From: Arthrobacter alpinus
GTDB lineage: Bacteria > Actinomycetota > Actinomycetes > Actinomycetales > Micrococcaceae
Direction: 5' to 3'
NCBI RefSeq assembly: GCF_001294625.1
Contig: NZ_CP012677.1
Location: 2,356,001-2,420,000 of the forward strand
DNA: 64,000 nucleotides
The notes beneath the pieces were generated by a model, which was given only the letters and a program-made list of their open reading frames with translations, was not told the DNA's origin and did not search any database. Shown here one piece after another: positions 1 to 64,000 of the stretch; the stretch's first letter is position 1, and each line of letters opens with the position of its first letter. The position numbers and the translations under genes are program-made.

Positions 1-88
1 AGGCATAAAGCCCACCTGACACCAGCAGAAAACCCAGCGCCCATCTGTCAAGGCTCCAGGTTCCAAGAAAATCGCTGAGTGCCGGCAT
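1..88 (-). CDS. Partial CDS, N-terminus of a membrane protein, possibly CtaG-like
   Basis: Only the first 29 codons lie in the window. The frame opens with ATG at 88, six bases after the smpB stop, and reads MPALSDFLGTWSLDRWALGF followed by a hydrophobic stretch. A Trp-containing start running straight into a membrane helix resembles the CtaG-type cytochrome c oxidase assembly family, but 29 residues are too few to prove it. It is probably cotranscribed with smpB. Any other small-headed integral membrane protein would also fit. Confidence 0.4.
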   Translation of the reverse strand, partial: MPALSDFLGTWSLDRWALGFLLVSGGLYA

Positions 89-94
89 CAGGGC

Positions 95-565
95 CTATCC
101 GCGGTTTTTCTCTCGCATAACGCGCAACGCTTCACGGTTGTCTTGCTTTTCGCGCAGCGTCTGGCGTTTGTCGTAATCCTTCTTGCCCTTGGCTATGGCG
201 ATTTCCACCTTGGCCCGGCTATCCAAAAAGTACAGCTGTAGCGGCACGATGGTGAACCCGGACTCGCGGGTCTTGTGCGCAATCTTTTCCAGTTCTTCCC
301 GGTGCAGCAGCAGCTTGCGGCGGCGGCGGGCCGTGTGGTTGGTCCAGCTGCCGTTCAGGTACTCGGGAATGTAAACCGACTCAAGCCAGAGTTCGTCGTT
401 GTAGAACGTGGCAAAGCCATCCACCAGTGAGGCCCTGCCTTCGCGTAGGGACTTCACCTCAGTGCCCATCAGCACCAGGCCGGCCTCGTAGGTGTCCATG
501 ATGTGGTAGTCATGCCGGGCCTTGCGATTGGTGGCCACCACTTTAAGGCCACTTTCCTTAGGCAC
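95..565 (-). CDS. smpB: SsrA-binding protein SmpB
   Basis: SmpB binds tmRNA and delivers it to stalled ribosomes for trans-translation. The 156-residue length is standard. Recognisable family segments are the early [10 protein letters not shown] motif, the [10 protein letters not shown] block that follows, and the basic tail ending [12 protein letters not shown] with further charged residues. The start is GTG at 565, preceded by AAGGAG at good spacing. It lies in the usual actinobacterial order downstream of prfB-ftsE-ftsX and a peptidase gene, although here a plus-strand acyltransferase gene separates it from them. The tmRNA gene itself was not seen in the window. Confidence 0.97.
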
Positions 566-787
566 TGCGGACTCCTTCGTGGATGAGGTGATGCCAGCTT
601 AGGGCTGGAAGGACTAGTCTAGCAACCGCACGCAGCGGCGGGGTTACACATGGGGCTCAGCTCCCGCTTCGGCACCGGTTCGGCTTTGCCTTCTGGCCAC
701 GGCCCCCCTTGGGCTGGTGCAGCCGTCGGACGTATTATTGGAAGACGTGCACCTGACAGTTGGTGCTTCTAGTTCCGACGGGGTCCT

Positions 788-1858
788 GTGCTATTGCAAT
801 CCGTGTTTAATCCACGCAGGAATTCATTGAACGCGCTGCGCTTGGCATTGGCGTTGTTGGTCATTATTTCCCACAGTGCGGCCCTGGGGGGTTACAGTCC
901 CGAGATTTTGGTTAGTGGGGAAACCCTGGGCCGGTGGGCCGTTTTCGGATTCTTCGGGCTCTCAGGTTTCCTGATAACAAGGAGCAGGCTCTCCGGTCGT
1001 CCAGTCAGTGACTACTACGCAGCGAGGGTTCTGCGGATCTTCCCTGCGTTTGTCGTCTCGCTGCTGCTGGTGGCTTTCGTGATGGCTCCGTTGTCCCACT
1101 TCTTTGGCTCCAGCGGCACGTACAGCCCGGTGGACGCCATCACGTTCTTCTTCCGCAATCTGGCACTCTATCCCCCTGTTGCGGGCCAATCCTCCATCGC
1201 AGACACGCTTTCCTCCGGCGTCGCTGTCCCTGACACATGGAACGGTTCCCTCTGGACCATCTGGTACGAAGCGGCATGCTATATGGCTATAGGGGTCTTG
1301 GTCAGCCTTGTGGCTAGGAAATATGTGGGGATGGTGCTGCTGGCAGCATTTGTGGCGCTAACCGGCGTTCGGCTGCTGTCTGCATGGGAGGTTGTGACTC
1401 TTGGCCATCTGACTTCCGGCGTGCTGCCTCTCGCCATTGCGTTCCTGGCCGGGGCACTGCTTCACATCTATGCCAACCGGATACGTGTCAACCCAATGGC
1501 CGTTTCAGCGGCGGTGGCTCTCGTGGCGGTTTCCATCTCGATGAATCTGGCGAGTGCGCTCGTTCACCTGCCATTCACTTTTTTGCTCATCCTGCTGGGA
1601 CAGGTTCTACCCTTACAACGCATTGGTGCAAAATACGACATTTCCTACGGGGTTTACATTTATGCCTGGCCGGTCCAACAATGTCTGGCGCTTGCCTTCC
1701 CGCACCAATCCATCCCCTACTGGGCATTCATTTCGGCTACTGTCGGCATCGTCGCCGTCCTCGCCTGGCTAAGCTGCAAGTTCATTGAACAACCCGCACT
1801 ACGCCTTAAACGGCGAACACCGGAACAGCATGCTGTTCCGGTGTTCGCCATAACCTGA
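788..1858 (+). CDS. Acyltransferase 3 family membrane protein (OafA/YrhL-like)
   Basis: This is a 356-residue polytopic membrane protein of the acyltransferase-3 family, which transfers acetyl or other acyl groups to extracytoplasmic sugars. Near residue 10 it has NSLNALRLALALLVIISHSA, the family's N-terminal signature with the conserved membrane His. About ten hydrophobic helices follow, and no C-terminal SGNH domain is present, so it is the short form. The start is GTG at 788. The gene is on the opposite strand to its neighbours and converges with the M23 peptidase gene, with only 13 bases between stops. Likely targets are a wall polysaccharide or peptidoglycan; the sequence does not say which. 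Its last codons form a perfect 38-bp palindrome. Confidence 0.9.
   Translation: MLLQSVFNPRRNSLNALRLALALLVIISHSAALGGYSPEILVSGETLGRWAVFGFFGLSGFLITRSRLSGRPVSDYYAARVLRIFPAFVVSLLLVAFVMAPLSHFFGSSGTYSPVDAITFFFRNLALYPPVAGQSSIADTLSSGVAVPDTWNGSLWTIWYEAACYMAIGVLVSLVARKYVGMVLLAAFVALTGVRLLSAWEVVTLGHLTSGVLPLAIAFLAGALLHIYANRIRVNPMAVSAAVALVAVSISMNLASALVHLPFTFLLILLGQVLPLQRIGAKYDISYGVYIYAWPVQQCLALAFPHQSIPYWAFISATVGIVAVLAWLSCKFIEQPALRLKRRTPEQHAVPVFAIT
1812..1849. terminator. Perfect 38-bp palindrome, probable bidirectional terminator inside the 3' coding end
   Basis: Bases 1812-1849 are a perfect palindrome with 19-base arms (arm GGCGAACACCGGAACAGCA) centred at 1830.5. It lies within the last codons of the acyltransferase gene, 22 bases from the stop of the convergent M23 gene. 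Neither side carries a long T tract. A role as a shared terminator is inferred from position. Confidence 0.6.
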
Positions 1859-1871
1859 GCCCGTCCGTTCC

Positions 1872-3287
1872 CTAGAGCAGACCCATGGGGTCCACGGCGC
1901 GTCCGTTGAGCCAGGTTTCAAAGTGGGCGTGGCAGCCTGTGGAGTTGCCGGTGTTCCCGGAGTAGGCAATGAGCTGGCCCTGGCTGACACGTTGTCCGGG
2001 CGAGACCAGTGCAGCACTATTGTGATAATAAATGGTGGTCAGTGCGTTGCCCTGAATCACGCCGTGCGAAATTTGCACGGTATACCCGCCACCACCGTTC
2101 GTCCAGCCACCGATCACCACGTTTCCTGCCGCAGCAGCATAGACAGGGGTGCCGCAGGTAGCACCGAAATCAACGCCAGTGTGCATGTACCCGCCGGTGC
2201 CTTCAAAGTCGATGGTGCCGGTCGGGGTGGGCCGCCAGCCAAACCCTGAGGTGATGGGGATGTTCCCGGAAAACGGGTGCTGCAAGCCAAAAGCCGAGGG
2301 GTTGCCAGGAGCTGGGGGAACGTAGGTGCCGCCACCGCCACCACCGCCGCCACTGGCCGCTTGTTCGCGGGCGATACGCTCTGCTTCAGCCGCGGCGGCT
2401 GCAAGTTCCTGGCGTTGTTGTTCGGCAATTTGTGCGGCAACGTCATTTTGTTGCTGCTGCACAACTTTCAACTTTGCCTGGATCTGCGGTTTCTGGGCTT
2501 CAAGCTGGGCGTTGATGACTGCGGAGTCACTGATTAGCTTGTCCACCGTGGCCTTTTGCGCGGCCGCCTGGTCCCGCGCGCTTTGCTCGGCAACCAGGGC
2601 GGCATCGGCCTGGGTCTTCAAATCCTTGATTTCAGCCTCAACGGCGGCCAATCGTGCCTGCGCATTTTGATTGGTCGCCTTTTGTGAGGTGAGCTGCTCC
2701 AGGGCAGCGTTCTGGCTGCGCATAGCCTGTTCGGCCATGTCGATCGAATTTGCAAGGTCGTTCGGGGAACCAATACCCAAAATCAAGGCAAGGTTAGGCG
2801 AGATGCCACCGCCCTTGTACGACTGGGCTGCGATCTGGCCGATCATGCTCTTGGTTTCGGCAGCCTTTTTGGTGTCAATAGCGATCTGGCTGGTGATCTT
2901 GTCCTTGCTTTCCTGGGCAAGATCGATCCTTGCCGCCAGCGAACTCACTTGTGCCGTAGCTGCCCCAACCCGAGTCTGGGCATCCGTCAACGCGACTTGG
3001 GCGCCGGGGAGCTGTCCTTGGAAGAGGACAAGGTCGGAGGCTGATTTGGCAATGCCAGCGTCCACAAACTCCAGGGCACCCGCCGCGTCATGAGCCTGTT
3101 GCTCCAAAGCCGAGGCTTTGTCGTGGAGCTCGTCTGCCTGCGCAGGAACCACCAGGCCCAGCATCCCCAGCATGGTCAGGGCCGTCAGTCCGGCGGCAAC
3201 CCCGGAACGCCAGCGGCGTTTCGCGTGGCCGGTCTTCACGGTGCTGCTTCCTCCGTGTGGTGTCGCATCCTGTGATGTCCGGTACAT
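1872..3287 (-). CDS. Secreted coiled-coil M23 (LytM) peptidase, probable FtsEX-linked cell-wall hydrolase
   Basis: This 471-residue protein has a basic N-terminus and a hydrophobic signal core ending in VPAQA (cleavage near residue 51). A long Ala/Gln-rich coiled coil spans about residues 52-290, then a Gly-rich linker, then a LytM/M23 metalloendopeptidase domain from about residue 345. Zinc ligands appear intact: HTGVD near residue 369 and HAHFE near 452. The layout matches EnvC-like proteins and other M23 hydrolases activated by FtsEX through the coiled coil. It sits 12 bases after ftsX on the same strand. Its role in daughter-cell separation is inferred from architecture and location. ATG at 3287 is preceded by GGAG. 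Confidence 0.88.
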   Translation of the reverse strand: MYRTSQDATPHGGSSTVKTGHAKRRWRSGVAAGLTALTMLGMLGLVVPAQADELHDKASALEQQAHDAAGALEFVDAGIAKSASDLVLFQGQLPGAQVALTDAQTRVGAATAQVSSLAARIDLAQESKDKITSQIAIDTKKAAETKSMIGQIAAQSYKGGGISPNLALILGIGSPNDLANSIDMAEQAMRSQNAALEQLTSQKATNQNAQARLAAVEAEIKDLKTQADAALVAEQSARDQAAAQKATVDKLISDSAVINAQLEAQKPQIQAKLKVVQQQQNDVAAQIAEQQRQELAAAAAEAERIAREQAASGGGGGGGGTYVPPAPGNPSAFGLQHPFSGNIPITSGFGWRPTPTGTIDFEGTGGYMHTGVDFGATCGTPVYAAAAGNVVIGGWTNGGGGYTVQISHGVIQGNALTTIYYHNSAALVSPGQRVSQGQLIAYSGNTGNSTGCHAHFETWLNGRAVDPMGLL

Positions 3288-3299
3288 GGCGCCTAGCTC

Positions 3300-4214
3300 C
3301 TAAACTTTCAAATTCTTGCGAAGTGAGACTGCCGAGGAAATGCCGGCCAATACTATCCCGATCAAGATCAGTACCGGATAGATCTTCAGTGCATGGTTGG
3401 GAGAGATCATCGGCATGCCGGAATTTCCGTTGGCCAGGTAGCCGTTCATGAAGAAGGTGACCATGGCCCACACAGCACCGGAAGCCAGCACGGCACCGAT
3501 GGTGGCTGCGATGACCCCTTCCAGAACGAAAGGCAATTGAATCACCGTCTTGGAGGCACCCACCAAGCGCATGATACCGATCTCCTTGTCCCTGGATTGG
3601 GCCGAAAGTCTGATGGTGGTGGCGATCAGGAGAGCCGCGCAAAGAATCATCAATCCTGCGACGAACACCGCAACCCAGGTGGCGATGTTCATCATGGAGA
3701 ACAGCGGTTCCAGCACCTTGCGTTGGTCCACCACTGAATCCACTCCTGGCGTTGCCGCGAAGGTTTCATTGATGATCTGGTATTTTTCCGGGTCCGTGAG
3801 CTTGATGCGGAACGACGACGGCAAATTCCCTGCCTCTACCGAGTCGGCCATGGGAGAGCTGGCGAACTGCTCCTTGAAGTGGGTCAGCGCCTCTTCCTGG
3901 GTCTCGAACGTCCATTTCTCAACGTACGGCTTCACGGCAGCGGAACCGAGTAGTTCCTGGATGTGGTTCTTTTGTTCGTCGGTGACGGGTCCGGCCACGC
4001 AGTTGGTGTTGCTGGGGACGTCGGTGCACAGGTAGACGGTCACTTGGACCTTGTCGTACCAGAATCCTTTGAGCTGGCCGATCTGCAGTTGCAGGACGCC
4101 GGCGGCGCCAACAAATGTCAGCGACACAAACGTCACCAAGATCACCGAGATGACCATGGTCAGGTTGCGGCGCAGGCCGCTTCCCAACTCGCTCATGATG
4201 AAGGCAAGTCTCAC
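3300..4214 (-). CDS. ftsX: Cell division protein FtsX
   Basis: FtsX is the membrane half of the FtsEX complex, which passes ATP hydrolysis by FtsE to a periplasmic or extracellular peptidoglycan hydrolase. The 304-residue protein has an N-terminal membrane helix (about 20-45), a large extracytoplasmic loop with two Cys residues (TDVPSNTNC), then three C-terminal helices carrying the conserved segment DKEIGIMRLVGAS. The GTG start at 4214 overlaps the ftsE stop as GTGA, indicating translational coupling. The peptidase gene immediately downstream is the likely partner hydrolase. Confidence 0.96.
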   Translation of the reverse strand: MRLAFIMSELGSGLRRNLTMVISVILVTFVSLTFVGAAGVLQLQIGQLKGFWYDKVQVTVYLCTDVPSNTNCVAGPVTDEQKNHIQELLGSAAVKPYVEKWTFETQEEALTHFKEQFASSPMADSVEAGNLPSSFRIKLTDPEKYQIINETFAATPGVDSVVDQRKVLEPLFSMMNIATWVAVFVAGLMILCAALLIATTIRLSAQSRDKEIGIMRLVGASKTVIQLPFVLEGVIAATIGAVLASGAVWAMVTFFMNGYLANGNSGMPMISPNHALKIYPVLILIGIVLAGISSAVSLRKNLKV

Positions 4215-5095
4215 AGTTGGTCCTCATTCATGGTTGCTGCCGTGGGATCGGGGTACACGCGGTCGCGGTTGCGTTCAAGTCGCGGCGGCATGACATCTTC
4301 CCGCAGGGCTCCTGCGTTGGCGGCACTGACGGTGCGCTGACGGCGGGTCTGGGGCTCGTCCGGGGAATCCTTCACGGCAGGCACTACACCGGCGGCGGGG
4401 ACTATGGGAATCGCTGAAGTGTATTGGGCGCGGGCCTCATCGCGGATGACCTCGCCGTGGCGCAACTCAATGACTCGCTTGCGCATGGAGTTCACAATGT
4501 CGTCATCGTGGGTGGCCATGACCACGGTGGTGCCATTTTGGTTGATCTTGTCCAGGATATCCATGATTCCGGCACTGGTGATCGGGTCAAGGTTTCCTGT
4601 GGGCTCGTCTGCCAGCAGGATGTCCGGCTGGTTGACGATGGCGCGGGCAATGGCCACACGCTGCTGCTCGCCACCGGAAAGTTCGGTGGGCAGCCGGCGT
4701 TCTTTGCCTTCAAGACCCACCAGTTCCAACACCCGCGGCACCTCCAGACGGATGGCTGCGCGGCTCTTGCCGAGGACCTGCATGGCGTAGGCGACGTTGG
4801 CGAACACAGTTTTGGAGTTGATCAGGCGGAAATCCTGGAAGACCACGCCAATGCCGCGGCGGAATTTGGGCACTCGCCAGCTGGGCACATTGGCCACGTT
4901 TTGCCCGGCCACATGGACTTGGCCGTGTTCGGTCTTGATCTCTCGCAATACCAGGCGCAGGAACGTTGACTTGCCGGAGCCTGAGGAACCCACCAGGAAC
5001 ACGAACTCGCCACGGTCAACTTCCAGCGAGACGTCGTTCAGGGCCGGTTTTCTCATACGGTCGTAAGCTATGCTCACATTTTCAAAACGAATCAT
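4211..5095 (-). CDS. ftsE: Cell division ATP-binding protein FtsE with C-terminal extension
   Basis: FtsE is the ABC ATPase of FtsEX. Starting at ATG 5095 (MIRFENVSIAYD) gives 294 residues. The reading frame stays open upstream, but that part is unlike FtsE and GGAAGG precedes 5095. Walker A GSSGSGKST lies near residue 38, the signature LSGGEQQRVAIA near 140, and Walker B ILLADEPTG near 160. A typical FtsE ends around residue 225-230. Here about 65 extra residues, rich in Arg, Pro and acidic groups, follow and run to the overlap with ftsX. Such tails occur in actinobacterial FtsE; their role is not visible from sequence. Confidence 0.96.
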   Translation of the reverse strand: MIRFENVSIAYDRMRKPALNDVSLEVDRGEFVFLVGSSGSGKSTFLRLVLREIKTEHGQVHVAGQNVANVPSWRVPKFRRGIGVVFQDFRLINSKTVFANVAYAMQVLGKSRAAIRLEVPRVLELVGLEGKERRLPTELSGGEQQRVAIARAIVNQPDILLADEPTGNLDPITSAGIMDILDKINQNGTTVVMATHDDDIVNSMRKRVIELRHGEVIRDEARAQYTSAIPIVPAAGVVPAVKDSPDEPQTRRQRTVSAANAGALREDVMPPRLERNRDRVYPDPTAATMNEDQL

Positions 5096-5237
5096 GACTT
5101 TTCGTTGCCCTTCCAGCGAACGTAACTGGCATGCCGGTGACTGGGCTTTGGTTTGGGGAAAGAAACCACCAGCCCTACGACTATAGGCACCAACTAGCGG
5201 CTTTTCGTGACCCTTGCCGGTGTGTCGAGGCCTTCGA

Positions 5238-6353
5238 TTATTTCGCGGCGTTGCGGTTGTCTGCCCGCCAGCGGATGCCCGCGTCGATGAAGTCATCAAT
5301 CTCCCCATCCAACACAGCAGAGGTGTTGCCCACCTCGTACTCGGTGCGCAGGTCCTTGACCATTTGGTAGGGGTTGAGCACGTAGGAGCGCATCTGATCC
5401 CCCCAAGATGCCTTGACGTCCCCGGCCATGGCCTTCTTGGTGGCGTCTTCTTCGGCCTTTTTCAGTAGGAGCAGACGTGACTGGAGCACCCGCAGTGCCG
5501 CGGCACGGTTCTGGATCTGTGATTTCTCGTTCTGCATTGACACCACGGTGCCGGTGGGGATGTGGGTCAGGCGCACGGCCGAGTCGGTGGTGTTCACCGA
5601 CTGCCCGCCAGGGCCGGAGGAGCGGAACACGTCCACGCGAATGTCGTTGTCCGGGATTTCAATGCTGTCCGTGGACTCGATCAGCGGGATGACCTCGACG
5701 GCGGCGAAGGAGGTTTGGCGCCTGCCCTGATTGTCGAAGGGGCTGATGCGGACCAGGCGGTGGGTGCCGGCCTCGACGCTGAGGGTGCCAAAGGCGTAGG
5801 GGGCTTTGACCTCGAAAGTGGCCGATTTCAGCCCTGCTTCTTCAGCGTAGGAGGTGTCAAGGACGGTGGTGGGGTAGCCGTGGCGTTCGGCCCAGCGCAG
5901 GTACATGCGCAACAGCATTTCGGCGAAGTCTGCAGCATCCACGCCTCCTGCGCCGGAGCGGATGGTGACTACGGCCTCCCTTTCGTCGTATTCGCCAGCC
6001 AGCAGCGTCACGATTTCCAAATCCTTCAGGGACTTTTGCAAGCCGGCGAGTTCCTTGTGGGCATCAGCTAGCGAATCGGCGTCGCCTTCGTCCTGGGCCA
6101 GCTCAACAAGGACCTCCAGATCGTCAATGCGTGACTGGAGGCTACGCAGCTTTTCCAGCTTCGATTGGGCATAGCTGAGCCTTGACGTCACTTTTTGTGC
6201 CGCTGCAGGGTCGTCCCACAGGTTGGGGGAACCAGCCTGGTCGGACAAATCTTCAATGTCCTCAAGGAGCTTGTCCACCTCGGACACCTGCTCAATGGAC
6301 TTGTAGGTGGCGCGCAGCGCCCGGATCTCTGCGGGAAAGTCGGTCTCAGCCAT
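5238..6353 (-). CDS. prfB: Peptide chain release factor 2
   Basis: RF2 recognises UGA and UAA stop codons and triggers peptidyl-tRNA hydrolysis. The 371-residue protein starting at ATG 6353 ([13 protein letters not shown]) carries the stop-codon reading motif SPF within [10 protein letters not shown] (near residue 203) and the catalytic GGQ within [12 protein letters not shown] (near 247). The whole gene reads in one frame, so the programmed +1 frameshift that autoregulates prfB in many bacteria is absent. It lies upstream of ftsE, separated by 142 bases, the usual order in actinobacteria. Confidence 0.97.
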
Positions 6354-6407
6354 GATATTCAAGCGTACGGCATGTGCGGGCGTGCTCCGGAAGTCCACTC
6401 CTTAGCG

Positions 6408-6866
6408 TCAACGCACCAGTTGGGCGCGGGCTGTACCTGTTGCGGTGATGGGGATGCCCTCAGGCACCAGAAAGTTGATAAAGATCGGATGCACGACGCC
6501 GGTCAGGCTCACCTGTGCGGTGCGGCCGTCGGCGGCTCCCGTCCCGGCTGCGAGCGTGATGCCGGCCAGCGACTGCGGGGTGGGACTGTCTGCCAGGTAG
6601 GCTGCCGCCGCGGCGCTGACACCTTGGTCGGTGAGCAGGGTGCCGGGGTCTGTGCTGGCGGTGCCCCCGTTGAGCACGAACGTGTCCGCGGCTGCGAGCG
6701 CCGCACCATCTGCCATGGACAGCAGCTTTTTGTGGCCAAGGTACAAGCTGGAGGCAGCGGCCACAACGGTGGTCAGCAACAGCGCCAGCAAGACGAAGCC
6801 GATGAGCAAGACCATGATGTGCCCGTCGTCGTGCTTTCCGTTGCCCTGCGGCTGGTGCGTGCTCAT
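6408..6866 (-). CDS. TadG/TadE-like membrane-anchored pilus protein (Rv3654c-type)
   Basis: This 152-residue protein has a short polar head, one strong N-terminal membrane helix (IMVLLIGFVLLALLLTTVVA), the segment LLSMADGAALAAADTF and a small extracytoplasmic domain. That is the pattern of the TadE-like protein found at the end of actinobacterial tad loci. These are thought to be minor pilin-like parts of the Flp/Tad apparatus. ATG at 6866 overlaps the upstream gene's stop as ATGA. It is the last gene of the tad run, 54 bases before prfB. Confidence 0.8.
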   Translation of the reverse strand: MSTHQPQGNGKHDDGHIMVLLIGFVLLALLLTTVVAAASSLYLGHKKLLSMADGAALAAADTFVLNGGTASTDPGTLLTDQGVSAAAAAYLADSPTPQSLAGITLAAGTGAADGRTAQVSLTGVVHPIFINFLVPEGIPITATGTARAQLVR

Positions 6867-7357
6867 TTGAAGCGGCCAACCTTTTGTGTGGCCACCGATT
6901 CCACGGTTGCTGCCTGCAGGTCCACCCCGGGGATACCGGTGACAAGGGGCAGGTCCACGCGCAGGCGCACCTGCGCGGTGACGGTGGCACCGGGTGTGAG
7001 GCAGCCGCCGTCGCAGGTGATGGTGAGTGTGGACTTGGCCGGGTCAAAGCCCATGTCGGTGACGGCGATGTCCGCGGCCTGCCTGGCTGCCTGGAGGGCT
7101 GTGCCCTCATCACCTTGGAGCACGTAGACCCTGGCTGCCTGATCGGCGGCGCCCACAACGGCGTAGGCACCGCCTTGCAGGGCACCCACGGTGAGGATCA
7201 GGTACGCCACGGGCACCATGAGCAGCACCGCCAGGAAGACGAACTCCACCACGGCGCTCCCCCGCTCGGGCGTGGGCGCCCGGTCTGGGGTGGGCCATTT
7301 TGTGGCGGGGCAGTCCTTGACACGGCGCCGCCCGTACTCACCGTTGAATGAGCGCAT
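6863..7357 (-). CDS. TadE-family pseudopilin-like protein
   Basis: A polar N-terminus of about 34 residues precedes ERGSAVVEFVFLAVLLMVPV, the TadE motif in which a conserved Glu follows the start of the hydrophobic helix. About 110 extracytoplasmic residues follow, including CDGGC. Candidate starts are GTG at 7363 and ATG at 7357; ATG was chosen, and neither has a strong ribosome-binding site. The gene overlaps the 3' end of the preceding TadE-like gene by about 20 bases and ends in ATGA with the next. A role in pilus assembly is inferred from the family. Confidence 0.82.
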   Translation of the reverse strand: MRSFNGEYGRRRVKDCPATKWPTPDRAPTPERGSAVVEFVFLAVLLMVPVAYLILTVGALQGGAYAVVGAADQAARVYVLQGDEGTALQAARQAADIAVTDMGFDPAKSTLTITCDGGCLTPGATVTAQVRLRVDLPLVTGIPGVDLQAATVESVATQKVGRFK

Positions 7358-7742
7358 GTCCACTCATCTGCAGGCTCTCCCCTGGTCCGAGCATTCCTAC
7401 TATGGGCCACGGCGCTGTGACGGAGACAGTCAAGATGGCAATGCCGTTGACCTCAGAAACCGTTGCCGTGACATCGCCAGCGTATGCTGCGCCCAAGGCA
7501 GCCTCAATCAGTTGTTCAGCCCGCACTTGTGCGTCTTGGGCTGTCCTGTCCGCCAGCGCCCCATACCTGGCAGCGGAGGACGCCGCGTCGGCCACGGTGT
7601 TGCGCACATGCAACACGAGTGCCAGCTGGATCAGGGCCAGAAACATGATCGTCAGCAGAGCCGACACGAGCACAAAGTCCACCACGGCGGCACCGCTTTC
7701 GGGGTGTCGAGGTGTTGTTCCCCTGTCCCTGCCGACTCTCAG
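7338..7742 (-). CDS. TadE-like protein, probable CTG start in a CTGA overlap
   Basis: The core is ESGAAVVDFVLVSALLTIMF, a TadE-type head in which Asp replaces the usual Glu of the VEF motif, followed by a short soluble domain ending in ALIQR. No ATG, GTG or TTG lies in a sensible place. The frame continues far upstream only through nonsense overlapping the Flp-like gene. A CTG at 7742 overlaps the upstream stop as CTGA, the same geometry as the ATGA/GTGA couplings elsewhere in this operon, giving 134 residues. The CTG start is inferred; a GTG inside the helix is the main alternative but would remove the head. Confidence 0.7.
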   Translation of the reverse strand: MRVGRDRGTTPRHPESGAAVVDFVLVSALLTIMFLALIQLALVLHVRNTVADAASSAARYGALADRTAQDAQVRAEQLIEAALGAAYAGDVTATVSEVNGIAILTVSVTAPWPIVGMLGPGESLQMSGHALIQR

Positions 7743-8008
7743 GCTCCGGGTTTGACCTGGTCCATGGCCTCGGTGAATAATTTCTCCAGCGCCGGACCGG
7801 CTATCGCCAACAGTCCTGCCACCAGGATGGCACTCATCAAGGTGATCAGGACCCAGCCTGGCACGTCGGCCCGGCTGCGTTCGGTGGCCGGGCGCACGCG
7901 TAACCTTTGCAGCCAGTGCATCCCGCGCCGCATCCACAGCGCCAGGAGCTGCGTTCCTGCGATTATCAGCGTTGTTGTCAGGTCCAGAATCTTCCTCGTC
8001 GACTCCAT
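7739..8008 (-). CDS. Flp pilin-like small membrane protein (DUF4244 type)
   Basis: This 89-residue protein starts at ATG 8008 (MESTRKILDLTT) with AAGGGA at good spacing. It has two hydrophobic stretches; the second, PGWVLITLMSAILVAGLLAI, precedes a short polar tail. Small proteins of this kind sit between tadC and tadE-like genes in actinobacterial tad loci and are proposed as the major Flp-type pilin. No classical Flp processing site (Gly followed by Glu-Tyr) is evident, so the pilin role is a positional inference. Confidence 0.72.
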   Translation of the reverse strand: MESTRKILDLTTTLIIAGTQLLALWMRRGMHWLQRLRVRPATERSRADVPGWVLITLMSAILVAGLLAIAGPALEKLFTEAMDQVKPGA

Positions 8009-8077
8009 GGTGTGTCCCTTCTCGGTGATGGTGCGGTACTTGACATGCTGGCGATGGTGAATGGTTGGCGGCACGCA

Positions 8078-9016
8078 TCACAGACCGAACTCCAGCAGTG
8101 CCAGGCCGGGAAAGACAGCGAAGACGACGGTGAGTGGAAGCACTCCGAACACCAGCGGAACCATCATGGCAATCTCCTTGCGCCCTGCCATCTCCATCAG
8201 GTCCCGTTTGGCAACATCGCGTACGTCCTGGGCTTGGGCTCGCAGAACGTCGGCCAGCGGGGTTCCCCTGTTCACGGCCACACTGATGCCGTCAACAAAA
8301 CGGCTCAGGGCAGGCACGTTGAGCCGTTCGGAGAAGCTGGAGAGCGCTTCCACCAGCGGGATCCCTGTTCGGGTTTGCGCCAAAACTGACGTGAATTCCC
8401 GTGATAGTTCGCCTCGGGAGGCCCGGGCAACCCGGTCCAGGGCGCTGCCGGCGCTTTCCCCGGCACCAACGGCCAAGGCCATGAGTTCGGCCAAGGCAGG
8501 AAACTCGGCGAGGATCCTGGCCTGCCTGTGTTTGATGCGGACACCCAGAAGATAGTCGTAGAGCAGGTACGCGCCCAGAACCGCCCCAAGGGTCAGTGCC
8601 AGCCCGCCCATGATGTTCGCCCGTCCCGACCAGATCAAGACCAGGGATACCGCCAAACCCAGTACCATGCCCACCCCCGCCCACAGCACTTGCACTGCCC
8701 GGAACTCCAGCGCTGACTCCTTGCGCCCAGCTCGTTCCAGGCGGGCGGTGAGCCCCTTGACACTGATATTGAAGCGCCCCAGCCAGCCGACGGCGTCGGA
8801 GAGCAACAAGGCAAAGATTCGCTCTAACGGTCCAAACAAGGCGCGGCTCTCCTCCGCTGCCAACAGCCTGGACCGGCCAGCATTGCTGCGCAGCTGGGGC
8901 TCCACCCGTTGCGCAAAGCTGGGCTTGCGCATAACCGGCAGACGGGCAAAGACCAACCACAGGCCAAGCCCCAAGCCGAGCCCCGAAGCTACAACGGCAG
9001 CCATATGCGTGTTCAT
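8078..9016 (-). CDS. TadC-like type II secretion F protein
   Basis: This is an inner-membrane platform protein of the Tad pilus assembly machine (T2SSF family). The start is ATG 9016 (MNTHMAAVVASG), which overlaps the TadB stop as ATGA and gives 312 residues. It has an N-terminal helix, a cytoplasmic basic region, two central helices, the T2SSF core with EFPALAELMALAVGAGES (about residues 175-192), the TRTGIPLVEAL segment, and a C-terminal pair of helices. The long upstream extension of the frame overlaps tadB and is not coding. Confidence 0.88.
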   Translation of the reverse strand: MNTHMAAVVASGLGLGLGLWLVFARLPVMRKPSFAQRVEPQLRSNAGRSRLLAAEESRALFGPLERIFALLLSDAVGWLGRFNISVKGLTARLERAGRKESALEFRAVQVLWAGVGMVLGLAVSLVLIWSGRANIMGGLALTLGAVLGAYLLYDYLLGVRIKHRQARILAEFPALAELMALAVGAGESAGSALDRVARASRGELSREFTSVLAQTRTGIPLVEALSSFSERLNVPALSRFVDGISVAVNRGTPLADVLRAQAQDVRDVAKRDLMEMAGRKEIAMMVPLVFGVLPLTVVFAVFPGLALLEFGL

Positions 9017-9867
9017 CGCAGTACGCGCTGTTCCTGCGGCAGCGCCCCCAGGCGCAGCATGAGCCTGTAACACACCACCGAAACCAGTAGGCCCCCGCCC
9101 AGCACCAGCCAGCCGGCGGCGGAGTTGTACGCCTGGACTGCTTCCGGGCGGGTGGACATCAGCATCAGCACGATCCATGGCGCCGCCACAGCCAGCCGGG
9201 CGGCGTTAACTGTCCACGACTGCCGGGCTTCAAGCTCACTGCGTGTTCTGGCGTGATCGCGGAGAAACTCCGAAAGCGTCCCCAAAAGGCGGCCCAGATC
9301 GCTGCCACCCACGTCACGGGTCAGGCGCAGCACCTCAATGATCCTGTCGGCCACAGGGTCCGCCAACCGTGCCTTGAGATCCTCCAAAGCCCCTTCAAAA
9401 CGCCCCGTGGCCCTGTAGTCCGCCGCGAAAATGAGGAACGCCCCGCGGAGTTCGGCAGGGCCCTTGGCTCCGAGCTGGATGAGGGCCTCGGGCAGGGACA
9501 GCCCGGCCCGAATCGCCGAGCGCAAGTGGTCCACCACGTCAGGCCAGAGCTCGCGCAAAACGGCGGCCCGGCGTCGTGCCCGCCACCGCAACAGGGCAAA
9601 CGGCAGGTAGCCACTAAATAGTCCAAAGCACAGGGCAATGGCTGCGGCGCCGGTCAGCAGCCACACCACCAAAGCAACCATCACGGCCAGGCACGCCGTG
9701 CTGAACGCCAACGACGCGGGACTCACCTGTGTCACCCCGGATTGGACCAGCAAGTCCGCCAGCCTGCTGTGTCTGGCAAGACGCGGCGGCACCTCCGCCC
9801 TGGCCCAGAAGGCAGTCCAGATCAGGAATAGGCCCAGCCCGCCCAGAAGACCCACAAGGGCTGTCAT
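9013..9867 (-). CDS. TadB-like type II secretion F protein
   Basis: This 284-residue membrane platform protein pairs with TadC in Tad/Flp pilus assembly. Features are N-terminal helices, the T2SSF segment LWPDVVDHLRSAIRAGLSLP with its Arg-Ala-Gly-Leu-Ser core, a conserved DVGGSDLGRLLGTL element, and two C-terminal helices. Its ATG at 9867 shares a base with the stop of the ATPase gene (TGATG) and its own stop overlaps the tadC start, so ATPase, TadB and TadC are translationally coupled. Confidence 0.9.
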   Translation of the reverse strand: MTALVGLLGGLGLFLIWTAFWARAEVPPRLARHSRLADLLVQSGVTQVSPASLAFSTACLAVMVALVVWLLTGAAAIALCFGLFSGYLPFALLRWRARRRAAVLRELWPDVVDHLRSAIRAGLSLPEALIQLGAKGPAELRGAFLIFAADYRATGRFEGALEDLKARLADPVADRIIEVLRLTRDVGGSDLGRLLGTLSEFLRDHARTRSELEARQSWTVNAARLAVAAPWIVLMLMSTRPEAVQAYNSAAGWLVLGGGLLVSVVCYRLMLRLGALPQEQRVLR

Positions 9868-11090
9868 CAGGGGTCACCCATGAGCTTGGCAAGGTTGTAG
9901 CCGGCGGCGGCAAACTTTTCCGGCGACGGCATGGCAGTTTCGGAGACGGTGAGGTGGCCGTCAACGGTGTCAAAAACCATGCCCGATTCGATGATGCCAT
10001 TTTCCACGCGGCGTCCCAGTGCCAGGATTTGCCCCACCCGGCGCTGGCCGTTGGGCAGCCGGATGCAGTGCACCACCAGGTCTATGCAGGCGGCGACGGT
10101 TGGCACCACAAAGGCTGCCGAGATGTTCTCCCCGGCAAGGAGCGGGAGAGTGCAAATCTTTACGACGGCGTCGTGCGCTGAGTTTGCATGCACCGAAGCC
10201 ATGCCCGGCAGACCACTGTTGAGCGCTATCAGCATGTCCAGGCTTTCGGCTTCACGCACCTCCCCCACGATCAGCCTGTCGGGGCGCATCCGCAAGGCCT
10301 CCTTGACAAGGCGCCGCAACGGGATTTCCCCCGCCCCTTCAAGATTGGGTTGGCGGCATTGCAACCCCACCACGTCACGCAGCGGGAGCTGGAGTTCAAA
10401 AATTTCCTCCACCGTCACCACCCGCTCGCGGGAGCCGATACCTGCGGCCAGGCAATTCAACAAGGTGGTCTTGCCGGCCTGGGTTGCCCCGGAGACCAGA
10501 ATGTTCAGCCCGCTGCTGACGGCTGCGCCCAGGAACCTGGCCGCCTGCGGGGTTAATGACCCCAACTCCACCAGATGGTCCAGCCGGCTGGCCCTTGCCG
10601 TGAATTTGCGAATGTTCACGGCCCAATGGGCTTTGGTGATGTCCGGGATGACAACATGAAGCCGGGAACCGTCGGGGAGGGCAGCATCCACAAACGGATT
10701 GCTCAGATCAAGGCGGCGCCCGGAATTCTTGAGCATGCGCTCCACCAGGTCCTGTACCTGCTGTTGGCTAAAGACTAGGGAGGTCAGTTCTGACTCGCCG
10801 TTGCGGGCAACAAAAACCTGGTCCGGGGCGTTGAGCCAGATCTCCTCAATGCTGGGGTCATCCAGAAACGGTTGGAGTTCACCAAAGCCGGCAACGGCGT
10901 CGAACACGTATTGTTTGGCCTCACCTGCGTGGATGAGAGGCGGAACAGTCCCCACCAGGGACCGTTCGTCATAGTCGTTGACTGCCGCATCCACCAGATG
11001 ACGCACCTCATGGCTTTGGCGCATCGGGTCCAAGCCCCTGCGCCGGATGAGCTCACGAACCTCATCCTCCACCAATGCGAGTGCGTCCAT
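9867..11090 (-). CDS. TadA/CpaF family secretion ATPase
   Basis: This 407-residue type II/IV secretion ATPase powers Tad pilus assembly. Walker A GATQAGKTT lies near residue 200, Walker B RLIVGEVRE near 270, and the Asp box includes TVEEIFELQL. The N-terminal region with FLDDPSIEEIWLNAPDQVFV is typical of CpaF. It is the first gene of the visible tad operon. Actinobacterial loci often have a CpaE/Ssd-like ATPase immediately upstream; here the next gene upstream is a glycosyltransferase, so that partner is missing locally, as are a prepilin peptidase and TadZ. They may be encoded elsewhere. Confidence 0.93.
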   Translation of the reverse strand: MDALALVEDEVRELIRRRGLDPMRQSHEVRHLVDAAVNDYDERSLVGTVPPLIHAGEAKQYVFDAVAGFGELQPFLDDPSIEEIWLNAPDQVFVARNGESELTSLVFSQQQVQDLVERMLKNSGRRLDLSNPFVDAALPDGSRLHVVIPDITKAHWAVNIRKFTARASRLDHLVELGSLTPQAARFLGAAVSSGLNILVSGATQAGKTTLLNCLAAGIGSRERVVTVEEIFELQLPLRDVVGLQCRQPNLEGAGEIPLRRLVKEALRMRPDRLIVGEVREAESLDMLIALNSGLPGMASVHANSAHDAVVKICTLPLLAGENISAAFVVPTVAACIDLVVHCIRLPNGQRRVGQILALGRRVENGIIESGMVFDTVDGHLTVSETAMPSPEKFAAAGYNLAKLMGDP

Positions 11091-11220
11091 CGTATATCCG
11101 CCCCATCGCGGTTCTTGCCTTGTCCCTTTCCTGTGGAGCTTAGACCGCCGTCACCGGACGCGCCAGAGGCAAAAAACAATCTGTGGATAACACCGGCCGG
11201 GGTGTGCTCGGTGGAGGAAG

Positions 11221-12384
11221 CTACCCGGCGATGGCCTTGGCGTACAACACCTCATACTGGGAAACAAAGGCCTCACGCCCGCAGTGGTCAAGACAGATGG
11301 CTCGAATGGCCTCCGGATCGTAGCGCTCGAAGTTCTCCTTGATTTTCACCATCGCCTCGCCCAGTTCAGCGCGGTTGTCGATGCCCGCCAACAAGCCGTT
11401 CTCGGCTGTGACGGCGTTCCTTCCGGCCCAGGTCTTGCTCGCAACCAAGGGCAGTCCGCACGCCATCGCCTCCCACAGGACGGTTCCAAACGCTTCGGCG
11501 GCGCTGGGCAGGACAAAGACGTGGGAGACGCTGAACTCTTCAACAATCCTGGTCCGCGGCACGGCACCCATGAAGTCAACCTTGTCACCAACACCGTACC
11601 GGGCAGCCAGTGCCACGAGTTCGTCCTTGTGGACACCGCCACCGGCGATCCGCAATCGCACGTCCGGGGAGTCAGCAAATTTATCGGCAAAAGCGCCAAT
11701 CAGCAGGTCTACGCGTTTACCGGGGTCCAGATGGGAGACATGGCCAAAGATGAAAGGGCCGGCAGGCGCCGGGCGGGTCGCAATGTCCTGAAATTGTGGG
11801 CTCAACAGGCCCGGAACGTACTGCCACTTTTCCTCGCCAACGCCGTAAGCCTGGTTCAGTTCCGTGGCGAACCCGCGCGCGACGGCGACCAGGGAAGATG
11901 CGGCCACCGCGGACCTGCGCCCGTGAACCCCATTCCACCGTTCGGCAAGCCGTTCCATGGAGGAGGGCCGGTGTTCTGTGACGATGAACGGAATCTCGAA
12001 CTCGTCGGATAAGGCGTGCGTTATCACCCCACCGGGGAACATTGCGTGTGCGTGGAGCACATCCGGGCGGCCGTGCTCGGAAATGTAGCGGGTGAGCAGT
12101 GTTCGCCAGGCAGAGAGCATGACGCGTTGATTGCCTCCGGGCACCTTGGGAAACGGCAGAACACTGTCCAGACGGTAAGTTTCGATGCCCGATTCAACGG
12201 TGTGGCGAATTCCATGTTCGCGGGCCCGCCGCTCAGCGCGCGCATACACAGGGATACCGTTGACGGCGACAACACCCACCTGGTGCCCTGCCTGAACGAT
12301 GGCAGCAGCCTGTTCAATAAAGAAACTGCCGGAGAAGTCGGTCTCGTCGCCGGGATACCAGGAGGGTACAAAAAGAATATGCAT
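11221..12384 (-). CDS. GT4-family glycosyltransferase
   Basis: This 387-residue GT-B fold enzyme of family GT4 opens with MHILFVPSWYPGDETDFSGS. It has the acceptor-domain element VLHAHAMFPGG, the linker FGHVSHLDPGKRVDLLIGAF, and the donor-site EX7E motif EAFGTVLWE. It probably adds a sugar from a nucleotide donor to a lipid-linked oligosaccharide on the cytoplasmic face. It begins the polysaccharide locus and is divergent from the asparagine-synthase-like gene, with 105 bases between the starts. Donor and linkage cannot be read from sequence. Confidence 0.88.
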   Translation of the reverse strand: MHILFVPSWYPGDETDFSGSFFIEQAAAIVQAGHQVGVVAVNGIPVYARAERRAREHGIRHTVESGIETYRLDSVLPFPKVPGGNQRVMLSAWRTLLTRYISEHGRPDVLHAHAMFPGGVITHALSDEFEIPFIVTEHRPSSMERLAERWNGVHGRRSAVAASSLVAVARGFATELNQAYGVGEEKWQYVPGLLSPQFQDIATRPAPAGPFIFGHVSHLDPGKRVDLLIGAFADKFADSPDVRLRIAGGGVHKDELVALAARYGVGDKVDFMGAVPRTRIVEEFSVSHVFVLPSAAEAFGTVLWEAMACGLPLVASKTWAGRNAVTAENGLLAGIDNRAELGEAMVKIKENFERYDPEAIRAICLDHCGREAFVSQYEVLYAKAIAG

Positions 12385-12489
12385 GTCAAAAGTGCCCTTA
12401 GTTGTCGGCGCAGGTCACTGACATTCTACGGCTGTGCCCGTGGTCCCGGTACGGAACTCCCGTCCGGACTGGAATGAGAGAATACAGGT

Positions 12490-14106
12490 ATGCCTTTCGC
12501 CTCCCCCCGCCTTACCCGCAGCCAGTGGCGCGCCCATACCGTCAACGATGCGCAGACTCTCTGGGTTGTCGGCGGCAAACACTGTGACGAACAACTTTTG
12601 GGTGCCCTGCACGACGGCGCCCTTGACATGGACGCCTTGCGAGCGGTCACCGGCCATTTCGCCGCCATCCTCATGGGACCGGCCGAAACGGTCCTGGTGG
12701 AGGACCCCATCCGCAGTTTCCCGTTGTTTTATTCGGTGGCAGGCGGTGACGTGGCAGTGTCCGACGACGCCCTTGTCCTGACCGGCGTTGCCCAGGACTA
12801 CGTGGCGGACTTCGACTCCCGCATAGAATTCCGTCACTCCGCCTATGTGGCTGGCAGCAACACCCTCTATGCCGGGGTCAAACAGGTCCAGGCAGGGGAA
12901 CTCGTCACCCTTACCCCCGACGGCGGCGTCACCTCCACGGTGTACCGCAGAAACCGCTACACGGGCCTGGACATTTCAGAAACTGAAGCTGTGGATGCGC
13001 ATTTCACCGACGCCCTCCACACATCCATGTCCCGCTTTCTCAAACACGCCAATGGTCGCCAAATCGTTGTCCCACTCAGCGGCGGCCTGGATTCACGTCT
13101 GCTCAGCGTGTACCTGAAAGAGGTCGGCTACCAGAATGTGGTGAACTTCACGTACGGGGTGGGCAGGACCCGGGAGGTGTTGATCAGTGAATCAGTTGCC
13201 GCCGCACTGGGGCAGAAGTGGCTTTTCTGCGCCTATGAGGAAGAGACCATCAAAGAAGCCTGGGACGCTCCGGAGACCGCGGAGTTCATCAAATATACGC
13301 ATGCGAGCGCATCTCTGCCCCATATCCAGGACTGGTATGCGGTTCGATGGCTTAAACAGGAGGGTCTGGTTGAGGACGACGCGATCTTCCTGCCCGGCCA
13401 CACGATCGTGGGCAACATGCATGACGAGCAGATTCTGGACGCGGAGAGCGTGTCCGCGGATCAGATCAAGGAGTTGATCCTGCAACACCACTACACCCTG
13501 CAACCAGATAACAGCCATGCCACCACCAACTCCAGGCTCCACGCAACGATCGAGCGCTTCCTGGGCGATATCGGCTACGACGGCTCCGTGGTGTCCCGTC
13601 TGACGGCGCTGGAATACTGGAATGTTCGCGAACGCCAGACCAAATACATCAATAACTCATTGCGCAACTACGAGTTCTTCGGCTATGACTGGGCGCTGCC
13701 CATGCTCGACCGCGAGGTGTATCTTGCCTGGGGTGATCTGCACCACAGTGTCACCCGAAACCGCGATTGGTACGAGGGCTACGTCAACCGCCGGTACGCT
13801 GTCGCCACCGGGCAGGAGATCGGCACCTTCGCCGCCACCAAGATTTCCCAGGGCAAGCGCGATGCCGTGAAGAACGTGCTGCGCCGTGCGGGCTTGTTGG
13901 GACTGGCCGAACGCACCATCACGGCCCGGGCAGTCCAAAACCATCCCATGGGGTTTAACTGGTTCGCTACCGGCCTGGATTCAAAAGAGCTTTTCAGGTA
14001 TACCCGCAGCGGCGGCAACCTGCTCGGTGCCTACGCAGATCATTTCCTCACCGATACGTGGAACAGCCATTGCCGGCTGTTCACCGCGCCGCTGTCCGAC
14101 GATTAA
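12490..14106 (+). CDS. Asparagine-synthase-like protein lacking the N-terminal glutaminase Cys
   Basis: This 538-residue protein has the AsnB fold. An Ntn-like N-terminal domain spans about residues 1-150, and the synthetase domain carries the PP-loop VPLSGGLDSRLLSV near residue 195. Active AsnB-type amidotransferases need Cys at position 2 as the glutaminase nucleophile. This protein starts MPFASPRLTR and has no Cys there, so it probably does not hydrolyse glutamine in the usual way. In polysaccharide loci such proteins (for example WbpS) are linked to amidation of uronic-acid sugars. That fits the diacetamido-uronic acid genes nearby, but it is an inference; adenylation-dependent chemistry on another acid remains possible. 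Confidence 0.8.
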   Translation: MPFASPRLTRSQWRAHTVNDAQTLWVVGGKHCDEQLLGALHDGALDMDALRAVTGHFAAILMGPAETVLVEDPIRSFPLFYSVAGGDVAVSDDALVLTGVAQDYVADFDSRIEFRHSAYVAGSNTLYAGVKQVQAGELVTLTPDGGVTSTVYRRNRYTGLDISETEAVDAHFTDALHTSMSRFLKHANGRQIVVPLSGGLDSRLLSVYLKEVGYQNVVNFTYGVGRTREVLISESVAAALGQKWLFCAYEEETIKEAWDAPETAEFIKYTHASASLPHIQDWYAVRWLKQEGLVEDDAIFLPGHTIVGNMHDEQILDAESVSADQIKELILQHHYTLQPDNSHATTNSRLHATIERFLGDIGYDGSVVSRLTALEYWNVRERQTKYINNSLRNYEFFGYDWALPMLDREVYLAWGDLHHSVTRNRDWYEGYVNRRYAVATGQEIGTFAATKISQGKRDAVKNVLRRAGLLGLAERTITARAVQNHPMGFNWFATGLDSKELFRYTRSGGNLLGAYADHFLTDTWNSHCRLFTAPLSDD

Positions 14107-14181
14107 GCAGCTACAGCTGTTCATTGACCGCGACGGATGCCAGATCCACGGCCGTGCGGCGTCAGCAACTAAGCTTGAAAC

Positions 14182-15264
14182 ATGCGAATTCTCAGTGTTG
14201 TCGGCGCCCGCCCCCAGTTTGTGAAACTTGCCCCCATCGCACAGGCCATGCGGGGCCGGGCAGAACACCTGATAGCCCACACAGGCCAGCACTACGACGA
14301 ACTCATGAGCGATGTCTTTTTCCGGGACTTGGATATTCCTGCCCCCGATTTCAATCTTGGCGTGGGTTCCGGCAAACACGGGGCGCAGACTGCGGCCATG
14401 CTTGCCGGGCTGGAGGGGATCATTGAAGGGTCCGAACCGGATTGTGTCCTGGTGTATGGGGACACGAATTCCACCTTGGCTGCCGCCCTTGCCGCAACCA
14501 AGCTGCATGTCCCGGTGGCACATTTGGAAGCCGGCCTGCGCTCCTTCAACCGCCGCATGCCGGAGGAGCACAACCGGGTCCTGACAGACCACAGCGCGGA
14601 CCTGCTGCTGGCCCCCACCCACGTTGCCATGGGGCATCTGGCCACCGAGGGCCTAGCCTCCCGCTCCATCCTGGTGGGAGACGTCATGACCGACGTCCTT
14701 TACAAGGTGCGGGCGTCCCTCGAGCGCACCAGGGCGCAGGCGCCTGAGGGGCTGATTCCCGGGGGCTACTACGTTGCCACCATCCATCGCCCGGACAACA
14801 CCGATTCACCCGCCCGCCTCGGCGCCATCGTCGGGGAGCTGGCGCGCCTGGACAAGCCGGTGCTGTTGCTGGCCCATCCACGCCTGCGCAGCCTTGCCCA
14901 ACAGCATGGGATCAAGCTGGACCAGGGAAACATCGTGCTGAGCCCACCGCTCGCCTACCCGCAGCTGATCAATGCCGCAAGGAACTCCGCCGGCGTGGTT
15001 ACCGACTCGGGAGGCCTACAAAAAGAGGCGTTCTTGCTGCGGGTCCCTTGTACCACTCTCCGCCCGGAAACCGAGTGGGTTGAAACCGTTGAGCTGGGGT
15101 GGAATGTTCTTGTCAGCGAGGATCTGAGCCTGCTGGCTTCCACCGTTCACCGGGCCACCCCGATCCTTACCGACGCCACGCCCTACGGTGACGGCCACGC
15201 CGCCGAACGCACCGTCTCGGCCCTGCTCGCCACTTTTGGGCCGACGGCATCACCGGAGCACTAA
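14182..15264 (+). CDS. wecB: WecB-family non-hydrolysing UDP-HexNAc 2-epimerase
   Basis: This 360-residue protein opens MRILSVVGARPQFVKLAPIA. It has HTGQHYDELMSDVFF, the VYGDTNSTLAAALAA loop, HLEAGLRSFNRRMPEE, and the C-terminal DSGGLQKEAFLL motif, all diagnostic of UDP-GlcNAc 2-epimerases. The classical product is UDP-ManNAc. The same family includes WbpI, which epimerises UDP-GlcNAc(3NAc)A to UDP-ManNAc(3NAc)A. Because the dehydrogenase, aminotransferase and acetyltransferase of that pathway occur downstream in this locus, the diacetamido substrate is a real alternative. Motifs alone do not decide between the two. Confidence 0.92.
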   Translation: MRILSVVGARPQFVKLAPIAQAMRGRAEHLIAHTGQHYDELMSDVFFRDLDIPAPDFNLGVGSGKHGAQTAAMLAGLEGIIEGSEPDCVLVYGDTNSTLAAALAATKLHVPVAHLEAGLRSFNRRMPEEHNRVLTDHSADLLLAPTHVAMGHLATEGLASRSILVGDVMTDVLYKVRASLERTRAQAPEGLIPGGYYVATIHRPDNTDSPARLGAIVGELARLDKPVLLLAHPRLRSLAQQHGIKLDQGNIVLSPPLAYPQLINAARNSAGVVTDSGGLQKEAFLLRVPCTTLRPETEWVETVELGWNVLVSEDLSLLASTVHRATPILTDATPYGDGHAAERTVSALLATFGPTASPEH

Positions 15265-15310
15265 ACGGCTACACGTGTGCCGGTGAATTTATCCATGGGA
15301 TACTTGAACC

Positions 15311-15976
15311 GTGAGTCGAACCTGGGTTGTTGTCCCAATGTACAACGAGGGATCCGTTGTCGGCGACGTTGTCAAAGGACTCCTTTCCGAATTCAGCCAC
15401 GTCGTGTGCATCGACGACGGCAGCACCGACGGCTCCTCCCAGATAGCCCGTACAGCCGGGGCCACAGTGGTGGATCACCCCGTTAATCTGGGTCAGGGTG
15501 CCGCCTTGCAGACAGGCCTCTCCTTCGCCCTTCGCGACCCGGCCACCACTGAGATTCTCACCTTCGACGCCGACGGGCAGCATCGGGTGACAGACGCCAG
15601 AGCCATGGTGGCCCGTATCCAATCCGGTGAAGCCGAGGTGGTTCTGGGCTCACGATTCCTAGATCGCCGCACAAAGGTCTCGTCCCTGAAGCGTCTTGTG
15701 CTCCGGGTGGCCGCCATCCAGTCACGCTGGGCCACGGGGATGGCACTCACCGACGCCCACAACGGCCTGCGCGCCTTCAACGCCGAAACGGCTGCACAAA
15801 TTTTCCTCACCCAAAACCGGATGGCGCATGCTTCCGAGTTGGTCCACCAGCTCTCCGAGCTCAAGCCACGCTGGGTGGAGCACCCCGTGGAAATCATCTA
15901 TACCGACTACTCCAAGGCCAAGGGACAGTCTCTGCTCAACTCCGTCAACATCCTCACGGACCTCCTTTTTAGGTAA
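15311..15976 (+). CDS. GT2-family glycosyltransferase (dolichyl-phosphate-mannose-synthase-like)
   Basis: This 221-residue GT-A enzyme begins at GTG 15311 with MSRTWVVVPMYNEGSVVGDV. It has CIDDGSTDGSSQIA (nucleotide binding), a DxD equivalent in TFDADGQHR, and SRFLDRRTKVSSLKR. It lacks the C-terminal membrane helices of GtrB-type enzymes. It probably charges a polyprenyl phosphate or extends a chain. The DUF2304 protein encoded four bases downstream is a common partner that may supply the membrane anchor. Confidence 0.88.
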   Translation: MSRTWVVVPMYNEGSVVGDVVKGLLSEFSHVVCIDDGSTDGSSQIARTAGATVVDHPVNLGQGAALQTGLSFALRDPATTEILTFDADGQHRVTDARAMVARIQSGEAEVVLGSRFLDRRTKVSSLKRLVLRVAAIQSRWATGMALTDAHNGLRAFNAETAAQIFLTQNRMAHASELVHQLSELKPRWVEHPVEIIYTDYSKAKGQSLLNSVNILTDLLFR

Positions 15977-15980
15977 GACC

Positions 15981-16427
15981 ATGCAGATCATTGTTCAGAT
16001 AGCACTCGTCCTCGCCGTGATAGTTGTTTCGGTGGCGCTCATGCGCGGCGGCTCCAACGCCCGGCATCTGGCCATTCGCCGCCTGCTGCTGGCCTTGTTT
16101 GCCTGCGTTGCCGCTTTCTCGGTCTTCTTCCCTTTTACGCTGACCCGCCTGGCCAGGTTTCTAGGGGTTGGGCGTGGAACGGACCTGGTCCTCTACGCTC
16201 TCATTGTGGGCTTCCTTGTCACGGTGGCCACCACCAACCATCGCTTCCGGCAACTTGAGAAGTCAATTACCACCCTGTCCCGCCACATAGCCTTGGAAGA
16301 AGCAGGCAAGCCGTGGGAATCCGAAAGGGAGGGTGCCAACAAGGCAGCCGGCCCGGAAGCGTCTGATCCGTCAGCGTCTAGCCCAGACCTGGAAGGTCCC
16401 GGAACTGGCGGTCAGCACAAAGTCTGA
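15981..16427 (+). CDS. DUF2304-type membrane protein, partner of the upstream GT2
   Basis: The protein starts at ATG 15981 (MQIIVQIALVLAVIVVSVAL), giving 148 residues. Three hydrophobic helices (about 1-20, 34-55 and 66-85) are followed by the short amphipathic segment TTNHRFRQLEKSITTLSRHI and a polar tail. DUF2304 proteins regularly sit directly after DPM-like GT2 genes, as here (four bases apart), and are thought to anchor or modulate them. The last 57 bases overlap the 3' end of the opposite-strand membrane glycosyltransferase gene. Confidence 0.8.
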   Translation: MQIIVQIALVLAVIVVSVALMRGGSNARHLAIRRLLLALFACVAAFSVFFPFTLTRLARFLGVGRGTDLVLYALIVGFLVTVATTNHRFRQLEKSITTLSRHIALEEAGKPWESEREGANKAAGPEASDPSASSPDLEGPGTGGQHKV

Positions 16428-17927
16428 ACGGAGTTCTTCTATTGCACCGGCTGACATCCCGTAGTAGAGAAACGGCGAAAGGACCACCGCCGCTTGGGCG
16501 ACCTTAAGCTGGCTCACCTGCAACTCCTGAGCAGACATCCCTCTCGTCAGGGGTGTCCCCGGTCCACCGCTTTGCAGACCGTCCACCATGCGTGTGCCGC
16601 CAACATCCACCACCGAAGCGCAGCCATGCTGCATTGACCGCGACAGTGAATCGCTCACCACACCCATATATGCGTAGGTGAAAAAGATGCAGTCGTAAGG
16701 CCGCGCCGCGGCAATCAACAACGCACTGTTGACGTTTGGCAGCGGCGCCGGCTCCAGGACAAACCCCCTCACGCCGGTGGGCGCCAGTAGAACCACACTG
16801 ACGACGGCGGCCAAGGGTACCGTGAGATTCCTCCGGGGCCCGCTGAGCTGGCCCCGGATCTTGCGTGAGAGGGCCCCGGCGCCAGCACCGGCAGCCACAC
16901 CGAGGCAAAGCGCCAAGTAAGGTGCCACGAAGTTGGGATAGTGGTCAAAGAAACTGTCGGAGGTCAGCAACACGGCGGAGATCACAACAGCCAGCAACGC
17001 CCACCACACCTCATCCCCCCACGCACGCAGGCGGCGGCGCCCGGCCAGTCCGGTGTAGGCCGTGGCCACGATGCACAGCACTCCCAGTGCCGCCACGGCG
17101 AGGATGAGGACCTCCGGCGCGTCAACCCCGGCAAATTCCCGGAGCCGGTACATCAAGGCCTTGCCCGCACCGTCGGTGCGCACCAGCTGTGCCATGACCA
17201 CGTCGGTGAACATGGCCCCGGGTGCCAGCACAAAGAACAGTCCCATGACTGCCGTGCACACCGCCGCACCAACCAGCGCAAAGCGCAGCAGGAGCCACCG
17301 GCCAAACCGCACGGCCACCAGGACGCCGATGACCAGAATAGGCAGCACAGCCCACAGCTTGAAACAAAGGGCCAGCCCTAGAAATACTGCCGCCAGCGTG
17401 ACCGCCCGGCGGGGTGGGCGCCGCCCGCTCCTGAGGGCAAGCAAGGCCGCCAAGACACACACATTCAGGATGGGTGAGAGCATGACGGAGCGTTCGGCTA
17501 TGGTGGCCACGGACCAGAGCGCATACAGGCCAGCCCCTACAATAACCGCCAGGTATCCCCACTTTTTGAGCAAAACCCCTATGAGCACCGTGTTCAGTGT
17601 TCCGATCAACACAAACAACACCCTGGCCGCCCCCATGCCGGCAGTATCTGAGATCAGATGGCCCAGGAGCGCAAACGGCGCCATGAGCAAGGCGATCCCG
17701 GGCGGGTGAACCAGGACATAGTCTCGGTATGGCAGGGACCCGGCTATCAGGTGCACACCGGCGGCATAGTGGACGCCGTCGTCGTATCCCCTAAAGCCAC
17801 CCAGCGTGCCGGTGAGTAAAAGCGGCAGCAGTCTGGTGAGGAACGCCACCGCCGCGATGACAGCAATCAGCAGTCCCGGCATGAGCGGCGGCTGGAACCT
17901 TGAGGCGACGCTGCGCACCTTGTTCAC
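16371..17927 (-). CDS. Polytopic membrane glycosyltransferase-like protein (GT-C/GT87-like)
   Basis: This protein of about 518 residues starts at GTG 17927, preceded by AAGGA; GTG 17918 is an alternative. It has roughly ten to twelve helices. After the first helix a loop contains FRGYDDGVHYAAG, an acidic pair in the position of the catalytic Asp of polyprenyl-phosphate-sugar-dependent GT-C enzymes, followed by PYRDYVLVHPPGIALLMAPF. A C-terminal extracytoplasmic domain contains two Cys. It probably transfers sugars from a lipid carrier outside the membrane. It overlaps the DUF2304 gene tail to tail by 57 bases. Confidence 0.78.
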   Translation of the reverse strand: MNKVRSVASRFQPPLMPGLLIAVIAAVAFLTRLLPLLLTGTLGGFRGYDDGVHYAAGVHLIAGSLPYRDYVLVHPPGIALLMAPFALLGHLISDTAGMGAARVLFVLIGTLNTVLIGVLLKKWGYLAVIVGAGLYALWSVATIAERSVMLSPILNVCVLAALLALRSGRRPPRRAVTLAAVFLGLALCFKLWAVLPILVIGVLVAVRFGRWLLLRFALVGAAVCTAVMGLFFVLAPGAMFTDVVMAQLVRTDGAGKALMYRLREFAGVDAPEVLILAVAALGVLCIVATAYTGLAGRRRLRAWGDEVWWALLAVVISAVLLTSDSFFDHYPNFVAPYLALCLGVAAGAGAGALSRKIRGQLSGPRRNLTVPLAAVVSVVLLAPTGVRGFVLEPAPLPNVNSALLIAAARPYDCIFFTYAYMGVVSDSLSRSMQHGCASVVDVGGTRMVDGLQSGGPGTPLTRGMSAQELQVSQLKVAQAAVVLSPFLYYGMSAGAIEELRSDFVLTASSGTFQVWARR

Positions 17928-17950
17928 GGATCCTTCTAAATACTGTCGTT

Positions 17951-19048
17951 TCAAGCGGAGGTTGCCGGAGAAAGGTCGCTGGCCACCTGGCGGGCACGGG
18001 CCGTCCACGTATTATCTTCTTGCAGCTGGAGCACTTTGGTGGTGACGGCGGCAATCTTTTCAGGATGCCCGGCCAGATCGTCAAGCAAGGCGGTGAGCCC
18101 GGCCGGTTCGAACGGCACCGCCCATCCGTTGCCATGGGCACCAACAAACTGTGCAACATTGGTTCCGTCGTTGACGATCACCGGCTTGCCAAATCCAATG
18201 TATTCGGCAAATTTTATGGGCGCCGCGAAGGAACGGTAGATGCTGGGCTCGATGAAGAGCATGCAAATATCGGCCTGCTCATAGTAAGGCACCAGCTCGC
18301 TGCCGCTCTTGTGCACCACCTGGATCCGATCATTCATCAGGCCCCGGTATTCGTGTGCGTTTTGCTCCCATTCATCCTCGCGGGTGCAAATGGTCAGCCA
18401 CGCATTTTTGGACGCCGCAACGGCCTGAACACAGCCGTGCATGTTGTAGTAGCCACCCAACCCGCCCACATACAGCAGGTGAACGCCGTCCTTCTCGGTC
18501 GACGGTGCGTCGACAATGTCACCGCCAGGGGGCAGTGCCTTGTGGCGGCTCGCGGGAACGTGCGGGACAAACTTCCCCATGTCCAACGATGGCAGGTACA
18601 ACGTATCCACGGCGGCATTGTAAGCCACCAGGTCCAGGTGGTACAGCGCCCTGGTGGCCGTGTGGACCACCGGGTTCAGGCGCTGCTTGTACTCGGGGAA
18701 GCGCCAGTACACATCCCGGTAGAACAGCCCCACTTTGATTCCATTCCTGCGGGCAAAGCGCAAGAACATCACGTCCATGAACGGATGGCGGGGCAGGTGG
18801 TCGGCGTCGGTGAGGGCAGTGGGCATGGTGTGGCTCTCCGAATACAGGAAATCAAAGCTCTCACCGGCCGCAATGCGCTTCTTCAGCGCCTTGATCAGCA
18901 CACGGCGTTCCCTTGATTCCCCGGAGACCAGCTCCACGTCGTACCCAATGTCCCTGAAGGCTTCAAGCATGCGCATGGGGCGCAGGCCGCTGCCGGTCTT
19001 GGCGTGGGGGTTCAATGGATAGGGTACGTGGTAGATCATGCGGGCCAT
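17951..19048 (-). CDS. GT4-like glycosyltransferase
   Basis: This 365-residue GT-B protein begins MARMIYHVPYPLNPHAKTGS. It has GLRPMRMLEAFRDIGYDVEL near the N-terminus, a central HLLYVGGLGGYYNMHG linker, and a donor-side segment SFAAPIKFAEYIGFGKPVIV that matches the GT4/WbuB pattern for nucleotide-sugar binding. It is probably cytoplasmic and acts on the lipid-linked repeat. The downstream GT-C-like gene starts 23 bases after its stop and is likely cotranscribed. Confidence 0.8.
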   Translation of the reverse strand: MARMIYHVPYPLNPHAKTGSGLRPMRMLEAFRDIGYDVELVSGESRERRVLIKALKKRIAAGESFDFLYSESHTMPTALTDADHLPRHPFMDVMFLRFARRNGIKVGLFYRDVYWRFPEYKQRLNPVVHTATRALYHLDLVAYNAAVDTLYLPSLDMGKFVPHVPASRHKALPPGGDIVDAPSTEKDGVHLLYVGGLGGYYNMHGCVQAVAASKNAWLTICTREDEWEQNAHEYRGLMNDRIQVVHKSGSELVPYYEQADICMLFIEPSIYRSFAAPIKFAEYIGFGKPVIVNDGTNVAQFVGAHGNGWAVPFEPAGLTALLDDLAGHPEKIAAVTTKVLQLQEDNTWTARARQVASDLSPATSA

Positions 19049-19120
19049 GGCTGAAACTTTCTTGAAACGGTGCCGCGCTGGCGCACCGGACGGTGGGGAC
19101 GGGGTGGGAATCGCGAGTGT

Positions 19121-20425
19121 CTAGCCTTCAAGGACAGCAGCCTTCAGATCAAGTCCCCGGTCAAAGCGGCGCCCCACCCACAGCGCCATGACAGTGAAGG
19201 CCACAAGGATCGCGGCCATGGCCCAGGACACCGCCGTCAGGTTGGCCACAATATCGCCCTTGAGGAAGAACAGCAGCGACAGTGGCACGGCCGTGTACAC
19301 CAGGGCGTGGGCAAGCATCAGGTGTTGGGTTTCGGTGACGACAAAGATCGTGGAGATGGGTGAGGTGATCAGGCTCATGAACAGCCACGGCACCAGTGCG
19401 CGGGCGATGAGACCCGCGTCGGCCCATTGCGCACCCAGGACCACGGGGAACGCCCACGGCGACAGCCAGTAGATGAGCACAAAGGGGATGATTCCCAAAA
19501 CCGCCGAGCGGTACACGGTGGTCTTGGCGAAGGCAAACATGGTACCGCGCTCCATGACGGCCAGCCGTTGGAAGAAGACCTGCGCCAGTGCGCCGTTGAT
19601 CAATCCCAGCGGCACCTCCAACAGTTTCCAAGCCATGTAGAACTGCCCCAACATCGATTGTGAATACACGATGCCAATGATCAGGTTGATGCCGTTGGTG
19701 CGGACGGCGTCAACCAGCGCGTTGGGGCCGTTGAGCAGCGGCATACGGCGATACCTCTTGAACAGCCCGGGGATGCTCTCCTGGGATTCGTCCAGCCCCT
19801 GGCGCACATCACGGCCCTTGCGCCGGAGGATCAAAAGCGCCGCGGTCTGCCCCACCAGGGTGCCGCCGATCAGGCCCCCCACTCCCCCGAACTTTCCCAG
19901 GGCCAGGGCAAGCTGGGCTAGGGCGGTGCCGCCGCTTTGCAGCACCCTGTTGATGCCGATGGCCTTGTAGTCGCTGCGGCGGTTGAGCCAATACGTCAGG
20001 GCCGAAATTTCGGCAAGGGTGAAGATGCTCAAACCCACAAACCACAGCCACGGGGCCAGGTCCGGCTTGCCCATGGCGTTGGCGATTATCGGCGAACTCA
20101 GACCACACACCACGGTGGCCACCACGCTCACGGCCACGATCAGCCAGGTGACGCCCCGTTTGAGAACCTTGGCATCTGCGTCGTGCTTGGGCAGCATGAT
20201 GGCCATGTCGTACCGCAGGGCTGCCACCACCGTCACGGTGGCAACCAGGGAGGAATAGAGGGAGAACAGCCCGTAGGCTTCCGGGGAATACAACCGTGAC
20301 AACACCGGTGTCAACGCCAGCATCAACAACTGGGCCGCCACGGTCCCTGTCAGGAGCGTGAGAATGTGGCGCAGAAACTCGCTTTTGCGCCATCTGGAGA
20401 TCCGCCCCTCCCCCACACCACTCAC
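19121..20425 (-). CDS. Wzx-type oligosaccharide flippase
   Basis: This 434-residue MOP-superfamily protein has about twelve helices. The N-terminal core KSEFLRHILTLLTGTVAAQL is followed by LTPVLSRLYSPEAYGLFSLY, the PST/Wzx signature region. It would flip lipid-linked oligosaccharide across the membrane. The start chosen is GTG 20425, which overlaps the stop of the upstream glycosyltransferase as GTGA, the pattern used throughout this operon; GTG 20416 is an alternative. No Wzy polymerase was recognised nearby. Confidence 0.88.
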   Translation of the reverse strand: MSGVGEGRISRWRKSEFLRHILTLLTGTVAAQLLMLALTPVLSRLYSPEAYGLFSLYSSLVATVTVVAALRYDMAIMLPKHDADAKVLKRGVTWLIVAVSVVATVVCGLSSPIIANAMGKPDLAPWLWFVGLSIFTLAEISALTYWLNRRSDYKAIGINRVLQSGGTALAQLALALGKFGGVGGLIGGTLVGQTAALLILRRKGRDVRQGLDESQESIPGLFKRYRRMPLLNGPNALVDAVRTNGINLIIGIVYSQSMLGQFYMAWKLLEVPLGLINGALAQVFFQRLAVMERGTMFAFAKTTVYRSAVLGIIPFVLIYWLSPWAFPVVLGAQWADAGLIARALVPWLFMSLITSPISTIFVVTETQHLMLAHALVYTAVPLSLLFFLKGDIVANLTAVSWAMAAILVAFTVMALWVGRRFDRGLDLKAAVLEG

Positions 20426-21639
20426 GGTGAGGACGTCGTCGTACCAGCGAGCAGGACTTCGCCGGCTGCCAACCGCCCGGAGGCCTGCAAGGAGGCGTTG
20501 TCCAGGGCCCACTGGATCCTGTGCGCCCGCCCCTGGTCAGGCGTCGCCGCCAGACCGGGTTCAGACTGGCCGGGCCCCGACAGGCCTGGTTCCGCCAGGA
20601 GCGTCCGCATGGCGCTGGCAACAGCTGCCGTGGTGTACCCGGCAGCAATCCCCAGCTCGTTCTCGGTCACCAGTGTGGCGCCGTCGCCACGGCCGGCAAA
20701 GACCACGGGGGTGCCACAGGCAGCCGCGGCATAGATCTTGGTGGGTTTGGCAAAGTCGTAGCCTTGGCCGGGCTTGATGCTGACGAGTGCCCCGGCGGCG
20801 CCGCGAATCCACGCGGCTGCCTCCTCCGGCGGGACCACCCCGCCAAAGTGGACGGCGCCGGGGACGATCGTGGCTGCGAGATCCTTGAGATGGGCTTCAT
20901 CGGTGCCCTGCCCAAGGAACCGAATCTCGGCGTCGGGAAACTCTTCCCTCACGGTGCCCAACGCCTCGATAAAGATTCCGGCACCCTGCCACTCGCTCAT
21001 GGTGCCGGTGTAGACAAAGTACCGCTTGGCTGCGTTGGCGCTTGGCGCGTCGGGCCTGAACACCGTGGTGTCCACGCCGTTGCCCACCACCTTGATGCGG
21101 GCACCGGGCACGCCAAAGGCGGCGACCTTCCCGGCAACCGGCTCCGACACCGCCAGGACCAGGGCCGCCCTGCGCAGCACAAACCCCTCCACGGCACGCA
21201 TGGCTGCCTTGACCGCGCCGGGCACACTCATTGCGGACAGGGCCTCGGTCCAGATGTCGGCCGCATAGTAGACGTAGGGCCGGCGCCGGAGCAGTGAGGA
21301 CAGTGCCACCACGATTCCCGTGGTGGGCGGCGGTTCCGACACCACCACGTCGGCCCGCGTGGCAAGGAGCCGGAAAAATGCCGGAATGTCAAAGCTCAGG
21401 TACTGGATGTAGCCGCGCACATAGCCGCCGGAGTCACGCAACACCGGCCAACGGCGCAGGGTGTAGGACACCTGAAGGTCCGGGGAACCGGCAGGGAGCT
21501 TAGTGGTGATCACGGTGACATCGGCACCCTGTTCCACCAAGCCGTCAACCAGTGCCTTCAGCCGGAAGGCCGCCGCACCCACTTCCGGGGCGAACAACCT
21601 GGTGGTGACAACCACGCGAAGGGGTTTCTGCTGTGCCAC
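20422..21639 (-). CDS. GT4-family glycosyltransferase (WbuB-like)
   Basis: This 405-residue GT-B enzyme begins with GTG at 21639, which shares a base with the preceding TAG stop. It has VTTRLFAPEVGAAAFRLKAL at the acceptor face, a WTEALSAMSVPG segment typical of WbuB-type transferases, the linker YFVYTGTMSEWQGAGI and the donor site KIYAAAACGTPVVFAGRGDG. WbuB-type enzymes often add 6-deoxy or N-acetylated amino sugars; the actual sugar here is unknown. The last 40 residues look poorly conserved. Confidence 0.86.
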   Translation of the reverse strand: MAQQKPLRVVVTTRLFAPEVGAAAFRLKALVDGLVEQGADVTVITTKLPAGSPDLQVSYTLRRWPVLRDSGGYVRGYIQYLSFDIPAFFRLLATRADVVVSEPPPTTGIVVALSSLLRRRPYVYYAADIWTEALSAMSVPGAVKAAMRAVEGFVLRRAALVLAVSEPVAGKVAAFGVPGARIKVVGNGVDTTVFRPDAPSANAAKRYFVYTGTMSEWQGAGIFIEALGTVREEFPDAEIRFLGQGTDEAHLKDLAATIVPGAVHFGGVVPPEEAAAWIRGAAGALVSIKPGQGYDFAKPTKIYAAAACGTPVVFAGRGDGATLVTENELGIAAGYTTAAVASAMRTLLAEPGLSGPGQSEPGLAATPDQGRAHRIQWALDNASLQASGRLAAGEVLLAGTTTSSP

Positions 21640-22631
21640 TAGGACTGGATCCTCACGGCTTGCCCCGTGCGGGAGGATTCAAGCACGGCCTCGGCCACCA
21701 ACAGCGTGTCCTGCCCTTCAGCCATGGTGACCACATCACTGCCCAGGCCCAGGACGGCGTCACGGAAGGCCTCAAGTTCGGTGCGCAGCGGCTCCGGCTT
21801 GGCGATGGCAAGCCGGGTGACATTGCCTTCGGAGACGCCACGGAAGGCTCCAATGGAATCCCATTCGGTGGCCACGGTCCCGTTTTCGTAAAAGGTGAGG
21901 TCTGCGGTCACGGTGTTGACGACAAATGCTCCCTTGGCACCTGTCACAACTGTCAGCCGTTCCTTCATCGGGGACAGCCAGTTGACCAGGTGGTTGGTGA
22001 TCACGCCGTTGGCCAGTTTGCCGGTGGCGGAGACCATGTCCTCAAACTGGCGCCCGCTGCGTGTGGTGGTTTGGGCAAAGACTGATTCGTAGCGGCTCTG
22101 GGCCAGCCACGCCGTCAGGTCGAAGTCGTGGGTGCCAAGGTCCTTGACCACGCCGACGTCGGCAATGCGGGAGGGGAAGGGGCCCTGACGTCGGGTGGCA
22201 ATTTGGTACACCTCACCCAACTCCCCGTTGGCAAGGCGCCGGCGCAGCGACTGCAACGCGGGGTTAAACCGTTCAATGTGACCGACCGCACCGACCAGCC
22301 CCTTGCCCGCAAACGCGTCCACCAGGCGCTGCCCGGCGGGCACGCTGGCAGCGATGGGTTTCTCCACGAGCGCGTGGATGCCGGCGGCGGCCAGGGCCAG
22401 GCCCACTTCCTCGTGCATGCCTGTGGGGACGGCGACCACGGCCATGTCGATCCCGGCGGCGATGAGTTCCTGGACGCTGCCAAGGACGGGCAGGTCCCTG
22501 GCAACACCGTGGGGGTCACCAACGGCGTCGGCCGCGGCCACAAGGTCCAGGCCCTCCACCTCGCGGATGACCCGGGCATGGTGGCGGCCCATCATGCCCA
22601 ACCCGATGAGTCCTACACGTAAGTTAGCCAT
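21639..22631 (-). CDS. Gfo/Idh/MocA oxidoreductase, probable UDP-GlcNAc-uronate 3-dehydrogenase (WbpB/WlbA-like), copy 1
   Basis: This 330-residue protein has an N-terminal Rossmann motif GLIGLGMMGRHHARV, the conserved EKPIA Lys motif near residue 93, and the catalytic-region segment GVVKDLGTHDFDLTAWLAQ. WbpB/WlbA enzymes oxidise C3 of UDP-GlcNAcA so that the next enzyme can install an amine. The DegT aminotransferase and hexapeptide acetyltransferase upstream in the same operon complete the 3-dehydrogenase, aminotransferase, acetyltransferase trio. A full-length paralogue lies at 49432-50418, about two-thirds identical by eye. Confidence 0.85.
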   Translation of the reverse strand: MANLRVGLIGLGMMGRHHARVIREVEGLDLVAAADAVGDPHGVARDLPVLGSVQELIAAGIDMAVVAVPTGMHEEVGLALAAAGIHALVEKPIAASVPAGQRLVDAFAGKGLVGAVGHIERFNPALQSLRRRLANGELGEVYQIATRRQGPFPSRIADVGVVKDLGTHDFDLTAWLAQSRYESVFAQTTTRSGRQFEDMVSATGKLANGVITNHLVNWLSPMKERLTVVTGAKGAFVVNTVTADLTFYENGTVATEWDSIGAFRGVSEGNVTRLAIAKPEPLRTELEAFRDAVLGLGSDVVTMAEGQDTLLVAEAVLESSRTGQAVRIQS

Positions 22632-22633
22632 GT

Positions 22634-23725
22634 TTAGGCACCTGCCTTTGCAATGGTGTTCACGGCGGTCACGATGCGTTCCAGGTCATTGGGTGTCAGC
22701 GACGGGTGCACCGGCAGGGAGAGGACTTCCTGGGCCGCAATCTCGGTGTTGGGCAGTTCCTGCTTGCGGTTGAAGGAGGGCAGCCGGTGGTTCGGAACAG
22801 GGTAGTACACGCCGGAGCCGATGTTGAATTCCGATCGCAGCCGGGCGTGCATCTGGTCCCGGCCCTGGGGCACCCTGATGGTGTATTGGTGGTAGACGTG
22901 GCGGGCACCGTCAGCCACCTTGGGCGTTTGCACACCGTCAAGGTTGGCGTTCAGGAACGCGGCGTTGTCTTGGCGCTGCCGCGTCCAGTCCATGATCTTG
23001 GTGAGCTGGACCCGGCCAATGGCGGCGTGCAGGTCGGTCATGCGATTGTTGAAGCCCACGATTTCATTTTCATACTGTTTGTCCATGCCCTGGTTGCGCA
23101 GTAGGCGAAGGTTGCGCTCTACCGTAGCGTCCGACGTCGAGACCATGCCTCCCTCTCCGGAGGTCATGTTCTTCGTGGGGTACAGACTGAACATGCCGAA
23201 CTTGCCGAAGGTGCCGACCATCTGGCCGTTGAGTGCGGCGCCGTGGGCCTGGGCCGCGTCCTCGTAGAGGTCGATCCCGTGCTTGGCGGCCAGCGCTGCG
23301 AAGGCGTCGGCGGCAAAGGGGTGGCCGTACAGGTGCACGGGCATGATGCCCTTGGTCTTCTCGGTGATCATCGATTCCACGTGGGCCAGATCCAGCGCGT
23401 AGTAGTCCAGCTCGATGTCGGCGAACACGGGGGTTGCCCCGGTCAGCGCCACCGCGTTTCCCGTGGCGGCAAAGGTGAACGACGGGACAATGACCTCATC
23501 CCCGGCTCCCACGCCACAGGCCAGCAGGCCCAGGTGCAATCCTGAGGTGCCGGAATTCACGGCAACACTGGGTCGTCCATCCAGCAGAACCTGGGAGAAC
23601 TCGCGTTCGAAGGCGGCCACCTCGGCACCCTGTGCGAGCATGCCGGAGGCCATGACGGCGTCGACCGCTGCCCGTTCCTGCGCACCGATGATCGGTTTTG
23701 CCGCGGGAATGAAGTCCTGGCTCAC
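22634..23725 (-). CDS. DegT/DnrJ/EryC1 aminotransferase (WbpE/WlbC-like), copy 1
   Basis: This PLP-dependent enzyme probably aminates the 3-keto group of UDP-3-keto-GlcNAcA. It starts at GTG 23725, overlapping the acetyltransferase stop as GTGA, and has 363 residues. Landmarks are FIPAAKPIIGAQERAAVDAV, the phosphate-binding NSGTSGLHLGLLACGVG, EDAAQAHGAA, and the PLP lysine in SLYPTKNMTSGEGG. The open frame upstream of the GTG overlaps the acetyltransferase and is unrelated in character. Its paralogue lies at 50419-51510 in the same relative position. Confidence 0.88.
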   Translation of the reverse strand: MSQDFIPAAKPIIGAQERAAVDAVMASGMLAQGAEVAAFEREFSQVLLDGRPSVAVNSGTSGLHLGLLACGVGAGDEVIVPSFTFAATGNAVALTGATPVFADIELDYYALDLAHVESMITEKTKGIMPVHLYGHPFAADAFAALAAKHGIDLYEDAAQAHGAALNGQMVGTFGKFGMFSLYPTKNMTSGEGGMVSTSDATVERNLRLLRNQGMDKQYENEIVGFNNRMTDLHAAIGRVQLTKIMDWTRQRQDNAAFLNANLDGVQTPKVADGARHVYHQYTIRVPQGRDQMHARLRSEFNIGSGVYYPVPNHRLPSFNRKQELPNTEIAAQEVLSLPVHPSLTPNDLERIVTAVNTIAKAGA

Positions 23726-24318
23726 GCTGCGCCCTCCGCTTCGCTCAGTGAACCGCCGTCTTCGATGAAGGTGGCGCCGGTGACCGGGCAAACCCAGACA
23801 CCGTCCTTGGCCGTGAGCGGGACGCCGGCTTTGCCCACCCAGCCCAGCCGGCGGGCCGGAACACCCGCCATCAAGGCGAAGGCTGGAACATCCTTGGTTA
23901 CCACTGCGCCGGCCGCAACGGTGGCCCACCGGCCAATGACCAGGGGCGCGATGCACACGGCGCGGGCACCAATGGACGCCCCATCCTCGATGGTGACACC
24001 CACCGGGGTCCAGTCGTGGGCGGTTTTAGGCGTCCCGTCCGGGGCGACGGCACGGGGATAGCTGTCATTGGTCAGGACAGCGGCGGGACCGATGAAGACA
24101 CCCCTGCCCAGCACGGCAGGCTCGTACACGAGCGCATAGTTTTGGATCTTGGTGTTCTCACCAATCCTCACGCCGGGGCCCACATACGCCCCACGGCCAA
24201 CAATGCAGTTGGCGCCAAGGACGGCTTCCTCACGCACCTGGGCCAGGTGCCAGATCTTGGTGCCACTGCCCAGAACAGCCTGCTCTGATACGTCCGCGCT
24301 GGCAGCGATGCTCGTCAT
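23722..24318 (-). CDS. Left-handed beta-helix N-acetyltransferase (WbpD/WlbB-like), copy 1
   Basis: This enzyme would acetylate the 3-amino group of UDP-GlcNAc(3NH2)A. From ATG 24318 (MTSIAASADVSEQ), preceded by GAGAGG, it has 198 residues built of hexapeptide repeats (GSGTKIWHLAQVRE, GRGAYVGPGVRIGENTKI, VAAGAVVTKDVP) and a C-terminal zinc-ribbon-free tail. An alternative ATG at 24411 overlaps the upstream stop as ATGA and would add 31 residues that include a ten-residue repeat. The shorter start matches the alignment with copy 2 at 51507. Confidence 0.86.
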   Translation of the reverse strand: MTSIAASADVSEQAVLGSGTKIWHLAQVREEAVLGANCIVGRGAYVGPGVRIGENTKIQNYALVYEPAVLGRGVFIGPAAVLTNDSYPRAVAPDGTPKTAHDWTPVGVTIEDGASIGARAVCIAPLVIGRWATVAAGAVVTKDVPAFALMAGVPARRLGWVGKAGVPLTAKDGVWVCPVTGATFIEDGGSLSEAEGAA

Positions 24319-24336
24319 CCCCGGCCTCTCTGTTTT

Positions 24337-24379
24337 TAAGTGCTCTGTGTTTATTGGGTCTGCGTATAAGTGCTCTGTG
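24337..24379. repeat. 13-bp direct repeat, 30 bp apart, before the acetyltransferase gene
   Basis: TAAGTGCTCTGTG occurs at 24337-24349 and again at 24367-24379. If the longer acetyltransferase start is used, the repeat is in frame and encodes TEHL twice, ten residues apart. Otherwise it lies in the short gap after the glycosyltransferase stop. Confidence 0.8.
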
Positions 24380-24407
24380 GGCAAAAGTTCTATGCCCATT
24401 GTTCCAG

Positions 24408-25505
24408 TCATTGGCGCGGACGCCGGACCCGGGCGTACACGGCAGTGAATTGTTCGGCAATCAGCTGGGGGGAAAAGCGTCCGGCGATGGTTCCGGCGAT
24501 GGCTGCCGCTGGGACCTGGGCAAACTTTTCCAGTGCGGTGCGCACCGCTGCGGCATAGCCGGCCGCCGTGGCGTCACTGACAAGGACGCTGTTTTCCTCC
24601 GTCAAGAAGTCCCTGACGGCAGGAAGGTCTGTGACAACGGCGGGAACGCCGGTGGCAACGGCTTCGGCGGCGGCCATGCAGAACGTCTCATGGGCTGTGG
24701 GCAGCAAGAACACATCAGCCTCGCTCAGTTCGGCACGAACCTGGTCCGGGGTTACTTTGCCGGTCATCCTTAGATGCCCCCGCAGGTCTTCGTTTTGAGT
24801 AGCAAGCGCCTCCCGCAAGGGTCCGTCGCCCACCCAAGTCAACGACGCGTCGAGTCCCCCGGCGCGCAAGATCCGCAGGGCCGCCACGGCAAGCCCGGGA
24901 CGTTTTCGCTCAATCAGCCCTCCAACGCCCACCAGTTTCACGGCTCCCGGGCCAGTGCCCCGGCGTTGCGCCAACGTCCCGTTGACAGAAACAACATTGG
25001 GCACCACTGAGACCGCGCCACGCCGTGAAAACCGGCGCAACTGTTCGGCTTGCGGACCACTGACGGCGGTGACGGCGTCGGGCAGTTTGAGCACATACCG
25101 CAGCCACGAAAACGCTTTCCAGGCCCTGGAGACAGTGGCCGGTTCGGCCATGCCGCTCCAGTGCTCGGTGTGCACCCAAGGGGTGCGCGCGAAGGCCTGG
25201 ATGGGGGCGGCCACGGCCGCAGAGGTGAACGCCATGGTGTGCAGAATATCTGCGTGCCGCAGTGCCGCAACGGTGTGCCGGATCAGCTCAAAGTATCCCC
25301 AGGGGCGCCGGGGTGAGAGCGGAATCCGGGTCACCGGCACACCGCCAAACTCTTCCGAGAGTATGGCCCCCGCCCCGCCCAGCCTGACATGGATGACCCG
25401 GACGTCGTGCCCGGTGGCAATGGCCTGGGCGTGGCTCAAGTTAAAGGGCGCGGTTGAGGGCGCCCCGGCATCCGGATACCAGGTGGTGAAGACGACGACG
25501 CGCAC
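24408..25505 (-). CDS. GT4-family glycosyltransferase
   Basis: This 365-residue GT-B enzyme starts at GTG 25505 (MRVVVFTTWYPDAGAPS). An NLSHAQAIATGHDVRVIHVR segment in the acceptor domain, the linker LVGVGGLIERKRPGLAVAAL and the EX7E motif ETFCMAAAE identify GT4. It lies between the nucleotide-sugar dehydrogenase (7 bases) and the acetyltransferase gene, so it may use the diacetamido-uronic acid made by its neighbours; this is inferred from position. Confidence 0.87.
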   Translation of the reverse strand: MRVVVFTTWYPDAGAPSTAPFNLSHAQAIATGHDVRVIHVRLGGAGAILSEEFGGVPVTRIPLSPRRPWGYFELIRHTVAALRHADILHTMAFTSAAVAAPIQAFARTPWVHTEHWSGMAEPATVSRAWKAFSWLRYVLKLPDAVTAVSGPQAEQLRRFSRRGAVSVVPNVVSVNGTLAQRRGTGPGAVKLVGVGGLIERKRPGLAVAALRILRAGGLDASLTWVGDGPLREALATQNEDLRGHLRMTGKVTPDQVRAELSEADVFLLPTAHETFCMAAAEAVATGVPAVVTDLPAVRDFLTEENSVLVSDATAAGYAAAVRTALEKFAQVPAAAIAGTIAGRFSPQLIAEQFTAVYARVRRPRQ

Positions 25506-25512
25506 GCTGGGT

Positions 25513-26802
25513 CTACGCTTTGCCGATGACGCGGTAGGTGACGCCGGGCCACTGTTCGGCGGAGCTGATGCGCCGGCCGTCGATGAAGACCTTGACGCCG
25601 GGCAGCTCCGCCTGTGTTAAGGTGCGGTACTCGGCGTGGTCTGCCTGGATCACAGCTGCATCGACCGCCTCGCCCACGTGGTAGGGGAGGAAGCCCAGCG
25701 CGGCCAGTTCGTCATCCGAGTACAGGGGGTCGTGGACCAGCGCTGTGCCGCCCCGCCGGTTGATGGCATCGACGGCGTCGAACACGCCGGAGAACGCCGC
25801 CTCTTTCACTCCTCCCCGGTAGGCGGCCCCCAGCACGACGACGCGTGCCCCGGCCAGGTCCCCATAGGCCCCTTCCAAAAGTCCAATGGTGTAGTCAGGC
25901 ATCTCTGCGTTGGCAGCACGGGCGGCACGGACCACTGTGGCGTCGGGGTCGTTCCAGAGGTACAGGCGCGGGTAGACGGGAATGCAGTGTCCGCCCACGG
26001 CGATGCCGGGCTGGTGGATGTGGCTGTACGGCTGCGAGTTGGAGGCGGCGATGACCTGGTAAATGTCAATGCCGGTCTTGGCAGCATAGCGTGCAAACTG
26101 GTTGGCCAGACCAATGTTGACGTCACGGTAGGTGGTCTCGGCCAGCTTCGCCAGCTCTGCGGCCTCCGCGGAACCCAGGTCCCACACGCCGTTGCGGCGG
26201 GCCAGGTCCGGACGGTCGTCGAAGTCCAGCACGGACTCGTAAAATTCCACGGCCTTTACCGCGCCGGCCGCGGAAAGGCCACCCACCAGCTTGGGGTACT
26301 TGCGCAGGTCCGCAAAGACCCGGCCGGTCAGCACCCGCTCCGGGGAAAAGACAAGGTGGAAGTCCGTGCCCTCGACCAGTCCGGAGCCTTCCTCCAATGC
26401 CGGTTTCCACCGGGTGCGGGTGGTCCCCACGGGCAGCGTGGTCTCATAGGCCACCAGTGTGCCCGGCGTCAGGTGGCGTGCCAGTTCGGCTGTCGCGACG
26501 TCCATCCAGCCAAAGTCAGGGTTTGCATCGGAATCAACAAAAAGTGGTACAACAACTACAATTGCGTCCGCACCGGGGACCGCCCGGGCATAGTCCGTCG
26601 TCGCACGCAATTTACCGGAAGGAACCAGGACAGAGAGCATCTCCTGCAAATGTGCCTCACCCGGGAGCGGCTCTTTCCCTGCGTTAACCAAATCCACCAC
26701 GGTCTGGTTGGCGTCGACACCCACCACATCGTGGCCCTTGGAGGCGAACTGAACAGCTAGCGGCAGTCCGATCTTACCGAGTGCGATGACAGCAATCTTC
26801 AC
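25513..26802 (-). CDS. UDP-HexNAc 6-dehydrogenase (WbpA/WecC family)
   Basis: This 429-residue NAD-dependent nucleotide-sugar dehydrogenase has the N-terminal Rossmann segment MKIAVIALGKIGLPLAVQF, the AYETTLPVGTTR loop, SPERVLTGRVFADL, and the catalytic Cys in GIAVGGHCIPVYPRL near residue 271. The family oxidises C6 of UDP-GlcNAc (WbpA) or UDP-ManNAc (WecC) in two steps. Because the 3-dehydrogenase, aminotransferase and acetyltransferase follow in the same operon, UDP-GlcNAc is the more likely substrate, making UDP-GlcNAcA. It is the first gene of the overlapping minus-strand operon that runs down to the flippase. Confidence 0.9.
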   Translation of the reverse strand: MKIAVIALGKIGLPLAVQFASKGHDVVGVDANQTVVDLVNAGKEPLPGEAHLQEMLSVLVPSGKLRATTDYARAVPGADAIVVVVPLFVDSDANPDFGWMDVATAELARHLTPGTLVAYETTLPVGTTRTRWKPALEEGSGLVEGTDFHLVFSPERVLTGRVFADLRKYPKLVGGLSAAGAVKAVEFYESVLDFDDRPDLARRNGVWDLGSAEAAELAKLAETTYRDVNIGLANQFARYAAKTGIDIYQVIAASNSQPYSHIHQPGIAVGGHCIPVYPRLYLWNDPDATVVRAARAANAEMPDYTIGLLEGAYGDLAGARVVVLGAAYRGGVKEAAFSGVFDAVDAINRRGGTALVHDPLYSDDELAALGFLPYHVGEAVDAAVIQADHAEYRTLTQAELPGVKVFIDGRRISSAEQWPGVTYRVIGKA

Positions 26803-27582
26803 GTCTGGGGGCCTAATCTCTCTAATTTGCTGGACGGCCTACGGAACACTCCGGGCCAATGTCTTTACGACAAGAATATAGAGCTTTACCGCTTCCCCAC
26901 TTCAGATGAGGGCAAATCTCCGTTCTGCGAGCCCCAAATGCAGCTCTGACGTGTGGGCTGCTGTCGTCCAGATACCCATAAGCTACGTTTTTCTGCGAGA
27001 ACCTGGCTTGGCTTATGTCGTCTGTCATAGCTCACTTCCAATGGCGTGAATGTCTTAATCGGGAGCAATCCCTTTCGAATTAACTCGATATTTCCTGCCA
27101 AGACCACTGGCAAAGCACTTGCTGTAATTTTGATTGGAGAGCGGGAGACGTCGATGCCAGCGTTTGTTTGTCAACACCGAAACAACTCATCCCAGCAGCC
27201 AGAAAAAGGTCCCTCTCGCATACCTCTGAGCCGTCGAAAGTGCCGTTGGTATGACCCCTCAAAGCCACCTACGACCACCTGTTGGTACGTGGTGCCTCAA
27301 GATGCTCGCGAAATGATCTCAGCGCGCCTCATCTAGAGTGCTCGCGCAAGTCTCATGTTGCGTTGGTTTTTTGGGAATAAGTCCTCACCGCGGCTCCGCT
27401 GATGAGTTGCTGAGTTGCTGATGAATCGTATTGGTCAGGAGGGTTAGGGCAGCGCGGTCAGTGCTGGCATAGAGGTCCGGTAGGTGTTGGCGTTGGGGTG
27501 GGAGCATGTTGCCGCTGCACTTGACCCGGTCAGCTGGGGGTACGGGGTTCGTCGTAGCTGCGTAAGGACTTACCTTTCCGGA
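26803..27582. other. 780-bp stretch with no recognisable gene
   Basis: Short frames exist, mostly on the minus strand, but none has a recognisable domain or a convincing ribosome-binding site. One minus-strand stretch at about 27402-27513 reads coherently from MLPPQRQHLPDLYASTDRAA to a stop but is unidentified. A small tandem (GAGTTGCTGAGTTGCTG) lies near 27404. The base composition is less GC-rich than in the flanking operons. The region looks like eroded sequence at the edge of a recombined segment. Confidence 0.5.
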
Positions 27583-28351
27583 ATGGCTGGCATACGGGAC
27601 TCCTTTGATGGACCGGAATGGTCTCGTGCATGTTTATCGACGGCCATAGCTCGTTGAGCTGTGCAGATGGAGTACGTTAACCTGTCCACGGAGTCCAAAG
27701 TTCTGGATCTGCGTTGCGGTTTCGGTGCCGACACGCTGGCCCACGCAGCTGCGGGGCACAGTATCCTAGCCTGCGATTGCCAAAGCATGTTCGATCGCTG
27801 ACGAATTGTCGGGAAACGTCAGAACACCAACCCAGTTCGTGGCTGCGAACGTCAATTCCTTGTAAACCATCTCGCACCTGCTTTCTCGTGGCGGACCTGC
27901 CTTTCTACATAGGCGCAACCCCTAGTCGCACCCCAGAGCCCGTGGTGCCCGCGAGTCGGTGAGAGTGGAGATCTTTGATCCGCAGGATTTCGGCAGCAGG
28001 CTGGCGTTTTATGGTCTTGAAATTTTGCCGTCAAACTTTCTCAACGAACCGGGCACTCCCGTGGCATCATTTAGCTACATTATCGGAAAGGTTTCCAAGA
28101 AAGAAGGGTCTGACATGTCCAAGCGGGCGGCCATGAAAGTACTCACCGCGGTCAGTCCAACAGTTACTGAAGGTGTTCGCGGGCTGTCCCTCCAACCGCT
28201 GGAAAACGAAGCCCTACGTCAGCGGTTAAACAAAGTTGAGCACGAGCTAGGCGAGCTGCCTGCACTGCTACTACTGACATCCATCTTCCGCACAGACAGC
28301 CCCTACGGCGCCGCGTACCCGTCCGGGTTGTTTTCCTGCCAGCGCCAGTGA
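27583..28351 (+). pseudogene. Decayed class I SAM-dependent methyltransferase
   Basis: A stop interrupts the frame near 27655. From ATG 27667 the sequence reads KVLDLRCGFGADTLAHAAAG followed by HSILACD, a clear SAM-binding motif I with Arg in place of the usual Gly, and stops at 27799. After a frame change, the stretch from 27960 reads RVEIFDPQDFGSRLAFYGLE with further hydrophobic residues, which fits the C-terminal half of such enzymes. A probable coiled-coil tail (ENEALRQRLNKVEHELGEL) runs into the 3' end of galE. A functional protein is unlikely. The neighbouring polysaccharide genes suggest it once methylated a sugar. The boundaries are approximate. Confidence 0.55.
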
Positions 28352-29319
28352 TCGGCACACATCTGGGCAAGGTTGCGGTGCGCAGACCAGCCCAAGTCAG
28401 CCAAGGCTGCAGAGGGGTCCGCGTAGCTGACGGCAGCGTCGCCCGGGCGGCGGGGTGCAAACTCGAACGGTACGGGCTTTCCTGCGGCGTCACCGAAGGC
28501 CTGGATGACTTCCAACACGGAGGAACCGTTTCCGGTGCCCAGGTTCCAGGTGAACACGCCCTGGTGTGCTGGCAGGTAGTCCAGTGCGGCCAGGTGGCCT
28601 GCGGCGAGGTCCATGACATGGATGTAATCGCGCACGCCTGTCCCGTCCGGCGTCGGGTAGTCGTTGCCGAACACCATGACCTTTTCCCTGCGCCCCACAG
28701 CGACCTGGGCTACAAAGGGCAGCAGGTTGTTGGGGATTCCGGTTGGGTCCTCGCCAATACGGCCCGATTCGTGGGCGCCCACGGGGTTGAAGTAACGCAA
28801 CAGCGCAACACGCCAGGTGGGATCGGAGGCACCCAGGTCGGTGAGGATGTCCTCGATCTGTTCCTTGGTGCGCCCGTACGGGTTGGTCGCATCCAACGGC
28901 ATCTTTTCGATGAGCGGCACTTCTTCGCTGGCGCCATACACCGTGGCAGAAGAGCTGAACACCATTGTGCGCACCCCGTGCTTGTCCATGGAGGCCAGCA
29001 GGTTAAGCGTGCCCACAATGTTGTTTTGGTAGTAGCGCAGCGGCTGGGCCACGGACTCCCCCACAGCCTTCAGGCCGGCAAAGTGGATGACCGCATCAAA
29101 GTTGCCCCCTGCGAACAAGGCGTCAACGCCGGCGGCATCCAGCAAATCCAGCTCGACAAACTGCGGGTGCTTGCCGGTGAGCTCTTCCACCCTGTTCAGG
29201 GATTCCGCAGATGAGTTCACCAGGTTATCCAGTACGACGACGTGGTGCCCGGCTTCCAACAAACACAGCACTGTATGAGAACCTATATATCCGGCACCGC
29301 CGGTAACCAAAACCTTCAT
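28303..29319 (-). CDS. galE: UDP-glucose 4-epimerase GalE
   Basis: This 338-residue short-chain dehydrogenase interconverts UDP-glucose and UDP-galactose, which can feed Glf and the galactofuranose genes. The start is ATG 29319 (MKVLVTGGAGYIGSHTVLCL) with GAGGGA upstream; the longer open frame is not galE-like. The NAD motif GGAGYIG, the catalytic SSSATVYG, and the YxxxK pair in NPYGRTKEQ (Tyr near 148) are intact, as is RDYIHVMDLA. Its 3' end overlaps the methyltransferase remnant on the other strand. Confidence 0.97.
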   Translation of the reverse strand: MKVLVTGGAGYIGSHTVLCLLEAGHHVVVLDNLVNSSAESLNRVEELTGKHPQFVELDLLDAAGVDALFAGGNFDAVIHFAGLKAVGESVAQPLRYYQNNIVGTLNLLASMDKHGVRTMVFSSSATVYGASEEVPLIEKMPLDATNPYGRTKEQIEDILTDLGASDPTWRVALLRYFNPVGAHESGRIGEDPTGIPNNLLPFVAQVAVGRREKVMVFGNDYPTPDGTGVRDYIHVMDLAAGHLAALDYLPAHQGVFTWNLGTGNGSSVLEVIQAFGDAAGKPVPFEFAPRRPGDAAVSYADPSAALADLGWSAHRNLAQMCADHWRWQENNPDGYAAP

Positions 29320-29429
29320 TTTTTCCCTCAAATTTGGGTCCGCCTGACATGAATGTCGATCAGGATTTGTACGCTCGGGCATCGCCGCAAAAGTGGATTG
29401 ATGAGTTGTTGAACAACCGATCGTCCGTG

Positions 29430-29457
29430 TTGACAAAGCCTTCTACTACTTTACTCA
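29430..29457 (+). promoter_or_regulatory. Candidate promoter upstream of the GH25 gene
   Basis: TTGACA at 29430-29435 and TACTCA at 29452-29457 are separated by 16 bases, about 220 bases before the GH25 start. A GTTGTT-G-AACAAC inverted repeat lies just upstream at 29406-29418. The -10 is imperfect, so the call is tentative. Confidence 0.35.
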
Positions 29458-29675
29458 ACCGTCTGACATGTGGCGCTCCTCCGGACACCACCTCCCTATT
29501 GAGTCACATTCGTATCTTCAGCACCTTCTGCAACGCCGGTGATAGACTGCCACAGTCGATTCTCGGTGCACCAGCTTGCCCAAGATCTTCTGGGGCTGGG
29601 GGAGAGTCTCAGCTATCCATCAGCAGGACGGCTGAGACCCCGTTCCGAGCAGAAAGCACCTAATAGGTACCTAAG

Positions 29676-32600
29676 ATGCGCCAGCCCAGAAATACGTTCT
29701 CAGTGACAATCGCCAAAATTGCCGTATCAGGGTGTTTGTCCGTCCTTCTCGTAGCCAGTGGCGGCCTTGCCACAGTAGCCATGGCCGCAGATGATGCTGC
29801 ACCAACGATGTCCAGTCCGGCGACCCCGCCGACTGCAACGCCTGGCCCTGCCACCTCTGCCGTCCCCCAGCCAGACGCCCCTCCCCCGACTACTCAAACG
29901 CCCTCGCCGTACCCGACTGTGATTCAAGATCCCGGCCTTGCCAAGCCAAGTGGAGCAGGCAACGTCATGGGAAACGCTGGGAAACCGGCACCAACCAGTC
30001 TGTCAAACCCATTCGCCGCAAACGGCTTGGCTCAGGCGCCCGCACAACCATTCTATGTCTCCACCAAACCTATAGGCACCGAGAGTATGCCCGCAGGCAT
30101 AGACGTGAGCGGTTGGCAGCAAAACGTGGATTGGCAGACAGCCTGGAATCAAGGTGCTAGATTCGCTTACGTCAAAGCCTCCGAAGGCCCCTGGCCCATG
30201 AATGACTACTTTTCTCAGCAATATAATGGCGCGGCTTCCATCGGTATGATACGCGGAGCGTACAGCTTCGCCCGACCAAACCTTTCTAGCGGAGCCAATC
30301 AAGCGGCAGTGTTGGTGCAAAGCGGCGGTGGATGGACCAATGACGGGATCACATTGCCCGGTGTTCTCGATCTTGAGGCCAATGCCAGCGACAATTCCGG
30401 AACATGTTTTGGCATGTCGCCAGCGCAGCTAACTGCCTGGGTCCACGACTTTAGCGCTACCTACAAGTCAATGACGGGGCGCGACGCCGTCATCTACACC
30501 GCCTACTACTTTTGGAACCAATGCCTGGGCACCTCCGATTTTGCTCAAAACAATCCACTCTGGATCGCGGCATATGGCGCCTCTGCTTCGAATGTTTGGA
30601 TGCCGGGCAGCTGGGGGAACTATACGTTTTGGCAGTTCAGCTCCACGGGACCATTTGTTGGCGACTCCAATGTCTTCAACGGATCCTACGAACAGCTTAA
30701 AAGCCTGGCTACCGGCGGGGCTACTCCTGCCAAGCCGTCGATTAAAAGCAGCAACGATGTACTGGCCATCGACGGGAGTGGAAATCTCTGGAACTATCCA
30801 GCCAACGGTCTCGGTATTGGTTCTAGAAACTTGGTGATGACGGGTTGGAACGGCTACAAGGCATTTTACCCTGTGGATTGGAACCAAGACGGCGTCATTG
30901 ACCTCATTGCGCAATGGAATGACGGCACTATCAGCTACTACAAGGGCCTTCGGACCGGCGGCTTCACCCCGGGTGTGACAATTGGTTCGGGCACCTGGCA
31001 AGACCTGCAACTTACGCTGGGCAAGTGGCGGGCTTCTGACCAATATCCTGGAATAATGGCCAAGGACGGTTCGGGTATTTTGTACTATTACGCCAATCCC
31101 ACCGGGACCTCCTTGGCCCCAGGCGGTATTTTGCTTGGTACAGGCTGGAACAATTTGGATGTCTCCATGGCGACGTGGGATTCAACTGGTAATCCAGCGG
31201 TTTTGGCTCGCGATCGCGCCGGCAAAATGTTGCTCTACCGCAGTGACGGTGCCGGCAGAATTATTAACGGCACTCCGTCGCAAATAGGCGATGGTTGGCA
31301 GAGCATGACGAGCATTAGCGTCCTTACCGCCGCCAACGGCTCCCAGTCATTGGCGGCAAGGTGGAACACAGGGGAGATGACGAATTATTCCTTAAGCGGC
31401 CAAGGAAGTTGGGGCACCGTCACCAGTTTCGGTGTTGGATGGAACCCGCTAACCATCGGGTCGTCTCCCAGACTGGCGTCTCCTTCGATCTTCTCTGCCG
31501 ATGACAGCCTCGCCGTCGATCAGGGGGGTACATTGTGGAATTTTCCCGCCAAAAACGTTGGTATGGGGACCCCTTTCCCGATAAGTAATGGCTGGTCCGG
31601 CTTGACCACCTTCAATGTTACTGACTGGAATAGCGACGGCACCTTTGACATCGTTGGGCAAGTGGGCAACGGCGATGTCTACCTCTACGTGGGGCTCCCG
31701 GCCGGAGACTTCACAGCACCAGTGGTCATTGCGCGTCTCCAACCAGGCGCAACGGCAGTTCCGGCCAAGTGGATGGCCACAGATACATACCCTGGCCTGA
31801 TTGTTTCAGTCCCCTACGGTGCAGTGACGTACCTCAGGAATGGTTCAGGAAGAGCATCTCTCGACGCGGCGATCACCGTGACAAGTGCTTCCGTGGGGAG
31901 TCAAGTCGTCGTTGCTGACTGGAACGGCGACGGGATTCCTGATCTTTTGAGTCGAACTGCCGGCGGTGACTTACGTGCCTCGCTCGGCGACGGCACAGGA
32001 AAAATCAGCAACGACATACCAACGACGGTCGGGACAGGGTGGGGAAACATACGGAGCATTCGCGCCACCACGCGGCTTGTTCCAGGAGGGAAACTCGGGC
32101 TGATGGCAGCCTGGGGTACGGGTGAAATGAAGTATTATGCGACCTCTGGAACGGGCAGCTGGGGAACGGTGACGTCCTTGGGCAACCAATGGGCCGGGTA
32201 TGACTTGGTCGGATCCATGGCCAATTCCAGCCCTGGGATCCTGGATCCCTCGGACCAATTGGCGGTGGATACAAACGGAGTCCTCTGGGACTACCCAGCC
32301 AACAGCGATGGCTCTTTGGGTACTCGCTTTGCCGTGATGGCCGGTTGGAGCGGCTACAAATCGATCTTCCCCGTCGACTGGAATGGCGACGGAACCGTCG
32401 ACATTGTTGCTCAATGGAATTCAGGTTTACTCACCTACTATCGCGGATTGCCGGGAGGCGGTTTCACCGCTGGAGCTGCTGTAAGCAGCGGCGATTGGCA
32501 GTCCAAACAGCTCGCTGTTGGCAAGTGGAACCGTGGCGAGACTCTTCCGGGCATCTTCGCAAAGGATGCTGCGGGGAACCTGAACTACTACCCGCAGAAA

Positions 32601-32981
32601 AACGGACAAGTGGCTGACACTGGAACGTCGTTGGGTAGCGGTTGGAACGGCCTCGACATACTTTCGGCAAGCTGGAGCGCTTCTGCAACCACAGAAATTC
32701 TGGCCCGCAACGCGTCCGGTCATATGGTACTCTACCGCAATGACGGCGCAAACGGACTCATCCAGGGGCCTGCCCCTATCATTGGCACCGGGTGGCAGCC
32801 AGTGACCAACCTACAGGTCAGAACCAGCCGCACCGGAAGGCAAAGCATAGCTGCCATCTGGAATTCGGGCGCGCTTGTCTCCTATCAGCTCCCGGCCACT
32901 GGGGCATGGGGAAGTGTCTCCACTCAAGGATATGGCTGGGATTCTGTGCATCCCGCAGGTATCAGTGTCACCGCCAAGTGA
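29676..32981 (+). CDS. Secreted GH25 muramidase with three long FG-GAP/VCBS-like repeats
   Basis: This 1101-residue exported protein has a signal peptide with predicted cleavage after VAMA (residue 37), then a Pro/Thr-rich linker to about residue 135. A GH25 lysozyme domain spans about 138-345, with GIDVSGWQ, AYVKASEG and the catalytic-region LDLEAN; GH25 enzymes cleave MurNAc-GlcNAc bonds. Residues 358-1101 hold three tandem units of about 245 residues. Each starts with a (D/S)xLAVD-type motif and carries DWNxDGxxDxxxQ segments typical of beta-propeller FG-GAP/VCBS repeats, which may bind wall polysaccharide. It is divergent from galE. Its role could be wall remodelling or lysis of other bacteria. 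Confidence 0.9.
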   Translation: MRQPRNTFSVTIAKIAVSGCLSVLLVASGGLATVAMAADDAAPTMSSPATPPTATPGPATSAVPQPDAPPPTTQTPSPYPTVIQDPGLAKPSGAGNVMGNAGKPAPTSLSNPFAANGLAQAPAQPFYVSTKPIGTESMPAGIDVSGWQQNVDWQTAWNQGARFAYVKASEGPWPMNDYFSQQYNGAASIGMIRGAYSFARPNLSSGANQAAVLVQSGGGWTNDGITLPGVLDLEANASDNSGTCFGMSPAQLTAWVHDFSATYKSMTGRDAVIYTAYYFWNQCLGTSDFAQNNPLWIAAYGASASNVWMPGSWGNYTFWQFSSTGPFVGDSNVFNGSYEQLKSLATGGATPAKPSIKSSNDVLAIDGSGNLWNYPANGLGIGSRNLVMTGWNGYKAFYPVDWNQDGVIDLIAQWNDGTISYYKGLRTGGFTPGVTIGSGTWQDLQLTLGKWRASDQYPGIMAKDGSGILYYYANPTGTSLAPGGILLGTGWNNLDVSMATWDSTGNPAVLARDRAGKMLLYRSDGAGRIINGTPSQIGDGWQSMTSISVLTAANGSQSLAARWNTGEMTNYSLSGQGSWGTVTSFGVGWNPLTIGSSPRLASPSIFSADDSLAVDQGGTLWNFPAKNVGMGTPFPISNGWSGLTTFNVTDWNSDGTFDIVGQVGNGDVYLYVGLPAGDFTAPVVIARLQPGATAVPAKWMATDTYPGLIVSVPYGAVTYLRNGSGRASLDAAITVTSASVGSQVVVADWNGDGIPDLLSRTAGGDLRASLGDGTGKISNDIPTTVGTGWGNIRSIRATTRLVPGGKLGLMAAWGTGEMKYYATSGTGSWGTVTSLGNQWAGYDLVGSMANSSPGILDPSDQLAVDTNGVLWDYPANSDGSLGTRFAVMAGWSGYKSIFPVDWNGDGTVDIVAQWNSGLLTYYRGLPGGGFTAGAAVSSGDWQSKQLAVGKWNRGETLPGIFAKDAAGNLNYYPQKNGQVADTGTSLGSGWNGLDILSASWSASATTEILARNASGHMVLYRNDGANGLIQGPAPIIGTGWQPVTNLQVRTSRTGRQSIAAIWNSGALVSYQLPATGAWGSVSTQGYGWDSVHPAGISVTAK
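30747..32981 (+). repeat. Three tandem ~245-residue protein repeats in the GH25 gene
   Basis: Units begin near 30747, 31485 and 32235. The shared blocks are SNDVLAID / ADDSLAVD / PSDQLAVD, then W-Y/F-P-A, then VDWNxDGxxD, a YPGI/LPGI element, an LxRxxxGxMxLYR element and GSWGTVTS-like ends. Units 1 and 3 look closest to each other, and unit 2 is more diverged in its middle. Confidence 0.8.
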
Positions 32982-33544
32982 CCCGTTGGTGTAGGGATAT
33001 TGACCGTCGCGTTAATTGATGGTGACGGCCCGCCGGGTTCGACGATGAATCGGGTAGAAACCGTCCCCCCCGGTTAAAGATAAACCGAAACACCATGTCC
33101 GACTACTGACCCACACACCTAGAGAAAAAATAGAAATACCGAAATATCAACATACAACCCACCCCCAACCAGACACACCTGGATTCTAATTCGGTAGGAC
33201 CTTATCCAGGCTCAGTCTCCGGGCGACGAGCGCGGCGTGTCAGCAATTTCGTAGACTCCATGCTTGTATCCGCAGTCTTCTTGGACACGATGGGGTGCAG
33301 CAGTCCAGAGAATCATCCGGATTCTCAATCCTTGGAGCTTTGAGAAAACGTCTTGGCTGGCGTGAGTGCTCTCGATAGGCACTATGAGGTGAGGGTGGTT
33401 GGGTTTCCAGCCCGGCTGCAGTTGATGAGGACCGGGGCTTCTTATGTCATAGTGCCCGTGGATTGCCAGTGAACAACCTCTTGGCTTTCGGCCCTTATGA
33501 GCGTTGAATTGGTAGCGCCACATATGAACTTTTTGGAGGTCCCG
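32982..33544. other. AT-richer intergenic stretch with one unidentified frame
   Basis: After the GH25 stop the sequence becomes AT-rich (about 33100-33190) and includes a run of seven C at 33065-33071. A minus-strand frame at 33212-33523 could encode 103 residues, but it has no recognised domain. It would lie in the 3' flank of the group II intron remnant, so it may be part of a disrupted host gene. No promoter or RNA gene was seen. Confidence 0.4.
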
Positions 33545-33720
33545 ATAGGGTCAGCCACGGCGCGCCCATTGTCCCGTTGCCGGGCTGGGTTTCGCCGTGA
33601 CTGCCCTCCGAACCGGACGTGCGACTCTCACCTCATCCGGTTCTCCATGCATCTGAACCGCCCCGGTTTTGATGTCATCTAACTTTGTTTCGACACGTCA
33701 GCAGCGCTTCGCTTACGCTC
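33545..33720 (-). mobile_element. 3' end of a group II intron (domain V/VI remnant)
   Basis: On the minus strand, bases 33643-33610 form a 34-base domain V-like hairpin: GAACCGG/CCGGTTC arms enclosing ATGAGG, GTGAGAG and TCGCACGT. It is followed by a domain VI-like region and a 3' end resembling GACCCTAT near 33550. The triad position reads AAC instead of the usual AGC or CGC, suggesting an inactive copy. The intron-encoded reverse transcriptase and the 5' domains, which would lie at higher coordinates, are missing. IS21 sequence starts at 33787 instead. Boundaries are approximate. Confidence 0.6.
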
Positions 33721-33915
33721 GTCTTCCTAATCCCCACCTGACACCTCTTACGATACCTTTTCCTCGGTTCGCAAGTACGGCTTTAGGGTACGGCCAGTCC
33801 GGGTAGGTGGTACTGCACATTTCGGCTAGGCGGTACCGCTGGGGTCTGGGTTGTGGTCTTCTTGTGAAACCTGCGGCGCATTCGGTGCCGCTGCGCTGAA
33901 CTGGAGGGCCTTTGG

Positions 33916-35508
33916 ATGGCGGATTACAGTGCGATCATGGCGTTGGTGTTGGAACGCCGTAGCTACAGCGAGATTGTTCAGATGTTGGGTTGTTCACGCC
34001 GGGAGATTTCCTTGGTGAGTAAGACCGTCAAGGCACGGGGAATCACGGCAGGACTGGCGGCGTCGTTGAGTCGGGACGAGCTGGCGGAGTTGTTCCCTGA
34101 CGGACGAAAGAACGTCTCTGCCGGGTTCGTGCAGCCGGACTTCGCCGGCATTGTGAAGTCGATGAAATTCAATCGGCATTACACCTTGCAGCAGGCTTGG
34201 CACCGGTACGTGCAGGCTCCGGCGGGACAGGACAAGAACAAGTACGGGTACACGCAGTTCTGCCAGTTGTTCAATGACTACGCGGCCGTTCATGAGGTCG
34301 TGGCTACATTGCACCACGAACCAGCGCGGACGATGTTGGTGGATTGGGCCGGGGACACGCTGCCGCTCGTTGACGCCGTGAGCGGTGAGGTGGCCAAGGC
34401 GTACCTGTTCGTGGCGGTGTTGCCGTATTCGGGCATGGTCTTTTGTAAGGCGTTTACCGATATGAAGCAGGAGGCGTGGAACAGCGCCCACGTTCAGGCT
34501 TTTGAGACCTATTGCGGTGTCACCCCGATCGTGGTGCCCGACAACGCTGCGACCGCAACCAACCTGCATAGCAAGGGTGACAGCACCCGGGTCATCAATG
34601 CCAAGTATCAGCAACTGGCCGATCATTACGGCACGGCGATCGTGCCGGCCGGGGCAAATCGTCCCCGTCACAAGGCCGCCGCGGAATCTGCGGTCAACGT
34701 CGTCAACAAGCGGGTCATCGGGTATCTGAGCGAGGAAGTTTGGATGACCCTGGCGAAGTTGAAGACGGACATTGATGAACGGGTCGATGCGATCAACGAA
34801 CAGATCAAACGCGTGGATGGCACAACCATGGCCGGGCAGTTCACCACAGAGGAAGCGCAGCTGCTTAAGCCTTTGCTGGCGGATCGCTTTGAGTCCGTGG
34901 AGTGGAAGCAGCTCAAAGCCGGACGGAATTACCATGTTACTGCCGATTACCAGCATTACTCGGAGCCCTACAAACTGACCGGACAGATTCTAAAGGTCCG
35001 GCTGACAGGGGTGAGAGTCACGGTTTTTGACGGCGAGTCCGTGGCCTGTGAGCATCCGCGCAAGCATGGTCGCAAGGGCCAGTACTCGACTCTGGCCGAG
35101 CATGTGCCCAAGCAGCACCAGAACATCGATGGGTTGTGGTCCCCGAAATGGTTCCTTGACCCCGCCCGCCCGTTCGGGCCGGCGACCGTCGCGGTCATCA
35201 CGGCGATCCTTGAACGAGCGAAAATTCCGGCCCAGGCCTTCCTGAACTGCCAAAATATCCTCAGCGGCCTGGGCAAGAACAACAGGCAGCGCTTGGAAGA
35301 AACATGCCAGCAAATCCTGAACCAAAACGGGTATCCGACCTACACCACGCTGAAGCGGTTGATGGCCTCGATGAACAGCGACAGCAAACAAGCAGCAGCA
35401 CCAGTGCCGGCACCCCCGAACATGAAGAAGCCAGCCGCCAGCTCAGATCTTGATGAACACATTGATGTGTATGTTCGCGGCGCTGATTACTTCCAGGAAG
35501 GCTGGTAA
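33916..35508 (+). CDS. istA: IS21-family transposase IstA
   Basis: This 530-residue transposase has an N-terminal helix-turn-helix region (YSEIVQMLGCSRREISLVSK). The DDE catalytic core includes LVDWAGDTLPLVD (first Asp), VVPDNAAT (second Asp) and RHKAAAESAVNVVNKRVIG (Glu). The C-terminal half carries the DNA-binding YSEPYKLTGQ region. It opens with ATG after GGAGGG and appears intact. IstA needs IstB for efficient transposition, and the adjacent istB is broken. Confidence 0.95.
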   Translation: MADYSAIMALVLERRSYSEIVQMLGCSRREISLVSKTVKARGITAGLAASLSRDELAELFPDGRKNVSAGFVQPDFAGIVKSMKFNRHYTLQQAWHRYVQAPAGQDKNKYGYTQFCQLFNDYAAVHEVVATLHHEPARTMLVDWAGDTLPLVDAVSGEVAKAYLFVAVLPYSGMVFCKAFTDMKQEAWNSAHVQAFETYCGVTPIVVPDNAATATNLHSKGDSTRVINAKYQQLADHYGTAIVPAGANRPRHKAAAESAVNVVNKRVIGYLSEEVWMTLAKLKTDIDERVDAINEQIKRVDGTTMAGQFTTEEAQLLKPLLADRFESVEWKQLKAGRNYHVTADYQHYSEPYKLTGQILKVRLTGVRVTVFDGESVACEHPRKHGRKGQYSTLAEHVPKQHQNIDGLWSPKWFLDPARPFGPATVAVITAILERAKIPAQAFLNCQNILSGLGKNNRQRLEETCQQILNQNGYPTYTTLKRLMASMNSDSKQAAAPVPAPPNMKKPAASSDLDEHIDVYVRGADYFQEGW

Positions 35509-35514
35509 CAAGGA

Positions 35515-36282
35515 ATGTTCACCAGTGTTGACTATGAGAAATTCCGGGCGTTGCGCATCACTCAGGTCGCCTCCAACTGGAGGAACTCCTCAAGGACGAT
35601 GGCAATGACCTCAAAAGACCCGAGGAGCTCTTCCTGACCGCTGTGGATGAGGCGTTGGAGGTCCGGCGCTCAACCCGGAACGACAAGCTCATTAGCAAGG
35701 CGAGATTCCCCATCCCGGACGCGTCGATCGAAGAGATACGGTACCTGCCAGAACGCGGAGTCTCCTTGGTGCGGATGCAACGCTACGCAGCCCACGACTG
35801 GCGGGCTAACCCGACGAACCTACTGTTGATTTATCCCCCCGGCGCCGGGAAAACCTACATCGCCTGCGCCATAGGAATCGCTGCGTGTCACGGGGAACAA
35901 TCAGTCCACTACACCCGCATGGACCAGCTGGCACTTGAACTGGCAATCTCCCGCGGCGTTAGGATCCCCCCACCAAAACCTGCTGAACAAACTCAGCAGC
36001 GTTGACCTGCTCATCGTCGATGATTTCCTTACCATCGGCATCGATGAGACCGCCGCGAACGACCTTTTCACGATCCTAGTCAACAGGGACCAACGCCTGC
36101 CCACCATGATCGCCAGCCACTCCGGGCCGAGATACTGGATAGAGAGCCTGCCGGAGAGGGCAGCCGCTGACTCCATCGTGAACCGGCTCGCCAGCCGGGC
36201 CCGCACGATCAGCCTCGGCGTCATCGACATGCGCCGGCTGCATGCCGAAGAAGCCCGCGGCGCGACCAACCACTGGGAATAA
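35515..36282 (+). pseudogene. istB: IstB helper ATPase, disrupted by two frameshifts
   Basis: The frame starts with ATG 35515 (MFTSVDYEKFRALRITQVAS) but shifts at about 35577, where one base appears missing before the expected LEELLKDDGNDLKRPEELFL. The middle section carries the Walker A PPGAGKTY. A second shift near 35955-35970 separates it from LLNKLSSVDLLIVDDFLTIG (Walker B) and the C-terminal DSIVNRLASRARTISLG. All IstB domains are present in three frames, so inactivation is recent or reflects sequencing error in this copy. The element probably cannot move unless IstB is supplied elsewhere. Confidence 0.88.
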
Positions 36283-36331
36283 CTGCCACACCCTGCCAAC
36301 GGAGTGAACCGCTCCCGCCGGCGGTCAACCC

Positions 36332-36376
36332 GGGTATTGGCTAGAAATCAAGAACACCGGTTTCTGGCCAATACCC
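36332..36376 (+). terminator. Strong hairpin at the right end of IS21
   Basis: GGGTATTGGCTAGAAA (36332-36347) pairs with TTTCTGGCCAATACCC (36361-36376) with one G-T mismatch over 16 positions, around a 13-base loop. It lies 50 bases after the istB stop and just inside the right inverted repeat. It could terminate the ist transcript or shield the element from readthrough; no T tract follows. Confidence 0.55.
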
Positions 36377-36617
36377 GGTCCCCGAAATCAGCGGTACCAC
36401 CTACCCGGACTGACCGTACCTTCTTGCCGAATTTGCCATCGATCGCTCACCACGACGGTCTTCAACCAACGCAGCACGAGGCGGTTTGAAACCACCCAGC
36501 GCAGGGCGGCTCCGAAGGGCCATACCTTCATCTCTTGAAGAGCATTATCAACAACGAATCCCGCCTACTTCATGGGACTCCCTTCGATATTCGTGACACA
36601 CGCGGCTGCAAAGTCGT

Positions 36618-37495
36618 TTAGCTGATATTTAGGCCGGCGAGTTTGAGTGCGCGGTGCGGGTAGTTGTGGGCGGCTCGGGTGGCTTTGGCGTGGTTGGGTT
36701 CGCCTGCCAGAGACATAATCGTGATAGCGATATTCCTGAGAGAGGCCATGACTCAGGGGGCGTTGTCTTTTCGGATCTGGCTGGAGTCTTCCCGCCAGGT
36801 CACGTCCCGGCGGAAGTGCAAACCGTTTTCAAATTCCCCAGTGGCCACGGATCAAGTTGCCGATGAGCTCGGGCTTCCCTTGGGCTGGAGTCAGTGAAGT
36901 GACGATATCGACGGTCTCAGTTGACCACTTCCTGGTCCCGAGGGGCCGCGACTCGCGGGTGCTCTGGGCGCCTTGGGGCGGCGTGTGGGAAATTGATCCC
37001 GGCTGCCACGGTCACGCATTTGACGGTCCGCTGGACTTCACGCCCGTTGGCGGTTGTGTGGTTCTTGTGCCCGGCACGGACCTGCTTTCATGGCAGGGCG
37101 CACAATTGCTCGTGAAGTTTGGGTTGGTTCCGTTTCACGGTCAGCACATAGTGGGCTCCGCGGGAAAGGAGGTACTGGGCGTGCTCACGCTGGGTATGCA
37201 ACGCATCGGCAGTGATGACCACACCGTCAAGGTTCGTGACCTCTTCCAGCAACGGCTTGAAATAGGTGATCTCATTATGCCACTCCGACACGTTCTGTTG
37301 CACGAGCACGGCCCCGGTAGCTTGGTCGATGCCGGCCAGGAGCTGGATTCTGGTGCCTCCGGCGATCTTGGCGCCACGGACTTCCTTACCGTCAATGGCG
37401 ATGACAGCCACCTCTGTCCTGGATTGGGCCCATGCCCCGGCCAGCTGGTCCAGGCTGGCAGACAAGACGTTGACGAGATCACTGGCCGTGCTCAA
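36618..37495 (-). pseudogene. ISAs1-family transposase, truncated and riddled with stops
   Basis: The intact part (37495 to 37088) reads AVIAIDGKEVRGAKIAGGTR, then VVITADALHTQREHAQYLLS and YVLTVKRNQPKLHEQLCALP, the DDE_Tnp_ISAs1 core. A stop follows at 37088. The homology continues downstream in shifted frames, with VKCVTVAAGINFPHAA, later ENGLHFRRDVTWREDSSQIR, another stop, and VMASLRNIAITIMSLAGEPN, ending at a TAA at 36618. About 100 N-terminal residues are missing beyond 37495. This is a dead insertion-sequence relic. Confidence 0.88.
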
Positions 37496-37505
37496 GCTCC
37501 TATAA

Positions 37506-37540
37506 GGTCATGCCCGCTTGTATATGGTCATGCCCGCTTG
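37506..37540. repeat. 15-bp direct repeat GGTCATGCCCGCTTG
   Basis: GGTCATGCCCGCTTG occurs at 37506-37520 and 37526-37540, and its first 11 bases recur at 37625-37635. The repeats lie just beyond the truncated 5' end of the ISAs1 relic and may be remnants of insertion-sequence ends. Two or three copies with 5-base spacing do not make a CRISPR. Confidence 0.75.
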
Positions 37541-37660
37541 ACCGCCACCTAATAAAAGGCGTCCGCCGAGCAGGCAGATCAGATTCAAGACAAAACCCCG
37601 CCTGGAGCCGTCAGTCTCACATAGGGTCATGCCCGGCAAAACACCCAATACCAGTATCAA

Positions 37661-37679
37661 CGTCTCATATTTTGAGACG
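37661..37679. promoter_or_regulatory. Inverted repeat CGTCTCA-N5-TGAGACG
   Basis: This is a perfect 7-bp inverted repeat with a 5-base spacer, in the 295-base gap between the ISAs1 relic and the lhgO stop. It may be an operator or a short terminator; the lhgO transcript runs toward it. No regulator can be named. Confidence 0.35.
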
Positions 37680-37790
37680 CGGAATTCTCACAAACGACTT
37701 TGCAATCACCCTGGACGCGCCTGGCACTCCACTTGGCCGCGAATGGGCATAATTCAGTGTCCGCGAGCACACAAAGAAGACCTCTTGAAA

Positions 37791-38978
37791 CTAGTCCCGG
37801 TTCTTGGCCAGCTCACTGACAATACTATTTGCGATCTCAAATGCAGCAGTCGCTGCCGGCGAAGGCGCATTGAGAACATGGATTTGCCTTGGTGCGTATT
37901 GGAAGAGGAAATCATCCACCATGGCCCCATTGCGCAACATAGCTTGGGCCCGCACGCCAGAATGCGTGGGCACTAAGTCAGCATTCCGAATAGCCGGGAC
38001 AAGGCGGCGAAGACTCGCTGCAAACTTGGGTCGCGAGATCGAGCGCCACGTTTCACTCAAGGCGGGGCCGATGAACTTTGCACCCAACACCCAAAGCCCG
38101 GGCCAAGTAGCACTCAAAAGCAACTCACGGACGTTGATCTTGGTCCAGCCGTAGCCCTCACGCGCGAAGGCAAAAACGGCGTTGGGTCCGGCGTGCACTC
38201 CTCCCTCGATCATTTTTGTCAGGTGCACACCTAGGAACGGGAACCGTGCATCCGGAACCGGATAGATCAGGCCCTTGACCAAGTGCTGAGCCTCCGGGCG
38301 AAGTTCAAAGTACTCACCCCGGAAGGGGATGATCCGAGCCTCCGGCCTAAGTCCGGCAGCTACAGCGATCCGGTCACTGTACAGTCCAGCGCAGTTCACC
38401 AGGTAGTCGCCAGTTACGTCACCGGTGGTGGTTGTCACGGTGACGCCCGCGGCGGTTGTCGCGATGGCAGTGACCTCCGCGTCAAACCGGATTTCGCCCC
38501 CTGAATCACGGATGAGATCAACTAGAGTGGAACAGATCCCCTTATAGTCAACAATTCCCGTGCTCTCGACTCGCAAGGCGGCCACGCATGAAACATGAGG
38601 CTCGTATTCGCGAGCCTCCTCAGCAGTAATCATCCGGCACGGCACACCGTTTGCTTGGCCCCGCTCGTAGAGTTTTTGCAGGGCAGGGACTTCATCGTCG
38701 GTGACGGCGACCACCAACTTACCGCAGATATCGTGTTCAACTCCATGCTTGGCGGCAAATTCCACCATGGACCTGGCTCCTGCCACAGCCATGGTGGCCT
38801 TCAGGCTCCCCGGGACGTAGTACAGACCGGAATGAATCACACCTGAATTGCGCCCAGTCTGGTGCCTAGCTTCGGAAGATTCCTTTTCGAGGACAACAGC
38901 GGTGTCTCCCCGATCCTGCAAAGCGTTGGCCACGGCCAGTCCAACGATTCCTGCACCAACAACGATGACCCTGGACAT
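37791..38978 (-). CDS. lhgO: L-2-hydroxyglutarate oxidase family flavoprotein (LhgO-like)
   Basis: This 395-residue FAD-dependent oxidoreductase of the DAO family begins MSRVIVVGAGIVGLAVANAL (dinucleotide fold), with RHQTGRNSGVIHSGLYYVPG, the LhgO signature containing the flavin-region His, and a GGVHAGPNAVFAFAREGY block. LhgO oxidises L-2-hydroxyglutarate to 2-oxoglutarate and passes electrons to the membrane. It is the last gene of a minus-strand run of sugar-modification genes. Why it sits in a polysaccharide locus is unclear; it could be unrelated metabolism or oxidise a different hydroxy acid. Confidence 0.88.
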   Translation of the reverse strand: MSRVIVVGAGIVGLAVANALQDRGDTAVVLEKESSEARHQTGRNSGVIHSGLYYVPGSLKATMAVAGARSMVEFAAKHGVEHDICGKLVVAVTDDEVPALQKLYERGQANGVPCRMITAEEAREYEPHVSCVAALRVESTGIVDYKGICSTLVDLIRDSGGEIRFDAEVTAIATTAAGVTVTTTTGDVTGDYLVNCAGLYSDRIAVAAGLRPEARIIPFRGEYFELRPEAQHLVKGLIYPVPDARFPFLGVHLTKMIEGGVHAGPNAVFAFAREGYGWTKINVRELLLSATWPGLWVLGAKFIGPALSETWRSISRPKFAASLRRLVPAIRNADLVPTHSGVRAQAMLRNGAMVDDFLFQYAPRQIHVLNAPSPAATAAFEIANSIVSELAKNRD

Positions 38979-39046
38979 GTTCTACCTACTTTTCTTTCTG
39001 CCGGACACCGCTGGTGCGAGCCCAGTAGTTTCGCTCGATTGAGTCT

Positions 39047-40102
39047 TTAGTCTGATTCAGGCTTTTCAAGCACATGCAACGGTTGGGAATGCCGATTTTG
39101 CCTAACGGCCGTCAAGGCGGCGCATCCGGCCATGGCCAGGTCCGCGATAGTGAACATTACCCTCGAAAGCAACGCAAACGCCGTCGCGGTTCCCACACCC
39201 AAGGACGGGCCAAGGACCAACACGATGACTGCCTCACGTGCACCCAATCCTGACGGGAGGAAAAAGGCCAGCAGACCGGCAATCATCCCGATACCCATGG
39301 CCCCAACGGCGGATGCCAGCTCACCGGGGCCGGAGAACCCAATACTGGATGCCAAAATGTACAGGTGCAGTCCGTAGAGGCAGTAGGCAGCCAGTGCCCA
39401 CCCCAATGAGGATGCCACAACCTTGTATCCGAGACCGTGATCAGGCCGTGGCTTACGCAGGATCTTGAATCCTAGCCTCGCCAGCCGGGTCAACACGCGC
39501 GGATGCAACATGATCAGGCCAATGGGCAGTAAAGCGTAGAGCCAAAGGAAGACAGGCTGGTTCTTCGCCAACATGGGGACAATCAGCCCACCCGCAAGCA
39601 AGGATCCAACGGCTGCCACAGCCACCGAGAACAGTGTTGCTGCAAAAACGCGGGCACGGGCAACCCCGTAGCGGCTTCCTAACTCAATTTGAAGGATGTA
39701 TGCCCAAACGGAGCCAGGCACATATTTGCCAATGGAACCCACGAGGAAAATCTGGGCCCCACGAAGAACGCCAACATTTGGGCCCAAATGCTCCAACAGT
39801 ACCTGCCAGCTCATCAAGCCGCACAGAATTCCTGCCATGACAGCCAGGAAGGACAGCAAGACCATTGGAAAGGACAATTTGACCAAGGCACTTGTGACTT
39901 CTGCCCATTGACTTTGGATAAAGACCACAGCAAAAATGATCGCCGAGGCAATAAGGAGAATTCTGACAAGCAATGAAAGGCGAGATTTGAGAGTCGGTCT
40001 CGACTTGTGTTCGCCATGGGTAGGCACTTTTTCCTGCGCCTCGGTGTTGACACTCAAGGGGGGCAGCTCCTCGGCTGCCCGCCCATTGTTCAAAACCACC
40101 AT
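39047..40102 (-). CDS. Lysylphosphatidylglycerol-synthase-TM/AglD-like membrane protein
   Basis: This 351-residue protein has eight or so helices after a polar N-terminus of about 40 residues. Landmarks are VGSIGKYVPGSVWAYILQIE, an internal basic loop, and FFLPSGLGAREAVIVLVLGP near the C-terminus. This is the UPF0104/LPG_synthase_TM pattern, found in lipid flippases and in proteins linked to lipid-linked sugar handling. Its ATG at 40102 shares a base with the preceding TAA (TAATG), coupling it to the acyltransferase gene. Substrate unknown. Confidence 0.8.
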   Translation of the reverse strand: MVVLNNGRAAEELPPLSVNTEAQEKVPTHGEHKSRPTLKSRLSLLVRILLIASAIIFAVVFIQSQWAEVTSALVKLSFPMVLLSFLAVMAGILCGLMSWQVLLEHLGPNVGVLRGAQIFLVGSIGKYVPGSVWAYILQIELGSRYGVARARVFAATLFSVAVAAVGSLLAGGLIVPMLAKNQPVFLWLYALLPIGLIMLHPRVLTRLARLGFKILRKPRPDHGLGYKVVASSLGWALAAYCLYGLHLYILASSIGFSGPGELASAVGAMGIGMIAGLLAFFLPSGLGAREAVIVLVLGPSLGVGTATAFALLSRVMFTIADLAMAGCAALTAVRQNRHSQPLHVLEKPESD

Positions 40103-40545
40103 TACCCTACCTTCGCGAATATCGGGATTCCATCATCGGAAAAACTGACAGTGGCAGTCACTTTGGCGGGTACGCCCGCAACAACAGTCCGAGCTGGAAC
40201 ATCCGAGGTCACAACTGCTCCCGCTCCAATCACTGCCTCATCACCAATCGTGACACCCTTCATCACCACAGCATTGGCGCCAATAAAGACGCGGTCGCCA
40301 ATACTCACTGGTTCCCGTTCCACTGTCTCAAAACGCCTGCCAGAGACACACCGCTTGGCCGAAGAGTGCGTGTAAATATGCACTCCAGAACTGATGTCGC
40401 AGTCGGCACCAATGACTAGCCCGCCAGAACCATCAATCACCGTAAACGCACCGATCCAGGTACCATCGCCTATCGCCGGCTCGCCCACAAACCAGGAGGC
40501 CTCGTGGTAGTCGTTGTCAGGTAGCTTTCCGGCTGTCCGAGTCAT
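40102..40545 (-). CDS. Hexapeptide-repeat acyltransferase
   Basis: This 147-residue left-handed beta-helix protein has hexapeptide repeats ([62 protein letters not shown]). The HIYTH segment with its His is typical of sugar O- or N-acetyltransferases. It is coupled on both sides by TAATG overlaps to the epimerase and the membrane protein genes. With the DegT aminotransferase further upstream it may acetylate an amino sugar made by this set. Confidence 0.82.
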
Positions 40546-41477
40546 TAGTTACCGTTGAGGATGAGCTCGGTCATGCCGTCAGCAACCTTAATGGTAGGTT
40601 CCCAACCCAAAACTTCCTTTGCACGGGTGATGTCTGCCGCACGGCGGCTAACAATCACGTCGCGGGGGTTGAAGATGGGCTCGACATCGGCGCCAACTGC
40701 CTTGATCAAGATGTGTGCAAGATCGGCCACTGATGTGTCGATGCCCGTGCCCAAGTTGATTGCCATTTTGTCCTGTTCGGACTCGAGCGCTGCAACGATA
40801 CCTCGGGCGATGTCGTGGACATGGATGAAGTCCATGGACTGCTCGCCCTTGCCGTCAATTACAGGCGGCTCACCATTCTTGATGCGAGCGACAAAGTGGT
40901 TGATCACCGAAGTGTAGTAAGCAGTCAACTTCTGGCCAGGGCCGTAAACATTGAAGAATCGAAGTGCATTCCAGGACAGGCCCGACCGGCGTCCATAGTA
41001 CGCCAAGATATCTTCACTGGCCCGCTTGGTGATGCAGTACGGCGTAATGGGACGCAGCATGTCGTCCTCGTGCATGGGAAGCTTTTCCGGGTCTCCATAA
41101 ACGGAAGCGCTGGAGCAGAACACGACGCGCTCAATGCCAAGGTCAGCTGCGGCAGCAAACACGTTGTGGCTACCGACAACATTGATGTCCATGGACTCGT
41201 ACGGAGCCGCCTGGCTGCGGTTCACCGAGTCGGCTGCCGCGTGAATGACATGGGTGCATCCCTTCATGGCGGCATACACTGCGCCACCATAGCGGACATC
41301 CTCGTCGACGATCTCCACCATACCGGTTTCGACCAACTTGTTCGCGGCGTCGCGGTCGCCTCGGAACATGTTGTCAAAGATACGAACCTTGTATCCCTTT
41401 TCGAGCAACATCGGAATGGTCTTGAGACCAATCCAGCCAGCACCACCGGTGAAGAAGACTATCTTATCTTCGGCCAT
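40545..41477 (-). CDS. NAD-dependent nucleotide-sugar epimerase/dehydratase
   Basis: This 310-residue extended short-chain dehydrogenase has GGAGWIG as its NAD motif (Trp in place of the usual Tyr or Phe), [13 protein letters not shown], the catalytic SSASVYG and a YCITK YxxxK pair, then [13 protein letters not shown] and [16 protein letters not shown]. These place it with UDP- or dTDP-sugar 4-epimerases and dehydratases. It follows the DegT aminotransferase by 40 bases. The exact sugar is not evident. Confidence 0.85.
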
Positions 41478-41517
41478 GAAAAATTACTCCTTGATTGTTT
41501 ATTCGCTAAAGTGTGGT

Positions 41518-42660
41518 TTATGCATTCCGGACGGCCGCGGTGGCCATCACTGTGCGCAGGGTTTCGGCCACGTAGCTCACGTCATCTTCGCTGAGCTCCG
41601 CGTGCATAGGAATTGCCAACTGTCGTCCAAACAAGCTCGCAGAAACTTCACACACGGCGTTGGATTTATACAGCGGCTGCAAATGCGAGGCGTAGGTGCC
41701 GAAGTTGCAACCAACCCCGTTTTCACGCAGGGCCATAGCCACAGCACCACGATCGATGGACGGGTCGAAAGTCAAAACGTAGGACTGATAGGGGTGTGTT
41801 CTATCGGCAAGGGCCGCCGGTATGGTCAAGCCCTCTATGTCGGAGATCAGCTCATGGTACTGATCAGCTGCCCGGTTGCGGGCAGCCATCAATGCCGGCA
41901 TCCGCTTTAGCTGCACGCGCATGATTCCCGCTGCGATATCTGACATTCTGTAGTTGTAGCCGAGCTCATCAAAGGAGGGGACAGGCAGATCCATTGAACC
42001 CTCACGCGTCAGTGCCGGGGCAATCCCGTAGGTGTGTAGCTTGCGTGCGTGTTCAATCAGCTCAGGATTGGAACTTGTCAGTGCCCCGCCCTCGCCAGCG
42101 GTGATTCCCTTGCGTCCGTGGAAGCTGAAGGCAGCAATATCAGCGAGGTTTCCGGCGGGCTTACCCTTGTATGTGGCACCGGCCGCGCAAGCTGCATCTT
42201 CCATGACCCAAAGCCCATGTTTCGTGGCAATGGCGTTGAGCTCGTCGTAGTCTGCCGGCTGACCAAAAGCGTCGACGGCAATAATTCCGACGGTCTTGTC
42301 AGTAATGGATGCCTCGGCAGCCGCGGGATCGATCGTCCAAATATCTTCACGGACGTCGGCAAAAACGGGCGTCGCTCCCGCCCATTTTACAGAGTGACCG
42401 GTAGCTGGGAACGTATAGTCGGCAACAATGACTTCATCGCCGGGCTTGACGCCTGAAACCATCAATCCGAGGTGCAAGGCAGAGCCGCAATTGGACGTCG
42501 AAAGCGCCTTGGGAACACCGATGGCCGCCGCAAATTCTTCCTCAAAAGCTTTGCAAGACGGACCCGCACCAGACAACCAGCCTGAGTCAAATACTGCCTT
42601 TACAGCATCCAGTTCTTCTTGTCCTACCGTTGGTTGTCCCAAGGGAATCTGCCGTACCAT
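41518..42660 (-). CDS. DegT/DnrJ/EryC1 family sugar aminotransferase
   Basis: This 380-residue PLP enzyme starts at ATG 42660 (MVRQIPLGQPTVGQEELDAV) with GGAG five bases upstream. Landmarks are STSNCGSALHLGLMVSG (phosphate binding), VMEDAACAAGATYKG, and the PLP Lys in AAFSFHGRKGITAGEGG. It is clearly a different DegT subtype from the two WbpE-like copies in the window (SFHGRK rather than SLYPTK). It probably aminates a 4-keto or 3-keto nucleotide sugar produced with the adjacent epimerase/dehydratase. It is the first gene of the run down to lhgO. Confidence 0.88.
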   Translation of the reverse strand: MVRQIPLGQPTVGQEELDAVKAVFDSGWLSGAGPSCKAFEEEFAAAIGVPKALSTSNCGSALHLGLMVSGVKPGDEVIVADYTFPATGHSVKWAGATPVFADVREDIWTIDPAAAEASITDKTVGIIAVDAFGQPADYDELNAIATKHGLWVMEDAACAAGATYKGKPAGNLADIAAFSFHGRKGITAGEGGALTSSNPELIEHARKLHTYGIAPALTREGSMDLPVPSFDELGYNYRMSDIAAGIMRVQLKRMPALMAARNRAADQYHELISDIEGLTIPAALADRTHPYQSYVLTFDPSIDRGAVAMALRENGVGCNFGTYASHLQPLYKSNAVCEVSASLFGRQLAIPMHAELSEDDVSYVAETLRTVMATAAVRNA

Positions 42661-42924
42661 CGTGCTCCAATGTTTAGTACCCTGACTTCGTCGTAGTGCG
42701 TCAGAGCCGTCTATGAATTTCCTGCGGTCTTCTCGTGCCGCCAGATGACTAGGCAGTGGCCTGCACCGTTTCAAATACTAGCAGTAAATGCCCCATGCCA
42801 ACGGGACATCGCCCTACTGCCCTATGCTCCACGGTAGGGGATTTCGCAGCGACTGGGTAGGCATAAGCCCAAGGATACCCGCGTAGAGTAAAAATACCGA
42901 CGCCCCCTTCAGCACTCATTTCCT

Positions 42925-45225
42925 TTAGTCTGAAGCGTCTGTCTGAGATTTCCGATTTCGGCGTTTACCGAACCCGGAGGTCGTGCCAGTTCCGCCAAGA
43001 ACCATACCGCGTTGGAAGAGGATCTGGCCCACCACCACCGCGATTGATGCCAGGGCCACAGCAGCAAGTCCTGGTCGGAGCCCAGGTGTACGGTAGTCAA
43101 TGACTACCGTGTGCTCTCCTAAAGGAACATCCAACATCAGCAAACCCGCCGGTCCTTGACTGACAGGAACGCTTTGCCCGTCAATTGTGGCCCGGTACCC
43201 TGGCCACGCCAGTCTCGCAAAGAGCAACGATCCAGCCTCTTGGGCATCCACACGCAGTTCTTCATGATGGGGGGAAGAGTCTGCGTTCAAGATGGCAATG
43301 TCGCTGGTGGCCAACGAGACTGTTCCACCAGGGTTGAAGGATGCCTTGCGGTGCAGTACGTACCGATACTGGTCATCCGAGGTAACTTCCCACGTGTCCG
43401 GGATGATGGAGAGAAAATTGTCATTGTGGAACCCTTTCTGCACCACAACCGAGTCCACGCGCAACGAATCTGCCAAGGTTCCGTTGAATCCACCTCCTGC
43501 GGGAAGGAAAAGGGCCGTCACAGCAAACGGGTAAACCGGGGCGCCCCGGTAGTCCAGATACAAGGCGTCCGAGAAGGCCGAAAAACCGATCCCGGTGTAC
43601 CGTCCCAGCGTGTCGATGCCTGCGGCTGCGCTGACGTTCCCGGAAATGATGTCGCCAGAGAGAATAGCTGCCTGGCTATCGGGTTTGCTGAGGCTCGACT
43701 GGATCAGCACATTTCCGGTCAATGACTTGTTCCTGTCAGTCACGACATTCAGATCTTGAACCTGCCTGATGTCGGCATCGTACCCAAACTCATGCTGGGT
43801 CCAAAAATAATGTGGCGTTATAATCGCGGTCACCACGACGGTGCCGGAGACCATCACAACAACCAGCCCCTTGATGCCGACTTTCCAATTAAACAGCAGT
43901 GCCGTCGCTGTCGCTGCGACTAAGACAGCAAAAATCAGAAAGTGGAACCCCGCATTCTGGGGAGTCTCCGCCCAAGCATAATAGTAGCCAAACAGGAGAA
44001 TGGCGGACGTTGCGCCGAGTCGGATCTTTCTATGGTTCGATGCCAAACCGCCACTGATAGCAACACTAAAGAGCACGGCAACAGCTACATAGAAGTACTC
44101 AATGGTGCGAAGCGGCCAGCGAAACAGCCAAAGCTCCGAGGGTGCGAGAACCAACAGGAGGTAGAGTCCAGCAAAAAGGAACAGGCTGATAAGCGAACGC
44201 CAGCGCTCCTTGAAGAATCCGATGTTGATCCACGGGAGCAGTGGAGCCACAAACCAGGCTAGATAGGTGGATGGGACAACGTCACGAATCTGGTACCAAG
44301 CCGAGAAGTGTGGTTGGAAGCCGGGCAGGCTAAGCGCAAACAAGTCACCAAGTTGGGGTCGCAAATACCCCGAATTCATGGCCTCTGTCACTGGTTGGCG
44401 CATAAGAACCGAACTTGATTCCATCAATGGCAAGAACACCAACAAGACCACCGCGCCGATGGCCAGCCCCAGAAAGACCATATTCACGAAGCGGAGCCAC
44501 TGCCGGTACAGGAGCAGTTCAATGCCCAAGGCAATCAAAACTGCAAGGATCCCAAAGATTGCATAGGGGTTGCCCGTAGTCACTGCCAAGGCACCGAAGA
44601 CGAATGCCAACAGCGGGCCTCGAATGCCCAAGCTCGTATTGTGCGCGGACCACCAAAAAAGGACCACCCAAGTCAACGCCATGAGGCCAGAGGCCCAGTT
44701 GTTGGCGCCATAGAAAAAGGTGAACCCTCCGAAGGGCACGGCCGTGGCAACCGCGATCGCCGGCCAGCGTGCGGACCCGTAGCTCACGGACAAGCAGTAA
44801 ACGCCAACACCTAAAAGGGCAAGGAACTCGACCATGATGAGGGTCGCACCCCAGCCTAGATTCGGCAGAAACGAGATCAGCACCCCATTGAACAGCGTCA
44901 CAGGATTAAAGATCCCATAGGCTGCCTCGGCCGCATAGTTCCCACCGCCCCACCCTGAAGGATCCATCGTCAGCCATTGTCCTTGCCGAAGATCTTGGCC
45001 AAATCGATGCCACAACGGAATGAAGGAATCGGCGTTGTCGCCCCAGTAGTAAAGTCCTGGGACGAACAGGCGGAGGATGACACCCGTAAGCGCAGCCACT
45101 GTGAAAACGATCAAGACGTCCCTAGTCCTGGGCCTGCGAGAACGTGCCCGCCGGCCGCCGGCAAATTGGTGCACGGGAGCCTCCGTGACAGCCACGGAAT
45201 CAGTTGGTGATACTGGCAGACTCAC
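42925..45225 (-). CDS. Large YfhO-like polytopic membrane protein, paralogue 1
   Basis: This 766-residue protein has about 11-12 helices in its first 450 residues and a C-terminal extracytoplasmic domain ending with a last helix. The loop after the first helix (YYWGDNADSFIPLWHRFGQD) resembles the acidic catalytic loop of GT-C enzymes, and the C-terminal SLLFARLAWPGYRATIDGQS is a YfhO-family signature. YfhO proteins are thought to glycosylate lipid- or wall-linked polymers. The start is GTG 45225 without a clear ribosome-binding site. A close-format paralogue (767 residues) lies at 46689-48992. Confidence 0.8.
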   Translation of the reverse strand: MSLPVSPTDSVAVTEAPVHQFAGGRRARSRRPRTRDVLIVFTVAALTGVILRLFVPGLYYWGDNADSFIPLWHRFGQDLRQGQWLTMDPSGWGGGNYAAEAAYGIFNPVTLFNGVLISFLPNLGWGATLIMVEFLALLGVGVYCLSVSYGSARWPAIAVATAVPFGGFTFFYGANNWASGLMALTWVVLFWWSAHNTSLGIRGPLLAFVFGALAVTTGNPYAIFGILAVLIALGIELLLYRQWLRFVNMVFLGLAIGAVVLLVFLPLMESSSVLMRQPVTEAMNSGYLRPQLGDLFALSLPGFQPHFSAWYQIRDVVPSTYLAWFVAPLLPWINIGFFKERWRSLISLFLFAGLYLLLVLAPSELWLFRWPLRTIEYFYVAVAVLFSVAISGGLASNHRKIRLGATSAILLFGYYYAWAETPQNAGFHFLIFAVLVAATATALLFNWKVGIKGLVVVMVSGTVVVTAIITPHYFWTQHEFGYDADIRQVQDLNVVTDRNKSLTGNVLIQSSLSKPDSQAAILSGDIISGNVSAAAGIDTLGRYTGIGFSAFSDALYLDYRGAPVYPFAVTALFLPAGGGFNGTLADSLRVDSVVVQKGFHNDNFLSIIPDTWEVTSDDQYRYVLHRKASFNPGGTVSLATSDIAILNADSSPHHEELRVDAQEAGSLLFARLAWPGYRATIDGQSVPVSQGPAGLLMLDVPLGEHTVVIDYRTPGLRPGLAAVALASIAVVVGQILFQRGMVLGGTGTTSGFGKRRNRKSQTDASD

Positions 45226-45708
45226 GAGGTGCTCACGGCCGATTCATTGCTTAGAACGCTCAAGCCTTGGAGTTCTCCTGGGTTGCCACCGCCGCACTCG
45301 AACATCGCGAGGAAGTGCACGGCACGTGGCTTTAGGACTATGGGGAACAAATGAAGACCTACCAGTGATTTCAAGACCATCGAGGATTTCCCCTCCGTGG
45401 AGCAGACCGCACCTATATGGACCTCAGAGGCAGGAAAGGATGGAGAGACAAAGCGGCTACCGCTATCCAGCCATCTCGTTTTTGGCACAGTCATGTTGCT
45501 AATCATTCGCTTTACTTTCTGCATCTTCACGGGCTGAGCCTGTATGGAACGGGTCAAGGAATTCCGAACAGCGGAGCCATTGATTTCCTGTACACCGCAG
45601 GTGCCGACTGTTGGAAGCTTACTAACCCCCATGGGTCCGGAATTGCCGGTGCCACGTACTGGAGGTCTCCAGACAGGTGACAGTCTTGGCACCTCCTCGT
45701 TGCACGTC
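45226..45708. other. 483-bp gap between membrane protein 1 and the GT2 gene, no recognisable gene
   Basis: A minus-strand frame spans 45222-45818 (198 codons), and its stop overlaps the GTG of the membrane protein gene as GTGA. However, it extends into the 3' end of the GT2 gene and its translation shows no domain, signal or biased composition. No plus-strand frame is convincing. It may carry the promoter for the downstream gene or be eroded coding sequence. Confidence 0.45.
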
Positions 45709-46692
45709 CTAACTTTCCTTTGCTTCAGCACCCAAGTCTGCCGAGTACCTGCGACTCGAGAGGATGTAAACAGGACGACGGCGGGAGTCGTCACCAGCTC
45801 GCCACACGTATTCTCCAACGGTTTGTAACCCGATCAGAAGAGCTCCGCCGACCAATCCAATCAGGCCGCCCAAGAGAGTAAGTCCACCAGGTATGCCCTT
45901 GCCAAAAATCATGAGCACGATTGCGGCGAGCAGTGCCAGACCACCCAAGGAAGCCAAGATTACTCCGCCCAGGCCCAACCACTGCAAGGGGGCGCTGGAG
46001 AACTCCACGAAGGAATCCATGACCAGTTTGATCTTCTTCTTACGGGTCCACTTACTGGCTCCGTGAGGGCGGGGCATCTGCTCGAAGAAGATGTGCGTCT
46101 GGCTAAAACCCGTCCAGGCGATCATACCGAGGACGTTGCGGTTGGCCTCCGGCATCGCCCGAATAACCTCGATGACCTGGCGGCTGACCAGAATCTGAGA
46201 TGGCCCCTCCTTTGGGTAAGTGGGGATGACAGAGTTTGTATTCAGTACGTGGGAGAACGTAGTGGACAGCAGGTCGTTGGCGCCCTTTTTGGCAGCGCGC
46301 ACCGAACGGAGTCCCCATACAATTTCATTGCCTTCCCGCCACTTCGCCAAGAAATCTGCAATCGCACTCAGCGGCTCCTGGAGATCCGCGCTGAGTGTGA
46401 TGGCAGCATCACCTGAGCAGTGTTCGAGCCCAGCGGTGATCCCGGCGTGTGACCCCCAATTGCGCGAAAGGGTCAGGACGGAAACCGATTCTCCCGGCAC
46501 CGTCCCCGCCAGAATTGCCTCGCCAGTTCCATCTGAAGAGCCATCGTCAACAACCAGCATTTCGAAGTCTAAGTCCCGAAAGGTGGACTTGATCTCACGA
46601 TAGAACTCGAGCATGCCCTCAACATGCTCAATCTCGTCGTAGGCCGGAAAAATTAAACTGACAAGTTTGGTTTCACGTACGGTATCGGTCAT
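45709..46692 (-). CDS. GT2-family glycosyltransferase with C-terminal helices (GtrB-like)
   Basis: This 327-residue enzyme has an N-terminal GT-A domain with SLIFPAYDEIEHVEGMLEFY, LVVDDGSSDGTGEA, a QEPLSAIADFLAKW segment after TLSADLQ (DxQ metal site), and ASKWTRKKKIKLVMDSFVEF, followed by two C-terminal membrane helices. This is the GtrB/ArnC pattern of polyprenyl-phosphate-sugar synthases. Its ATG overlaps the stop of the upstream YfhO-like gene (ATGA). It may make the lipid-phosphate sugar used by the two YfhO-like proteins that flank it, as GT-C enzymes require such donors. Confidence 0.88.
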   Translation of the reverse strand: MTDTVRETKLVSLIFPAYDEIEHVEGMLEFYREIKSTFRDLDFEMLVVDDGSSDGTGEAILAGTVPGESVSVLTLSRNWGSHAGITAGLEHCSGDAAITLSADLQEPLSAIADFLAKWREGNEIVWGLRSVRAAKKGANDLLSTTFSHVLNTNSVIPTYPKEGPSQILVSRQVIEVIRAMPEANRNVLGMIAWTGFSQTHIFFEQMPRPHGASKWTRKKKIKLVMDSFVEFSSAPLQWLGLGGVILASLGGLALLAAIVLMIFGKGIPGGLTLLGGLIGLVGGALLIGLQTVGEYVWRAGDDSRRRPVYILSSRRYSADLGAEAKES

Positions 46693-48992
46693 GATCGGTT
46701 CCTGATTTCCTTGGAATTCCCATTTGAAAGGACGTCCGCTGCCTTTCGGCGCCGTCGAACATCCCAGACTTCAAGGCCAATGGTTCCCAGCAACGCCAGC
46801 GCCAAGGCACCAATCCCTGCTGTGAATCCTGGTGGGGTAAAGCTGAGTACCAAATCCTTCTTCTGCGTTCCGGCGGGCACCTCTACCTGCAGGAGCCCAG
46901 CGGGCCCCGTCATGACGGGGATGCTGTTGTCGTCAAGAGTTGCTGTGTACCCCGGCCAGTTGAGCCGTGCAAACGAAACAATTCTGTCATTGCCATCAGT
47001 AGCCGAGACGTTAGCCGTTTCCCGGGTATCACTGAGTGAGACATTACTGTTGACTTGCACGTCAGCCCCATGGGTGCTGACCCGGCCCTCCTCGAATTCA
47101 AAAGGTGCATCCCGGGTGTAGACACTGACCTGATTATCTTCAGAGACCTTTGTCCATCCTTCAGGCGCAGGCGGTGATGTCACATCCGTTCCATGAGGAC
47201 TGCCAGGACTCTCTGGAACCGGATCATTCCAGCGAACCACTGTTTGTACTCGCATCATGTCCGCCAACACGAAACTCGATCCAGCTGGTTTCTGCCACAA
47301 GGAAGCCCAGGCATCAACACAGCTTCCGCCGTAGTAACTCGCACACAGAGCATTGTCCAGCTTGGTAAAGCCGATGCCAGAATAGGAAGTGGTTGATTCC
47401 ACGCCGACCGCGGCAAACATGTTGCCGAAAAGAATGTCTTTCCACGCACGATCAGGCGCAAGTGCGCCGGCCGGGAGCGTGTCACGGTTGGCAACGACCA
47501 CAGTGAGACCCTTGTACTTTGCATCAAAATTGCTCTTCATGGCACTGCGGGACTGCGGGAAGTTGTAGTTTGCTACATTGTCGTTGGTCTTCATAAAGGA
47601 TGTCTGCATGAACAGCACTAACAAAGTAGTAATGCCAAGGAACATGAAAAGCTGCCGGCCGGTGGGGCGGCGCCAGACAAAGAGGGCAACTAAAATAAGC
47701 GTCACAAGGGCAAACAGCGCATGCCATTTCCATGGCCCCGGCCGGTCAGACCAAGCCAGCCAGACACCAAATATGACAATACCAAAGCTCAACGAAGCGC
47801 GTAGCTTGAATTTATCCTTGCCCCATCCCTTGTCCAACGCCAGTGTAAAAATCAGCAACAACGCGAGGTAGAAGAAGGGGATGAGCCTCAAGGGCCATCT
47901 GAACATCCCCAGATTTGATGGACCAAGAACCAGAAACAGGTAGAAAATTCCGAAGGCGATGGCCGAGGACCAGATTTTCCAGCCCTTGGCCAGCGATTTG
48001 TACTTGATCCACGGAAGGAGCGGCATGACAAACCACGCCAAATAAGCCACCGGAACAGTGAAATACGGCAACCCGAATGCGCGAACGTAAATCTGGAAGC
48101 TTCCTGTACTCAATCCCATGATGTCGGAGAGGTTGGGAGAGAAGAATTCGTCGTTGAAGGTGGTGCTGTCGGCGCGAACACCAACTGAGGATGTGAGTAC
48201 GAACGGCAGATAGATCAGAACGCAGGCCAGGGCGCCCAAAGCGCCAGCCAAAACTATCGTTCGAAAAGCCTTCCAGTTCTTTTGTATCCCCGCCTCAATG
48301 CAGCACGCGGCGATCACTGCGGCTGCGGCAAGTAGGCCATAGGGATTTCCGGTTGATCCCAGCAGATAGACCATCAATACGACGACGAATATAGGGGTCC
48401 GGCCTTCCACGTAGCGCTTGACCGACCACCACAGCCATGGTGTAAAAGCCATAATCGCTGTCCCGTTGATCCAGGCAGTGCCATCCATAAACAGGTTGTA
48501 ACCGCTAATCGGCAAAACTGCACCCATGATGGCGCTGGCCCAAGGCCTGGCACCATAGGCGCGCGCCAGGAAATACGCACCAATGGCCATGATGAAGAAA
48601 AGTGCAAACTTCGCGACAGATATGGCCAGAGCCAAGTTATCGATGGGATATGTCCCAAGCATGAGTCCGACCATGACGGGGTTGAAAAGTCCTGTGGCCG
48701 ACTCTGCTGCAAAATTGCCGCCACGCCACATGTCAATCTGCAGCAGAGGCAAATGTCCTGCCAGGATCTGCTCGGCAATACGCTGCCAGACACCCACTGC
48801 TGCACCTGCGGTGTCGTCCCAGTAATAAAAGTTGAAGGAGTTGCGCAGTGGCATGATCACGCCAACAGCGACGACAACCAACATGGAGAATATGGGCATG
48901 GCCCGGCGAACACTGCTCGTTTCAGCACCACGATTTCTGGGGCCGCGGTCGCTCGATTCATTCGGGCGATCGTCTTGCATAAGGGCAGACAT
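46689..48992 (-). CDS. Large YfhO-like polytopic membrane protein, paralogue 2
   Basis: This 767-residue protein has the same layout as 42925-45225. A first helix and the loop NFYYWDDTAGAAVGVWQRIA are followed by the GGNFAAESATGLFNPVMVGL block, about twelve helices, and a C-terminal domain with IVSFARLNWPGYTATLDDNS and a final helix. The shared blocks show common ancestry, though identity is modest. The WDD pair in the first loop could be catalytic in a GT-C-like mechanism. It starts three bases after the stop of a decayed wzt copy. Confidence 0.8.
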   Translation of the reverse strand: MSALMQDDRPNESSDRGPRNRGAETSSVRRAMPIFSMLVVVAVGVIMPLRNSFNFYYWDDTAGAAVGVWQRIAEQILAGHLPLLQIDMWRGGNFAAESATGLFNPVMVGLMLGTYPIDNLALAISVAKFALFFIMAIGAYFLARAYGARPWASAIMGAVLPISGYNLFMDGTAWINGTAIMAFTPWLWWSVKRYVEGRTPIFVVVLMVYLLGSTGNPYGLLAAAAVIAACCIEAGIQKNWKAFRTIVLAGALGALACVLIYLPFVLTSSVGVRADSTTFNDEFFSPNLSDIMGLSTGSFQIYVRAFGLPYFTVPVAYLAWFVMPLLPWIKYKSLAKGWKIWSSAIAFGIFYLFLVLGPSNLGMFRWPLRLIPFFYLALLLIFTLALDKGWGKDKFKLRASLSFGIVIFGVWLAWSDRPGPWKWHALFALVTLILVALFVWRRPTGRQLFMFLGITTLLVLFMQTSFMKTNDNVANYNFPQSRSAMKSNFDAKYKGLTVVVANRDTLPAGALAPDRAWKDILFGNMFAAVGVESTTSYSGIGFTKLDNALCASYYGGSCVDAWASLWQKPAGSSFVLADMMRVQTVVRWNDPVPESPGSPHGTDVTSPPAPEGWTKVSEDNQVSVYTRDAPFEFEEGRVSTHGADVQVNSNVSLSDTRETANVSATDGNDRIVSFARLNWPGYTATLDDNSIPVMTGPAGLLQVEVPAGTQKKDLVLSFTPPGFTAGIGALALALLGTIGLEVWDVRRRRKAADVLSNGNSKEIRNRS

Positions 48993-48995
48993 CAG

Positions 48996-49370
48996 CTACG
49001 CCTCTCCTCTCATCCGGGTAACCACGTCTTTGACGGGCTCGTCCATTGTCACTGTGCCGTGGTCCAGAAGGACACTGCATTCACATAGCCGGGAATCTAG
49101 TTCAATTCAGTGACCGATAACTACCAGGGCCTTCCCAGTGTCGGCCAGTGCCTAGGTTCGCTCAATGCATTTCTTTTGGAACGACTCGCCCCCACCGACA
49201 AAGTGTCCTCACATAAAAACAAATCAGGGTCTATGTGGCGCTCATGGAAAAATCGCGTCAAAGATGCATTCCGGAGGAGCAGAACCTCACCCACTGTATC
49301 AATGAACTCACCATTCCCGGAAAATCAAGTGTTGAGCCAATTCGTTTCTGGATGCTCACCAACCGTCCCC
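48996..49370 (-). pseudogene. Decayed 3' half of a wzt-like ABC transporter ATPase
   Basis: On the minus strand, the last part reads ESFQKKCIERT, stop, ALADTGKALVVIGH, stop, IELDSRLCECSVLLDHGTVT and then MDEPVKDVVTRMRGEA before a TAG at 48996. This aligns residue by residue with the C-terminus of the intact Wzt (EPFQRKCIAKIQELAADGRT, then TLVVVSHDLDLVARI, VVLDHGNVTFDGPIQEAVAK). Nucleotide similarity continues to about 49370 (TGCATTCCGGAGGAG versus TACATGCCGGAGGAA), where the SGM segment is followed by further stops. Roughly 120 C-terminal codons remain and the Walker A half is absent. Confidence 0.88.
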
Positions 49371-49431
49371 CGACGCAAAAACGCGAACCCCGGCCGAGTG
49401 GCGGACTCCGCGAATTGCTCTTGGGACAAAG

Positions 49432-50418
49432 CTACAAGGTGACGACAGTTCCGTTGGTCCCCGCTTCCAAAACGGCTTCGGCAACGCGCAGCGTCTCCAG
49501 CCCCTCTTTCATGGTCACAACGTTCATTGATCGACCCAGAATGGCGTCACGGAAGGCCTCGTGCTCCATCTTGAGCGGCTCACGCTTGGCGAGGGCATAC
49601 CTGATGGATGAACCTTCTGAGACACCACGGAAAGCAGCCACGGAATCCCATTCCGTCTCAAAAGTTCCATTTTCAATGAAGGTCAGATCCGCTGTGACAG
49701 TGTCAGCTACAAAGGCCCCGCCTTCGCCCGACACGACTGTCAGACGTTCCTTGAACGGGGAAACCCAGTTGACAACATGGTTGGTGATGATGCCGCCCTC
49801 TAGATGGCCGACGGCGGACACCAAGTCCTCATGGGGCCGTCCACTGCGTCTCGAGATTGCTGCAGAAACGGAGGTAAAGCGACTTTGAGCCAGCCAAGCG
49901 GTGAGGTCGAAGTCATGTGTTGCCAGATCCTTGACCACGCCGACATCGGCGATCCGCGCCGGGAACGGACCCTGACGGCGTGTTTGAATTTGGTAAACTT
50001 CACCCAAATCACCAGCCTCAAGGCGTTGGCGCAGGCGTTGCAGCGCAGGGTTGAACCGTTCGATGTGTCCCACTGCGCCCACCAAAGAGTTCTTGTCAAA
50101 AGCATCAGAGATCCGTCGCCCGGATGCCGAATCAATGGCGATTGGCTTTTCGACCAGAGCATGGATACCAGCTTCGGCCAACGCCGTCGCAACTTCCTCA
50201 TGCAGCATGGTGGGAACAGCGACGACAGCCATGTCCACACCCTCGGCGATGAGTTCCTCAACGCTGGAGCACAGCTTCAGACCGTCGGCCACACCGTGGG
50301 GGTCGCCAAATGCATCAGCGACCGCCACCAGTTCAACGCCTTCAAGTTCGCGCAGGACCCGCCCATGGTGACGGCCCATCATACCGAGGCCGATAAGGCC
50401 CGCTCGCAACTTTGCCAT
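49432..50418 (-). CDS. Gfo/Idh/MocA oxidoreductase, probable UDP-GlcNAc-uronate 3-dehydrogenase (WbpB-like), copy 2
   Basis: This 328-residue protein is colinear with copy 1 at 21639-22631. It has GLIGLGMMGRHHGRV, the EKPIA motif, HIERFNPALQRLRQRL, GVVKDLATHDFDLTAWLAQ and the C-terminal EAFRDAILG. Most differences are conservative. As in copy 1 it is the last gene of a three-gene run after an acetyltransferase and an aminotransferase. Whether the two copies serve different polysaccharides or different donor sugars cannot be told from sequence. Confidence 0.86.
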   Translation of the reverse strand: MAKLRAGLIGLGMMGRHHGRVLRELEGVELVAVADAFGDPHGVADGLKLCSSVEELIAEGVDMAVVAVPTMLHEEVATALAEAGIHALVEKPIAIDSASGRRISDAFDKNSLVGAVGHIERFNPALQRLRQRLEAGDLGEVYQIQTRRQGPFPARIADVGVVKDLATHDFDLTAWLAQSRFTSVSAAISRRSGRPHEDLVSAVGHLEGGIITNHVVNWVSPFKERLTVVSGEGGAFVADTVTADLTFIENGTFETEWDSVAAFRGVSEGSSIRYALAKREPLKMEHEAFRDAILGRSMNVVTMKEGLETLRVAEAVLEAGTNGTVVTL

Positions 50419-51510
50419 TTAGCTTCCTGCCTTCGCCAGTGTGTTTACGGCTTCAACGATACGTTCCAAGTCGGACTTGCTCAGTGATGGATGAACCGGC
50501 AAGGACAAGACACTTTGAGCGGCCTCTTCCGTGTTCGGCAAATCATCCGATGTCGCGAATGGAACCAGTCTATGGTTCGGGATTGGGTAGTAAACACCGC
50601 AACCGATGTTGAATTCTTCCTTGAGTGCTTTGGCAAAACCGTCACGATCCACGGGCACCTTGATGGTGTACTGATGGTAGACGTGTTCGTATCCTTGGGC
50701 CACCTTGGGAGTGGTGATACCTTCCAGATTGGCGTCGAAAAACGCGGCATTTGCCTGGCGTGTTCTGGTCCACGCTCCAACCTTGGTGAGTTGGACACGG
50801 CCAATTGCCGCGTGGATGTTTGTCATACGGGCGTTAAAGCCAACCAGCTCGTTCTCGTACTGCCGCTCCATGCCCTGGTTACGCAACAAACGCAGCCGGC
50901 GCTCCACCTCAGGAAGGTTGGTGCTGACCATGCCACCCTCGCCTGATGTCATATTCTTCGTGGGATAAAGACTGAACATGGCAAAATCGCCAAAGGTCCC
51001 GACCTTCTTGCCATTGACCGCAGCACCGTGCGCTTGGGCGGCGTCCTCAAACAACTTAACATTATGCTTGTTAGCTATGGCATCAAAGGCCTCAGTTTCG
51101 AACGGGTGCCCGTAAAGGTGCACAGGCATGATCGCAGCCGTGCGATCGGTAATTTTCGTTTCCACGTCTGCAGCGTCAAGGCAGTAGTGCTCCAGCTCAA
51201 TGTCGGCGAAAACCGGGGTTGCCCCGGTAAGCGCCACAGAGTTGGCCGTCGCGGCAAAAGTAAACGACGGGACGATGACTTCATCGCCAGGCCCAATGCC
51301 GGCGGCCAGCAAGCCAAGGTGTAGCCCTGACGTTCCTGAGTTAACAGCGACTGCGGCACGGCCGTCCAACAGCACCGAAGAGAATTCTTTCTCAAACTCG
51401 GCTACTTCGCTGCCTTGCGCAAGCTGGCCGCTTGCCAGCACAGCGTCGACTGCGCGACGCTCGTCGTCGCCAATGATTGGCTTAGCGGGGGGAATGAAAT
51501 CCGGGCTCAT
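50419..51510 (-). CDS. DegT/DnrJ/EryC1 aminotransferase (WbpE-like), copy 2
   Basis: At 363 residues it has the same length as copy 1. It starts at ATG 51510, overlapping the acetyltransferase stop as ATGA. Landmarks match copy 1: DFIPPAKPIIGDDERRAVDA, NSGTSGLHLGLLAAGIG, EDAAQAHGAAVNGKKVGTF, and the PLP Lys in SLYPTKNMTSGEGGMVS. It probably transfers an amino group to the 3-keto sugar made by the next gene's product. The oxidoreductase gene follows directly with no gap. Confidence 0.88.
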   Translation of the reverse strand: MSPDFIPPAKPIIGDDERRAVDAVLASGQLAQGSEVAEFEKEFSSVLLDGRAAVAVNSGTSGLHLGLLAAGIGPGDEVIVPSFTFAATANSVALTGATPVFADIELEHYCLDAADVETKITDRTAAIMPVHLYGHPFETEAFDAIANKHNVKLFEDAAQAHGAAVNGKKVGTFGDFAMFSLYPTKNMTSGEGGMVSTNLPEVERRLRLLRNQGMERQYENELVGFNARMTNIHAAIGRVQLTKVGAWTRTRQANAAFFDANLEGITTPKVAQGYEHVYHQYTIKVPVDRDGFAKALKEEFNIGCGVYYPIPNHRLVPFATSDDLPNTEEAAQSVLSLPVHPSLSKSDLERIVEAVNTLAKAGS

Positions 51511-52097
51511 GCCTCGACCTCTCGAAGGGTTTCGTTTTCTTCAACATACTTGTTTCCCGTTTCTGGGCAAATCCAAAAGTCTCCGTTTTTGGTCAACGGA
51601 AATCCAGCCTTCCCAACCCAGCGGATACGCCTAGCAGGAACCCCGGCCACCAAGGCAAAGTCGGGAACATCCTTGGTAACCACGGCACCCGCTGCGACGG
51701 TCGCCCAGTTGCCAATAGATACCGGGGCGACGCATACTGCTCGGGCGCCGATCGAAGCGCCGTCACCGATAGTAACTCCGGCAGGCTCCCAATCCTGTGC
51801 GCTCTTTAACGTGCCATCGGGGCTAACAGACCGCGGGTAGGTGTCATTCGTAAGCACCACGGCTGGACCGATGAAGACGCCGTTGCCCAGTAGAGCGGGC
51901 TCATAAACAAGTGCATAGTTCTGCAGCTTACAGTTGTCACCCATAGTGACGCCGGAACCGACATATGCACCACGTCCAACGATACAGTTCTTACCTAGCT
52001 TTGCACCTTCGCGAACCTGGGCAAGGTGCCAAATTTTGGTACCTTCGCCAATATCTGCCGCTTCGGAGACATCGGCACTTGGGGCAATCGTGGTCAA
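51507..52097 (-). CDS. Left-handed beta-helix N-acetyltransferase (WbpD-like), copy 2, probable TTG start
   Basis: This is the counterpart of copy 1, with GEGTKIWHLAQVREGAKLG, GRGAYVGSGVTMGDNCKLQN, VAAGAVVTKDVPDFALVAGV and the same C-terminal WVGKAG block. The frame opens at GTG 52121, but alignment puts the start at TTG 52097 (LTTIAPSADV against MTSIAASADV in copy 1). AAAGGA lies 9 bases before the TTG. That gives 196 residues. The GTG start would add eight residues. Confidence 0.85.
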   Translation of the reverse strand: MTTIAPSADVSEAADIGEGTKIWHLAQVREGAKLGKNCIVGRGAYVGSGVTMGDNCKLQNYALVYEPALLGNGVFIGPAVVLTNDTYPRSVSPDGTLKSAQDWEPAGVTIGDGASIGARAVCVAPVSIGNWATVAAGAVVTKDVPDFALVAGVPARRIRWVGKAGFPLTKNGDFWICPETGNKYVEENETLREVEA

Positions 52098-52211
52098 AGT
52101 TTTCGGTCCTTTCTGGAGCACCTCAGATGAATCAACCTTGCCATCCTATCGGAGAAAGTACCCTGAACAGGATATTCCCGGCTGCCGGACTGGCCACCAG
52201 GAAGTCAACGG

Positions 52212-52940
52212 CTACTGACCACGGAGTTTTGCCACCGCCTCCTGAATCGGCCCGTCGAACGTTACATTTCCGTGATCCAGAACAACACCCCGATCACAAA
52301 TGCGTGCGACCAAATCCAAATCATGGCTGACAACTACCAAAGTCCTGCCATCAGCTGCCAGTTCTTGTATTTTGGCTATGCACTTCCGCTGGAACGGCTC
52401 GTCACCAACCGCAAGAATCTCATCAACTAAAAAGACTTCTGGATTGGTGTGAACAGCAACTGAAAAAGCCAGTCGTAGGTACATGCCGGAGGAATAAAAC
52501 TTAACTTCCGTGTCAATGAAGTGACCGATTTCTGCAAATTCAACAATCGAGTCAAAGCGATCGTTGATCTGTTCTTCGGTCATGCCCAGGATTGCGCCAT
52601 TGAGGTAGACGTTCTCCCTGCCTGAGAGGTCGTGGTGAAACCCTGCACCGACCTCGATCAGCCCGGCAACTCTTCCTCTCGTTCGCACTGTTCCAGTATC
52701 CGGAATCATGACGCCAGAAATGTGTTTCAATAAAGTCGACTTGCCCGATCCGTTGAATCCAAGCAGCGCAACAGTTTCTCCTTGCCGGACCTCAAGGTTC
52801 ACATCTTTGAGAGCATGGAACTTTTCAGATAGGTCACCTTTTCTGCCCGAGACGACCCAGACAAAGGCTTCCTTGATCGAACGGGAATGCCGCAGCACGA
52901 ACTGCTTGCTGATGCCTTTAACTTCAATTGCTACGGTCAT
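52212..52940 (-). CDS. wzt: ABC transporter ATPase Wzt for polysaccharide export
   Basis: This 242-residue ATPase starts at ATG 52940 (MTVAIEVKGISKQFVLRHSR), just after the wzm stop. Walker A GFNGSGKST, the signature-like FYSSGMYLRLAFS and Walker B EVFLVDEILAVGD are intact, with the H-loop in VVVSHDLDL. It is the short form without the C-terminal carbohydrate-binding domain that Wzt proteins use to recognise a capped chain. This matches the mycobacterial galactan exporter (Rv3781-like). With Wzm it would export a galactofuranose-containing polymer. A decayed partial copy lies at 48996-49370. Confidence 0.93.
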   Translation of the reverse strand: MTVAIEVKGISKQFVLRHSRSIKEAFVWVVSGRKGDLSEKFHALKDVNLEVRQGETVALLGFNGSGKSTLLKHISGVMIPDTGTVRTRGRVAGLIEVGAGFHHDLSGRENVYLNGAILGMTEEQINDRFDSIVEFAEIGHFIDTEVKFYSSGMYLRLAFSVAVHTNPEVFLVDEILAVGDEPFQRKCIAKIQELAADGRTLVVVSHDLDLVARICDRGVVLDHGNVTFDGPIQEAVAKLRGQ

Positions 52941-52941
52941 T

Positions 52942-53820
52942 CTAGAGCTCCTGCGCAAAGCGGCCTTCAAGCCGCCGGAAAGTCAGCTGACCCCAAATGA
53001 GGACCCCCGCTGAAACGATGAGGGCTACGGGCACCCAGATACTCAATAGGTTTGGTGGAATGCCTGCGCTTTCATCGGTTGTGGGCAACCAAAATGCGTA
53101 GTGGAACGTCTCCACAGCAACCGTGATCGGGTTCAACTGGTAGAGGGTAAACCAAGATTCACCCAATTTGTTATGCACCATGGTCCAGGAATACATGACA
53201 GGTGACGCCCACGTAGCCACCATGAGAAGCATGTCCACAAAGTTTTCGGAGTCCCGGAAGTACACATTTGCGGCACCAAAAAGCAATCCCAAACCAGTGG
53301 CCAGCAGAGTGACAATGATGAAGCCAATTGCAGCCGCGGCCAACTGCAGTAGCGACGGATGCCAACCGCTGAAAAAGCAGGCTGCCAACAGGATGAGCAG
53401 CTGTGGAAAGAAGTGGACCGCTGAGACCCAAACTGAGGCCACCGGGAACAGTTGGCGGGGTAAATAGATTTTTTTGATCAATCCACCATTGCCCACAATG
53501 GACCGTGAGGCATTTCCCAGAGCTTCGGTGAAGAAGTTGATCAACACAATGCCGGAAAACAAGTAGATGGCGTAGTTGGGCAAACCCGACTTATTCGTCG
53601 GACTTTGCTCCAAACCCATAAACACACCGAGCGCCACGTAGAACACCAAGAATTGGACACCGGGTTTAATGTAAGACCACATGAGACCCAGCACTGATCC
53701 GCGATAGCGAACCTTGAGCTCCTTGCGAACCAAGAGCTTCAGCAGAAAACGTGCCCGGACTATATCCGCCAGTCCGCCGCTTACTCCCGGGCGGACCAGC
53801 TCATCATTGGTTTGGGTCAT
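52942..53820 (-). CDS. wzm: ABC-2 type polysaccharide export permease Wzm
   Basis: This 292-residue protein has six helices. It begins with a polar segment and RFLLKLLVRKELKVRYRGSV, then the family block LGLMWSYIKPGVQFLVFYVA, with FTEALGNASRSIVGNGGLIK and IYLPRQLFPVASV in the middle. These are typical of ABC-2 permeases for lipid-linked polysaccharides. It lies between glfT2 (6 bases upstream) and wzt, as in the mycobacterial galactan locus. Together they would move a complete lipid-linked galactan across the membrane. Confidence 0.93.
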   Translation of the reverse strand: MTQTNDELVRPGVSGGLADIVRARFLLKLLVRKELKVRYRGSVLGLMWSYIKPGVQFLVFYVALGVFMGLEQSPTNKSGLPNYAIYLFSGIVLINFFTEALGNASRSIVGNGGLIKKIYLPRQLFPVASVWVSAVHFFPQLLILLAACFFSGWHPSLLQLAAAAIGFIIVTLLATGLGLLFGAANVYFRDSENFVDMLLMVATWASPVMYSWTMVHNKLGESWFTLYQLNPITVAVETFHYAFWLPTTDESAGIPPNLLSIWVPVALIVSAGVLIWGQLTFRRLEGRFAQEL

Positions 53821-53826
53821 GGTTTG

Positions 53827-57041
<3,215 letters not shown>

Positions 57042-57234
57042 TCATTGCGTAGCGGTTTACGGGCACAGCGGTGCCGCGACTACCTTTCAAGGTTACCCGA
57101 CGGTTATCTAATTTTCACTTTCACCCACTATGAGCCAAGGCACCTTGCACCACGCCCACGGCGGCAATATTGCTGTTGGTCCCTCCACAAGCATCCCTGT
57201 CACGGCACTTTCTAACAAGGTACGACGACGGTGC

Positions 57235-57262
57235 TTGCGGACTCTTTTTCCTCGCCTAGGCT
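57235..57262 (+). promoter_or_regulatory. Candidate promoter for the FHA/FtsK gene
   Basis: TTGCGG at 57235-57240 and TAGGCT at 57257-57262 are separated by 16 bases, 28 bases before the ATG at 57291. TAGGCT is a common actinobacterial -10. An AAAGGTG ribosome-binding site sits between promoter and start. The leader is short. Confidence 0.55.
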
Positions 57263-57290
57263 CGGGCGTAGGGGCTGGGAAAGGTGAAAC

Positions 57291-60200
57291 ATGCGACTGG
57301 AAATCACTGCCGTTGCAGGGCCGGGCACTGTCCCGTTTCAGCCTGTTGAGCTGAGCATTTCAATCCCTGTCTCCTCGCCGCCTCCCGAGGATGCGTCCAG
57401 TCCTGGAAGCAACATTCACCCCGCGCTTGCGCTCCGCTGGCCGGAAAGCACCTTCACGGTGGCCGGCCGCTGCGTGCAGGAGCTGATTCCGGGGCGGCGG
57501 CCGTTGACTGACGGGGCTGTTGTGGTGGTTCACCCGGCGGGTGCTGGTTCGGGCGCTGGCAGCACATCGGCGCCACGGGATCCGGCACAGCGGCCAACGG
57601 TCCCCGCACACGCCTTGTTAACTGTGCACTCCGGGCCCGGCGCGGGAGCAGTTTTTCCACTGCGCCGGGGCAGCTACACGCTGGGCCGGGGACAATGTGA
57701 GATTGTGATCGCCGATCCCACGCTTTCCCGGCATCACGGCACCCTGGAAGTGGGCGAGCAGTCCATGACCCTGACCGCGGGGCCGGGATCTGTTGGTTTC
57801 TCCGTGCTGCGCAGCTGGCGAGACGCCCCGGCGGCGAGCGCCATACCAGTGAAGGGGCCGGTGCGGGTTCAGGCAGGCGATCTGATCCGTTGCGGCAGCT
57901 CGAGCTGTTCCATCGTATTGGACACCCCGGCAGGTGGTGGCGGCCCTGCCTCAGGGGCTGGCTCGAATAACCCCGCTGCTTGTTGGAATGTCGCGGCACT
58001 AACACCGTTGGTGGTGCCCCACACCGCCGAATCGGGGCGGGGCCGGTGGGCGATGCTCGCGGCGGCTTTGCTACCCCTGGTGATAGGCGTCCTCATCGCG
58101 TTGCTCACGGGGTCCTGGGTGTTTCTGGCGTTTGCCGGAATGGGTGCCCTGGCTGCGCTCATCCCTTTGGTTGGTGGTCCCAAAAGGCGGCGGCTCTTTG
58201 CCGTCGCCATTGCGGACGCCACGGTCCGGGACACGGACCGGCGCCTTGCCGCGTTCCCCGGCGCGGATGAACTGGTCATGCTTGCCCATGCCGCTGGCGC
58301 GCCGGGCACGGACACCGACGCGTTCCCGGGCCGGGGTCCGCCGGCGGGGCAACTTGCTCTGCGCGTGGGCACTGCCGAGCAGGCTGCGTTGCTGGCCCTG
58401 TCCCCCGCCAGGCCCGGCTTCACGCCTCCGCTGGTCCGTGAACTACCGGTGACAGTGCCGCTGGAGGCCGGGGTACTGGAGATTGACGGCACCGCCGCGT
58501 CCACCGCGCTGCTGCTGAATTTTTTGCTGATGCAATTGGATGCCGCCGCAGTTCCGGTGGTCCTGATGGGTCCTCTTGCCGATCTACCGCTCTCGGCCCG
58601 GTTCCTGGCCCAGACGGTGCTGGCTGCTTCCCCCGCTGCAGCTGTGATGGCTGTCGCTGCCGCGGTGCGGGACGCCGCTACCCCCTGCGTGCTTGTTTCC
58701 ATCCATGAGCCGCCGGAGCCAGTCACGGCGGCATTTCCGGAATTGCGCGTGGTTCACTTCCGGTCCCCAGCCGCTTACTCGGTGGTAGCTGCTGCGGGCC
58801 AGCAGGCAAACCGCTGGCGGTCTCTGAACGCTAACAATGCCGGAGGCACCTTCAACGGGCTGGCTTTCGTTCCTGACGGCGTCCCTGCAGCGGTCTTCAG
58901 CAAGTACGCCAGGGACAGGGGTTCGGGGCTGCACAGACCCTCACCGCCCACAGACTTGCGGCCCCTGCACCTTCCACGGCAGGCTGCGAGCACCCCTGAG
59001 GCAGTGTCACGGGTGTGGCGTGGCGCTGCGAATACTCCCCTTGGCCCGGTCACGATTGGGGAGTCGGTGCACGGCGAGGAGCTCTTTGACTTCACCCACG
59101 ACGGTCCGCACCTTCTGGTGGGTGGCACCACGGGGTCGGGAAAATCCGAATTCCTGCGAACACTGGCCGGAAGTTTGGCTGCTGCGCACTCCCCCGCAGA
59201 CCTGCAATTTGTCCTCCTGGACTTCAAGGGCGGCGCGGGCCTGGGCCCCCTGGTGCAGTTTCCCCACACCACATCTCTGATCACTGACCTTGATGGCCAC
59301 GGGATGGAACGCACGCTAGCTTCCTTGCGGGCGGAAATTCACCGCCGCGAGAGGACCTTGGGTCTGGCCGGTGCCGCCGACTCCGATGTTTACAGGAGCA
59401 TGCTTTCGACGCCGGGCGGTCGAACCGCCGCCCGGGACACTCGTTCGGGCATGGCCCACCTGGTGATTGTGGTTGATGAATTCAGGGTTCTGGTGGACCA
59501 GTTCCCGTTGGCCATGACGGAGCTCATGCGGATTGCAGCGGTCGGGCGATCGCTGGGCATTCATCTGGTCATGGCCACGCAACGGCCCCAGGGCGCCCTC
59601 AACGCCGACATCCGGGCCAACGTCACCAGCTCCGTGTGCCTGCGCGTCCAGACCACCTTTGACTCGCAGGATGTGATTGGCACCGCACTTGCCGCAGCCA
59701 TCGGCGTCGACACCCCTGGACGGGCCTACATTCGCCGGGCTGGCACTCCACCCATCGAATTTCAGTGCGCCACCTTGCGGTTGCCAGATTCAGGACACAA
59801 CGAGCGAGTCGCCGCGGAACTGGCCACCGTCGTACTCGCTGCCAGAGCCAACAACGCCGCGCCGCCCAGTTCGTTAGTTGAGGCCAGCGACGTGGCACCC
59901 GTTGCAGCCCTGCTCAGTGACGCCTGGCAGTTGCTCACCAGCCAGGACGCCACCATCCTGGCAGCACCCCACGTTGTCGCACCCGGGCTGCCCCCTGATG
60001 TGGAGACCAGGGCGGCGGAGTTTCCCTTGCCTAGGACAGATCCAGAATCACTTCTCATGGGGCTGGTGGATGTGCCTGAACGTCAGTCGTTGGAGCCACT
60101 GCTATGGTCCCCCGAACAGCATTCGCATCTGGCCTGCATCGGCAGACCCGGCACCGCCTCGGCCGTGGTGGGCCTCATTGCCGAACGAATGCTCGCAGCC

Positions 60201-61370
60201 AACACCGTCCGGCACAAGGATCGGCAACGGTTCCTGTACCTGCTCGACGGCGACGGGTCACTGGCACCATGGGCTGGCAATCCGCAGGTGGGCGCGCATG
60301 CCACACCGCTCCGCCTAAGAACAGCGGCGCGACTATTGACCAGGCTCACTGAGATGGGCAGTGCCACCAAGGAGCCGCTGGCGCTATGCGTCAGCGATTG
60401 GGGACGTTGGGTGGGAGCCCTGCGATCCAGCCCCTGGCCCGGGGCCGAGGACGCCATGGCCGAGCTGGTTCGCCAAGGCCAGGTGACGGTAGTTCTCGGG
60501 GGCGAAAGGGAGCTGCTCACGGCGCCCTTTATGGCAGCCATCCCGAACCGCGTCTTCCTGCCGTTTGGGGCGAGCTGGGAATCACGGCTGTTCTGGCCCA
60601 AGACGCCACAGTTCCCCGACAACCCTGGGAGGGCAACCATCTTTGGTCCGTTCAATGCGGCGGCAGCTCAGGGGCCCGCAGACTGCGCCCACGTGGCACA
60701 GCTTGCCCGTCCCGAGCCAGCTCCGCAGGGTGCCCCTGGTGACAAGCGGACACGGCACGGACCGGTGGTCCAGAATCATTTCGGAGCGCTCCCGCCCCTT
60801 GTCGTCAGGGACCTGCCGGAGAACCTCACCGTGGCACAAGCCCGTGCCAGCGTAACCACGGCCGCCGGTGTCCCGCCGGTGCAAACACCAACCATTGTTG
60901 TGGGTCTCGGAGGTGACTGCTCCATACCGATTTCCGTGTCGCTCACTGCCGGGATGGCGCTCCCTGTCATGGGCGGTCCAGAATCGGGAAGGTCCACTTT
61001 TATCAACGCTGTCAAGGCACTCAATGGCTACTTGCAAGGAGGCCAGCCGGGACGTGCCGGTCACCAGGACGCCATCATGTGGGTAGACGATCCAGCAACC
61101 TTGTCCGCTGAACAGCAGGCTGCCCTCACGCAAGGGCTGGCGGAAGGGAAGTCAATGGTGCTCACCATGTCCAATCACCTAAACGCCGCAGCACGTCTGC
61201 CTCTGGAGTGGGGACTGCGCACTGCCGAGCTGGGGATTGTGCTTCGCCCGCGCAGGTCTCAAGATGGGGAAATCTTCGGAGTTCGGCTTGACACGGAAGG
61301 GTCCGAGCCGCCGGGACGAGCTGTCCTTATAGACCGGGGCCGCTGCGAATGGTTCCAGTTCCCCTATTAG
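57291..61370 (+). CDS. FHA-domain FtsK/SpoIIIE ATPase of the EccC/EssC (type VII secretion) type
   Basis: This is a 1359-residue protein. Its domains are an N-terminal beta-rich region (1-95), an FHA domain (about 105-205; SYTLGRGQCEIVIADPTLSR and then RHHGTL), two membrane helices (about 249-295), and an FtsK/SpoIIIE ATPase with Walker A GGTTGSGKSEF near 610 and Walker B LVIVVDEF near 726. A second, degenerate ATPase-like module follows near 945 (CIGRPGTASAVV), then a third near 1228 (GGPESGRSTF). This mirrors EssC/EccC motors. No EsxA/B, EccB/D/E or mycosin gene lies within the window, so it stands alone. It could drive type VII-like secretion with parts elsewhere, or do other transport. 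Confidence 0.88.
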   Translation: MRLEITAVAGPGTVPFQPVELSISIPVSSPPPEDASSPGSNIHPALALRWPESTFTVAGRCVQELIPGRRPLTDGAVVVVHPAGAGSGAGSTSAPRDPAQRPTVPAHALLTVHSGPGAGAVFPLRRGSYTLGRGQCEIVIADPTLSRHHGTLEVGEQSMTLTAGPGSVGFSVLRSWRDAPAASAIPVKGPVRVQAGDLIRCGSSSCSIVLDTPAGGGGPASGAGSNNPAACWNVAALTPLVVPHTAESGRGRWAMLAAALLPLVIGVLIALLTGSWVFLAFAGMGALAALIPLVGGPKRRRLFAVAIADATVRDTDRRLAAFPGADELVMLAHAAGAPGTDTDAFPGRGPPAGQLALRVGTAEQAALLALSPARPGFTPPLVRELPVTVPLEAGVLEIDGTAASTALLLNFLLMQLDAAAVPVVLMGPLADLPLSARFLAQTVLAASPAAAVMAVAAAVRDAATPCVLVSIHEPPEPVTAAFPELRVVHFRSPAAYSVVAAAGQQANRWRSLNANNAGGTFNGLAFVPDGVPAAVFSKYARDRGSGLHRPSPPTDLRPLHLPRQAASTPEAVSRVWRGAANTPLGPVTIGESVHGEELFDFTHDGPHLLVGGTTGSGKSEFLRTLAGSLAAAHSPADLQFVLLDFKGGAGLGPLVQFPHTTSLITDLDGHGMERTLASLRAEIHRRERTLGLAGAADSDVYRSMLSTPGGRTAARDTRSGMAHLVIVVDEFRVLVDQFPLAMTELMRIAAVGRSLGIHLVMATQRPQGALNADIRANVTSSVCLRVQTTFDSQDVIGTALAAAIGVDTPGRAYIRRAGTPPIEFQCATLRLPDSGHNERVAAELATVVLAARANNAAPPSSLVEASDVAPVAALLSDAWQLLTSQDATILAAPHVVAPGLPPDVETRAAEFPLPRTDPESLLMGLVDVPERQSLEPLLWSPEQHSHLACIGRPGTASAVVGLIAERMLAANTVRHKDRQRFLYLLDGDGSLAPWAGNPQVGAHATPLRLRTAARLLTRLTEMGSATKEPLALCVSDWGRWVGALRSSPWPGAEDAMAELVRQGQVTVVLGGERELLTAPFMAAIPNRVFLPFGASWESRLFWPKTPQFPDNPGRATIFGPFNAAAAQGPADCAHVAQLARPEPAPQGAPGDKRTRHGPVVQNHFGALPPLVVRDLPENLTVAQARASVTTAAGVPPVQTPTIVVGLGGDCSIPISVSLTAGMALPVMGGPESGRSTFINAVKALNGYLQGGQPGRAGHQDAIMWVDDPATLSAEQQAALTQGLAEGKSMVLTMSNHLNAAARLPLEWGLRTAELGIVLRPRRSQDGEIFGVRLDTEGSEPPGRAVLIDRGRCEWFQFPY

Positions 61371-61392
61371 CGACCCGGGCTAGGAACATGGA

Positions 61393-61872
61393 CTAGATAA
61401 CCGGGTGCTCGCCGCCGGCTCGCAGCGAAAATGACACCACTGTGGGCGTGAACAAGTAATAAATGGCTGCCAATGCCGGGAGCAAGAGCGCCAAACCGGT
61501 GAACGTGGCGCCGCTCAACAGGGCTGGCATTGCTATCGCCACCATCAGCAGTTGCCAAACAAACGCCGCGGAGCGGGTCCACCGGAACCCCTTAAACGCG
61601 TTGACCGTCACGGCGGCAAGTGCCGCAGCCAAGGCAAAGATCAGCACGATCAAGAAGACGGCACTGGCCATGGAATGCGGGGTCTGCGTAAATACACCAA
61701 TAGTTAACCAGACGCCAGCCGCGGCAAGCCCCAACGCCTCCAGTCCGAGCACCACAGTGATGACATAGACCCCCAAGGGGCGGGCGAGGTGCTGCTCAGG
61801 TACGTGGGGCTCCTGCCCATCCTGTGGTTGCGGATCCGGCTGCTCTGATGGGCTCTGCGAAGGTCTTGACAC
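61393..61872 (-). CDS. Small four-helix membrane protein of unknown function
   Basis: This 159-residue protein starts at GTG 61872. A polar, Pro/Gln-rich N-terminus (about 1-32) is followed by four hydrophobic helices (approximately 34-57, 68-90, 102-118 and 120-140) and a short polar tail ending GGEHPVI. Nothing in the sequence identifies a function. It is convergent with the FtsK-type gene (22 bases between stops) and divergent from whiB1, whose 230-base upstream region it shares. Confidence 0.75.
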   Translation of the reverse strand: MSRPSQSPSEQPDPQPQDGQEPHVPEQHLARPLGVYVITVVLGLEALGLAAAGVWLTIGVFTQTPHSMASAVFLIVLIFALAAALAAVTVNAFKGFRWTRSAAFVWQLLMVAIAMPALLSGATFTGLALLLPALAAIYYLFTPTVVSFSLRAGGEHPVI

Positions 61873-61983
61873 AAGTGAACCTTATCCGAGAAAGTCAGGG
61901 AACCACCACGGGCACGGCTGTCATTGTGACCTATCGCTCACGGCATGAGACGAACTAATACACGAAAACCCCTTGTTTACAAA

Positions 61984-62007
61984 GAGTTAACATGACAGGC
62001 TTAACTC
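61984..62007. promoter_or_regulatory. Inverted repeat GAGTTAA-N10-TTAACTC upstream of whiB1
   Basis: GAGTTAA at 61984-61990 and TTAACTC at 62001-62007 are perfect inverted arms around a 10-base spacer, about 100 bases before the whiB1 start and close to a TTGTTTACA stretch. The geometry suits a dimeric regulator binding near the promoter, but no factor can be named. Confidence 0.4.
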
Positions 62008-62015
62008 GATGACCT

Positions 62016-62038
62016 AAAGGGGCCTACGTGGCCCTTTT
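62016..62038 (+). terminator. Terminator-like hairpin in the whiB1 leader
   Basis: AAAGGGGCC (62016-62024), a TACGT loop, and GGCCCTTTT (62030-62038) pair over nine positions with one G-T wobble. The 3' arm is itself T-rich, as in intrinsic terminators. It lies about 65 bases before the whiB1 ATG on the same strand, so it could attenuate whiB1 transcription if the promoter lies upstream. Confidence 0.55.
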
Positions 62039-62104
62039 CTTATGTGGCCGAACGTGAAATATTTCACAAGCAGGCTCCCGTTATAAAAGGAATGAGTGAT
62101 CAGC

Positions 62105-62353
62105 ATGGACTGGCGTAGTCGCGCAGCCTGCCTCGACAAAGACCCGGAATTGTTTTTCCCCGTGGGAAACACCGGACCGGCTTTGTTGCAGATCGAGGAA
62201 GCAAAAAGCGTGTGCCGTCGTTGCCCAGTCATCGATACCTGCTTGAAGTGGGCCATCGAGTCTGGCCAGGACGCTGGAGTGTGGGGCGGACTCAGTGAGG
62301 ACGAGCGCCGTGCCATGAAGCGCCGGGCAGCTCGCGCACGCCGGGCCAGCTAG
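62105..62353 (+). CDS. whiB1: WhiB1-type iron-sulfur transcriptional regulator
   Basis: This 82-residue Wbl protein starts at ATG 62105 (MDWRSRAACLDKDPELFF); GTG 62096 is an alternative. The four cluster-binding Cys are at positions 9, 37, 40 and 46 (C-X27-C-X2-C-X5-C). The GVWGGLSEDERRAMKRRAAR tail has the G(V/I)WGG turn and basic C-terminus. Length and spacing match WhiB1, which binds the primary sigma factor and senses nitric oxide through its [4Fe-4S] cluster. It is convergent with pdtaS, with a shared terminator between them. Confidence 0.95.
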   Translation: MDWRSRAACLDKDPELFFPVGNTGPALLQIEEAKSVCRRCPVIDTCLKWAIESGQDAGVWGGLSEDERRAMKRRAARARRAS

Positions 62354-62373
62354 CCTCACGCAATACTTCTTAT

Positions 62374-62412
62374 ACAACTGACCCGGGGCGCGAGACCCGG
62401 GTCAGTTGTTTT
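62374..62412. terminator. Bidirectional intrinsic terminator between whiB1 and pdtaS
   Basis: ACAACTGACCCGGG (62374-62387) and CCCGGGTCAGTTGT (62396-62409) form a perfect 14-bp stem with an 8-base loop, followed by TTTT on the plus strand. The right arm reaches the pdtaS stop codon at 62411, so the same hairpin can end both convergent transcripts. Confidence 0.9.
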
Positions 62413-63886
62413 AATGCCTGCTGATCAGCGCCATATCCAGCTTCACCACGGTGCCACCACCGGCCCGCGGGGTCCACTCAATGGTCCCGCCAAGTTCGCT
62501 GGTGACCAGGGTGCGCACAATCTGCAGCCCCAACCCTTCCGCAATATGCCCAGACGGCAACCCAACCCCATCGTCGGCGATGGTCACCGCCAAAGCGTCG
62601 TCGCCGGCGTCGTTCTTATAGCGGTTTGCGGTCAGCGAAACTGTTCCTTCACGGTCCTGCAGCCCATGCTCGACGGCGTTGGTCACCAGTTCATTGATCA
62701 CCAGGGCCAAGGGGGTGGCAAAATCGCTGGGCAATTCCCCAAAGATGCCTTCCCGTTCGGTGCTGACCTTCTGCGCGGGTGAGGCGACCTCTGCCGAGAG
62801 CCTGAACTGCCTTTCGATCAGCTCGTCAAAGTCAACGCTCTGGGCCAGACCCTGGGACAGTGTTTCGTGGACCAGGGCAATGGTGGAGACCCGGCGCATG
62901 GCCTGTTCCAGGCCTTGTTTGCCCTCTTCGCTGTGCATGCGCCGGGACTGCATGCGCAATAGCGCAGCCACCGTTTGCAGGTTGTTCTTGACCCGGTGGT
63001 GAATCTCCCGGATCGTGGCGTCCTTGGTAACAAGTTCTTGTTCGCGGCGGCGCAGCTCGGAGACGTCACGGCACAGCACCAGAGCCCCAAAACGTTCGGT
63101 GGCGTCCCGTAGGGGAATGGCCCTTAGCGAGAGGCTCACGCCGCGGGATTCTATCTCGGTCCGCCACGGCATGCGCCCCGTGACCACCAGCGGCAGCGTC
63201 TCATCCACCATCCGCCGGTCCTTCAACAGCTCCGTGGTGACCTCGGCCAGGGACCGCCCTTCCAAGGCCTCCCCGTCACCGAGGCGGCGGAATGCGGAGA
63301 CGCCGTTGGGGCTGGCGTACTGGACAATGCCGTCCACGTCCAGGCGCAGCACACCATCACCGACGCGGGGGGCACCTCGCCGGGACCCCGTGGGCGAGGC
63401 GAAGTCGGGCCACAAGCCCAAGGTTCCCATCTTCAACAGGTCATAGGCGCACTGGCGGTACGTCAGTTCAAGCCGGGACGGCATGCGTGAACTGGACAAA
63501 TCCATGTGGGTGCTAATGACGGCCAGGGTGCGGCCATTGCGGACCATGGGGATGGCTTCAACCCGCATTGCCATGTCCGGGCTCCAAATACTTGTCTCAT
63601 TGGAGCGTTCGATGTTCTGGCTGCGCCAGGCGGTGCTGACCAACGGTTCAAGCTCGGCCTGGATGGTTTCACCAACAAAGTCGGTGTGGAACATGGTGTG
63701 GCTCGTGGAGGGTCGCACATGTGCCAAGGCCACGTAGCCTTTTTCGGGATGCGGAAACCACAACACCAGGTCGGCGAAGGAAAGATCGGCAATCAGCTGC
63801 CAGTCCCCCACCAAGAGGTGCAGCCATTCGGCGTCGCCTGGCCCAAAATCAGCGCCGTCCCTGATCATGTCGGCAAAGATGGCCAC
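62411..63886 (-). CDS. pdtaS: PdtaS-type sensor histidine kinase
   Basis: This 491-residue soluble kinase has an N-terminal GAF-like domain (about 1-150), a PAS domain (about 170-280; DGVLRLDVDGIVQYASPNGV), the HisKA_2 dimer/phosphoacceptor segment REIHHRVKNNLQTVAALLRM with its His near residue 297, and an HATPase_c domain with LVINELVTNAVEHG and ADDGVGLPSG. This is the PdtaS architecture; its usual partner is PdtaR, an ANTAR-domain antiterminator, not seen in the window. GTG 63886 is preceded by AGAAGGAG at good spacing. Confidence 0.93.
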   Translation of the reverse strand: MAIFADMIRDGADFGPGDAEWLHLLVGDWQLIADLSFADLVLWFPHPEKGYVALAHVRPSTSHTMFHTDFVGETIQAELEPLVSTAWRSQNIERSNETSIWSPDMAMRVEAIPMVRNGRTLAVISTHMDLSSSRMPSRLELTYRQCAYDLLKMGTLGLWPDFASPTGSRRGAPRVGDGVLRLDVDGIVQYASPNGVSAFRRLGDGEALEGRSLAEVTTELLKDRRMVDETLPLVVTGRMPWRTEIESRGVSLSLRAIPLRDATERFGALVLCRDVSELRRREQELVTKDATIREIHHRVKNNLQTVAALLRMQSRRMHSEEGKQGLEQAMRRVSTIALVHETLSQGLAQSVDFDELIERQFRLSAEVASPAQKVSTEREGIFGELPSDFATPLALVINELVTNAVEHGLQDREGTVSLTANRYKNDAGDDALAVTIADDGVGLPSGHIAEGLGLQIVRTLVTSELGGTIEWTPRAGGGTVVKLDMALISRH

Positions 63887-63907
63887 CTATGGCTCCTTCT
63901 GTAATCA

Positions 63908-63941
63908 GGCGGTGCCCGGCTGCATGCAGCCGGGCACCGCC
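63908..63941. terminator. Perfect 34-bp GC-rich palindrome, probable terminator
   Basis: Bases 63908-63941 form a perfect palindrome with 17-base arms (GGCGGTGCCCGGCTGCA). It lies between the pdtaS start and a probable minus-strand gene end at 63952, where it would terminate that upstream gene before pdtaS. No T tract follows on the minus strand. Confidence 0.55.
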
Positions 63942-63951
63942 ACGGTTGGTC

Positions 63952-64000
63952 CTAGCGCCGAACGATCGAACGCAAGAGCCTCAATGCTACCGACAACGAC
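63952..64000 (-). CDS. Possible C-terminus of an unidentified minus-strand gene
   Basis: The minus-strand frame entering the window reads SLSVALRLLRSIVRR and stops at TAG (63952-63954), just before the 34-bp palindrome. Basic, amphipathic ends like this are common, but sixteen codons cannot identify a family. The main support is the stop-then-hairpin arrangement. Confidence 0.3.
   Translation of the reverse strand, partial: SLSVALRLLRSIVRR

What the first reader, a model, noticed from the sequence alone, without database searches (positions are those of the whole stretch)
48996..52940. Diacetamido-sugar cassette flanked by an intact wzt and a decayed wzt 3' half
The second 3-dehydrogenase/aminotransferase/acetyltransferase cassette (49432-52097) is bracketed by the functional wzt (52212-52940) and a stop-filled fragment matching the last ~120 codons of wzt (48996-49370). 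Three bases after that fragment starts a YfhO-like gene. The simplest reading is that an ancestral wzm-wzt-yfhO order was split by insertion of the cassette through recombination involving wzt. One wzt end was duplicated and the copy left behind eroded. A conserved exporter gene may thus act as a landing site for sugar-modification cassettes.
Basis: partly seen in the sequence, partly recalled or inferred. Interest (0 to 1): 0.75.

Follow-up and report, generated by a model that had tools for sequence, protein, structure and literature searches.

The report
Exporter-gene remnant marks docked sugar locus
In an Arthrobacter-like bacterium the broken half of an exporter gene really is there; it is best read as the last piece of a second surface-sugar gene cluster that came to lie behind the native exporter genes and then lost its own duplicate exporter, a neat but ordinary kind of genome history.

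Summary
48996-49370 (minus) is a frameshifted, stop-filled 3' half of a wzt gene: 212/337 nt identical to the intact wzt, 146 bits against 4.6 for the best of 2000 shuffles. The YfhO-like gene starts three bases after its stop. None of 22 same-genus genomes has the cassette, a remnant or this yfhO directly behind wzt. Arthrobacter cavernae, between the same chromosomal flanks, has AcT-AmT-DHg-glf-wzm-wzt-(3 ORFs)-yfhO-GT2-yfhO-DegT-epimerase-acetyltransferase-LPG_TM-LhgO; the window's cassette groups with it (bootstrap 97). Best reading: a locus of that type lies behind the native glf-glfT-wzm-wzt and its own core was deleted, leaving a wzt end between DHg and yfhO. The remnant is not a recent copy of the resident wzt, but an old duplication is only disfavoured (p-AU 0.11-0.13); a wzt of the genus's second type is not excluded, and A. 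cavernae's own type fits poorly. No second remnant appeared in the 166 other distinct wzt loci, so a general landing site is not shown, although the gene behind wzt varies greatly.

The parts
55842..57026 (-). glf (UDP-galactopyranose mutase), native core
   Evidence: 90-96% identical and in the same order glf-glfT-wzm-wzt in 22 of 22 genus relatives
53827..55845 (-). glfT-like galactofuranosyltransferase, native core
   Evidence: Pfam GlfT2 domains
52942..53820 (-). wzm, exporter permease, native core
   Evidence: Pfam ABC2_membrane; 84-91% to 10 of 22 genus relatives
52212..52940 (-). intact wzt, exporter ATPase
   Evidence: 85-89% to 10 of 22 genus relatives, 72-76% to the other 12; wzm-wzt region nearest to genus relatives in 12 of 16 windows, including the last two
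51507..52121 (-). hexapeptide N-acetyltransferase of the second cassette
   Evidence: Pfam Hexapep; best solved relative 3mqg, LPS biosynthesis acetyltransferase; 78% to A. cavernae
50419..51510 (-). DegT-family aminotransferase of the second cassette
   Evidence: Pfam; WbpE among its solved relatives, not the best; 86% to A. cavernae, 74% to the genome's own native copy
49432..50418 (-). Gfo/Idh/MocA sugar 3-dehydrogenase of the second cassette
   Evidence: Pfam, NCBIfam NF040723 below its cut-off; 82% to A. cavernae
49371..49431 (-). junction between dehydrogenase stop and remnant; no terminator-like site found
   Evidence: scan found 0, shuffles 1.0 on average; comparison with the same place in 11 loci inconclusive
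48996..49370 (-). wzt remnant: decayed 3' half, about codons 124-242, ends in TAG
46689..48992 (-). YfhO-like membrane protein 1, start of the downstream block
   Evidence: 50% to an A. cavernae protein named YfhO family; no Pfam match of its own
45709..46692 (-). GT2 glycosyltransferase of the polyprenyl-phosphate type
   Evidence: Pfam GT2, PgfS and ArnC-type models matched far below cut-off; 69% to A. cavernae
42925..45225 (-). YfhO-like membrane protein 2
   Evidence: PF09586 at 24.9 bits, below its cut-off 28.5; 62% to A. cavernae
41518..42774 (-). another DegT aminotransferase
   Evidence: Pfam; 86% to A. cavernae
40545..41477 (-). NAD-dependent sugar epimerase/dehydratase
   Evidence: Pfam; 91% to A. 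cavernae
40102..40545 (-). hexapeptide-type acetyltransferase by its likeness to AcT
   Evidence: 74% to an A. cavernae ORF that itself matches AcT at 37%; no NCBIfam match at 1e-20
39047..40102 (-). LPG_synthase_TM membrane protein
   Evidence: Pfam PF03706; 80% to A. cavernae
37791..38978 (-). L-2-hydroxyglutarate oxidase, end of the collinear block
   Evidence: NCBIfam NF008726, 526 bits over cut-off 299; 79% to A. cavernae
33916..35508 (+). IS21 transposase beyond the far end of the block
   Evidence: NCBIfam NF033546, 168 bits over cut-off 160
21639..26802 (-). native UDP-sugar 6-dehydrogenase, GT4 and the genome's own AcT-AmT-DHg cassette
   Evidence: cassette groups with 13 other genus cassettes, bootstrap 100

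Best explanation
The window holds two polysaccharide loci end to end. The first is the genus's own exporter core glf-glfT-wzm-wzt. Directly behind its wzt lies a locus of the type seen in Arthrobacter cavernae: a diacetamido-sugar cassette (AcT-AmT-DHg), then that locus's own core, then a YfhO/GT2/DegT/epimerase/LPG_TM/LhgO block. The second core was redundant beside the native one and was deleted from just after the DHg stop to the middle of its wzt; the wzt 3' half was left and decayed. With no terminator found after DHg, cassette and block may be read as one transcript, and the native Wzm-Wzt would serve the product. Shown: remnant, gene orders, cassette kinship, collinearity. Inferred: single import, direction (second locus into native), the deletion step, transcription and export.
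For: Collinear locus in G378/L256, taken as A. cavernae by its contig of 376824 bases: AcT 78, AmT 86, DHg 82, glf 80, wzm 62, wzt 72, three ORFs without a match, then yfhO1 50, GT2 69, yfhO2 62, DegT 86, epimerase 91, acetyltransferase 74, LPG_TM 80, LhgO 79%, with the same chromosomal flanks (83% at 62411-63886; 80% and 82% at 9867-11090 and 95-565). The remnant sits between cassette and yfhO1, where that locus keeps glf-wzm-wzt. Cassette tree of 38: window cassette with A. cavernae and 7 others, ultrafast bootstrap 97; in these eight the cassette lies upstream of glf; the four loci with the cassette behind wzt form their own clade at 100. 0 of 22 genus relatives carry any of it directly behind wzt. 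The remnant is not a recent copy of the resident wzt: third-position mismatch 0.607 against a maximum of 0.482 in 2000 neutral-decay simulations; at 20 sites where the resident wzt departs from its clade the remnant follows it at 5, the clade at 10, neither at 5.
Against: The remnant is not of A. cavernae's wzt type (delta lnL 12.7, p-AU 0.055) and places best with the A. citreus genus, so the source was not A. cavernae itself or had exchanged its core. A placement with the genus's second wzt type (12 of 22 relatives) is nearly as good (delta 2.0, p-AU 0.32), so a source outside the genus is not proven. Placement in the resident's own clade is disfavoured, not rejected (p-AU 0.113-0.134; sister to the resident p-AU 0.03 in the smaller set), and a copy that split off as early as the resident parted from its relatives reproduces the codon-position pattern. 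A. cavernae has three ORFs between wzt and yfhO, the window three bases; yfhO1 is only 50% identical. Neither the 77 bases after DHg nor the 90 before AcT show a clear relic.
Confidence: 0.56

Rival explanations
1. One reading: the resident order was wzm-wzt-yfhO1; the cassette entered by recombination in wzt, duplicating its 3' end, and the copy left beside yfhO1 decayed.
For: The remnant lies three bases before yfhO1, and wzt-yfhO pairs on one strand exist in 5 of 80 named loci. A duplication as old as the resident's split from its relatives fits the codon-position pattern.
Against: 0 of 22 genus relatives have wzt-yfhO1; behind wzt they have other genes. Recent duplication rejected. The remnant shares few states special to the resident wzt. 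Summed RELL support for the resident's clade 0.004. It leaves unexplained why cassette and yfhO block share one source-type locus.
Confidence: 0.14
2. Reverse direction: the resident locus was of the A. cavernae type, and a genus-type core glf-glfT-wzm-wzt was placed in front of its cassette, after which the old core was deleted. Same anatomy, opposite donor and recipient.
For: Both loci lie between the same chromosomal flanks in A. cavernae and the window.
Against: The wzm-wzt region is nearest to the window's own genus in 12 of 16 windows, and none of the 22 other genus members has yfhO1.
Confidence: 0.14
3. Two separate imports: the cassette first, behind the native wzt as in the A. citreus group, and later a wzt-yfhO1 block whose wzt was truncated at the junction.
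For: In L079, L082, L083 and L261 the cassette lies directly behind wzt, the same place as in the window; the remnant places best with that genus.
Against: The window cassette does not group with those four (bootstrap 97 for the other grouping, 100 for the four), and in those four the nearest yfhO genes lie on the opposite strand and are 35-37% identical.
Confidence: 0.14

Closest known systems
Mosaic O-antigen gene clusters with gene remnants, e.g. Salmonella group D2 (D1/E recombinant with an H-repeat remnant) and the wzy remnants of B1/D1 (PMC3715488, passages seen)
   Same: A decayed gene piece inside a surface-polysaccharide locus records a recombination and deletion history.
   Different: There the remnants are wzy and IS pieces; here it is the ATPase gene of an ABC exporter in an actinobacterium, and the inferred event is a second locus placed behind the first and the loss of its duplicate core.
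Arthrobacter cavernae polysaccharide locus (G378, L256, L262, L263)
   Same: Cassette, core and YfhO block in one collinear locus between the same chromosomal flanks.
   Different: Its core is open, of another wzm/wzt type, without a matching glfT between glf and wzm, and three ORFs separate wzt from yfhO.
Arthrobacter citreus group loci (L079, L082, L083, L261)
   Same: AcT-AmT-DHg directly behind wzt.
   Different: No wzt remnant; terminator-like inverted repeat after DHg, by eye, in L079 and L082; yfhO on the other strand; cassette of another clade.

Membership tests
wzt pseudogene remnant | similarity to wzt beyond chance and beyond other ABC ATPases | tested here: met
   146.3 bits, best shuffle 4.6 of 2000
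wzt pseudogene remnant | no open reading frame across the matched stretch | tested here: met
   stops in all three frames, match changes frame
wzt pseudogene remnant | recent duplicate of the resident wzt | tested here: not met
   codon-position simulation, diagnostic sites; an old duplicate is not excluded
UDP-diacetamido-sugar (WbpB/WbpE/WbpD-like) cassette | Gfo/Idh/MocA dehydrogenase, DegT aminotransferase and hexapeptide acetyltransferase side by side on one strand | tested here: met
   Pfam, coordinates; the Wbp names of the route are recalled
UDP-diacetamido-sugar (WbpB/WbpE/WbpD-like) cassette | curated equivalog score for each enzyme | tested here: not met
   NF040723 203 of 450, PseC 263 of 423.5, NeuD 94 of 160.8 bits (for the acetyltransferase the best 25 of 48 matches were shown)
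UDP-diacetamido-sugar (WbpB/WbpE/WbpD-like) cassette | product of the enzymes | not testable with these tools
   needs enzyme assay
Galactan-type Wzm/Wzt exporter | ABC2 permease plus ABC ATPase beside glf and a GlfT2-like transferase | tested here: met
   Pfam and gene order
Galactan-type Wzm/Wzt exporter | NCBIfam galactan equivalog cut-off | tested here: not met
   NF050108 179 of 400, NF050109 59 of 380 bits
Mosaic polysaccharide locus | neighbouring blocks with different nearest relatives | tested here: met
   core nearest own genus, cassette with A. cavernae type
Recurrent landing site at wzt | further loci with wzt remnants beside cassettes | tested here: not met
   none in the 112, 80 and 6 other loci scanned; the sets overlap, 166 distinct besides the window, read for a median of 9.6 kb behind wzt

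The most novel reading that the evidence does not exclude
The seam behind wzt is a general docking place in Micrococcaceae: whole donor loci are appended behind a permissive short Wzt, the duplicate exporter core is then pruned, and remnants such as this one are short-lived witnesses of a recurring way in which surface-sugar decoration is exchanged without touching the exporter.
Probability: 0.2. Interest if true: 0.55.

Novelty: new member of a known kind. Interest (0 to 1): 0.35.

Why it matters
It gives a readable intermediate of how ABC-exporter polysaccharide loci may grow: the exporter core stays native, decoration genes arrive with their own exporter, and the spare exporter is lost. It also warns of an easy misreading: a gene piece beside a cassette need not be a duplication scar of the resident gene but may be the last piece of another locus's core. 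The genome ends up with two complete sets of diacetamido-sugar genes from different clades, which makes the question testable whether both act on one polymer.

Tried and rejected
Mosaic resident wzt (native 5' half, donor 3' half, as in single-crossover integration): not seen; the wzm-wzt region is nearest to the genus in 12 of 16 windows, tied in one, and another genus is slightly ahead in three (one in wzm, two in the middle of wzt), while the two windows at the 3' end are nearest to the genus. Recent tandem duplication of the resident wzt: rejected. Promoter or terminator kept in the remnant: 0 sites of either kind. Donor relics after DHg and before AcT: 11 loci compared at each place; best L259 after DHg (1 of 300 shuffles reached it) and L256 before AcT (5 of 300), all others 29 of 300 or more, so inconclusive for 22 comparisons. 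Consensus sites that separate the resident's clade from the A. citreus genus: remnant with the former at 2, the latter at 7, neither at 2; for two other genera the split is 2 to 1 and 3 to 3; too few to decide. Placement on the remnant's columns alone is unstable: FastTree put it beside the resident wzt and a g26 gene at 0.53, IQ-TREE inside the A. citreus genus at 29-64. Plasmid origin: no DNA match, only two distant protein matches of yfhO1 in Rhodococcus plasmids. The count of 27 first-gene clusters behind wzt (166 of 167 loci gave an ORF, 14 clusters are singletons) contains artefacts of a mechanical ORF choice (the four-member cluster with L098 looks antisense to a 6-dehydrogenase gene; L261's first gene was missed) and is an upper bound. 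The cassette tree took only cassettes with AmT and DHg within 200 bases at 55% identity and 90% coverage or more; 38 entered, the rest, among them L169, were dropped. Locus L087 (no wzt) was dropped from the wzt scans. No listed title names this locus. That a short Wzt without a C-terminal domain exports permissively, and that the gene behind wzt in L032, L036 and L039 is an acyltransferase, are recalled or by eye, not tested.
Full report
Observation. The minus-strand stretch 48996-49370 aligns to the second half of the window's own wzt (52212-52940): 212 of 337 columns identical, score 75 against at most 17 in 500 shuffles. A DNA profile built from 113 wzt genes matches 49353-49006 at model positions 373-722 with 146.3 bits; 2000 shuffles reach at most 4.6 bits. 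All three frames hold stops and the match changes frame. The remnant's TAG is followed by three bases and the ATG of the YfhO-like gene.

Native surroundings. Of 23 genomes of the genus, the window's included, all have this wzt; ten relatives are 85-89% identical, twelve 72-76%. Equal contig lengths identify some as Arthrobacter silviterrae, A. psychrochitiniphilus and Arthrobacter sp. H35-MC1. In 22 of 22 relatives glf-glfT-wzm-wzt stand in this order; in none does the AcT-AmT-DHg cassette or yfhO1 follow wzt directly (21 were read for about 15 kb behind wzt, L049 for 3.5 kb), and none has yfhO1 anywhere at E 1e-30. In three of the six looked at closely (L032, L036, L039) the next ORF is acyltransferase-like by eye and overlaps or nearly abuts wzt. 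Thirteen relatives' own cassettes group with the window's native one (21639-24411, behind the 6-dehydrogenase at 25513-26802) at bootstrap 100. The wzm-wzt region of the window is nearest to genus relatives in 12 of 16 sliding windows, with one tie, and at the 3' end.

Where the cassette and the yfhO block come from. yfhO1 is rare: 12 of 295 family genomes at 1e-30, 12 of 395 at 1e-100, 5 of 396 order genomes at 1e-100; the samples overlap and each count includes the window's own genome. The best family hit outside the genome, G378 at 50%, lies on a contig of 376824 bases, the length given for the Arthrobacter cavernae protein P0005. Its locus is collinear with the window: AcT-AmT-DHg, glf, wzm, wzt, three ORFs without a match, then yfhO1, GT2, yfhO2, DegT aminotransferase, epimerase, acetyltransferase, LPG_TM protein and L-2-hydroxyglutarate oxidase at 50-91% identity, between the same chromosomal flanks. 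A similar block near a glf (75%) but with no wzm or wzt match, and with only distant dehydrogenase and aminotransferase genes (28 and 40%), occurs in a genome of another family, G601. In a tree of 38 cassettes the window's second cassette joins A. cavernae and seven further loci with bootstrap 97; in these eight the cassette lies upstream of glf. Four A. citreus-group loci with the cassette directly behind wzt form a separate clade at 100.

Reading. In the A. cavernae-type order the core glf-wzm-wzt stands between cassette and yfhO block. In the window only a wzt 3' half stands there, and a complete native core stands in front of the cassette. The economical history is that a locus of this type came to lie behind the native core and its own core was deleted from within 77 bases of the DHg stop to about codon 124 of its wzt. 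A terminator-like site after DHg was not found in the window, while several of the other loci hold inverted repeats followed by T runs there, by eye.

What the remnant itself says. If it were a recent copy of the resident wzt that decayed neutrally, mismatches would be equal at the three codon positions. Observed are 0.291 at positions one and two and 0.607 at position three; 2000 simulations of decay fitted to the former give 0.292 on average and 0.482 at most at position three. When the copy is instead started from a relative's wzt, that is, from a split as old as the window strain's split from its ten near relatives, the simulated values (0.30-0.33 and 0.63-0.68) resemble the observed ones, so an old duplication is compatible with this test. 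At 20 sites where the resident wzt departs from its clade the remnant agrees with it at 5, with the clade at 10, with neither at 5. Grafting the remnant on every branch of a tree of 69 wzt genes puts it best in the A. citreus genus, with sister-to-resident 9.5 log units worse, p-AU 0.03. With 132 genes the best place is the same, summed RELL support 0.486 there, 0.204 and 0.104 for two other genera, 0.094 for named loci whose genus handle I did not have, 0.036 for the genus's second wzt type and 0.004 for the resident's clade; that second type is only 2.0 units worse (p-AU 0.32), the resident's clade 6.5 (p-AU 0.134), the resident itself 7.1 (p-AU 0.113) and A. cavernae 12.7 (p-AU 0.055). So the remnant is old, probably of a wzt type other than the resident's, and not of the A. 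cavernae type; whether it came from another genus is open.

Landing site. A wzt-yfhO pair on one strand exists in five of the 80 named loci kept (best of 315), in four with overlapping ORFs, but with other yfhO genes of 27-31% identity. The gene behind wzt varies: at most 27 clusters in 166 loci that gave an ORF, by a mechanical choice that inflates the number. No second wzt 3' remnant appeared in the other loci scanned with the DNA profile. A short profile match in L038 lies 14.5 kb away at the edge of the fetched stretch, and tblastn found other ABC-ATPase-like stretches in 11 of the 112 other loci, L038 included, at 24-52% identity. Variable cargo behind wzt is shown; recombination through wzt as a rule is not.

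Function. The cassette has the three domain families of the WbpB/WbpE/WbpD route (the route is recalled), with a 6-dehydrogenase in the genome, but no enzyme passes a curated equivalog score, so the product is inferred. GT2 plus YfhO-like membrane proteins suggest lipid-linked sugar transfer outside the membrane; this is inference from family names.

Known parallels. Salmonella O-antigen clusters carry wzy and H-repeat remnants that record the same sort of history (PMC3715488, passages). No paper on an Arthrobacter wzt locus was found with the searches named under Tried and rejected; (Arthrobacter, wzt, polysaccharide, gene cluster) gave 0 papers in the held library.

Noticed in passing
37791-48992: The YfhO/GT2/DegT/epimerase/acetyltransferase/LPG_TM/LhgO block recurs in A. 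cavernae and, at 46-75% (acetyltransferase 36%), in a genome of another family of the order (G601, two yfhO1-like genes in tandem); it ends in an L-2-hydroxyglutarate oxidase, an odd partner for sugar genes.
   Followed up: partly
21639-24411 and 49432-52121: Two complete AcT-AmT-DHg cassettes from different clades in one genome.
   Followed up: yes
33916-35508: IS21 transposase (IstA) beyond the far end of the block; no partner gene was looked for.
   Followed up: no
53827-55845: The GlfT-like protein is 85% identical to one relative (G018) but 60-64% to the nine others with the near wzt type, whereas wzm and wzt show no such pattern.
   Followed up: no
L214 and L219, just behind wzt: In these two named loci the yfhO gene behind wzt matches in two pieces and may be broken.
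   Followed up: no
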